Shown piece by piece: positions 1 to 30,094 of a DNA stretch of 30,094 nt. Made by a program: the position numbers and the translations under genes. The stretch's first letter is position 1. Each line of letters starts with the position of its first letter. Under the pieces are notes generated by a model. The model was not told where the DNA came from. It did no database searches and saw only the letters and a list, made by a program, of their open reading frames with translations. The DNA is from a virus: positions 1-30,094 of IMG/VR virus record IMGVR_UViG_3300000553_000222; one strand, 5' to 3'.

Positions 1-1
1 T

Positions 2-916
2 ACACTAGGCAGTATTAACTGGGGTGCTTTCCGTAACCCAGAAGATATGCGCCGTGCGTGTCGCATCTTACATCGCAGTCTTAACAATATTTTGGATTAT
101 CAAGACTTCTTGTCAATTCAAAGTAAACTAAGCAACGACGAAATTCGTCCGTTGGGTATTGGTATTACTAACTTGGCTTATTGGCATGCTAAACGCAGTT
201 ATAAGTATGGAGAGAAAGATGCTCTACATGATGTTAAATCATGGATGGAACACCAAGCCTACTACCTAACTGAAGCTAGTGTCGAGTTAGCCAAGGAACG
301 TGGCGCTTGTGTAGATTCTGCTCGAACACGTTATGGCCAAGGCGTCTTCCCGTGGGAGTTACGTGCCGAGGGTGTAAATCAATTAACAGACTTTACTCCT
401 GAGTTAGATTGGGAAACACTAAGAACCAACATGAAACAATATGGTGTGCGTAATGCCACCCAGATGGCAGTTGCCCCAGTTGAGTCCAGTAGTGTTGTAA
501 TTAATTCTACCAACGGTATTGAAATGCCAATGAGTTTAATTAGTACCAAAGAATCAAAAGCAGGTTCACTTACACAAGTTGTTCCTGAATATGCTAAACT
601 TAAAAACAAATATCAATTGATGTGGGAACAAAAAGACTGTGCGGCATACTTAAAGACAGCGGCAGTTATTGCGGCCTATGTTGATCAGAGCATAAGTACT
701 AATACATTCTATTCGCCGAAGCATTTTCCGAACCGCAAAGTACCTGCGACACTGATTGCTAAGAATTTAATGCAAGCACAAATGTGGGGGCTTAAGACAT
801 TTTACTACTCACTAATTGATAAACAAGGAGCAAAAGCAGAAGCCGAAGAAGCTCCTGTTATGTTAGAAGAGATTGATTTTGATAATGAAGAAGATTGTAT
901 CGCCTGTAAATTATAA
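2..916 (+). CDS. nrdA: Ribonucleoside-diphosphate reductase alpha subunit, class Ia (5' partial)
   Basis: C-terminal 304 residues of the large RNR subunit, which reduces ribonucleoside diphosphates to supply deoxynucleotides for phage replication. The reading frame is open from base 2, so the start lies outside the window; the first ATG at 47 is internal. Visible family signatures: a GSIN-type motif near the left edge, the segment APVESSS...NSTNGIE corresponding to the substrate-site region of class I alpha subunits, the FYY segment near residue 262 of the visible part containing the tyrosine pair of the radical-transfer chain, and a C-terminal CIACKL tail with the CxxC pair that is re-reduced by glutaredoxin. 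The stop overlaps the next gene's ATG by one base (TAATG), implying translational coupling. Known: NrdA works with NrdB as a complex. Identification is secure. Confidence 0.96.
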   Translation, partial: TLGSINWGAFRNPEDMRRACRILHRSLNNILDYQDFLSIQSKLSNDEIRPLGIGITNLAYWHAKRSYKYGEKDALHDVKSWMEHQAYYLTEASVELAKERGACVDSARTRYGQGVFPWELRAEGVNQLTDFTPELDWETLRTNMKQYGVRNATQMAVAPVESSSVVINSTNGIEMPMSLISTKESKAGSLTQVVPEYAKLKNKYQLMWEQKDCAAYLKTAAVIAAYVDQSISTNTFYSPKHFPNRKVPATLIAKNLMQAQMWGLKTFYYSLIDKQGAKAEAEEAPVMLEEIDFDNEEDCIACKL

Positions 917-1611
917 TGAACTATCAACTAATTTATAATAATCTAATAGACCGTGCAATAACACGCATAAACGAGGGATATGTTGAAAAACATCATATTG
1001 TTCCTCGTTGTTTGGGTGGCACTGATGTTAAAAACAATATTGTAAGTTTATATCCTGAAGAACATTATTTGGCCCACTTACTATTATGTAAGATACATAA
1101 AGGCAATGCAAAGCTATTATATGCCGCATTAAATATGACGTCAGGGTCAATGATTAACAACGGTAAACGTAACAATAAAGCCTATGGATGGTTGCGTAGA
1201 CAATATTCTGAATCTATGTCCGGTGATAACAATCCTAATAGACGTAATCCAGAAATACAAAAGAAAGCGGCATTAAAACGTACTGGGCAAAAACGCACAG
1301 AAGAAACAAAGGCAAGAATGTCTGCGGCCCAAAAGGGCAGAACATTTTCTGAAGAAACTAAAAAGAAAATGTCTGAGGCGGTTAAAAATAGACCCCCTAT
1401 ATCAGATGAAACAAGAAAGAAACTCTCGGAAAGTTCCGCCGGAAGAATCGGCCCGTGGGCAGGAAAAACAATGTCAGCAGAGATAAAGGCTAAAATGTCT
1501 GCTTCTCGAACAGGCAAAAAGATGTCCGAGGAAGCAAAAGCAAAAATGAGAGTTGCTGCAAAAATTAGAGAAGAAAATAAACGTAAACAAAGAGAAAACA
1601 ACCATGAGTAA
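916..1611 (+). CDS. HNH homing endonuclease with NUMOD3 repeats
   Basis: 231-residue free-standing homing endonuclease lodged between nrdA and nrdB. The HNH core lies at about residues 20-55 (VEKHHIVPRCLGG, then an N and a C-terminal YLAHLLL-type helix), as in phage HNH nucleases. Residues about 125-225 hold five repeats of a short basic helix of the type S.ETK.KMS.A..G, the NUMOD3 DNA-binding module. Known: in T-even phages the nrdA-nrdB gap carries the HNH endonuclease gene mobE, so the position is a recognised homing site. The gene starts inside the nrdA stop and ends 8 bases inside nrdB, so it is stitched exactly into the operon. Orthology to MobE is inferred from location and fold only. 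A target within nrdA or nrdB is likely but not visible. Confidence 0.9.
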   Translation: MNYQLIYNNLIDRAITRINEGYVEKHHIVPRCLGGTDVKNNIVSLYPEEHYLAHLLLCKIHKGNAKLLYAALNMTSGSMINNGKRNNKAYGWLRRQYSESMSGDNNPNRRNPEIQKKAALKRTGQKRTEETKARMSAAQKGRTFSEETKKKMSEAVKNRPPISDETRKKLSESSAGRIGPWAGKTMSAEIKAKMSASRTGKKMSEEAKAKMRVAAKIREENKRKQRENNHE

Positions 1612-2707
1612 AGCACAGTACGATCTTTCAAAACCAACCAACTATTTAAAACGAACAATGTTTTTAGATCCAGCCGGTCCGGTCACCGTTCAGAGATTTG
1701 AAGAATTTAAGTATCCTAAAATTGCTAATTTTGAACAGCAACAAAGAGGATTCTTTTGGGTGCCGGAAGAGATTAGTTTAACTAAAGATTCAAATGACTT
1801 CAAAGACGCAAGTGATGCAGTCAAACATATCTTCACAAGTAACTTACTACGTCAAACGGCATTAGACAGTTTACAAGGACGTGGTCCTGTGCAAGTGTTT
1901 AGTCCGTGTGTAAGTCTTCCGGAATTAGAATCATTGGTGCTAATATGGTCGATGTTTGAAACAAACATTCATAGTAAAAGTTACAGTCATATTATTCGTA
2001 ATATCTATAATGTACCTAAGGATGTGTTCAACACCATCCACGACACTAAAGAAATTGTAGACATGGCGAGTAGTGTAGGCAACTACTATGATCAACTACA
2101 TAAAATTAACTGTGCTAAAGAACTAGGGGATACCAATGTCTCCGAAACACATCATATCAAAGCAATCTGGATGGCATTACATGCCAGCTATGCTTTAGAA
2201 GCATTCCGCTTTATGGTATCGTTTGCTACAAGTTTAGCAATGGTTGAGAATCGTATCTTTATGGGTAACGGTAATATTATTTCATTAATCCTACAAGATG
2301 AGTTACTGCATAAAGGATGGACAGCTTACTTAATCAATCAAGTAATTAAAGATGACAGTCGCTTTGCCTCTATTAAAGGCGAGTGTGAAGCAGAAGTGTA
2401 TCAGTTATATATGGATGTTATCCGTGAGGAGAAAGCCTGGGCTGACTACTTGTTTAATAAAGGTCCTGTGATTGGTTTAAATGCCAATATCCTTAAGGAT
2501 TTCGTTGATTATACCGCAGTTGGTGCACTAAAAGACATCGGTATTAAGTACCAAGCACCTGCGCCTAAGACAACGCCTATTCCTTGGTTTAACAAGCATA
2601 CAGATACGAGTAAGAAACAAACAGCATTACAAGAATCAGAAAGTACGTCCTACGTTATTGGTGTTATGAGTGACGCAATTGACTATGACGCATTACCGAG
2701 TTTATAA
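1604..2707 (+). CDS. nrdB: Ribonucleoside-diphosphate reductase beta subunit, class Ia
   Basis: 367-residue radical-generating subunit of RNR. I chose the ATG at 1604 (MSKAQYD) over the in-frame ATG at 1553, because the upstream 17 residues are only the HNH gene read in another frame. Conserved features: DSLQGRGP with iron ligand D88, helix with E119 and H123, radical tyrosine Y127 in HSKSY, E199 in ALEAFRF, QDELLH giving E233 and H236, and a C-terminal ESTSYVIG tail with Y350, the counterpart of E. coli Y356 that docks into NrdA. Odd: E119 and H123 are spaced i,i+4 (ETNIH), whereas E. coli and T4 have ETIH (i,i+3), so one residue is inserted between two metal ligands. The preceding HNH gene overlaps the start. 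A glutaredoxin follows 12 bases downstream. Confidence 0.96.
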   Translation: MSKAQYDLSKPTNYLKRTMFLDPAGPVTVQRFEEFKYPKIANFEQQQRGFFWVPEEISLTKDSNDFKDASDAVKHIFTSNLLRQTALDSLQGRGPVQVFSPCVSLPELESLVLIWSMFETNIHSKSYSHIIRNIYNVPKDVFNTIHDTKEIVDMASSVGNYYDQLHKINCAKELGDTNVSETHHIKAIWMALHASYALEAFRFMVSFATSLAMVENRIFMGNGNIISLILQDELLHKGWTAYLINQVIKDDSRFASIKGECEAEVYQLYMDVIREEKAWADYLFNKGPVIGLNANILKDFVDYTAVGALKDIGIKYQAPAPKTTPIPWFNKHTDTSKKQTALQESESTSYVIGVMSDAIDYDALPSL

Positions 2708-2719
2708 GAAGGAAATGAA

Positions 2720-2944
2720 ATGAAAGCCATAGTATGGTCAAAGGATGCCTGTCCTTTTTGTGTTCAGGCAAAAGCATTATTAGAATCACGAGGCATTGAC
2801 TACGAAGAACGTAATGTAATGCACGAATGGACTAAAGAGCAATTATTAGAAGCAGTACCAACCGCACGTACATTACCGCAGATTTTTTTAGATGACGTAT
2901 ATATTGGTGGTTTTACAGAACTTAGAAAACAATTACAAGGATAA
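2720..2944 (+). CDS. Glutaredoxin (RNR reductant)
   Basis: 74-residue thioredoxin-fold protein with the redox motif CPFC at residues 11-14, a TLPQIF cis-proline segment near residue 52 and the GG(F/Y)xEL segment that contacts glutathione or the substrate. Length fits a minimal glutaredoxin such as T4 NrdC or bacterial NrdH/GrxC. A good ribosome-binding site (AGAAGGAAA) precedes the ATG. As the last member of the nrd cluster it most likely recycles the C-terminal disulfide of NrdA. The TLPQ...GG pattern favours glutaredoxin over thioredoxin. Whether it uses glutathione or thioredoxin reductase cannot be told from sequence. Confidence 0.93.
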   Translation: MKAIVWSKDACPFCVQAKALLESRGIDYEERNVMHEWTKEQLLEAVPTARTLPQIFLDDVYIGGFTELRKQLQG

Positions 2945-2946
2945 TT

Positions 2947-3258
2947 ATGTTAATCAACAAAGGATACTCCGAAGGAGATATCGTGTGTTTCAAAATGGTA
3001 ACTGGTGACGAGATTGTTGCTAAAATTGTAAAAACAAACCCAGATGGATATGTGGTAAACCGTCCTTGCACAGTTATTCCTAGTAATCAGGGATTGGGAT
3101 TGATGCAAAGCCTGATTTCTGCGGATATAAATACTAATGTAACGTTGAAATATGAGCATATTATTATGCACGGTCCCGTAATTACAGATATTGAAAATCA
3201 CTATATCCGTACAACAACTGGAATTCAACCAGCCACTAAAGGCGGAATAATTACTTAA
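2947..3258 (+). CDS. LSm-like small phage protein, unknown function
   Basis: 103-residue protein starting two bases after the glutaredoxin stop, with AAGGATAATT before the ATG. The N-terminal half (GDIVCFKMVTGDEIVAKIV, then a Y-V-V-x-R-P strand) reads as consecutive beta strands of an Sm-like barrel: a turn with GDE, a strand, a loop, and another strand. Similar small proteins with 'M.sGEEI.a.v' openings occur in marine T4-like phages. No catalytic residues are visible. The C-terminal third (residues about 75-103) is less ordered and Thr/Gly rich. It lies between the nucleotide genes and the tail-tip genes and could belong to either. An RNA-binding role would be a guess from fold only. Confidence 0.7.
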   Translation: MLINKGYSEGDIVCFKMVTGDEIVAKIVKTNPDGYVVNRPCTVIPSNQGLGLMQSLISADINTNVTLKYEHIIMHGPVITDIENHYIRTTTGIQPATKGGIIT

Positions 3259-3260
3259 AA

Positions 3261-3590
3261 ATGTCAGTACCTATTGCAGTCGTTGGGATACCATCATCTA
3301 TTGCTGGATTTCCACCACCCCCGGGGACTATTGCGGTCGGTGCTGCAACAGTACGGGCCGGTCCGTCGGGTTTGCCGGTAGCTACAGTTGGATCATTGAC
3401 TACGATACATGGTAATCCATATGATCCAAAAGCACCTGGATATAATCCAGTGTGTGCAGCAGCCACTATCTCACAGGGTATTCCCAATATAATGGTAGAA
3501 GGTAGACCAGTTGCAATGCTGGGTGCCGCGTGTACTTGTGGTCAACATTTTGTTACCCAAGGAATTCCTAATGTATATGTGGGACCTTAA
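3261..3590 (+). CDS. PAAR-domain tail-tip protein
   Basis: 109-residue protein rich in Gly, Pro, Ala and Val with the repeating short-strand pattern of PAAR spike proteins: an N-terminal PxxxAxVGxPS segment, G.PVATVGS.TT.HG in the middle, and GIPNIMVEGRP.A..G..CTCGQH.V.QGIPNVYVG at the end. His and Cys residues (H52, C66, the CTCGQH cluster) are candidates for the single metal site at the tip. Known: PAAR proteins cap the membrane-piercing spike of contractile tails (gp5.4 in T4) and of type VI secretion systems. The gene begins 2 bases after its upstream neighbour and is followed 3 bases later by a large structural gene, supporting a tail-tip context. Confidence 0.88.
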   Translation: MSVPIAVVGIPSSIAGFPPPPGTIAVGAATVRAGPSGLPVATVGSLTTIHGNPYDPKAPGYNPVCAAATISQGIPNIMVEGRPVAMLGAACTCGQHFVTQGIPNVYVGP

Positions 3591-3593
3591 TCA

Positions 3594-5393
3594 ATGACTA
3601 CTGCACTATCGTTAAATGCTCAAAGCATAATTAATAATGGCGGCGGTCTGTCGACCTCAGCTAATCTATTATCTCAAGTTTCTACATACCAAGCCCACCC
3701 GTTATTGGCTACTATGGCCAACACTTATTCTACAGCAACAGCATCTAATGCCAATGTAATACTATTAAATTCATTGTCTAGCATTGGCTCGGGAGTTACT
3801 AAAGGACAGTGGCTCATTGATGCATACCCTAGTAATATTACCCCAATATGTAGCGGTGCAGTAAACTCTAAGAGCTTTAGTACAACCTTATACAATCAAT
3901 TTACATTGCCTTTTGCTAATGGTATGGCTGGATTTGCTAATGTGTTTTTAAATGTTTATTCTAGTATGGTTTCAAATTTTGAAACTGTAGCCAGTGTATA
4001 TATGTTACAAGGGAAAACTTATGGACAGGCTGGCTTAGGATACACTAAACCATTGGAGCTATCTACTAATGGTATTGACTCAAGTGGTGCATTATTGGGA
4101 AATGTTGTTAGTCAATGGGGCACAATGTATGATATTGCAAATATGAATTCGCTGGGTGATCCATATATATTTGGTCAGAATTTATTAAATCAAGGTCTTG
4201 GTTCCTACGGTGGGTTGTCTGACCAACTAGCAGCCGCAGGACTAGACATTACAAATCTTTCACAAATTCCCCAAGGTACAACAACTACAACACAAGAGGC
4301 ATCATCATTTTCGACTAGCACATCGATTGGGGCTATCGAACTTCCAACAGTTATTAATGTAACTAATACTACCAGTGTTACTGGAACTAGTGAAAGTGTT
4401 GTATTAAATATCTATGCTAGTATCACTGGTGCCAATCTCAATGCCATAGCCAATGCAACTCAAATTACAGCATCAAATGTTTCAATTACTACACTCGCTG
4501 ATTATTTAAATTTTAACAAAGTAATTGATACAACTTCATACACTCAATTGAATGCAATGGGTGCAAATACATTTTCTAGTTTTGGTACCTTGTTACAAGC
4601 TAAAGTAGGCAAGGGATATTTTAAAACGTGGACAGATATGTCTCGCTTGTTTGGAAACATAGATGTGCCATCGCAGGCATACACGTCTGCTACTACTAGT
4701 TCGAGCCCGGTAGTATCTGCAACAACTATTAGCACATTAAATGCAATTACCGGCACAGGTTCTGGCGCATTTAATAATCCAATTGTAATGGATTACTTAG
4801 GTTCTGTGGCAGGTATGCCATACACTTCAGATTTTACTATATTAAATACAAATTATAATACTGTATTAACAAGTCAAGTTACTACCGCAGTAAATAATTT
4901 AAACCAAGCAGTTCAACAATACGATGCAATATTAGTTGCTAATATATATCCACCAGATATCACAACAGTTGATTCAAATGTAGCATTATTAAATACTGCA
5001 TTAAATTCTATTCCAGTTACTCCTGTATTTACTAGTAGCCAAACAGCCTACTTAACAATGTTGAATAGATTAACTATTGAGGTTAATAATCTTAATTCTA
5101 TAGGGATCGTGTTTAATTCGGGGAGTACATCGATGTTAAGAACATTAGCAAAACAGGTAGCATCACTAGGAACAGATAAAGTTCAATATCAAACTTATCA
5201 ATTCTTTGCTAATATTATTACCGATGATGCTAATGGTGATGCCATTCGTTCTGCAATTTCTGAATACTTAAATCTTACTTTATTAACAAAATCTGGAATT
5301 ACTACTAGTAACGACCCAAATCCAAATAACGCAATTCTCCAAGCATCTGCTCAAAACATACCAATATCTACGTACTTATCCCAAAATAAGTAG
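3594..5393 (+). CDS. Probable baseplate/tail-tip structural protein
   Basis: 599-residue protein, very rich in Ser, Thr, Asn, Ala and Leu, without signal peptide or transmembrane segment. I do not recognise a named family. The N-terminal half is a succession of Ser/Thr/Asn/Gly-rich helical stretches (residues about 10-235), followed by a low-complexity TTTTTQEASS linker near 230-240 and a more helical C-terminal half with regularly spaced hydrophobics (residues about 425-560). Composition is typical of phage virion proteins and unlike the enzymes nearby. It begins 3 bases after the PAAR gene, so a role at the tail tip or in the baseplate is the best inference. A tape-measure function is unlikely at this length and with so little coiled coil. 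Confidence 0.65.
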   Translation: MTTALSLNAQSIINNGGGLSTSANLLSQVSTYQAHPLLATMANTYSTATASNANVILLNSLSSIGSGVTKGQWLIDAYPSNITPICSGAVNSKSFSTTLYNQFTLPFANGMAGFANVFLNVYSSMVSNFETVASVYMLQGKTYGQAGLGYTKPLELSTNGIDSSGALLGNVVSQWGTMYDIANMNSLGDPYIFGQNLLNQGLGSYGGLSDQLAAAGLDITNLSQIPQGTTTTTQEASSFSTSTSIGAIELPTVINVTNTTSVTGTSESVVLNIYASITGANLNAIANATQITASNVSITTLADYLNFNKVIDTTSYTQLNAMGANTFSSFGTLLQAKVGKGYFKTWTDMSRLFGNIDVPSQAYTSATTSSSPVVSATTISTLNAITGTGSGAFNNPIVMDYLGSVAGMPYTSDFTILNTNYNTVLTSQVTTAVNNLNQAVQQYDAILVANIYPPDITTVDSNVALLNTALNSIPVTPVFTSSQTAYLTMLNRLTIEVNNLNSIGIVFNSGSTSMLRTLAKQVASLGTDKVQYQTYQFFANIITDDANGDAIRSAISEYLNLTLLTKSGITTSNDPNPNNAILQASAQNIPISTYLSQNK

Positions 5394-5432
5394 GGTTTTA
5401 ACGGGCAATTTGTCCAAGAAACACTACTTACC

Positions 5433-5461
5433 TTGACTTTGTCTGACTTATATAGTATTAT
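5433..5461 (+). promoter_or_regulatory. Sigma70-like promoter (TTGACT-17-TATTAT)
   Basis: -35 at 5433-5438, -10 at 5456-5461, spacer exactly 17 bp and ending in ATAG just before the -10, as in the other promoters of this window. The predicted leader of about 50 bases contains a hairpin (AGATAT / ATATCT, around 5470-5491), then an AAGGAGGA ribosome-binding site for the SleB hydrolase gene. The 121-base gap 5394-5514 holds only this promoter and leader. Confidence 0.75.
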
Positions 5462-5514
5462 AACTATGCAGATATGTTGTTAAATATCTAGCAGTTTAAA
5501 TTAAGGAGGACTTT

Positions 5515-6192
5515 ATGAGAACGATAGTTTCCACAATCGTTGCAATATTAGCCCTGACCGTAATGGCACCCGGTCATGCAGAAGAAGTAGAAGTACAGAA
5601 ACAAAGTTTTTTCAACACAGTATCAAACCAAGCACAAGACCGTTTGGACAATTTAGTTAATGCTATTATGAATCCCATTATAGACATTAATATATCAAGC
5701 AAGGATGTTGATTGCCTTGCAAAAAATATCTATTATGAAGCTGGTAGTGAACCAGAAGAAGGCAAAGTGGCAGTAGCCATGGTTACCATTAACCGCGTCC
5801 GTGATGGACGATTTGGTAAGACAGTTTGCTCAGTAGTAGATCAACGTACACAAACAGTACGTAGTCGAGAAGTAACTACAACAAAGATGGTACAAGCAGG
5901 ATACTTTGGTAAGCCAGAGCCTGTACAACAAACTACTCGTGTAGTTCAAAGTGTAGAAGTATGCCAGTTTTCGTGGCGCTGTATGTTTGTACACAAACCC
6001 AAAGATACAGATGATCGCTGGGAAGAAAGCCGCCATGTAGCAGAAGCATTGTTACAAGGGGATTATGTTAAGTGGCAAAGCAAGTATAGCGGAGCATTAT
6101 ATTTCCACGCTACAGCAGTTCACCCAATTTGGGCTAAACAGAAACATTATGTTAGTCGAGTAGGTGGGCATTATTTCTACGCAGACATCTAG
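5515..6192 (+). CDS. Secreted SleB-type cell-wall hydrolase (endolysin candidate)
   Basis: 225-residue peptidoglycan hydrolase of the SleB/Hydrolase_2 family. Residues 1-22 form a signal peptide (basic MRTIV, hydrophobic core, cleavage expected after APGHA), so it should be exported to the periplasm. The catalytic domain starts near residue 63 with DVDCLAKNIYYEAG, containing the conserved glutamate of the family, followed by VAMVTINRV and, near the C-terminus, the QFSW and ALYFHA motifs. Compared with the second SleB gene at 29049, this one has about 38 extra residues between the VCSVV and QFSW motifs, probably a surface insertion. A strong ribosome-binding site (AAGGAGGA) and its own promoter precede it. 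Degradation of host peptidoglycan during lysis is the likely role; a virion-associated role is possible. Confidence 0.88.
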   Translation: MRTIVSTIVAILALTVMAPGHAEEVEVQKQSFFNTVSNQAQDRLDNLVNAIMNPIIDINISSKDVDCLAKNIYYEAGSEPEEGKVAVAMVTINRVRDGRFGKTVCSVVDQRTQTVRSREVTTTKMVQAGYFGKPEPVQQTTRVVQSVEVCQFSWRCMFVHKPKDTDDRWEESRHVAEALLQGDYVKWQSKYSGALYFHATAVHPIWAKQKHYVSRVGGHYFYADI

Positions 6193-6797
6193 TGTTCTTT
6201 GAAGCTCTGGAGCGCATTAAATCTTTAGCTACTAGACATAGTGGCAGGACTTTTACACCAGAGCAATTTACACGATTAATCCGTATGCAGTTTCGTGATA
6301 GCCAATTACGATTTACTTGCATACGGAGTTCCCAATTAACTAAAAAAGACTTTTGGATCGGTGGCGAATATCGTCCTTACGAAGATAGTCAAAATGAACC
6401 TTGCATTTATATCGCATTGACATTCGGTACTAATTGCCAGCAAGTAACTTTTAAAAACTACAATTGGGAAACAATTAGTTTTCATTTAGCTGACGTTGTT
6501 ACTCACGAATACTTACATCAATATTATTGCCGTCGGCGTGGATACAAACATGGACGAGGATATCGCAGTGCTACAACTCTTAGGTATGGTGATAGTATGC
6601 AAGATTATCTAGGATGCGAAGATGAAATACTTGCACACGCTTTTAATGTTGCAAGTGAAATGATAGTGTACAATCGAGCAATGACTAAGACTAGAGTATA
6701 CCGAACATATCGAAAATACTTTAGACAAGATCGTAATGTTATGTTACAATTAAAAAAACAAGTTCATAAGTACATTAATAGACTGGAGCTAAAATGA
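6192..6797 (+). CDS. Zincin-like metallopeptidase of unknown role
   Basis: 201-residue basic protein with a zinc metallopeptidase signature: H105-E106-Y-L-H109 followed 30-40 residues later by CEDEILAHAFN, whose acidic residues could supply the third zinc ligand. The start is a GTG whose G is the last base of the preceding TAG stop (TAGTG), so translation is probably coupled to the SleB gene; the first internal ATG is 31 codons in and would drop conserved-looking sequence. The C-terminal third is rich in Lys, Arg and Tyr (YRTYRKYFRQDR), suggesting nucleic-acid or envelope contact. Pairing with a cell-wall hydrolase hints at a lysis or envelope function, but the substrate is unknown. Confidence 0.7.
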   Translation: MFFEALERIKSLATRHSGRTFTPEQFTRLIRMQFRDSQLRFTCIRSSQLTKKDFWIGGEYRPYEDSQNEPCIYIALTFGTNCQQVTFKNYNWETISFHLADVVTHEYLHQYYCRRRGYKHGRGYRSATTLRYGDSMQDYLGCEDEILAHAFNVASEMIVYNRAMTKTRVYRTYRKYFRQDRNVMLQLKKQVHKYINRLELK

Positions 6798-7021
6798 CTA
6801 AGTTATCAGAAGAATTAGCAATCGAAGATGGTTTTTACGAAGATGAAATAAGTGAAGATGATTATGGATTTATATTTGGCCCAGACGGCGAATTAAAATC
6901 GGCATTTTTTCCCGATAATCTCCCATTTAAAACTCCGGAAAATATTCAGAAAATACTTGAATTATTTGGATATTCAGATCCTGAGCAGTTAATGGACATA
7001 GATAACAGTACTCTACACTAA
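6794..7021 (+). CDS. Small acidic protein, unknown function
   Basis: 75-residue protein overlapping the preceding gene by 4 bases (ATGA). It is strongly acidic: the first 30 residues contain a run of Glu and Asp (EDGFYEDEISEDDYG) followed by a GPDGEL turn and a predicted helix NIQKILELFGY. No known motif was recognised. Small acidic phage proteins are sometimes host-factor inhibitors or DNA mimics; nothing here demonstrates that. Confidence 0.7.
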   Translation: MTKLSEELAIEDGFYEDEISEDDYGFIFGPDGELKSAFFPDNLPFKTPENIQKILELFGYSDPEQLMDIDNSTLH

Positions 7022-7050
7022 TTGACCTAAAATTCTCAATATAGTATAAT
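7022..7050 (+). promoter_or_regulatory. Sigma70-like promoter (TTGACC-17-TATAAT), leaderless output
   Basis: -35 TTGACC at 7022-7027, -10 TATAAT at 7045-7050, spacer 17 bp ending in ATAG. The next ATG begins at 7057, so with a normal start 7 bases after the -10 the mRNA would begin at or next to the A of the ATG. Confidence 0.8.
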
Positions 7051-7056
7051 TACTAT

Positions 7057-7203
7057 ATGAAGAATAAGATTGTTGCAAAATCCCCACGCAAAACACGCAT
7101 ACATAACGTGTTGTTTTTTCGCGACACTCCCTTTAAACCCAAAAAAGTGGAGCTAAAAACCCGCTACAACCGCACTCAAAAACACCGTAAGTTAGACGAC
7201 TAA
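7057..7203 (+). CDS. Small highly basic protein (48 aa)
   Basis: Short open frame MKNKIVAKSPRKTRIHNVLF..., ending KHRKLDD. About a third of the residues are Lys or Arg and there are few acids, unlike the acidic gene just upstream. There is no ribosome-binding site: a consensus sigma70-like promoter ends 6 bases before the ATG, so it would be translated from a leaderless mRNA. Another promoter of the same type starts 7 bases after the stop, so this gene is a self-contained transcription unit. The basic character suggests nucleic-acid or ribosome binding, which is inference. Coding status rests on the tight fit between the promoters and on composition. Confidence 0.6.
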   Translation: MKNKIVAKSPRKTRIHNVLFFRDTPFKPKKVELKTRYNRTQKHRKLDD

Positions 7204-7209
7204 TTTCGG

Positions 7210-7238
7210 TTGTCCGTTAATTCCCAAAATAGTATAAT
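7210..7238 (+). promoter_or_regulatory. Sigma70-like promoter (TTGTCC-17-TATAAT)
   Basis: -35 at 7210-7215, -10 at 7233-7238, 17-bp spacer containing CCCAAAATAG directly before the -10, the same decamer that precedes the -10 at 28451. It drives the operon beginning at 7269. Confidence 0.8.
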
Positions 7239-7268
7239 AGTTGTATAGTAACTAATAAGGAGTAACAA

Positions 7269-7688
7269 ATGTCTAAATTAATTTCATACGTAGGTTTTAG
7301 CCGTGTAGCAGGTGAACTCAAGTTCCGTACAGCAGGTAACGAAGCTCGTGTATTGCAATTGGCAAAATTGGGCGATACTGATGTTACTATGATGTTACTC
7401 CCTAACGAAATGACTAAAAACGAAGCTGCTAAGTTTGCGCTCACTAACTTTTTTAAGAAAGTTGATGCAGAAGTTGAAGCGTTGTTTGCGGCTAATGCAA
7501 AAGATGAAAACCCTTTTGCTAAACCTAAGGCAGTTGCAAAGACAAAAACTGTAGTGGCTAAGAAAGCACGATTGGTTATTGGTACAGTTTCAGTTGGTGC
7601 AGACGATGCTCCATACACACCAAAGCAAGCGGCAAAGATCCGTGCAGAATTTATGAAGAAACTCAAAGTTGCATACGAGGCTAACTAA
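7269..7688 (+). CDS. Hypothetical protein, first gene of a small-gene operon
   Basis: 139-residue protein preceded by TAAGGAGTAAC and a strong promoter. The N-terminal half (SYVGFSRVAGELKFRTAGNEARV...) looks like a compact alpha/beta domain. The middle (residues about 80-105) is a Lys/Ala/Pro linker of the type AKPKAVAKTKTVVAKKA, reminiscent of histone-like tails, and the C-terminus is a predicted amphipathic helix (TPKQAAKIRAEFMKKLKVAY). I recognise no family. The overall basic charge and strong expression signals suggest an abundant early or middle protein, perhaps nucleic-acid-associated. Confidence 0.75.
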   Translation: MSKLISYVGFSRVAGELKFRTAGNEARVLQLAKLGDTDVTMMLLPNEMTKNEAAKFALTNFFKKVDAEVEALFAANAKDENPFAKPKAVAKTKTVVAKKARLVIGTVSVGADDAPYTPKQAAKIRAEFMKKLKVAYEAN

Positions 7689-7689
7689 T

Positions 7690-7890
7690 ATGAAATTCTA
7701 TGTTATCAATCGCACTGATGCAAACTTTGGCGAAACAATTTTTGATAATGCATACGGTGTCGCAATTTATATGTTAGGACGCAGAATGGATCACTATCAT
7801 ATTCTTAAGGAAGATGATCTAGGTGCCAGGATTGTGCCGATCAACGGCGGAGATGTTCTCCGTTTACAAGAAGCTTGCGAAAGGACTTAA
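7690..7890 (+). CDS. Hypothetical protein (66 aa)
   Basis: Small protein MKFYVINRTDANFG..., starting one base after the previous stop; the longer in-frame start at 7669 lies within the preceding gene and is not supported. It has alternating hydrophobic strands, an MLGRRMDHYHILKEDDLG segment in the middle and no recognisable motif. Cotranscribed with its neighbours. Confidence 0.65.
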   Translation: MKFYVINRTDANFGETIFDNAYGVAIYMLGRRMDHYHILKEDDLGARIVPINGGDVLRLQEACERT

Positions 7891-7891
7891 T

Positions 7892-8110
7892 ATGAACAGT
7901 ACTGTTAAACTGTATAATTACTTAGGATACGAATATCGCATTTACGAAGATATCGAAGATGACAACATTAAGATTTTTCATTACTGTTACAAAGATGGCT
8001 TTTTAGTAAAGATGCCCGAAGAGTTTTACAACTACACCCCGTATGCAACAATGTCGCCGGCAGAGTTTGTAAAACATATTCAAACCCTAGAAGTATTTGC
8101 ACAAGGATAA
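7892..8110 (+). CDS. Hypothetical protein (72 aa)
   Basis: Acidic, Tyr-rich small protein (LYNYLGYEYRIYEDIEDDN...). The start at 7892 is chosen because AAAGGACTTAAT precedes it; the in-frame ATG at 7823 would overlap the preceding gene by 68 bases. The C-terminal part TMSPAEFVKHIQTLE is a predicted helix. No family recognised. Confidence 0.65.
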   Translation: MNSTVKLYNYLGYEYRIYEDIEDDNIKIFHYCYKDGFLVKMPEEFYNYTPYATMSPAEFVKHIQTLEVFAQG

Positions 8111-8113
8111 TAT

Positions 8114-8302
8114 ATGTGGCCAAAAGATACACCACGTCCGGGCAGTAACCCATTTAAATTTAGTTACACCATAGACAAGAAAGATATTCCAGACTTTATT
8201 AATAGCCTGCACGTACTACAAGAACACTATTTAGATGCGGCACTAGAAGCAACGGACATGAAAGAAGCTAAAGAAGTGTTGGATAGGATTATGAAATTAT
8301 GA
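8114..8302 (+). CDS. Hypothetical protein (62 aa)
   Basis: Small protein with an AAGGATAATAT leader. The N-terminus is Pro/Gly-rich (MWPKDTPRPGSNP), followed by two predicted helices (DIPDFINSLHVLQEHYLDAAL and MKEAKEVLDRIMKL). Its end overlaps the next start by 4 bases (ATGA), indicating translational coupling. Function unknown. Confidence 0.65.
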   Translation: MWPKDTPRPGSNPFKFSYTIDKKDIPDFINSLHVLQEHYLDAALEATDMKEAKEVLDRIMKL

Positions 8303-8583
8303 GAGATGCCGACACTTTAATTCAAGGGTTTCTTGATAACAGTATTAATCTTAAAGATCTTACACCAAACGAACTTGATTGTGTATTAGACGAACTAGTA
8401 GCTATTGGTGAAAGTCTACTAGACACAGAAAATCATGACGTTGGTGTTGAAATATTAGATGTACTAGAACAAGCAATCAAATTACGTGATACTGATCCTA
8501 GTGTGGGATTTGAACAAGCAATCATTGACGCAGAACAACGTGGTAGTATATACTGGGAACTAGATGAATATACCGTACACTAA
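8299..8583 (+). CDS. Hypothetical acidic helical protein (94 aa)
   Basis: Acidic, Leu-rich, probably all-helical protein (LTPNELDCVLDELVAIGESLLD...) ending about 20 bases inside uvsE. It overlaps the upstream gene by ATGA and is part of the same operon. No motif was recognised. Conserved-looking helix-turn spacing suggests a small interaction domain. Confidence 0.65.
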   Translation: MRDADTLIQGFLDNSINLKDLTPNELDCVLDELVAIGESLLDTENHDVGVEILDVLEQAIKLRDTDPSVGFEQAIIDAEQRGSIYWELDEYTVH

Positions 8584-9601
8584 AAAGATCGGCTTCTGTT
8601 GCAAGTGGATTGATCGCCCAGATCAAACTGAAGGTATTGGTCCCAAAGACGATGCTAAACAGTACAACACTGGCTCTACTACTGTATCTTGGCTTAACCG
8701 TCAGACTAAGGATGTAGCTGAACAAAAACTATGGGACCTAATGGTAGGTAACATTGAATCTACACGACGCTTAGTAGAAAGAGTAGGAACATTAGATGAA
8801 CACTTACGTATGGTCCGTATCAGTAGCGACCTACTTCCAGCATATACTCATCCTAATTGGAGCTATTTCTGGCGTCGCCCTGATGTGGTTGCATATTGTG
8901 AACAGCACTTCCAAACAGTTGGTATTCGAGCTAGGTTGCTTAATGTTCGCCTTAGTTTTCATCCTGGTCAGTTCACTGTTTTGGCATCTGATAATCCAGG
9001 TATTGTTGAACGTTCAATAGAGGAGTTTGAATATCATGCAGATATGGCACGTTACATGGACTTCGGAGCAAAATGGCAAGATTTTAAGATTAATGTACAC
9101 ATCTCGGGCCGTCAAGGGCCAGAAGGTATTAGAGCCGCTTACAAGAGATTGTCACCTGAGGCTCGTAACACAATCACAATAGAAAACGAGGAAAACTCCC
9201 ATGGGCTCGAACATACTCTTAGCTTGTCTGATATTATTCCTACTGTCCTGGATATTCATCACCACTGGATCCGCGAAGGCGAATACATACACCCCGGAGA
9301 TGACCGTTGTAAAAGAGTTATTGATAGCTGGCGGGGTCATCGTCCTACTCTTCATTATTCTTGCAGTAGGGAAGATGTACTTGTTGGACATAGTACATCC
9401 GCCGCACCAGACCACGCCTTATTACTTGAAACAGGATTTAAAAAGCAAAAACTAAGAGCACACTCAGACTTTTACTGGAATACACCAGCAAATGAATGGG
9501 CATTGAGCTTTTGGGATAACTTTGATATCCAATGCGAAAGTAAAGGCAAGAATTTGGCTAGTTTTCGCCTATATGAGCAAGCAAAACTACTAAACTTGTA
9601 A
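8564..9601 (+). CDS. uvsE: UV-damage endonuclease UvsE/UvdE
   Basis: 345-residue TIM-barrel endonuclease that nicks DNA 5' of UV photoproducts to start alternative excision repair. Family motifs in order: N-terminal KIGFCCKW, RISSDLLPAYTHPNW near residue 85, LSFHPGQFTVLASDNP near 130, INVHISGRQG, ENEENSHG near 207, VLDIHHHWI near 230, and LHYSCSRED...GHS near 265, supplying the His, Glu and Asp residues of the metal centre. The start overlaps the preceding gene by 20 bases. Known: uvsE occurs in cyanophages and other aquatic T4-like phages, fitting a sunlit habitat. The gene is closed by a strong terminator at 9638. Confidence 0.94.
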   Translation: MNIPYTKKIGFCCKWIDRPDQTEGIGPKDDAKQYNTGSTTVSWLNRQTKDVAEQKLWDLMVGNIESTRRLVERVGTLDEHLRMVRISSDLLPAYTHPNWSYFWRRPDVVAYCEQHFQTVGIRARLLNVRLSFHPGQFTVLASDNPGIVERSIEEFEYHADMARYMDFGAKWQDFKINVHISGRQGPEGIRAAYKRLSPEARNTITIENEENSHGLEHTLSLSDIIPTVLDIHHHWIREGEYIHPGDDRCKRVIDSWRGHRPTLHYSCSREDVLVGHSTSAAPDHALLLETGFKKQKLRAHSDFYWNTPANEWALSFWDNFDIQCESKGKNLASFRLYEQAKLLNL

Positions 9602-9637
9602 ATACTATATTGCCGATGTTAGGCCTTAGTAGCACCC

Positions 9638-9661
9638 AAAGCCCACTTCGGTGGGCTTTTT
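9638..9661 (+). terminator. Rho-independent terminator with UUCG loop
   Basis: Perfect 9-bp stem AAAGCCCAC / GTGGGCTTT closed by TTCG and running into a five-T tract. It ends the uvsE operon and insulates the fibre block that starts with the late box at 9670. Confidence 0.92.
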
Positions 9662-9669
9662 CATTTTGC

Positions 9670-9677
9670 GATAAATA
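9670..9677 (+). promoter_or_regulatory. T4-like late promoter box GATAAATA
   Basis: GATAAATA followed by C, matching the xATAAATA late consensus of T4-like phages, right after a terminator and about 22 bases before the fibre start, with AAGG as ribosome-binding site in between. Confidence 0.75.
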
Positions 9678-9699
9678 CTCAATAACAAGGTTAAAAACA

Positions 9700-11091
9700 A
9701 TGAGTACTTTTGCTAATGTCAATGTAGGGGCCACAGCTAACGATGGCACAGGTGATCCATTACGTAATGCGTTCATAAAAATCGATCAAAATTTTGCTAA
9801 TATAGCCAGTGGTAGCCCCAATGGCGTATCTAGCGTAGCAGGCAGATCTGGGAACGTTGTATTATATGTCAACGATGTAATTGGTGCAGCCAATGTATAT
9901 TTTGTAACAAGTCAAGTAGCCGCCGGCAACGCTTATGTTGATAGCCAAATAGTTGCACTTGGAAACATTGACGTTGTTGCATTAACTAATGAAATAAATA
10001 TTTTAAATGCAAACGTCGGCAATATCTCATCCGAAATTACACAATTATTTTCCAATGCATCTTTGCAAGCCGAGTCGTTAACTAGTTTAGCATCTGATGT
10101 TTCTACATTAACATCATCACTATCAACACAACAAAATGAGATAACTGCAACCAATGCATCTGTGGTTGCTGCCAATTTGGCTATCATAACCGCTAATACT
10201 GGCATGCGTTCTTATGTTGATACTGCAAACGTTAATATGAAGTCCTATGTTGATACTGCAAATGTTGACATGAAATCTTATGTTGATACTGCAAATGTTA
10301 ATATGCAGAATTATGTTTATGTTTCTAATGTTAATATGAAATCATATGTTGATAATATTACTAAAGTTGGAAATTTATCAGTCGTTGACCAAACTATAAC
10401 AGGATTAAATGATGGACATCCATTAATTATTGGGTTCACTACTACGCAGTTTTTACATACAACAATATTTGAAGATATACTTACAGCGAACGCAACCTCA
10501 ACTGTTACTAATACTAATACTGGGTCTATTCAAATTCCCAATGGCGGGCTCGGAGTTGCCGGTAGTGCATATTTTGGTACATTACCCGATACCAGAATCC
10601 AGGTAGGTACCGGCGGCCAATTATTACCAAATGTTCTTGCACAATTTACTAGTAATGTTAATAATTATGCTCAAGTTAATATGCAAAACTTGAACAATAG
10701 TCCGTTTTCAAGTTCGGACTTTGTTGCTACAGCAAATAATGGTAACGATACACAAAACTTTATTGACTTGGGTATTGCGGGTAGCACTTACAATTTTCCA
10801 GGGTACGGCGCATATAGACCAAACGACGGATACTTATTAGTTGATGGCGGTAATTTATTATTAAACACAGATACTGTTGGCAAATATATTAAGTTTATTG
10901 TTGGCGGATTAAACGATAGTAATCAAGTTGGACAATTTAGTTCTGTAGGATTATCAGTTACTGGTAATATCTCTTTAACCGGTAATGTATCGTATACCGC
11001 AGGAAATATTGCAAACTGGAATCCAATACCATCTACAATTGGCGAAGCACTAGATCAGATAGTTGCAAGATTAACAAACGCAGGCTTCTAA
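9700..11091 (+). CDS. Tail fibre protein with tandem repeats
   Basis: 463-residue fibre-type protein. The ATG at 9700 (MSTFANVNVG) is chosen because a late box and AAGG lie just upstream; the longer frame from 9610 would run through the terminator. The N-terminus has the ATANDGTGDPLRNAF.KI..NF motif common at the virion-attachment end of marine phage fibres, followed by SSVAGRSGNVVL. Residues about 85-170 are coiled-coil-like (NEINILNANVGNISSEITQL...). Residues about 169-223 hold five 11-residue repeats of type MKSYVDTANVN. The remainder is beta-rich, with a PNGGLGVAGSAYFG motif often seen in fibre shafts and a C-terminal NPIPSTIGEALDQI helix. Role: adsorption or fibre shaft. Exact position in the virion is inferred. 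Confidence 0.82.
   Translation: MSTFANVNVGATANDGTGDPLRNAFIKIDQNFANIASGSPNGVSSVAGRSGNVVLYVNDVIGAANVYFVTSQVAAGNAYVDSQIVALGNIDVVALTNEINILNANVGNISSEITQLFSNASLQAESLTSLASDVSTLTSSLSTQQNEITATNASVVAANLAIITANTGMRSYVDTANVNMKSYVDTANVDMKSYVDTANVNMQNYVYVSNVNMKSYVDNITKVGNLSVVDQTITGLNDGHPLIIGFTTTQFLHTTIFEDILTANATSTVTNTNTGSIQIPNGGLGVAGSAYFGTLPDTRIQVGTGGQLLPNVLAQFTSNVNNYAQVNMQNLNNSPFSSSDFVATANNGNDTQNFIDLGIAGSTYNFPGYGAYRPNDGYLLVDGGNLLLNTDTVGKYIKFIVGGLNDSNQVGQFSSVGLSVTGNISLTGNVSYTAGNIANWNPIPSTIGEALDQIVARLTNAGF
10204..10368 (+). repeat. Five tandem 33-bp repeats inside the fibre gene
   Basis: Five in-frame units encode M-x-x-Y-V-x-x-x-N-V-N-like 11-mers (MRSYVDTANVN, MKSYVDTANVD, MKSYVDTANVN, MQNYVYVSNVN, MKSYVDNITKV). 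The first three are almost identical at DNA level and the last two have diverged. Copy number could change by slippage or recombination and alter fibre length. Confidence 0.85.
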
Positions 11092-11093
11092 AC

Positions 11094-11101
11094 GATAAAT
11101 A
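11094..11101 (+). promoter_or_regulatory. T4-like late promoter box GATAAATA
   Basis: GATAAATA three bases after the fibre stop, 25 bases before the next ATG, leaving a short leader with TAGGAATTTAAAG before the start. Confidence 0.7.
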
Positions 11102-11126
11102 ATACTAATATCTAGGAATTTAAAGA

Positions 11127-11441
11127 ATGGCTTATACACTTACATACACTACAGCAACAGTAATTACTACACCTCCGATTAATAGTACAAAAGTTACTGT
11201 TATTACGAACGTTGCTTGTTATGCAAACATTAACGGAACTGCTACTACAACAAGTGCATATCCAATTGTTGCAGCAAACAGAAAAACAGACATTAACATG
11301 CAAGGCATTGGTAATACATTAAGTTTATTACCTTTATCTGCTGCTGTTATTTCAATTACCCAAGTTGGTAACGTAGCCGCAAGTGGAACAGCAACCGCAG
11401 TAGCTGGTGGCGGCGCTGGTAATAGTTATACTAACGGTTAA
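11127..11441 (+). CDS. Small virion-associated protein (104 aa), unknown
   Basis: Thr/Ala/Val-rich protein without charged core, made of short strands (YTLTYTTATVITTPPINSTKVTVITN...) and ending in a Gly/Ser-rich tail (VAGGGAGNSYTNG). Composition and late promoter point to a beta-sandwich virion component, perhaps a decoration or fibre-associated protein. It lies between two fibre genes. No named family recognised. Confidence 0.65.
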   Translation: MAYTLTYTTATVITTPPINSTKVTVITNVACYANINGTATTTSAYPIVAANRKTDINMQGIGNTLSLLPLSAAVISITQVGNVAASGTATAVAGGGAGNSYTNG

Positions 11442-11453
11442 TGAGAGACGACA

Positions 11454-11864
11454 ATGAGAGCAAGTGAAATTATACGTAAAATAGCTGATGTGTTAGATGC
11501 ACAAGAAGCCAATCAATCAAGTTCGACACAAATTACAAATCGTCCAGAGCAATCAGACGTACCTACTGGTCAGCCAACTGATACAGCCGGTATTGAAGGT
11601 GCGGCACAAGTTAATGTTAAAACAATGGTTCCACCATTACAACAAAAACTTGATTTAATGAAGCACTTAGCTGGTATTACTAGTACTGGTGTTAGTCCAG
11701 GCGGTATTAGCCCAGGATCAGAAGAACCTTGCGAAGTATGTGGATCTTGCCCATGCGGTTGCGAAGCCGAACCCGAAGATGAACTATCAATTATGAAAGC
11801 TAACGCTGGCATTGCACCCGCTGTGATTGCTATCGCAGACGAAGACGAACCTTTCGAAGGGTAA
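11454..11864 (+). CDS. Small virion protein with cysteine cluster (136 aa)
   Basis: Protein beginning MRASEIIRKIADVLD, a helix opening common in structural proteins of marine T4-like phages. A Gln/Ser/Pro-rich linker and a second helix (PPLQQKLDLMKHLAGI) follow. Residues about 92-105 contain a tight cluster of six cysteines (CEVCGSCPCGCE) and acidic residues, resembling a metal-binding knuckle. The C-terminus is acidic. It is flanked by fibre genes and shares their strand and spacing. Virion association is inferred from context; the cysteine cluster may bind zinc or iron. Confidence 0.6.
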   Translation: MRASEIIRKIADVLDAQEANQSSSTQITNRPEQSDVPTGQPTDTAGIEGAAQVNVKTMVPPLQQKLDLMKHLAGITSTGVSPGGISPGSEEPCEVCGSCPCGCEAEPEDELSIMKANAGIAPAVIAIADEDEPFEG

Positions 11865-11871
11865 GTCGTAA

Positions 11872-13869
11872 ATGACCATCCAGAAAATATTCAGTAGTAG
11901 AAGACCAAACATATTTGGCAATGCCTATGTAGGCGAAGCCGGACGTCCTTTCTTTGATGAAAATGAAAAACTACTACGAGTAAGTGATGGTCATACACCG
12001 GGCGGTACTGTTATGGTACCAAACTTACTTGATGGCCAAGCAAACTTAAACGTATTCAACGTAACAGTTCAAGGCAATACTACAACTGTTAATAATATTA
12101 CTTCCAATAATCAAACAACATTAACTGGTGTACTTACAGTAACTGGTAATGCCGCGTTTAATGGTAATACCAGCATAACAGGTAATGCCTTGTTTACTGG
12201 AAATACAGATTTCGTTGGTCCAGTTAGAATTTTTGGAACAATTTACCAGATAGGCGACAGAATTACAACTGGGTCTAGTACCTTTACTGGCAACTCATCT
12301 TTTACTGGTAACTCAGTTTTTACTGGGAATACAACCTTTGTTGGTCCTATTTTCAGCACTGGTACTCGTATTAGTCAAGGCGATAGTATATTCAATGGTA
12401 ATGTAACAACCAATGGTAACTTAATTACAGTTGGCAATACATACTTCAATGGATATATATTATTCAATGGCCAAACTATACACCAAGGTAATTTAACTAC
12501 TAGTGGTAATTTAATTGTCAATGGCACAAGCTATTTTACTGGAGATGTAACAGAAGTTGGTAATTTATTAGTTACGGGTAACACTATTAACAATGGTACC
12601 GCTACATTCAATGGTACAACTATTCGTAATGGGAGTACCATTAGTAATGGAACTACTACATTCAATGGTAATGTAACAACCAATGGTAATTTATTAATAA
12701 TTGGCACCACCACACAAGTTGGTAATTTAGTTATTACGGGTACTGCAATTAATAATGGTCCAAGTATATTCAATGGTAATACCGTTATAAACGGCGTTTC
12801 AACTAATAATGGCCCGTCATCATTTAATGGCAATATCACCACCAATGGTAATAGCATCCAAGCTGGAACTGCAACATTTATAGTATCAACAAACAACATG
12901 AATACCGGTGCAGTAGAAATTACCGGCAATGCTCAAGGGCTAAGTCAACCACCGGCTCTGCCAGGTGTAATGTTGCATGTTACCGGACAAGACAATGGCA
13001 CCACTCCAGGTAGATCATATTTTGATGCTGTAGGACAATATAGTATTATTGTTGGTCGCAAGTTTAATGGAACCGTTGCTAATCCAACACAGGTCTTAGC
13101 AGGCGAAGAAGTATTTCGTTTAGCCGGCACAGGATATCCAACAGGCGGCTGGCCAACTACTGGTGTAGCACAAATTCGTTACATTGCAGATGAAAATCAA
13201 ACACAAACAAATCGTGGCGGTCACCTTGATTTCTTAACAGTTCCAATTGGTTCAAATGTTGTTACACAGGTAATGTCAGTAAGTGCTACTACTGGTGTAA
13301 CAGTTTTGGGTAACATTGCTGTTGGTAATGTAGCGATCACTAACAACGAAACAATTGGTGGCAATGTAACTGTAACTGGCAATATTACCGCCGGTAATGT
13401 AACAGCAACAACTCATTATGGTAATGTTATTGGTACTAATATAACATTGTCTGGAAACATTACTGCCGGTAATATAGCAGTTAGTTCAAGTGGTACACTA
13501 TCCACACCAAGAGTTATTATCAATGATGGCGGTTTGCGAACAGTAACAGGCGGAACAACATTAACAGTTGATTTTAACTCAGACAGTAGAATACTTTGGT
13601 ATGTACCAGCAGGTGATACAACTATCACTTTATCAAACTATACTGCCGGTGCCGAAGTTGCTGTTATGGTTAGAATGGGTGGTACAGGTCGTAACATTGC
13701 TCTTGGTGTAGCTGGTGTGAACAATACCACAACTGGTGCCACGGGGTCAACTACTTTAACTGGACACGGCCCAGGCGCCCTATACGGTGCTAACCAAGCA
13801 GTTGCTTTGGTATACACCTGTTTTGACACTACACAGGCTAACTGCTACGTTCGAGCAAGTTACGTCTAA
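11872..13869 (+). CDS. Long tail fibre with Asn/Gly/Thr beta-repeats
   Basis: 665-residue fibre. The N-terminal 50 residues (IFSSRRPNIFGNAYVGEAGRPFFDENEKLLRVSDGHTPGG) match the 'LrvSDG.TPGG' attachment motif seen at the N-terminus of many phage fibres, including Mtd-type proteins. Residues about 80-345 are a long series of short, irregular repeats around TGNT.FNGN / TNGNL..., typical of a trimeric beta-helix shaft. Residues about 345-500 form a distinct domain, and the C-terminal about 110 residues (from TGGTTLTVDF to CYVRASYV) look like a globular receptor-binding tip with two cysteines. No reverse transcriptase or template repeat lies nearby, so this is not a visible diversity-generating system. 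Confidence 0.84.
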   Translation: MTIQKIFSSRRPNIFGNAYVGEAGRPFFDENEKLLRVSDGHTPGGTVMVPNLLDGQANLNVFNVTVQGNTTTVNNITSNNQTTLTGVLTVTGNAAFNGNTSITGNALFTGNTDFVGPVRIFGTIYQIGDRITTGSSTFTGNSSFTGNSVFTGNTTFVGPIFSTGTRISQGDSIFNGNVTTNGNLITVGNTYFNGYILFNGQTIHQGNLTTSGNLIVNGTSYFTGDVTEVGNLLVTGNTINNGTATFNGTTIRNGSTISNGTTTFNGNVTTNGNLLIIGTTTQVGNLVITGTAINNGPSIFNGNTVINGVSTNNGPSSFNGNITTNGNSIQAGTATFIVSTNNMNTGAVEITGNAQGLSQPPALPGVMLHVTGQDNGTTPGRSYFDAVGQYSIIVGRKFNGTVANPTQVLAGEEVFRLAGTGYPTGGWPTTGVAQIRYIADENQTQTNRGGHLDFLTVPIGSNVVTQVMSVSATTGVTVLGNIAVGNVAITNNETIGGNVTVTGNITAGNVTATTHYGNVIGTNITLSGNITAGNIAVSSSGTLSTPRVIINDGGLRTVTGGTTLTVDFNSDSRILWYVPAGDTTITLSNYTAGAEVAVMVRMGGTGRNIALGVAGVNNTTTGATGSTTLTGHGPGALYGANQAVALVYTCFDTTQANCYVRASYV

Positions 13870-13878
13870 CCAAACAGC

Positions 13879-13907
13879 TTGACAAACCACAAGTATCATA
13901 GTATAAT
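13879..13907 (+). promoter_or_regulatory. Sigma70-like promoter (TTGACA-17-TATAAT)
   Basis: Full-consensus -35 TTGACA at 13879-13884 and -10 TATAAT at 13902-13907 with 17-bp spacer ending in ATAG. It is followed by a late box at 13922, so the membrane-protein gene has tandem early/late control. Confidence 0.85.
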
Positions 13908-13921
13908 CACGTAGTTAAGTC

Positions 13922-13929
13922 TATAAATA
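13922..13929 (+). promoter_or_regulatory. T4-like late box TATAAATA next to ATG
   Basis: Exact TATAAATA with only seven bases (TTAAACT) between it and the ATG at 13937. The predicted late transcript start falls one base before the start codon. There is no ribosome-binding site. Confidence 0.75.
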
Positions 13930-13936
13930 TTAAACT

Positions 13937-15487
13937 ATGATACTATCTTACTTACTCTTAATATCTGGATTATCTATTTCTGCTATAGCAGAATATTATT
14001 CCATTATGGGCTTAATGGCCATATTCTCTGCTGCACCTGGTCCAATCGCTGTTATGGGTATTAGTTTAGGTGTTGGTAAACTGGTTATGGCAAGTTGGAT
14101 TAAACAATATTGGGCCCGTATCCCAACAGCAATGAGAGCATACGGCTTAGTATCGGTTAGTATCCTTATGATGATAACCTCAATTGGCTGTTTTGGCTAT
14201 CTATCAAAAGCACACAATGATCAAAACTTAGTGTCGGGCGATGTAGGTGCTAAACTTGCTATCTATGATGAGAAGATTAAAACAGCACGTGATAATATTG
14301 AAGCTGATCGTAAGCAATTACGCCAAATGGATGATGCTGTTGACCAAGTCATGGCTCGTAGTACGAGTGAAACTGGCGCAGACAAGTCAGTGGCTATCCG
14401 TAAGAGTCAAGCCAAAGATCGTGCAACACTAGCCAAGGATATTGAAGCTAACCAAAAGACTATTAGCACTCTTAACGATGAAGCCACTCCTATACGTGCA
14501 GAGAATCGTAAAGTAGAAGCTGAAGTTGGACCTATCAAATACATTGCGGCATTTATCTATGGTGTTGCACCTGATGCTAGTATGTTAGAAAAGGCAGTAA
14601 CATGGATCATCATAATGATTGTTGTTGTATTTGATCCGCTAGCAGTTATTATGTTGCTAGCCGCACAAATGACTTTTGCATGGAATCGCAAACCCGAAGA
14701 AGAAATCGTAGAAGATCCAGCTACCATAGTATGGACAGAGGAAATAAAAACCCCAGATACCTCTGCGACAGATTCTACTTTTGTAAATGTTGAAGAACTT
14801 GAACCGGTATTCGAACGTGAAGAAATTCCCGACTTTACCGATTACTCAGATGGCCATATAGCCGATCCAGAACCCGACGAAGAATTACCAGTAATTAAAC
14901 CAAGATGGACAGGCTTTTCCTTTCCAATGTCTAGTATATTTGGTAAACCTAAAGAAGAAACATATCACGAAGGTGATTATAGTCCGTATGTTCCGCAACA
15001 GAATTTAATAGAGGAAGTAGAATCAGTTAAAGAACCCGTACTAATTACACGTATTGCATATCCGGAATCTAACTACAATACATCAATGGATGAACGCCCC
15101 GGCGATTATGTTGAACCACCTGTTCGTTCAGAACTGCCACGTGAAGCAGCACCAGGTCGTAACCGCGGGGTAATGATACCAATCTCAGCACAAGCAGATA
15201 ACAATGTAGTAGAATTAGGCAAAGCAAGTACTAGTGGGTTTGGCAACACATTCCCAACTAATCCACAAAGAGGTGATGTTTATTTACGTACAGACTACTT
15301 ACCAAATCGTTTGTTCAAATTTAACGATACTAAGTGGATAGAGATTGACAAAGATAGCACAGACCTGTATGCTTACGATGAGCTGTATATTAAACATCTA
15401 GTAGATGAAATTGCAGCCGGACGTTATGATACAGATGAATTAACGGATTTAGAGCGCAGTCAAATTGAAGAATTTTTAAAGAAGTAA
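13937..15487 (+). CDS. Large multi-pass membrane protein with coiled coil and acidic tail
   Basis: 516-residue protein of unknown function. Hydrophobic segments at about residues 1-20, 22-52, 69-92 and 218-250 predict a membrane domain. Between the third and fourth lies a charged coiled-coil stretch (about 100-195: DEKIKTARDNIEADRKQL...). After residue 250 comes a long acidic, Pro-rich soluble tail. The tail ends with a compact module (PTNPQRGDVYLRTDYLPNRLFKF...WIEI) resembling short modules found in phage structural proteins, then a helix ending EEFLKK. I cannot name the family. Plausible roles are envelope remodelling, superinfection exclusion or assembly at the membrane. Tandem sigma70-like and late promoters suggest expression through infection. 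Confidence 0.78.
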   Translation: MILSYLLLISGLSISAIAEYYSIMGLMAIFSAAPGPIAVMGISLGVGKLVMASWIKQYWARIPTAMRAYGLVSVSILMMITSIGCFGYLSKAHNDQNLVSGDVGAKLAIYDEKIKTARDNIEADRKQLRQMDDAVDQVMARSTSETGADKSVAIRKSQAKDRATLAKDIEANQKTISTLNDEATPIRAENRKVEAEVGPIKYIAAFIYGVAPDASMLEKAVTWIIIMIVVVFDPLAVIMLLAAQMTFAWNRKPEEEIVEDPATIVWTEEIKTPDTSATDSTFVNVEELEPVFEREEIPDFTDYSDGHIADPEPDEELPVIKPRWTGFSFPMSSIFGKPKEETYHEGDYSPYVPQQNLIEEVESVKEPVLITRIAYPESNYNTSMDERPGDYVEPPVRSELPREAAPGRNRGVMIPISAQADNNVVELGKASTSGFGNTFPTNPQRGDVYLRTDYLPNRLFKFNDTKWIEIDKDSTDLYAYDELYIKHLVDEIAAGRYDTDELTDLERSQIEEFLKK

Positions 15488-15494
15488 TAACCCA

Positions 15495-15502
15495 ACTAAA
15501 TA
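15495..15502 (+). promoter_or_regulatory. Late-type box ACTAAATA next to rpsU start
   Basis: TAAATA core followed by six bases and then the ATG at 15509, which places the predicted transcript start on the A of the ATG. The short gap has no ribosome-binding site. Confidence 0.55.
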
Positions 15503-15508
15503 AAACAT

Positions 15509-15763
15509 ATGGCATATTATCCAAAGAACGACATAGCGAATCTATGTAAAGGCAATACCGTTACCTTACGTGAAGGTGAACCAGTAGAGAAAGCACTACG
15601 TAAATTCAAAAAGAAAGTCCTAGAATCGGGCTTACTTCGTGAACTTAAAGAACGCGAAACCTACGAAAAACCAACTACTGCACGTAAGAAAGCTAAAGCA
15701 GCAGCCAAGAACCGCTGGCGCAAAAAGTTAGCTTCTGAATCACTTCCAAAAAAACTTTATTAA
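15509..15763 (+). CDS. rpsU: Ribosomal protein bS21, phage-encoded
   Basis: 84-residue homologue of small-subunit protein bS21. The family core is clear: VTLREGEPVEKALRKFKK, a helix, then RELKERETYEKPTTARKKAKAAAK and a basic C-terminal helix. The protein has about 14 additional N-terminal residues (MAYYPKNDIANLCK) compared with the usual 70-71-residue form. bS21 sits on the 30S platform next to the anti-Shine-Dalgarno end of 16S rRNA and affects initiation. Known: bS21 genes recur in aquatic phages, including T4-like ones. The C-terminal LPKKLY resembles betaproteobacterial bS21 in my memory. Likely role: exchange into host ribosomes to favour phage mRNAs. The gene itself lacks a ribosome-binding site. 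Confidence 0.92.
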   Translation: MAYYPKNDIANLCKGNTVTLREGEPVEKALRKFKKKVLESGLLRELKERETYEKPTTARKKAKAAAKNRWRKKLASESLPKKLY

Positions 15764-15764
15764 T

Positions 15765-16469
15765 TTATTGCTTAATTAGATTACGAAACTCGGGACTATA
15801 CATTAGTTCTAAGTTTTTTAATCTACGATTATAAGTTAAATTCCATAATTGATCTAAATCTTGTGACATTAGATCATCTAATGTCTGAATAATCATTGTA
15901 ATTTTTTTACGCACATCAGGTTCTTGATCATATGAATGATCTATAATATCGTTGAATGTATCTATCCCAACGCTATTAAGATAATTAATAATTCCCACTG
16001 GGCCAAGTATGACAAATAGTTGCCCAGAAAACATTGGCTTCCACGCTTTTTCACTGATAAATTCCATATCAGTAGTACTTTCAACAACATAATCTATATA
16101 GCATTGGCTATGCACTAAGCTGGCATTGCTAGTGTAATACCAATTGTCTACTTCGGGCTCACCAGGAATATCTATATATCTCGGCGAGTTTGCTTTTACT
16201 ATCTCAAATTCTTCTGTGGGCATCTGTTGTTGTAAATCTCTCCAACTACAGGTTATTAATTGTTCAAATCTTTTGGGGATAGTATCGAAGCTAATTTTAC
16301 AACGATTAACCCACGGTTGTTTGAGTAACTCTATAAAATTAATAGCACGAGGCAATCGTGGAGTACGAGTTAAGCATGATAATGCATACGGACGTAATTG
16401 TACAATGTCCGGTTTGGTTAATGTTTGATTACTAATTAATTCAAAAAAATATTCAGAATTGAACGTCAT
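15765..16469 (-). CDS. Glycosyltransferase-like protein, short paralogue
   Basis: 234-residue minus-strand protein sharing a C-terminal signature with the genes at 20381 and 26239: (I/L)(S/T)EK..KP near residue 139, then a hydrophobic strand, L..(L/V)G..TF near 165-172 and (D/E)xSYD near 178-181. An upstream LS.LTR..R...INFIELLKQ segment (residues 30-50) matches a second shared block. It corresponds to the last two-thirds of the longer paralogues, so it may be the minimal domain. The SEK/TEK motif recalls the nucleotide-sugar site of fucosyltransferase-type GT-B enzymes, an inference. AAGGG precedes the start. Its stop lies one base from the convergent rpsU stop, with no terminator. Confidence 0.65.
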   Translation of the reverse strand: MTFNSEYFFELISNQTLTKPDIVQLRPYALSCLTRTPRLPRAINFIELLKQPWVNRCKISFDTIPKRFEQLITCSWRDLQQQMPTEEFEIVKANSPRYIDIPGEPEVDNWYYTSNASLVHSQCYIDYVVESTTDMEFISEKAWKPMFSGQLFVILGPVGIINYLNSVGIDTFNDIIDHSYDQEPDVRKKITMIIQTLDDLMSQDLDQLWNLTYNRRLKNLELMYSPEFRNLIKQ

Positions 16470-16474
16470 ATGTA

Positions 16475-16503
16475 TTGCCCTTCATTTTAACATTATGTAT
16501 AAT
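16475..16503 (+). promoter_or_regulatory. Sigma70-like promoter (TTGCCC-17-TATAAT) for hsp20
   Basis: -35 at 16475-16480, -10 at 16498-16503, 17-bp spacer. The -35 lies a few bases from the start of the divergent minus-strand gene. A late box follows at 16510. Confidence 0.65.
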
Positions 16504-16509
16504 ATTGTG

Positions 16510-16517
16510 TATAAATA
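16510..16517 (+). promoter_or_regulatory. T4-like late box TATAAATA for hsp20
   Basis: Exact TATAAATA followed by C. A start six to seven bases downstream would make the 5' end of the mRNA coincide with the base of the leader hairpin at 16523. Confidence 0.78.
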
Positions 16518-16522
16518 CTTAT

Positions 16523-16578
16523 GTAGATGCCGAATAGTCGGGTCTACAATTTATAGTCATCTTGCTTAAAAAGGAGAA
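16523..16578 (+). ncRNA. Structured 5' leader of hsp20, copy 1
   Basis: Leader hairpin: outer stem GTAGA (16523-16527) with TCTAC (16543-16547), inner stem CCGA (16530-16533) with TCGG (16538-16541), loop ATAG, and an asymmetric TG/G internal loop. ACAAT follows, then a variable stretch, and then GCTTAAAAAGGAG containing the ribosome-binding site just before the ATG. The same arrangement with compensatory changes occurs at 27715-27766. No known riboswitch class was recognised. Confidence 0.7.
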
Positions 16579-16583
16579 AACAA

Positions 16584-17039
16584 ATGACACAATTACAAAT
16601 CCATACTCTTGATTTACCTACGTTCGTTAACCAGATTCATCGCCAAACAATCGGCTTTGATCAAATTTTTGAACAGCTAAACAAACAATTCTCAAGTCGT
16701 CAAGACAATTACCCCCCACATAATGTAGTTAAACTAGATGACACTCATTACGTCATTGAAGTTGCTGTTGCGGGGTTTGCTGAAGACGAAATCGATGTTG
16801 AGCTAAAAGAAAACGTGTTAACTGTCAAAGGCGAACAAGTTAAGCCTACACCAGAAGTAGCACCAGAATACCTGCACAAAGGTATTAGCAATCGTGACTT
16901 TACTCGTACTTTCCCATTAGCGGAAAATATCGAAGTATGTGGCGCTACTGTTCAAAATGGTATACTTAGTATTGCTTTAGAAATGTTAGTTCCGGAAGAA
17001 CAAAAGGCTAAAAAAATTGCCATAACATTTGCAAAATAA
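16584..17039 (+). CDS. hsp20: Small heat-shock protein Hsp20
   Basis: 151-residue alpha-crystallin-type chaperone. After an N-terminal region with FDQIFEQLNKQF, the alpha-crystallin domain spans about residues 45-140: YPPHNVVKLDDTHYVIEVAVAGF, EDEIDVELKENVLTVKGE, then ISNRDFTRTFPLAENI and the characteristic NGILSIALE (in place of the usual G-V-L), and a C-terminal EEQKAKKIAI carrying an I-x-I-like tail. Known: Hsp20 genes are widespread in T4-like cyanophages and related marine phages and are thought to hold proteins folded during virion assembly. It has tandem sigma70-like and late promoters and a structured leader, and is followed by clpS, another proteostasis gene. Confidence 0.93.
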   Translation: MTQLQIHTLDLPTFVNQIHRQTIGFDQIFEQLNKQFSSRQDNYPPHNVVKLDDTHYVIEVAVAGFAEDEIDVELKENVLTVKGEQVKPTPEVAPEYLHKGISNRDFTRTFPLAENIEVCGATVQNGILSIALEMLVPEEQKAKKIAITFAK

Positions 17040-17057
17040 GTAACAATGTTGTATAAT
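17029..17057 (+). promoter_or_regulatory. Sigma70-like promoter (TTGCAA-17-TATAAT) before clpS
   Basis: -35 at 17029-17034 inside the end of hsp20, -10 at 17052-17057, 17-bp spacer. Predicted start near 17064, within the following inverted repeat. Confidence 0.65.
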
Positions 17058-17087
17058 AAAGGGGTAGGAATTAACTTACCCCTTTAT
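17056..17087 (+). terminator. Perfect 11-bp inverted repeat between hsp20 and clpS
   Basis: ATAAAGGGGTA (17056-17066) and TACCCCTTTAT (17077-17087) around a 10-base loop. The stem GGGGTA/TACCCC followed by TTTAT could act as a weak terminator for hsp20, but the downstream sequence is A-rich, so a leader hairpin or mRNA-stability element is equally possible. Confidence 0.5.
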
Positions 17088-17105
17088 ACTGAAAAAAAAA
17101 TAATT

Positions 17106-17435
17106 ATGAGCGATTCAATGGCAAAAACCAAAACCGAAGCAACAGTACGTCCACAAATTGAAATCAAATCCAATATCCCGGAACCGCCACAATATCGTGT
17201 TATCTATATCAACGATGAACAAACTACACAAGAGTTTGTAGTTGAAACACTTAAAGCAATCTTTCATTATGACGAAGGCGCTGCTGAATCAATTACAATG
17301 AAAGTACACGAAGAAGGTAGTGCAGTTGTAGCAGTATTCCCTTACGAAATTGCCGAACAAAAAGGTATCGAAGTTACCTTGCTTGCTCGTAATAACGGCT
17401 TCCCACTACAAGTTAAAGTAGAACAAGACTCATGA
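17106..17435 (+). CDS. clpS: ClpS, adaptor for the Clp protease (N-degron recognition)
   Basis: 109-residue ClpS homologue. I chose the ATG at 17106 (MSDSMAKTK); the frame extends to 17046, but that part overlaps the promoter and hairpin. A flexible N-terminal tail of about 25 residues is followed by the ClpS core: PPQYRVIYINDEQTT, EFVVETLKAIFH, ESITMKVHEEGSAVVAVFPYEIAEQK and NGFPLQVKVEQ. The N-degron pocket residues are kept: N36, D37 and H68 align with E. coli N34, D35 and H66. ClpS delivers proteins with N-terminal Leu, Phe, Tyr or Trp to ClpAP. A phage copy could redirect host proteolysis or protect phage proteins. It is paired with hsp20. Recognition is confident; the biological purpose is inference. 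Confidence 0.93.
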   Translation: MSDSMAKTKTEATVRPQIEIKSNIPEPPQYRVIYINDEQTTQEFVVETLKAIFHYDEGAAESITMKVHEEGSAVVAVFPYEIAEQKGIEVTLLARNNGFPLQVKVEQDS

Positions 17436-17460
17436 TTAATAGGTTAAACTGACAAAAGGT

Positions 17461-17468
17461 GGTAAATA
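17461..17468 (+). promoter_or_regulatory. Possible late box GGTAAATA before the GIY-YIG gene
   Basis: TAAATA core 18 bases before the ATG at 17487, with AAGGAG between. It is a weaker match than the xATAAATA sites. Late control of homing endonucleases is known in T4. Confidence 0.4.
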
Positions 17469-17486
17469 AACATAAGGAGAATACTT

Positions 17487-18188
17487 ATGTATATCGGCTA
17501 CATTTATAAAACAATTAACTTAATTAACAATCGTTGCTATATCGGCAAAAGAACAAAACCTATTTTTGATAATAATTATTATGGGTCTGGGATAGCATTA
17601 CAATCTGCTATTAAAAAATACGGCAAAGAAAACTTCAAAGTAGAAATATTACATTGGGCTAAAACAGTCAATGAGTTAAACCAACTTGAGATAGATACTA
17701 TTTCTTTATACGAATCACTAAGTGATTTATATAATATTGCAGGTGGTGGCACAGGCGGAAATACTATATTAAATCATCCCGATAAAGACAACATAATTAA
17801 TCAACGTAATATTGGATTAACAAACTGGCATGCCTCATTAACCGAAGAAGAAAAAGCAATTCGTTCAAAAAAAATAAGTAATGCCAAAAAAGGAAAATCC
17901 AACGGACATACTGGGCACAAACACACCCCTGAAACAATAGAAAAAATAAAAGCATCAAATAAAAATTATACAAAATCTGCAGAATGGAAAAAAGCTCATG
18001 CAGAAGCATCCGCAAAACGGAAAGGGAAACCCTTTACACAAAAATATAAACCTGTTATAATAAACAACATAGAATATCCATCAATTAAAGATGCTATGGT
18101 TGGATTAGGAATAAAACATAGGGCAACATTTTACACAATGGTAAAACAACAAAAAATATCAATAGTATACAAAAATGATCTTCAATAA
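17487..18188 (+). CDS. GIY-YIG homing endonuclease (Seg-like)
   Basis: 233-residue free-standing homing endonuclease. The GIY-YIG nuclease domain occupies residues 1-95: GYIYKTINLINNRCYIGK gives the GIY..YIG pair, then YYGSG, the conserved arginine/lysine helix region and the ELNQLEIDTI...YN.AGGG segment with the catalytic Glu. Residues about 120-190 contain NUMOD3-like basic repeats (TPETIEKIKAS..., SAEWKKAHAEA...). Residues 195-225 (YPSIKDAMVGLGI.....F) resemble a helix-turn-helix NUMOD1-type module. It sits between clpS and the nucleotidyltransferase gene and overlaps the latter's start by 14 bases. AAGGAGA precedes the ATG. Known relatives are T4 Seg proteins and I-TevI-type nucleases. 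The target is probably at this junction in endonuclease-free relatives. Confidence 0.92.
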   Translation: MYIGYIYKTINLINNRCYIGKRTKPIFDNNYYGSGIALQSAIKKYGKENFKVEILHWAKTVNELNQLEIDTISLYESLSDLYNIAGGGTGGNTILNHPDKDNIINQRNIGLTNWHASLTEEEKAIRSKKISNAKKGKSNGHTGHKHTPETIEKIKASNKNYTKSAEWKKAHAEASAKRKGKPFTQKYKPVIINNIEYPSIKDAMVGLGIKHRATFYTMVKQQKISIVYKNDLQ

Positions 18189-18654
18189 AATAAGAGAATT
18201 AAAAGAACAAGGCAAAAGAATCGGAATTACATTTAGTACATTTGATTTAGGACCACACGCTGGCCATATTTCTATGTTGTCTGAAGCAAAGAATCATTGC
18301 GATTATTTAATTGCCGGTTTACAGACTGATCCCACTATTGATCGTGCAGATACCAAAAACAAACCAGTTCAAAGCATTGTAGAACGACAAATTCAATTAG
18401 CTGCCTGTCGTTATGTGGACGAAGTTGTTGTTTATGAAACAGAACAAGACTTAATTGATTTATTACTAATCCTCCCAATCGATGTTCGCGTTTTGGGTGT
18501 TGAATACGAACTTACAGAATTCTCAGGAAAAATGGAATGTATGCGTCGCGGAATAGAACTTGTATATAATGGTCGTGATCATTCATTCTCCAGCTCAGGA
18601 CTACGCAGACGTGTAGTGGAATCCGAATCCCTTAAAATCTTAAAGCAAGGATAA
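18175..18654 (+). CDS. Cytidylyltransferase-type nucleotidyltransferase (TagD/RfaE-like)
   Basis: 159-residue protein with the class I nucleotidyltransferase fold: GITFSTFDLGPHAGHISML with the HxGH motif at H28-H31, DYLIAGLQTD, the ERQIQLAACRYVDEVV segment and a C-terminal FSSSGLRRRV that matches the second nucleotide-binding motif (usually RTxGISxT). Closest known activities are glycerol-3-phosphate or sugar-phosphate cytidylyltransferases. Substrate cannot be deduced, but the nearby UDP-sugar dehydrogenase, amidinotransferase and glycosyltransferase-like genes suggest polysaccharide or headgroup activation. The ATG at 18175 lies inside the end of the GIY-YIG gene. Confidence 0.82.
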   Translation: MIFNKIRELKEQGKRIGITFSTFDLGPHAGHISMLSEAKNHCDYLIAGLQTDPTIDRADTKNKPVQSIVERQIQLAACRYVDEVVVYETEQDLIDLLLILPIDVRVLGVEYELTEFSGKMECMRRGIELVYNGRDHSFSSSGLRRRVVESESLKILKQG

Positions 18655-18657
18655 ATT

Positions 18658-19209
18658 GTGGATATAATGCTCGACTTAGAATCTTTAGGCACACGTCCAG
18701 ATTGTGCAATCTTAACATTGGGTGCAGTTAAGTTTGATCCATTTACCCCGGACAAGTTTGGCGATAGCCTATACTTCAGAATTGATGTTGACGAACAGTT
18801 AGCATTAGGACGTGAAGTGCAAGCCGACACACTAGAATGGTGGGGCAGGCAAGCCGAAGATGTCCGTGAAGAAGCATTAGGTACAGAAGGCCGAATTAGT
18901 CTAGAATCAATGTACAAGCAGTTAAATAAATTTACTGTAGGTGTAGAGAACATTTGGTGTCAAGGTCCTGCATTTGATATTGTTATTCTAGAAAACATCT
19001 ATCGTCAATGTGGTTGGCCAACGCCGTGGCAGTTTTGGCAAATCCGTGATAGTCGTACACTATTTGGTGTACACGGTGACCCACGTGAAAAAGGCAAAGC
19101 TGGATTGCACAATGCACTGGAAGATTGTATTAGCCAAGCACAAGGTGTACAAGAAATTTATCGAGCATTAAAATTAGAAAAGAGAACGTATGCAAATCGT
19201 ATGGGATAA
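18658..19209 (+). CDS. DEDDh 3'-5' exonuclease
   Basis: 183-residue exonuclease of the DnaQ-like superfamily. The acidic residues are visible: D6 and E8 in LDLESLG, D107 in GPAFDIVILE, and H151 with D156 in LHNALEDC, giving the DEDDh pattern. Length and the 'LGTRPDCAILTLGAVKF' opening resemble T4 DexA-like phage exonucleases. The start is GTG at 18658, placed 7 bases after an AAGG; the ATG at 18667 is too far from it. Probable role in DNA degradation, repair or recombination. It ends about 20 bases inside the next gene. Confidence 0.88.
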   Translation: MDIMLDLESLGTRPDCAILTLGAVKFDPFTPDKFGDSLYFRIDVDEQLALGREVQADTLEWWGRQAEDVREEALGTEGRISLESMYKQLNKFTVGVENIWCQGPAFDIVILENIYRQCGWPTPWQFWQIRDSRTLFGVHGDPREKGKAGLHNALEDCISQAQGVQEIYRALKLEKRTYANRMG

Positions 19210-19501
19210 AAATGTAGTCGACGATCTTAAAAAGAAACATACTGTATTGGAATTAGAAACATTTCCTGTTAACGGTGAAATGTTTAGTTGCTGGTGTGTG
19301 GTACCAGCCGACAAGATTGGTGTTGATGGATTAATGAAACTTGATGTATACATAGAACTACACGAAGGTTTTCTCAAAGCGTACAAAGAAAAAAATTATA
19401 CCCTTGTGCAGGACATTGCTGAACACTTAATGGGACAATTTGGCGGCGAACTAGACTCATTCTACGAAGAAATACTTGGCAGAATTAATAAAACAGAGTA
19501 A
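19190..19501 (+). CDS. Hypothetical protein (103 aa)
   Basis: Protein of unknown function starting 20 bases inside the exonuclease gene, with AAAGAGAAC before the ATG. It appears alpha/beta: strands MQIVWDK and LELETFPV..MFSCWCVVP, followed by two amphipathic helices (VYIELHEGFLKAYKEK and IAEHLMGQFGGELDSFYEEIL). Coupling to the exonuclease suggests a shared process. No motif identified. Confidence 0.72.
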   Translation: MQIVWDKNVVDDLKKKHTVLELETFPVNGEMFSCWCVVPADKIGVDGLMKLDVYIELHEGFLKAYKEKNYTLVQDIAEHLMGQFGGELDSFYEEILGRINKTE

Positions 19502-19513
19502 TAACGTTATAGA

Positions 19514-19744
19514 TTATTGATGGTCTTTAAGATCATGGATAGCTTCTGCTACATCATCTAATTCATCGCCGATTGTTTTAACACATTCATCTAATAAATC
19601 AACCGAATTGGATATTTCTTTAAAAGAATGAGCAGATATTCTAGTAACTACAACCCCAAAAATCGCTAGTATAAACAAATCACTGAGAAGCACTACCAAC
19701 ATTGGTAAAGAAATATCTTCGAGTACTTTGAAGATTTCGTCCAT
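19514..19744 (-). CDS. Small membrane-anchored protein with acidic helical tail (76 aa)
   Basis: Minus-strand gene with an ideal ribosome-binding site (AAGGAGCTAGT) and a late box upstream on the same strand. After a short N-terminus there is one transmembrane helix at about residues 14-34 (LPMLVVLLSDLFILAIFGVVV), then an acidic coiled-coil-like tail (ISNSVDLLDECVKTIGDELDDVAEAIHDL). The layout resembles phage inner-membrane regulators (spanin, antiholin or immunity-type), without a recognised family. Its leader is nearly duplicated in front of the 32-residue gene at 20230. Confidence 0.72.
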   Translation of the reverse strand: MDEIFKVLEDISLPMLVVLLSDLFILAIFGVVVTRISAHSFKEISNSVDLLDECVKTIGDELDDVAEAIHDLKDHQ

Positions 19745-19760
19745 ACTAGCTCCTTAATCG

Positions 19761-19774
19761 ACAGCTTATGCTGC
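19761..19774 (-). promoter_or_regulatory. Leader hairpin, minus-strand family copy A
   Basis: On the minus strand, GCAGC-ATAA-GCTGT forms a 5-bp stem (one G:T pair) between the late box (19789-19796) and AAGGAGCTAGT. Same element as copy B at 20351-20364. Confidence 0.6.
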
Positions 19775-19788
19775 TCTTCTTATACTAG

Positions 19789-19796
19789 TATTTATT
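19789..19796 (-). promoter_or_regulatory. Late box AATAAATA (minus strand)
   Basis: Minus-strand AATAAATA followed by CTAG, about 45 bases upstream of the ATG at 19744. Confidence 0.6.
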
Positions 19797-19841
19797 TCGC
19801 TAGACATCTTTTGGCGTTTATCATTTGTTTCAAAAAAAAAA

Positions 19842-19849
19842 AATAAATA
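19842..19849 (+). promoter_or_regulatory. Late box AATAAATA (plus strand) after an A-tract
   Basis: AATAAATA directly after a run of A residues and only four bases before an ATG at 19854. It is divergent from the minus-strand box at 19789. Confidence 0.5.
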
Positions 19850-19853
19850 CATA

Positions 19854-20006
19854 ATGTTAGTATTCTTTCAGCAATTATTATTATCAGCAGGATTATTCCT
19901 CTTTCTACTTATTTTTGTCCGAGTGGGGCTTGGCTTTTTGATATTAATGGCTTGGTTAGTGGGGTTAACCTTGGCAATCTGTACACTGACAGGCTTAGGT
20001 TCGTAA
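19854..20006 (+). CDS. Very hydrophobic small membrane protein (50 aa)
   Basis: Open frame MLVFFQQLLLSAGLFLFLL...LTLAICTLTGLGS. Nearly the whole length is hydrophobic and a single arginine (RVGLG) separates two potential transmembrane segments, giving a helical hairpin. It has no ribosome-binding site, and the late box lies only 4 bases before the ATG, so the exact start is uncertain (a downstream start cannot be excluded). Size and topology fit a small holin-like or pinholin-like protein, but that is a guess. Confidence 0.45.
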   Translation: MLVFFQQLLLSAGLFLFLLIFVRVGLGFLILMAWLVGLTLAICTLTGLGS

Positions 20007-20033
20007 GAGAATTATCCAAGATGGGGAAGTATT

Positions 20034-20225
20034 ATGATGAAATGGTTAAACGATTATAGAAAGGCTACTATGTCGCAACCTCTAACTAATGTTGCAAATG
20101 CTTATTATGATCAATGCAGTTGGGTAATGATGCAGATGTATTTCATGCCTTATAGAATTCCAAGCATAATAGGTGACACAAACGCATTTAGTAAAACTTT
20201 ACAAAATATTTGTAAACCTACTTAG
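20034..20225 (+). CDS. Small protein (63 aa), unknown
   Basis: Frame MMKWLNDYRKATMSQPL... preceded by GGGGAAG at a suitable distance. It is aromatic and Met-rich in the middle (YDQCSWVMMQMYFMPYRIP) and may associate with membranes peripherally. It lies among other tiny membrane proteins. No family recognised. Confidence 0.5.
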   Translation: MMKWLNDYRKATMSQPLTNVANAYYDQCSWVMMQMYFMPYRIPSIIGDTNAFSKTLQNICKPT

Positions 20226-20229
20226 CCTA

Positions 20230-20328
20230 TTATAATGCCCATCCTATAAGAATACCGACTAGTAATGCTACAAGCATAAATCCTGCAACGTGCTTATCTG
20301 TCCATAATGCTTGTGTATAATTACTCAT
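20230..20328 (-). CDS. 32-residue single-pass membrane protein
   Basis: Minus-strand mini-gene: MSNYTQALWTDKH followed by one transmembrane helix (VAGFMLVALLVGILIGWAL) reaching the C-terminus. It has an AAGGAGCTAGT ribosome-binding site, a hairpin and a late box identical in layout to those of the 76-residue gene at 19514, which strongly supports that it is expressed. Function unknown; a tail-anchored regulator of membrane or lysis is possible. Confidence 0.62.
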   Translation of the reverse strand: MSNYTQALWTDKHVAGFMLVALLVGILIGWAL

Positions 20329-20350
20329 ATAACTAGCTCCTTGAAAAATG

Positions 20351-20364
20351 ACAGCTCATGCTGT
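20351..20364 (-). promoter_or_regulatory. Leader hairpin, minus-strand family copy B
   Basis: Minus-strand ACAGC-ATGA-GCTGT, 5-bp stem, between a late box and AAGGAGCTAGT. It differs from copy A at stem-edge and loop positions while keeping the stem. Confidence 0.6.
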
Positions 20365-20377
20365 TCTGTTGTACAAG

Positions 20378-20385
20378 TATTTATT
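20378..20385 (-). promoter_or_regulatory. Late box AATAAATA (minus strand) overlapping a stop codon
   Basis: Minus-strand AATAAATA overlaps the TAA stop of the glycosyltransferase-like gene at 20381 and precedes the 32-residue gene. Confidence 0.6.
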
Positions 20386-21604
20386 GCTTGAGCCGAGCTT
20401 TTACTTCTAACAAATATTCCGGAGTTAATTCAAAACGTTGATGATGTCTACTATGATTTCCGGGCTGTCGTCCATTATTAATTTGACATAGGACATGTTC
20501 AAAGTTATCGATTAATTCATCAATAATAAGATCTTTAAATGTTGTATAAAAATGATTAAAGTTATACTCTAATACTTCTTGCATTTCTTGGTGCATTTTC
20601 TCTAATGTAATTTGATCCATTGCACATAGTCTAGCAATTTCTGCGGTAATCTTTTCTATTCGTGTATAATGATCTTCTTCTTCATCGTAACTTTCGTCTA
20701 TCCACCGATTAAATGTTTTAAATCCATAGCTCTTTAAATATTTTAAGTTACCCGGTGCCGCTACTAAAAAGAAAGGACGTTTTGCTACAATAGGTTTAAA
20801 CACTTTTTCGGTTAAGTGTAACTTAGGATCAAAGTATACTGTTTCAGTAACAACATGAAATAATGCTCTGGTCAAGTCGGCAAAATTAACATTGGCACTC
20901 ATACTTCCATTTGGAGTTTCTGTGTCAATGATCAATGGTTTATTTACTTTAGATAATACTCTATAAATTTTTGTCCTTGCTCTGTTATCCAATGGATTTT
21001 GCGGGTCCATTATAGTACTACGCCAATCACCAAATTCATCATTTAATGTTAAACTGACTAGTCCGTGCTTAACTAAATCTTCATCTATTAGGTTACTAAC
21101 AAGGTGTAGGCGATATGAACGTAAATTACTAGTCAGGTGATTATAACATATAAATACTTTATCAAAATGATTAAATGAAGTTGGATTCAAATACCGAAAA
21201 TCTCTATACCAATCTAATGCTGCAAACCCGTGAAAGAAATAATACCAATTATACGAAGTTTCTGATTTTATAAAATTGTCTTTAATGTCAGATTTTTCAC
21301 TATTGGCTATTATATCAATCCAATTGGGATTAGTATTAGCATAATCATACCGTATAATTGAATTTTTTAAAATTGGTAGATTATAATTGTCAAAGGGTTC
21401 CTGGTCAAAAAAGTAGCAATGTAAAAATATTTTGCCAACGTCGGGGGTTTGTTCAATTTCTATTATATCGTTAGTTTTTTTATCTTGCAAAATATCGATT
21501 CCCTGGTATGTACCAAACGGGTAGAAGTACACCGTTTTATTATTAGGAAATCGATATATTAAATTATCATGAAGTATATTATAAAATCTGTCTAAGGAAA
21601 ACAT
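20381..21604 (-). CDS. Glycosyltransferase-like protein, longest paralogue
   Basis: 407-residue minus-strand protein. The C-terminal domain carries the shared signature at residues 264-307: LTEKVFKP, PFFLVAAPG, LK.YGFKTF and IDESYD. A second shared block at about 148-190 (FDKVFICYNHLTSNLRSYR...GLVSLTLND) and a VVTETVYFD segment just before the TEK motif also match the paralogue at 26239. The N-terminal 140 residues are unrelated to the other two copies. The TEK motif resembles the donor-sugar site of GT10-like GT-B enzymes (inference). The start codon is separated from the divergent dehydrogenase start by only two bases, and no ribosome-binding site is evident on this strand. Confidence 0.75.
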   Translation of the reverse strand: MFSLDRFYNILHDNLIYRFPNNKTVYFYPFGTYQGIDILQDKKTNDIIEIEQTPDVGKIFLHCYFFDQEPFDNYNLPILKNSIIRYDYANTNPNWIDIIANSEKSDIKDNFIKSETSYNWYYFFHGFAALDWYRDFRYLNPTSFNHFDKVFICYNHLTSNLRSYRLHLVSNLIDEDLVKHGLVSLTLNDEFGDWRSTIMDPQNPLDNRARTKIYRVLSKVNKPLIIDTETPNGSMSANVNFADLTRALFHVVTETVYFDPKLHLTEKVFKPIVAKRPFFLVAAPGNLKYLKSYGFKTFNRWIDESYDEEEDHYTRIEKITAEIARLCAMDQITLEKMHQEMQEVLEYNFNHFYTTFKDLIIDELIDNFEHVLCQINNGRQPGNHSRHHQRFELTPEYLLEVKARLKQ

Positions 21605-21606
21605 AA

Positions 21607-22830
21607 ATGAATGTAGGATTTATTGGAGTTGGTAAATTGGGAATGGCTTGTGCCGAAACTATGGCAACTAAGCATAACGTAACTGGTTATGATATTTATC
21701 CAGTAACTAGCGACAAAATAACTATTGCATCCACTTTGCAAGAAGCAGTTGAGGGCAAAGAGCTAATCTTTATTGCTGTTCAAACACCACATGATCCTAT
21801 CTACGGTGGCGATCGCCCAATCACACACTTAAAGAATAAAGACTTTGATTACACCGTAGTAAATGATGTACTTCGTCAAGTAAACGAATTTGCAAAACCT
21901 GAACAATTAGTAGTTCTTATCTCCACAGTTCTACCAGGCACTACCCGTAGGGAACTGAAGAATAATATTACCAACGCACGTTTCATATACAACCCTTACC
22001 TCATCGCAATGGGTAGTGTTGAGTGGGACATGGTTAACCCAGAGATGGTTATCATTGGTACTGAAGACGGTAGCGAAACAGGCGATGCAAAATTGCTAAC
22101 TGACTTTTATAACACAATCATGGAAAACAATCCGAGGTACGTAGTAGGTACGTGGGATGAAGCAGAATGTATTAAAGTATTTTACAACACCTTTATTAGT
22201 GCTAAGATTGGTATTGTAAATATGATTCAAGACGTAGCTATTAAACAAGGTAACATTGATGTAGACGTAGTAACTAATGCACTAGCAAACTCTACTATGC
22301 GTATCATGGGACCTAAATATATGACAGCAGGTATGGGAGATGCAGGGCCGTGTCATCCACGTGATAATATTGCCTTGCGTTACCTTGCTGAAGAATTAGA
22401 TTTGGGGTATGACTTATTCGATGTTATAATGAAAGCACGTGAGCAACAAGCAAAGAACATGGCACGTTTCATTTATGATAATAGAGAAGGTTTACCAGTA
22501 TTCATACACGGTAAAGCATATAAACCTAACGTAACCTATTTAGAAGGTAGTTACAGTTTGTTAGTAGGATACTACTTGCAAGAGATGGGTATTACCCCTA
22601 CATATATCGATCCGTTAACTGAACCAACAGTTCCTGACAGTATTATGGGAGTTATACTGTTGGCACACAATCAACAGATAACATACGGATATTCCGGTGT
22701 TACTGATAATCAAAATTTATATTGTCGCATTGATCCGGGCAGTATTATTATTGATCCATGGCGCAAGTATCCACAAACAGGAAATATTAAAGTTATCCAT
22801 TATGGCAACACACGTAATAACCAAATATAA
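21607..22830 (+). CDS. UDP-glucose/GDP-mannose dehydrogenase family protein
   Basis: 407-residue NAD-dependent nucleotide-sugar 6-dehydrogenase, which oxidises a UDP- or GDP-hexose to the uronic acid. The N-terminal Rossmann motif GFIGVGKLGMACAE, IFIAVQTP near residue 54, STVLPGTT near 106, the central AECIKVFYNTFISAKI helix and the catalytic cysteine C249 in GDAGPCHPRDN are present. The C-terminal nucleotide-binding domain follows (residues about 300-400). Length is near the usual 400-450. The ribosome-binding site (AAGGA) lies inside the 5' end of the divergent gene. It begins a four-gene block with overlapping or abutting genes. The sugar substrate is unknown; a role in modifying cell-surface or virion glycans is inferred. 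Confidence 0.87.
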   Translation: MNVGFIGVGKLGMACAETMATKHNVTGYDIYPVTSDKITIASTLQEAVEGKELIFIAVQTPHDPIYGGDRPITHLKNKDFDYTVVNDVLRQVNEFAKPEQLVVLISTVLPGTTRRELKNNITNARFIYNPYLIAMGSVEWDMVNPEMVIIGTEDGSETGDAKLLTDFYNTIMENNPRYVVGTWDEAECIKVFYNTFISAKIGIVNMIQDVAIKQGNIDVDVVTNALANSTMRIMGPKYMTAGMGDAGPCHPRDNIALRYLAEELDLGYDLFDVIMKAREQQAKNMARFIYDNREGLPVFIHGKAYKPNVTYLEGSYSLLVGYYLQEMGITPTYIDPLTEPTVPDSIMGVILLAHNQQITYGYSGVTDNQNLYCRIDPGSIIIDPWRKYPQTGNIKVIHYGNTRNNQI

Positions 22831-23320
22831 ACTAGACAAGTTCTGGGATGATGAGTTTAAGACATTAAACTATATCTCAGAACCGTTTAACGATCCTGTA
22901 AGTGTTAACCAATGGCTATCACAAGGTTACCAAGGCAAGATCTGTGGCGAACTATGCGATATGCGACACACATTACCAAGTTGGAGTAATAAATTTATTG
23001 AATTGTACACCGCCGAGGGATGGAAAGATATCGGCATTGCTTTTTATCGTATGCGTACTGGTACAGTAATGCCTAATCATAGCGATTTATATAAGCGTTA
23101 CATAGAACTATTCAACTTACAGGGTAAAGAACAAACTATTAATCGTGCTTTAGTATTACTAGAAGATTGGAAGTCCGGGCATTACCTAGAAGCTCTAGGT
23201 TCACCGGTAGTAGGGTGGGTCGCTGGGCAAGTTGTGGAATGGAATTATGATGCTCCACACATGGCCGCAAACTTAGGATTAGAAGATAGATACACACTTC
23301 AAATAACAGGGCATAAATGA
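22802..23320 (+). CDS. Fe(II)/2-oxoglutarate oxygenase-like protein
   Basis: 172-residue protein; the ATG at 22802 (MATHVITKYKLDKFW) is chosen because the earlier in-frame ATGs lie deep in the dehydrogenase gene. Cupin-type strands are visible: IAFYRMRTGTVMPNHSD, with HxD as potential iron ligands, a long INRALVLLEDWKSGHYLEA stretch, VVGWVAGQVVEWNYDAPHMAANLG, with H as the distal ligand, and RYTLQITGHK, with an Arg that could bind 2-oxoglutarate. This fits small phage 2OG-oxygenases of the prolyl/aspartyl-hydroxylase type, which are frequent in aquatic T4-like phages. Its target may be a sugar, a protein or a nucleotide. It overlaps both neighbours by a few bases. Confidence 0.72.
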   Translation: MATHVITKYKLDKFWDDEFKTLNYISEPFNDPVSVNQWLSQGYQGKICGELCDMRHTLPSWSNKFIELYTAEGWKDIGIAFYRMRTGTVMPNHSDLYKRYIELFNLQGKEQTINRALVLLEDWKSGHYLEALGSPVVGWVAGQVVEWNYDAPHMAANLGLEDRYTLQITGHK

Positions 23321-24228
23321 TTAGTTCATTCAATGAGTGGGATCCACTTAAATCAGTTGTAGTAGGTAGTGCAAAATACGCAAACTGGCCAACAGATGAC
23401 CCAGTATTTGCACAAGAGTCTGAAAAAACTTTATGGAAAGATACACCAGTCCCATCAGGGCCAGTGCCACAGTTCATAATCGATGAAGCCGACGAAGATC
23501 TAAATATACTTGCATATACCCTGGCACAATTAGGAGTAGAAGTTATCAGACCTGCTCCGCGTAACTATCCATTGACTGGTGGTATGTATAATTATTGCCC
23601 CAGGGATAGGTTATTAGTATATGGTAATACTATTATCGATCCTGCTATGATGTATCCCTGTAGAGATCAAGAGATTATTGTTCTAGACGAAGTAATTAAT
23701 AAATCGCACGATCGTCGAAGTATGCCACGTGATCAAGGCATGATACTCGATGCGGCTAATGTATGTCGCTTAGGGGATAGTATGTTATTCTTGGAAAGCG
23801 CAAGCGGCAATCGCAGAGCATATGAATGGTTATGCAGTCAATTCCCTACAGTAAATATTGAGCTATGTAACTTCTATGCTGGAGTACATATTGATAGCAC
23901 TATTGTTCCTTTACGCGAGGGACTTGTTATGTTAAATGCTACTCGTGTAACAGAAGCAACCGTGCCTAACGTGTTTAAATTATGGGAAAAGATTTGGGTT
24001 AATGAAGTAGTGGCACAAGATTTCTATGAATACCCTTATGCAAGTAAATGGATTGCTATGAATATGTTAGTAGTTGATCCTAACACAGTTATAGTGGATC
24101 GACATCAAGTAGGGTTAATTAGCACGTTAGAACGTCATAAATTCACAGTTATACCACTAGAATTGCGTCATAGTCGCACTTTAGGCGGCGGGTTTCATTG
24201 TGTTACGCTTGATTTATTACGTATGTAA
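23317..24228 (+). CDS. Glycine/inosamine amidinotransferase family protein
   Basis: 303-residue member of the amidinotransferase superfamily, which moves the amidino group of arginine to an amine acceptor through a covalent Cys intermediate. Markers: N-terminal SFNEWDPLKSVVVGSA, ILDAANVCRLGD near 143, H191 in GVHIDST and nucleophile C295 in GGGFHCVTLDLL. Overall it is shorter than animal glycine amidinotransferase (about 420) but close to bacterial and phage forms. Known: homologues annotated as inosamine-phosphate amidinotransferase occur in aquatic phages. Placement between an Fe/2OG-type enzyme and a Rossmann protein, beside a sugar dehydrogenase, suggests a guanidino-modified sugar or small molecule. 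The preceding gene overlaps by ATGA. Confidence 0.88.
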   Translation: MISSFNEWDPLKSVVVGSAKYANWPTDDPVFAQESEKTLWKDTPVPSGPVPQFIIDEADEDLNILAYTLAQLGVEVIRPAPRNYPLTGGMYNYCPRDRLLVYGNTIIDPAMMYPCRDQEIIVLDEVINKSHDRRSMPRDQGMILDAANVCRLGDSMLFLESASGNRRAYEWLCSQFPTVNIELCNFYAGVHIDSTIVPLREGLVMLNATRVTEATVPNVFKLWEKIWVNEVVAQDFYEYPYASKWIAMNMLVVDPNTVIVDRHQVGLISTLERHKFTVIPLELRHSRTLGGGFHCVTLDLLRM

Positions 24229-24234
24229 TAAATA
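24227..24234 (+). promoter_or_regulatory. Late box AATAAATA next to ATG
   Basis: Overlaps the amidinotransferase stop and lies five bases before the ATG at 24240, so the predicted transcript begins at the start codon. There is no ribosome-binding site. Confidence 0.6.
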
Positions 24235-24239
24235 GTTGT

Positions 24240-24974
24240 ATGACTTTTGTAAATTACACCGATGCGGTTCTAGCCGCCTTACAGTTTAATCCTAGAATGG
24301 ACGATGTGGTTGCACGTAAACAAGAAATTCTTGATGGTGTTTATCGCACAGAGAATCTTGATCCTATTAGTATTTTGTTTGTTGGATTTAATCCGGCAAT
24401 TTTAAGTTGCAAAGCCAAGACAATTGGCGTGACTGAAATCAGTGATCGAGCGCAAGCATTCCTTACTTCTCGTGGTGTAAAGTTTACCTATATTGAACCG
24501 CAAGATTTAACACAATATAGAAAACAATTCCAGTGCGTAGTAGCAATGGATGAGTACTTTACCTTTGCAGAGTCGGATTCCGAGCAACAACTTAAAATTA
24601 CTAAGATTTGTAATTTAGCCACATCTTTTGTAATAAGTACAATACGTGACTATAAGAATCAAGATTTTAAAGATCGTGAATTTAGTATTCCTGTGTTAGT
24701 TAGACATGGTGCAGAAAGCAAAGTATTCACAGAGTTCCATGACTGGGATTTAAGTGATCGTACACGCTGGGCAACAATGTTATATGAAATTGATAATCCA
24801 TCTAACAATCTAACAACATACGGTAAATTTGAACGTCGTACTATGTTCTTTAAACAATTAGCAAAGTTTAGTATCGATGCTGGTGCAGTAAATTTTCTTG
24901 TACATAAAAATTTAATGTATAAGAGTCTAATCAAGAAAAACTACGAACACGTAGTTAGTATACAATTCGAGTAA
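24240..24974 (+). CDS. Rossmann-like protein, possible methyltransferase
   Basis: 244-residue protein. After a helical N-terminus, ISILFVGFNPAILSC (residues about 43-57), GVKFTYIEPQDL and FQCVVAMDEYFTF resemble the first strands of a class I SAM-dependent methyltransferase (glycine-rich loop, acidic end of strand 2, strand 4), followed by ICNLATSFVISTIRDYKNQ. The glycine loop is degenerate (VGFNP instead of GxGxG). The C-terminal part, with GKFERRTMFFKQLAKFS, is basic and helical. It belongs to the sugar-modification block by position. The methyltransferase assignment is tentative. Confidence 0.6.
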   Translation: MTFVNYTDAVLAALQFNPRMDDVVARKQEILDGVYRTENLDPISILFVGFNPAILSCKAKTIGVTEISDRAQAFLTSRGVKFTYIEPQDLTQYRKQFQCVVAMDEYFTFAESDSEQQLKITKICNLATSFVISTIRDYKNQDFKDREFSIPVLVRHGAESKVFTEFHDWDLSDRTRWATMLYEIDNPSNNLTTYGKFERRTMFFKQLAKFSIDAGAVNFLVHKNLMYKSLIKKNYEHVVSIQFE

Positions 24975-24976
24975 AT

Positions 24977-26242
24977 ATGGACATCACAGATAACGTAAAC
25001 AGCATAGTACAGGGCATTGTTACACAAATAACAGCTCAGGTTCAACAACAGGCCATGGTTGCTATTCAGCAAAAAATTACAGAAGTAATTAATGCAATTG
25101 ATAGCACTACTCTTTTAACAACATTACTAAGCCAAAAATTAGATACTAAAATATCAGAATTAGAATTTAGCAAAGACATAATTGAAACAGAATTAAAAGA
25201 AAAACTTAATTCAATGGCATCAACTCTATCAGAGTCGGTGCAACTACGAGCACAAGAACTCACTTCGCAGGCTATCAATGCTCAAGTTACTCAAATTGAT
25301 TTTAAACAGTTGTGTCAAGGTACATTGTTATCGGCATTGCAACAACAAGTATTAAAATTTCCAGTAGCAAGTATTCCCGGAAGTGCAATTGATCCTGCTA
25401 ATTGGTTAATCTCTGGTAACAATATTAGTGGCGGCATTATTCAGAACTTTGGTAGTATCGGTATTGAAGACAAGGCTACTGCATGCCAGTTAAGTATTTT
25501 TGATGATGTTACTGTTGTCGAAAATAATCTATTAACTAAGAATTTGACTGTTAAAGGCACAACTACAATCGAAGGCGATCTTAACGTAACTGGTACATTA
25601 TCTGAATCTAGTCCATTATTCCAGAATATTGTTAAAGCCGCGGGTGATAGTGTAACAGCAAGCCTTAACCAAGGTATATTCCAAGGTTACGCAGACTTGG
25701 TAACTGCCCAACTACAATCAACTGGTATCGATTTAACTAAAATTACTATACAAGGACAAGATATTATCAATGGCAATGCAATTGGTAATTCTATTACTCA
25801 AAGTAATTTACAAAAAGTTGGACAATTAAACGAACTACAAGTTCAAGGTGAGACATTTTTAAGTGGTACACTATATACCACAAGTACTCGTGTTGGTGTT
25901 AATACTGTTGAACCTGCACAAGCATTAAGTATTTGGGATCAAGAAATTGAAATAGGATTTGGTAAGCAAACTGCCGGTGTTGCAGTTATTGAAACCCCAC
26001 GTAGCCAAACTCTTGTATTAAGTAGTAACGGACAGAATAACTTAGCACTAACACCAGACGGTGCCGCAACTGTTAATAAGATTAACATGGGTAGTATGAG
26101 TTTTGCTGTGGGGATAATGCCGCCAAGCGACGTTCAACCTAAAGGTAGCATTGTGTTTAATGCTAATCCTAGTATTGGCGGTCCACTCGGTTGGGTAAGT
26201 CTAGGTGATGCTCGTTGGGCTAACTTTGGTATTATCGATTAA
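24977..26242 (+). CDS. Tail-fibre-type structural protein
   Basis: 421-residue protein. Residues 1-120 form a long amphipathic coiled coil (VQGIVTQITAQVQQQAMVAI..., LDTKISELEFSKDIIETEL...). Then come a beta-rich middle with the shaft motif LTVKGTTTIEGDLNVTGTL near residue 195, a second helical-repeat region (residues about 210-285), and a C-terminal domain ending in a WVSLGDARWANFGIID tail. The TGTL-type motif and the trimeric coiled coil are typical of phage fibres or baseplate-attached needles. It is the third such gene here. Its stop overlaps the convergent glycosyltransferase-like gene by 4 bases. Confidence 0.78.
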   Translation: MDITDNVNSIVQGIVTQITAQVQQQAMVAIQQKITEVINAIDSTTLLTTLLSQKLDTKISELEFSKDIIETELKEKLNSMASTLSESVQLRAQELTSQAINAQVTQIDFKQLCQGTLLSALQQQVLKFPVASIPGSAIDPANWLISGNNISGGIIQNFGSIGIEDKATACQLSIFDDVTVVENNLLTKNLTVKGTTTIEGDLNVTGTLSESSPLFQNIVKAAGDSVTASLNQGIFQGYADLVTAQLQSTGIDLTKITIQGQDIINGNAIGNSITQSNLQKVGQLNELQVQGETFLSGTLYTTSTRVGVNTVEPAQALSIWDQEIEIGFGKQTAGVAVIETPRSQTLVLSSNGQNNLALTPDGAATVNKINMGSMSFAVGIMPPSDVQPKGSIVFNANPSIGGPLGWVSLGDARWANFGIID

Positions 26243-27348
26243 ACAACACGATTATACTTCGAAAAGAAGAAATCGCCAAAGTCCTGTTTAAACAAGTTAT
26301 ACCAATCGTTGCTATACATCAAATTGAAATTATAATCAACAATCTCTCGGCAACGTTCAATAACATTAGCTTGATCTTGTTCACATAATAATTTAAGTTG
26401 TTGCATTGCTGCGGTATGTCGTTCTGTAGAGTCTTCGATACTATCATAACTTTCATCAATGATACCATCAAATGTTTTAAATCCTAATCTTTGTAGTGCC
26501 GCTAAATGATATTGATTACCTAAGGTAATAAACAACCTGCGAGCAAGTATAGGTTTAACAGTTTTTTCTGTTAAGAATACAAACTGGTTATCAAAATTAG
26601 TTTCACATACCAGACTATATGCTGTCTTATTATAAATGTCTATAGGAATAATTTGACTCAGACTCATATTATAGCCGTAGTAGTCAACTCTATCTACTGT
26701 AAAGTCGATTGTTTGACTTCTTACTTCAAAGTCATCAATGCCTTCGCTTTGCCAAACCCATTTTTCGGAATCCGCAGAGTCAAAATTTACTTTATAATCA
26801 TCGATATATGTAACTACACCTTTATCTAACATATTATTTTCTGTTAAAAACTTATATGCTAAATCTCTGTGTGGTTTTTTACGTCCAAGTAATGCATCAA
26901 ACTGTAAAGGTTTAGGATCAAATGGTTTCAGCTTATATAAAATACTAGGTTGAACATTTCGATAGAAATGTACACTGGTTGTAAACCAGTCTAAGAATTT
27001 ATGTACTTCTGCATTAATCATGCGCCAGTGCAAATATCCACAAATAAAGAACTTTATTTTCTTTAAATCAAATCGCTTAATAAACTCAACAGTCTTAGCA
27101 TGTAATTCGCTGCCAATAATTAAAATATGATCAACTTGATCGTAGATGTTGTTTATTTCATCTTCAATACTTGAATCATATGGGTATGGTATTTGAAAAC
27201 ATGCGATACGTTTACCTCTTGCAGAGTTTTTAAATAATTCTGCATCATGATAATAAGACCAATCGTCGAAAGTTCTTCCGGCTAATTGATTAATATGGTA
27301 CCGGAAGACGTTAACACTCTCTTCCGGTATATAGATACTAACTTCCAT
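26239..27348 (-). CDS. Glycosyltransferase-like protein, middle paralogue
   Basis: 369-residue minus-strand protein with the shared C-terminal signature at residues 259-302: LTEKTVKPILARR, a hydrophobic strand ending LGN, LQRLGFKTF and IDESYD. The common block FDALLGRKKPHRDLAYKFL...GVVTYIDD lies at about 150-184, and SLVCETNFD precedes the TEK motif. The N-terminal half (about 1-145) has a Rossmann-like look (KRIACFQIPYPYD, VDHILIIGSELHA, KIKFFICGYLHW) and differs from the 407-residue copy. The ATG overlaps the stop of the histone-like gene (TAATG), so the two are translated together. A strong inverted repeat lies shortly after the start codon (27299-27329). Confidence 0.75.
   Translation of the reverse strand: MEVSIYIPEESVNVFRYHINQLAGRTFDDWSYYHDAELFKNSARGKRIACFQIPYPYDSSIEDEINNIYDQVDHILIIGSELHAKTVEFIKRFDLKKIKFFICGYLHWRMINAEVHKFLDWFTTSVHFYRNVQPSILYKLKPFDPKPLQFDALLGRKKPHRDLAYKFLTENNMLDKGVVTYIDDYKVNFDSADSEKWVWQSEGIDDFEVRSQTIDFTVDRVDYYGYNMSLSQIIPIDIYNKTAYSLVCETNFDNQFVFLTEKTVKPILARRLFITLGNQYHLAALQRLGFKTFDGIIDESYDSIEDSTERHTAAMQQLKLLCEQDQANVIERCREIVDYNFNLMYSNDWYNLFKQDFGDFFFSKYNRVV
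27299..27329. repeat. Perfect 10-bp inverted repeat inside the glycosyltransferase-like gene
   Basis: TACCGGAAGA and TCTTCCGGTA around an 11-base spacer. In the minus-strand mRNA the hairpin would lie about 20-50 bases after the start codon. It could modulate translation or be a protein-binding palindrome; it may also be fortuitous. Confidence 0.65.
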
Positions 27349-27581
27349 TATTTCTTAGCAGGAGCCTTTTTTGCTGTAGTCTTTTTTACTGTTTTTTTAG
27401 ATGTTGCTTTAGCAACAGGTTTAGCTGTACGTGTAGTAGCTTTCTTAACAGTTGGTTTCTTTTTAGATACCACCGGGAAGTCTACATGCTCGCTAACAAT
27501 TTCAGGAACTACTGGTGCGACGATTGGTGATTCAATTCTAACTGGTGTTCCAAGAAAGAATTCTTTGATTGCTTTAAACAT
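27348..27581 (-). CDS. Lys/Ala-rich histone-H1-like tail protein (77 aa)
   Basis: Minus-strand protein with a short hydrophobic N-terminus (MFKAIKEFFLGTPV), a Pro/Val-rich linker with Glu and His, and a strongly basic C-terminal half (about 39-77) of the type KKKPTVKKATTRTAKP..., composed mainly of Lys, Ala, Thr, Pro and Val. Such tails occur in histone-H1-like bacterial and phage DNA-binding proteins. TAGGAG precedes the ATG, with the ribosome-binding site in the loop of a 6-bp inverted repeat (ACTATC/GATAGT, 27582-27601). Cotranscribed with the glycosyltransferase-like gene. DNA binding is inferred from composition. Confidence 0.72.
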   Translation of the reverse strand: MFKAIKEFFLGTPVRIESPIVAPVVPEIVSEHVDFPVVSKKKPTVKKATTRTAKPVAKATSKKTVKKTTAKKAPAKK

Positions 27582-27603
27582 ACTATCTCCTAATTGATAG
27601 TAT

Positions 27604-27611
27604 TATTTAGT
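27604..27611 (-). promoter_or_regulatory. Late-type box ACTAAATA (minus strand)
   Basis: Minus-strand ACTAAATA upstream of the histone-like gene and its leader hairpin. It probably drives the two-gene minus-strand operon. Confidence 0.55.
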
Positions 27612-27669
27612 GGGTGTTTAATACCGGAAACTTTTTTGTCCAAAAGCAGTAATATTATGTTATTAAATG

Positions 27670-27698
27670 TTGCAACCGCACATAAATAAATGTATACT
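27670..27698 (+). promoter_or_regulatory. Sigma70-like promoter (TTGCAA-17-TATACT) overlapping a late box
   Basis: -35 at 27670-27675, -10 at 27693-27698, 17-bp spacer that contains the late box at 27681-27688. The -10 also forms half of a 7-bp inverted repeat TATACTA/TAGTATA (27693-27712). Confidence 0.6.
27681..27688 (+). promoter_or_regulatory. T4-like late box CATAAATA
   Basis: xATAAATA match about 83 bases before the ATG at 27772, located within the spacer of the sigma70-like promoter, giving nested dual control. Confidence 0.65.
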
Positions 27699-27714
27699 AA
27701 GAACATAGTATAAA

Positions 27715-27766
27715 GTAAGATGCTGAATAGTTCGGGTCTTACAATAACATTTCGCTTAAAAGGAAA
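27715..27766 (+). ncRNA. Structured 5' leader of the phasin-like gene, copy 2
   Basis: Outer stem GTAAGA (27715-27720) with TCTTAC (27737-27742), inner stem CTGA (27723-27726) with TCGG (27732-27735), loop ATAGT, and the same TG/G internal loop as copy 1. It is followed by ACAAT, a variable stretch and GCTTAAAAGGA before the ATG. Relative to copy 1, the outer stem gains one base pair on both sides and the inner stem has C:G changed to U:G. Confidence 0.7.
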
Positions 27767-27771
27767 ATAAA

Positions 27772-28014
27772 ATGTTTAATTTCAAATCGGTATTAGATCA
27801 AGCAGCAACAGCAAGCAAGCAATCATTTGCATTTGTCCAAGATAAAGTAGTACGCGGCTCACTAGAAACTCTAGTAGATGCACAAGTAGAATTCACAAAA
27901 ACTTTTTACGATACCACTTTAGATTTATCTAAGCAGTTCGTTGAAGGATCTAAGCAATTTGACCTTACTAAGTCTTTTGCACAAGTAGCTGAAAAGTTCA
28001 ATTTCACTAAGTAA
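27772..28014 (+). CDS. Small helical protein, phasin-like
   Basis: 80-residue amphipathic, probably all-helical protein: FNFKSVLDQAATASKQSFAF, then LETLVDAQVEFTKTFYDTTLDLSKQFVEGSKQF. The spacing and composition recall phasins, the proteins coating polyhydroxyalkanoate granules, which are common in PHA-storing proteobacteria. The protein is shorter than typical phasins (about 110-190), so the assignment is tentative. It has dual promoters, a structured leader shared with hsp20, a good ribosome-binding site and its own terminator, which indicates a highly expressed monocistronic gene. Confidence 0.6.
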   Translation: MFNFKSVLDQAATASKQSFAFVQDKVVRGSLETLVDAQVEFTKTFYDTTLDLSKQFVEGSKQFDLTKSFAQVAEKFNFTK

Positions 28015-28041
28015 TTCTGTTGTAAAAATACAACACTAAAG

Positions 28042-28064
28042 AGCCCTAGCAATAGGGCTTTTTT
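28042..28064 (+). terminator. Rho-independent terminator with GCAA loop
   Basis: AGCCCTA / TAGGGCT perfect 7-bp stem with a GNRA-type loop, followed by a run of T. It ends the phasin-like transcript. Confidence 0.92.
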
Positions 28065-28080
28065 ACGACTCAAATTTTGG

Positions 28081-28109
28081 TTTACTATAAATCCCCAAAA
28101 TGCTATACT
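28081..28109 (+). promoter_or_regulatory. Sigma70-like promoter (TTTACT-17-TATACT)
   Basis: -35 at 28081-28086, -10 at 28104-28109, 17-bp spacer containing CCCCAAAAT. It follows the terminator and precedes the gene at 28140. Confidence 0.65.
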
Positions 28110-28139
28110 AGCTTTATATTAATTAAAAAGGAGTTGTAA

Positions 28140-28385
28140 ATGACTTATAATTTAGACACTTTTGTTAATGTAACAGCAAAAAAATTAGGCAAGCGTTTTA
28201 GCTTTCCCGTAAATGAGCTCTACAATGACGTGGATTTGTATGAGCGTTTTCCGAAAACTTTTGCAAACATGTTCAATTATGACGCAGTAAACGAGCAAGC
28301 AGATCCTGTGTTTGTATATGAGCTAAAAGGCGAGCCTGTAGCGTTTTATGACTGTGAGCTATTAGTAGGATACATTGTTGCATAA
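28140..28385 (+). CDS. Hypothetical protein (81 aa)
   Basis: Monocistronic small gene with an AAAAAGGAG ribosome-binding site, its own promoter and a downstream terminator-like hairpin. The N-terminus is basic (VTAKKLGKRFSFP); the rest is rich in Tyr, Phe, Asp and Glu with strand-like segments (PVFVYELKGEPVAFYDCELLVGYIV). No recognised family. The tight regulatory packaging suggests an early gene. Confidence 0.72.
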   Translation: MTYNLDTFVNVTAKKLGKRFSFPVNELYNDVDLYERFPKTFANMFNYDAVNEQADPVFVYELKGEPVAFYDCELLVGYIVA

Positions 28386-28399
28386 AAACAACACCATAT

Positions 28400-28425
28400 A
28401 GCCCTGTATTTTGGGGCTCTATTTT
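28400..28425 (+). terminator. Weak terminator-like hairpin
   Basis: AGCCCT (28400-28405) with GGGGCT (28413-28418), including one T:G pair, then CTATTTT. It is imperfect but lies between a stop codon and the next promoter. Confidence 0.55.
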
Positions 28426-28427
28426 GG

Positions 28428-28456
28428 TTGACCCAAAATACCCAAAATAGTATAAT
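28428..28456 (+). promoter_or_regulatory. Sigma70-like promoter (TTGACC-17-TATAAT)
   Basis: -35 at 28428-28433, -10 at 28451-28456, 17-bp spacer with CCCAAAATA repeated twice. It is the closest sibling of the promoter at 7210 and drives the operon from 28488 on. Confidence 0.85.
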
Positions 28457-28487
28457 GTATGTATAGTAATTAATAAGGGAGTTAAAA

Positions 28488-28817
28488 ATGAAAACAAATG
28501 AGCTAGATACAAAATCCGCAGGTTATTATGCTTTTGCTGCCGCACGTGATGCCCGTATGCGTAACATTATAGAATCTTCACATTACTCAGAAAAACAAAA
28601 AATCTCCGCAGATCGTATGGCTCTTGCGTTAGAGTTAGTTTACCAAGCTAAAGGTATCTATATTAATTACCGTAAAAAGTTTATTGCAGTAAAAGTGGAT
28701 CGGGCGTATGTTAAAGATCGTAATAATTTAAACTTATTAGAAGCAGATTACGAAGCATTGGGTTACAAAAAATCTGCAAGTCCACAAGGCATTACATACC
28801 ACATTCCAAAGGCCTAA
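28488..28817 (+). CDS. Hypothetical protein (109 aa)
   Basis: Basic protein with an AAGGGAGTT ribosome-binding site. Predicted helices at the N-terminus (SAGYYAFAAARDARMRNII, KISADRMALALELVYQA) are followed by strands (GIYINYRKKFIAVKV) and a C-terminal EADYEALGYKKSA... segment. No recognised family. First gene of a four- or five-gene operon ending with the second SleB hydrolase and unknown genes. Confidence 0.72.
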   Translation: MKTNELDTKSAGYYAFAAARDARMRNIIESSHYSEKQKISADRMALALELVYQAKGIYINYRKKFIAVKVDRAYVKDRNNLNLLEADYEALGYKKSASPQGITYHIPKA

Positions 28818-28821
28818 TACT

Positions 28822-29049
28822 ATGCAATTAAACCGACGTAAAATAAAAAATATAGAAGTTGATGGAGTTGATTCAGATGACTATCCAGACTTCTGCGATG
28901 CTTTCTTTAGCTATGCTGAATACGAAGATGGTACACCATTGAACGATGACGAGTTAGAAACACTTGGCGAAGAATTCAGTGATCTCATTAACCAATTGGC
29001 ACACGATGCAGTAACTGATGGTGCCGACGACTACGATATAGAGAGATAA
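28822..29049 (+). CDS. Small acidic phage protein with DYPDFCDAF motif
   Basis: 75-residue protein opening with basic NRRKIKNIEVDGVD, then DYPDFCDAFFSYAEYEDGTPLNDDELE. The IEVDG.D..DYPDF.DAF...A...DG..L.D.ELE pattern is a widespread conserved family in T4-like and other phages with no assigned function. Here the C-terminus (LGEEFSDLINQLAHDAV...) differs from the form I recall. The stop overlaps the next ATG (TAATG). Confidence 0.72.
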   Translation: MQLNRRKIKNIEVDGVDSDDYPDFCDAFFSYAEYEDGTPLNDDELETLGEEFSDLINQLAHDAVTDGADDYDIER

Positions 29050-29588
29050 TGTTTTCAAACCGTACGTTAATTATCATTGGTTGCACTTTACTTGGACTGT
29101 TACTCTTGCGTCAAGAATTACGTATGGACAAGGTTGAGGACAAGTTAGACCAGATTACCGACATTATCCAAACTACAGAAAAGGTAAAGTACACTAAGAA
29201 TGATCTTGATTGTTTAACCAAAAATGTATACTATGAAGCCGGGGTAGAAGATACGCCGGGAAAGTATGCAGTAGCTCATGTAACCGTAAATCGTTTGAAA
29301 ACAGGTTATTGGGGTAAGAGTGTTTGTAATGTAGTTTATGCCAAGTCGCAGTTTTCTTGGACTATGCAAAAGAAGTTACCTAAACCGAATCCTACAGTTT
29401 GGGCAGAATCACGTGCAGTAGCAGAAAAAGTTTTAACTGGGTATCGCGTTAGTGGATTGATGCATAGTTTGTATTACCATGCAATTTATATCAAAGATCC
29501 AAAATGGGCGGATACCCGACACGAAGCAGGACAAATTGGTAATCATGTTTTTTACAATAAGGCTAAAAACAGTAACATTGAGATCTAA
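29049..29588 (+). CDS. Membrane-anchored SleB-type cell-wall hydrolase
   Basis: 179-residue second SleB/Hydrolase_2 protein. An N-terminal hydrophobic segment at about 7-20 (LIIIGCTLLGLLLL) without a clear cleavage site suggests a signal-anchor, followed by a short helical linker. The domain begins at DLDCLTKNVYYEAG, with the conserved Glu, continues with YAVAHVTVNRLKTG, QFSW and a YYHA motif, and ends with GNHVFYNKA. Compared with the secreted copy at 5515 it lacks the about 38-residue insertion before QFSW. The two hydrolases probably differ in localisation or timing. Confidence 0.87.
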   Translation: MFSNRTLIIIGCTLLGLLLLRQELRMDKVEDKLDQITDIIQTTEKVKYTKNDLDCLTKNVYYEAGVEDTPGKYAVAHVTVNRLKTGYWGKSVCNVVYAKSQFSWTMQKKLPKPNPTVWAESRAVAEKVLTGYRVSGLMHSLYYHAIYIKDPKWADTRHEAGQIGNHVFYNKAKNSNIEI

Positions 29589-29589
29589 T

Positions 29590-29976
29590 ATGACTGATAG
29601 AACACTAACTTACGAAGAAGAGTATGCCTGGGCAAGTTTGCAAGGACGTTCGGCACAGTTCATTATGAAGTATGGTACAGTAGAGGATATGGTACGAGAA
29701 GCCGGTGACTTGTTACGGGGACAATCTGACTCTACAATAGATGAATGTTTTACTATGTTAATGGATAAAGATCTCGGCCCTGTGGATACGTTGCGTGTAG
29801 TAAAGTCGTGGATGGTAAACGACAAGGTTGCATTAAATCCATCTCGACTTAAAGTATTTGATGAATTCCACAAAATAATGAGCAAGTTTATGTTTCGGGA
29901 CAAAGACCATACATACACAGCAGAAGAAGACGAAGTATATGAACGGGTACAAGTTGTACTAGGTCGTAACTATTAA
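29590..29976 (+). CDS. Hypothetical protein (128 aa)
   Basis: Start at 29590 (MTDRTLTYEEEYAW), one base after the SleB stop; the longer in-frame ATG at 29479 lies inside the SleB gene. Mixed-charge, mostly helical protein (TVEDMVREAGDLLRG, TIDECFTMLMDKDLG, RLKVFDEFHKIMSKFMF). No motif identified. Same operon. Confidence 0.7.
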   Translation: MTDRTLTYEEEYAWASLQGRSAQFIMKYGTVEDMVREAGDLLRGQSDSTIDECFTMLMDKDLGPVDTLRVVKSWMVNDKVALNPSRLKVFDEFHKIMSKFMFRDKDHTYTAEEDEVYERVQVVLGRNY

Positions 29977-29989
29977 TCAAGGAGAAGAA

Positions 29990-30094
29990 ATGAAAGACTA
30001 TCGTTTTTATGGTGATGAAATGGAAGTATTGGGTCAACGGTTGGATGCGGCTCGCGAAGCATTGGCCCGTGCCAAGACACCATGGGCTAAGACA
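29990..30094 (+). CDS. Unknown protein, 3' end outside window
   Basis: First 35 codons of a gene (MKDYRFYGDEMEVLGQRLDAA...) preceded by AAGGAGAAG. The visible part is a charged helix with Ala-rich repeats (AAREALARAK). Too short to identify. Confidence 0.7.
   Translation, partial: MKDYRFYGDEMEVLGQRLDAAREALARAKTPWAKT

Follow-up and report, generated by a model that had tools for sequence, protein, structure and literature searches.

The leader of Pseudomonas aeruginosa ibpA is an experimentally proven ROSE thermometer; in Pseudomonas, hairpin II alone is sufficient for thermosensing and an mRNA-stabilising role has been proposed for hairpin I (PMC3669281). Classical ROSE elements, such as B. 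japonicum hspA ROSE1 and those of E. coli ibpA and ibpB, also hold a U(U/C)GCU motif against the Shine-Dalgarno (SD) sequence in their 3′ hairpin. In E. coli, IbpA itself binds its own thermometer 5′UTR and represses translation via Arg93, together with the basic residues 97/98 (PMC10474464). Very few RNA thermometers are described from phages, namely lambda cIII, SPbeta blyA (FourU) and a sigma70-gene candidate from a gut phage proposed in the study that lists them (PMC11182007). These resemble the leaders described here in being RNA thermometers of phage genomes, but they concern other genes and motif types, and none has been reported as a ROSE-type family conserved over many phages. A search of open-access literature gave no publication that describes an hsp20 thermometer in cyanophages.

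The window, a 30,094-nucleotide stretch of IMG/VR virus record IMGVR_UViG_3300000553_000222, carries two leaders of a shared two-hairpin architecture, one ahead of hsp20 and one ahead of a phasin-like gene (Table 1). Exact copies of the 13-mer GATGCYGAATAGT occur in the window at these two leaders only. An initial annotation had described the first hairpin, and its positions, stem pairs, TG/G asymmetry and C:G to U:G change were all confirmed. It had also recognised that a GCTTAAAA(A)GGA box holds the ribosome-binding site, but overlooked that this box forms a hairpin of its own (UUGCU.../...AGGAG and UCGCU.../...AGGAA). Once this second hairpin is included, the element has the arrangement of a ROSE thermometer together with the U(U/C)GCU signature (PMC3669281), so that it can no longer be called unlike any known one. 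Two features of the ROSE-like class are present: pairing of U(U/C)GCU with the SD around a bulged G, and a small heat shock gene leader with a further upstream hairpin. The leader is probably an RNA thermometer of the ROSE type that serves chaperone genes of phages.

Table 1 Features of the two leaders and their genes in the window.
Feature	Position	Strand	Sequence, parts and basis
sigma70-like site, hsp20	16475-16503	+	TTGCCC-17-TATAAT; consensus match only, 10/12
T4-type late box, hsp20	16510-16517	+	TATAAATA; sequence; directly 5′ of hairpin 1
Hairpin 1, hsp20 leader	16522-16548	+	TGTAGA-UG-CCGA-AUAG-UCGG-G-TCTACA; covariation (85 distinct hairpins), core 90/90
Parts of hairpin 1, hsp20			outer stem 16522-16527/16543-16548; UG 16528-16529 opposite G 16542; inner stem CCGA/UCGG; loop AUAG
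GUCAU linker, hsp20	16556-16560	+	complements start region AUGAC 16584-16588; present in predicted fold
Hairpin 2, hsp20 leader	16560-16577	+	U(U/C)GC...GG layout; ROSE_3 match; UUGCU (16562-16566) predicted to pair with SD AAGGAG (16571-16576), bulged/mismatched G
hsp20, small heat shock protein (alpha-crystallin), 151 aa	16584-17039	+	Pfam HSP20 1.9e-18; PHROG 432 1.7e-44
sigma70-like site, phasin-like gene	27670-27698	+	TTGCAA-17-TATACT; consensus match only
Hairpin 1, phasin-like leader	27715-27742	+	GTAAGA-UG-CUGAA-UAG-UUCGG-G-TCTTAC; covariation; leader in 17/17 relatives
Parts of hairpin 1, phasin-like			outer stem 27715-27720/27737-27742; UG 27721-27722 opposite G 27736; inner stem CUGAA/UUCGG; loop UAG
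AACAU linker, phasin-like	27746-27750	+	complements start region AUGUU 27772-27776
Hairpin 2, phasin-like leader	27750-27766	+	same layout; ROSE_3 match; UCGCU (27752-27756) predicted to pair with SD AAGGA (27760-27764)
Phasin-like gene, 80 aa, three predicted helices	27772-28014	+	weak phasin-family matches
Likely terminator	28042-28066	+	inverted repeat AGCCCTAGCAATAGGGCT then T run; sequence; scan placed stem on - strand

At the gathering threshold, no Rfam family matched anywhere. The nearest family is ROSE_3 (RF02523), which matched below its 43-bit gathering score both in the hsp20 leader (16521-16589, 25.8 bits, E 7.3e-4) and in the phasin-like leader (27714-27777, 21.2 bits, E 0.0099); phage leaders reach 33.7 bits (E 6.8e-6), in leader L004. 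In all three leaders the match spans model positions 1-69, where the SD hairpin comes after a conserved hairpin-I GAUGCCGAA...CGGGUC. The bacterial side of the comparison is the P. aeruginosa ibpA leader, which was found by BLAST and served as positive control (68.7 bits, E 1.5e-14); it is 61 nt long, and its CCGC at 23-26 and bulged G39 agree with the numbering of the published thermometer (PMC3669281). The likeness to the phage leaders lies in the two hairpins, in an identical GAUGCCG...CGGGU hairpin I, in the U(U/C)GCU motif paired with the SD around a bulged G, and in the position directly 5′ of a small heat shock gene. The phage leaders differ in being AT-rich and scoring 21-34 bits against the 43-bit cut-off, in a variable linker that is often complementary to the start codon, in using a late or sigma70-like promoter rather than sigma32, and in having groES and the phasin-like gene as additional targets. 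Three to four hairpins make up a classical ROSE element, against two in the phage leaders, and a model of the phage leader matched nothing closely in E. coli, with no more than a hit at ibpB (E 0.03). A scan of cellular contigs for hsp20 returned two archaeal matches only, and RF02523 was absent from six archaeal relatives and the control genomes. Further Rfam matches (freshwater-2, E 0.12; DUF2815; Yfr13; mir-251) were dismissed as weak or due to chance.

A 19-20 nt pattern drawn from both leaders matched 47 IMG/VR contigs, ahead of hsp20-like or phasin-like genes, and IMG/VR and isolated phages together supplied 90 distinct leaders with hairpin 1. With these leaders anchored on the core, 424 of 450 outer-stem pairs form, against a shuffled mean of 251 (maximum 298). 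Among the 85 distinct hairpins, 90.6% of cells are paired compared with 64.1% after shuffling, and the outer stem reaches a covariation score of 0.702, against 0.221 in shuffles and 0.05-0.16 in slid controls. Core anchoring and an alignment restricted to hairpin 1 replaced a whole-leader MAFFT alignment, from which RNAalifold recovered six pairs only because the linker shifts the outer stem out of register. The initial annotation had argued that the RNA shape is selected and had named a lack of further homologues with covarying stems as the finding that would speak against it; dozens of homologues carry double-sided changes, which upholds the argument.

The core of hairpin 1 (U/C-G-C...GG) is unvarying in 90 of 90 leaders, and the inner loop varies in both sequence and length (AUAG, UAG, UUCG, GGGU). 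Strict conservation of UGCC...GGG would suit a riboswitch that senses a metabolite, or an operator bound by some other protein of the phage, for instance RegA, and hsp20 lies directly 3′ of regA in several cyanophages. However, no Rfam riboswitch matched, the targets include no enzyme or transporter genes, a freely variable inner loop is unlike a ligand pocket, and the identical core occurs in the ibpA leader of a bacterium, where RegA is absent. We therefore rejected both readings, to which we attach hardly any credence.

Hairpin 2 shows 305 paired cells compared with 275.9 ± 3.3 in shuffled leaders (maximum 286), and the U(U/C)GC...GG layout recurs in 72 of the 73 distinct leaders. The linker adds a further pairing: where an hsp20-type gene starts with ATGAC, 46 of 80 leaders carry the exact complement (shuffled mean 0.98, maximum 5), as do 10 of 15 phasin-type leaders for their own start codon (shuffled mean 0.23, maximum 3), and the complement covaries with gene type. 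Hairpin 2 can often extend across the start codon through these complements. Control of translation, one of the functions first suggested for the leader, is its likely role. Hairpin 1 could otherwise be a mere 5′-terminal mRNA stabiliser in front of an ordinary ribosome-binding site, with no switching; it begins approximately where the late transcript should start, and stable 5′ hairpins protect mRNAs, as suggested for Pseudomonas hairpin I (PMC3669281). Such a stabiliser is improbable in view of the covariation of the SD hairpin itself, the nearly universal U(U/C)GC motif, the covariation of linker and start codon, and a restriction to chaperone-type genes that a plain stabiliser would not lead one to expect.

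From T4 spacing, the late transcript of hsp20 is predicted to start at about 16523, within the first bases of hairpin 1, and in related leaders the distance from the end of an ATAAATA-type box to the outer stem is most often 4-5 nt. Sigma70-like and late promoters had initially been assigned to both genes. Both hold for hsp20; at the phasin-like gene the sigma70-like site stands, with similar TTGCA...TATA(A/C)T sequences upstream of its relatives, but the ATAAATA (27681-27688) is too distant from hairpin 1 for the hsp20-type arrangement. The phasin-like gene is followed by a likely terminator and would therefore be a one-gene unit.

Of 450 ORF starts preceded by a ribosome-binding site, 85 showed the two-hairpin layout, all 85 belonging to hsp20 or phasin-like genes and none to unrelated genes; it appeared in 0 of 1,350 shuffled upstream regions. 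The leader precedes hsp20 in every aquatic phage of the sample, in 20 of 20 isolates and at all readable hsp20 loci, and the phasin-like gene at 17 of 17 loci. Freshwater relatives carry it 5′ of the phasin-like gene and also of groES, where it occupies 27 of 64 phage loci, in several freshwater phage lineages. In whole records, each isolate has a single copy, and phages with the phasin-like gene usually have two. The targets are not arbitrary, since the leader follows chaperone-type genes; its recurrence before hsp20, groES and the phasin-like gene therefore marks a small phage-encoded chaperone (proteostasis) regulon. The phasin-like assignment itself is a weak one: the protein matches NCBIfam TIGR01841 at E 0.0093 (16.4 bits, below the cut-off of 30.2) and does not match PF09361 (Phasin_2), which was matched by 3 of 15 relatives (best E 0.0036). 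These relatives were retrieved by an alignment query after a single-sequence search was unsuccessful. A structure model of the protein (pLDDT 77.6) found nothing significant in a PDB fold search.

The sequences themselves establish a conserved two-hairpin architecture, its covariation, its set of targets and its near-universality among the phages sampled; as a thermometer, the leader would work as follows. Transcription would begin at or just before hairpin 1, from the late promoter at hsp20 and from a host-type promoter at the phasin-like gene. Hairpin 1 would form a stable 5′ cap that remains folded, and hairpin 2 would imperfectly pair U(U/C)GCU with the SD around the bulged G, the linker in many leaders pairing with the start codon. 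The folded leader would keep translation low; we infer that temperature is the signal, and that heat would loosen hairpin 2 and raise translation of hsp20, groES and the phasin-like gene as a phage-encoded proteostasis regulon. Folding predictions place the ribosome-binding site in a more closed state than in controls at 10-30 °C, with gradual loosening and modest differences from other genes. Opening SD and AUG is predicted to cost 8.5 kcal/mol at 10 °C, compared with 6.8 in the remaining genes of these loci, and about the same as in those genes at 45 °C; the SD of the phasin-like leader is predicted to be weakly closed. These modest predictions and the scores below the ROSE_3 cut-off count against a thermometer, and so do two further points: thermosensing leaves the strict conservation of the hairpin-1 core unexplained, and many of the carrier phages inhabit water with small temperature swings.

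Alternatively, the leader could be mainly an operator for the phage's own Hsp20, perhaps alongside thermosensing; this would account for the conserved core and for its common use by unlinked genes at constant temperature. Free Hsp20 would bind the leader RNA and repress hsp20, groES and the phasin-like gene, and late in infection protein aggregates would titrate Hsp20 away, so that translation rises. As in the self-repression of IbpA (PMC10474464), a small heat shock gene has a thermometer leader and the RNA-binding arginine is kept; the difference is that binding is demonstrated for E. coli IbpA and putative for phage Hsp20. By alignment, the window Hsp20 has the equivalent of Arg93; among 87 distinct Hsp20 sequences from phages, 86 have Arg at this position and 83 have Arg or Lys at the equivalent of residue 97. 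However, Arg93 is widespread in alpha- and gamma-proteobacterial IbpAs, so its retention may reflect ancestry, and the Paride phage has at this position a Lys, which is non-functional in E. coli. An operator as the main function is thus a fair way short of probable, but the retained arginine makes small heat shock protein feedback a serious putative complement to thermosensing.

Joining the two, aquatic T4-like phages might carry their own heat-shock (proteotoxic-stress) regulon, in which a portable ROSE-type leader post-transcriptionally controls hsp20, groES-groEL and the phasin-like gene, and in which the signals are temperature and phage Hsp20, acting as an aggregation sensor via its conserved RNA-binding arginine; taken as a whole, this is speculative and rather unlikely. 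If the thermometer reading holds, hsp20, which ranks among the most frequent auxiliary genes in T4-like phages of the sea and of fresh water, would almost always be under ROSE-type control, and related phages would extend the module to groES and the phasin-like gene. How chaperones are supplied during infection, at rising temperature or when proteins are stressed, would become directly testable, and the leaders would provide natural variants of ROSE that originate in cold water. The leader also gives a route to phage proteostasis genes, and it reveals misplaced hsp20 start codons in deposited genomes.

The window, a 30,094-base IMG/VR virus record, carries T4-like genes, and the two 5′ leaders reported in the initial annotation, before hsp20 and a phasin-like gene, are present as described. 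Their shared hairpin (hairpin 1) is real and widespread. A pattern derived from these leaders matched 47 IMG/VR contigs, ahead of hsp20-like or phasin-like genes, and an identical layout was found in all readable leaders among 80 hsp20 loci, retrieved by protein, and 11 isolated phages (HTVC008M, Melnitz, Syn2, S-RSM4, P-TIM40, S-RIM2, Syn1, Atu_ph07, P-TIM68, Paride and RB11-B). Nine further cyanophages carry the leader, giving 20/20 isolates, a spread sample out of 507 records. Homologues with covarying stems, which the initial annotation had proposed as a check, were found: the hairpin-1 core (U/C-G-C ... GG) is present in 90/90 distinct leaders, and 424 of 450 outer-stem cells are paired, versus 251 ± 13 (maximum 298) when arms were dealt among leaders. 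Among 85 distinct hairpins, 90.6% of cells are paired (64.1% shuffled) and nine of ten pairs show double-sided changes. The covariation score is 0.702 versus 0.221 shuffled, a value reached by 0/500 shuffles; these shuffle counts are inflated by relatedness, since the leaders are not independent, but slid versions of hairpin 1, which retain that relatedness, still score far lower (0.05-0.16).

Downstream of hairpin 1 lies a second hairpin that the annotation had missed and that 72 of 73 distinct leaders contain. In hairpin 2, U(U/C)GCU pairs with the Shine-Dalgarno (SD) sequence, with C-G and U-A pairs above, UG or CG unpaired opposite G, and U-A and C-G pairs below. This pairing exceeds shuffles (305 vs 275.9 ± 3.3, maximum 286), and rare swaps replace C-G by G-C below the bulge and U-A by A-U above it. 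Frequently the linker complements its own gene's first five coding bases exactly, which means that the start codon can be masked as well. These complements differ between gene types: 46/80 hsp20-type leaders have GUCAU against AUGAC (0.98 on average in shuffles), and 10/15 phasin-type leaders have AACAU against AUGUU (0.23 in shuffles).

ROSE-like RNA thermometers are defined by a hairpin in which U(U/C)GCU pairs with the SD and a G is bulged out, and Pseudomonas ibpA is controlled by short two-hairpin versions in which hairpin I stays folded while hairpin II melts (PMC3669281). In a low-stringency Rfam search, the best match of both window leaders was this family, ROSE_3 (RF02523), with E 7.3e-4 (hsp20) and 0.0099 (phasin-like); a related phage leader gave E 6.8e-6, and all three matches lie below the 43-bit cut-off. 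The model's consensus hairpin-I sequence, GAUGCCGAA...CGGGUC, is the same in the phage leaders. As a bridge to a tested thermometer we used the P. aeruginosa ibpA leader (61 nt, CCGC at 23-26, bulged G at 39; 68.7 bits against ROSE_3), which agrees with published lengths and mutation numbers (PMC3669281); among bacteria, P. aeruginosa and E. coli were looked at in passing. The phage element has both hairpins in common with this experimentally proven thermometer, yet falls outside ROSE_3 by curated score.

Most likely, hairpin 1 would be the first to fold, serving as a stable cap and spacer at the 5′ end, and hairpin 2 would occlude the ribosome-binding site when the temperature is low and open with heat. 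The predicted effect is modest: in folding predictions that omit non-canonical ROSE pairs, exposing SD plus AUG at 10 °C takes 8.5 kcal/mol in leaders and 6.8 in other genes, with roughly equal costs at 45 °C. Feedback by the phage Hsp20 itself would be a strong complement to thermosensing. E. coli IbpA binds the thermometer leader of its own mRNA via Arg93, leading to repression (PMC10474464); of 87 distinct phage Hsp20 sequences, 86 have the Arg93 equivalent and 83 a basic residue at the equivalent of position 97. Such feedback would account for the conserved hairpin-1 core, and aggregation of virion proteins, besides heat, would then release the regulon.

Among 450 ORF starts with an RBS, taken from the loci assembled before the groES set, the leader parser matched 85, all hsp20 or phasin-like, versus 0/1,350 shuffled upstreams. 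The leader occurs at 17/17 phasin-like loci. Whole-record searches found a single copy in 10/11 isolated phages (in Paride, a divergent copy missed by the model is visible in the sequence) and two in most phasin-bearing freshwater phages. One 317-kb phage has a third copy, upstream of groES-groEL. Following this lead, 64 phage groES loci were retrieved, and the target set extends to groES: the leader immediately precedes it in ten (L207-L213, L229, L193, L215) and lies ~100-150 nt upstream in a further 17, before an ORF of 8-14 codons (MSKHIYVT, MSKQPFLT, MTKPSQLI, MIKNLSPPDHSIST, MINQHEPSLNH...). Downstream of this tiny ORF, a candidate relic, leader peptide or coupling device, groES mostly has a sigma70-like promoter of its own. 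Several groES contigs have groEL and then hsp20 with its own leader. With clpS after the window hsp20, the module thus tracks proteostasis genes. Deposited hsp20 starts appear misplaced in S-SRM01 (L173), S-CAM7 (L174) and S-CAM3 (L175), one within hairpin 1 and the others downstream of the post-leader ATG.

Where leaders have an ATAAATA-type late box, the commonest distance from the end of the box to the outer stem downstream is 4-5 bases; with T4 spacing, transcripts would begin with hairpin 1. Both genes had been assigned sigma70-like and late promoters; the phasin-like gene retains the former instead of a late box, so one RNA module serves differently promoted genes.

The window hsp20 is a clear HSP20-family gene. 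The second product (80 aa) is termed phasin-like on weak similarity: TIGR01841 gave E 0.0093, below cut-off, and Phasin_2 a best E of 0.0036, in 3/15 relatives. Its predicted model is a three-helix fold, for which a PDB fold search returned no match. A Pfam search of three minus-strand ORFs, possibly a paralogous family, likewise gave no match.

Coordinates of leaders and neighbouring ORFs
Feature	Location	Observation
Hairpin 1, hsp20	window 16522-16548	
Hairpin 1, phasin-like gene	window 27715-27742	
clpS	window 17106-17435	ClpS adaptor (PF02617, E 4.3e-26), immediately after hsp20; a ClpS-like gene likewise follows hsp20 in G008
GIY-YIG/NUMOD3 ORF	window 17487-18188	after clpS; likely homing endonuclease
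ORF with repeated K-MS-A motifs	window 916-1611	between apparent ribonucleotide reductase genes (by eye); likely homing endonuclease
Three minus-strand ORFs	window 15765-16469, 20381-21604, 26239-27348	similar C-terminal block (e.g. EKVFKPI...FKTF...IDESYD)
Two similar ORFs	window 5515-6192, 29049-29588	cell-wall-hydrolase-like pattern by eye (DLDCLTKNVYYEAG / DVDCLAKNIYYEAG)
Leader and tiny ORF upstream of groES	L162 779-868 (G008)	also L179-L185, L189, L190, L194-L199, L202, L204
hsp20 leader	L013 4804-4889	extra GC-rich hairpin (CCGCCCCGCAATAGGGGC) inserted into the linker that separates hairpins 1 and 2
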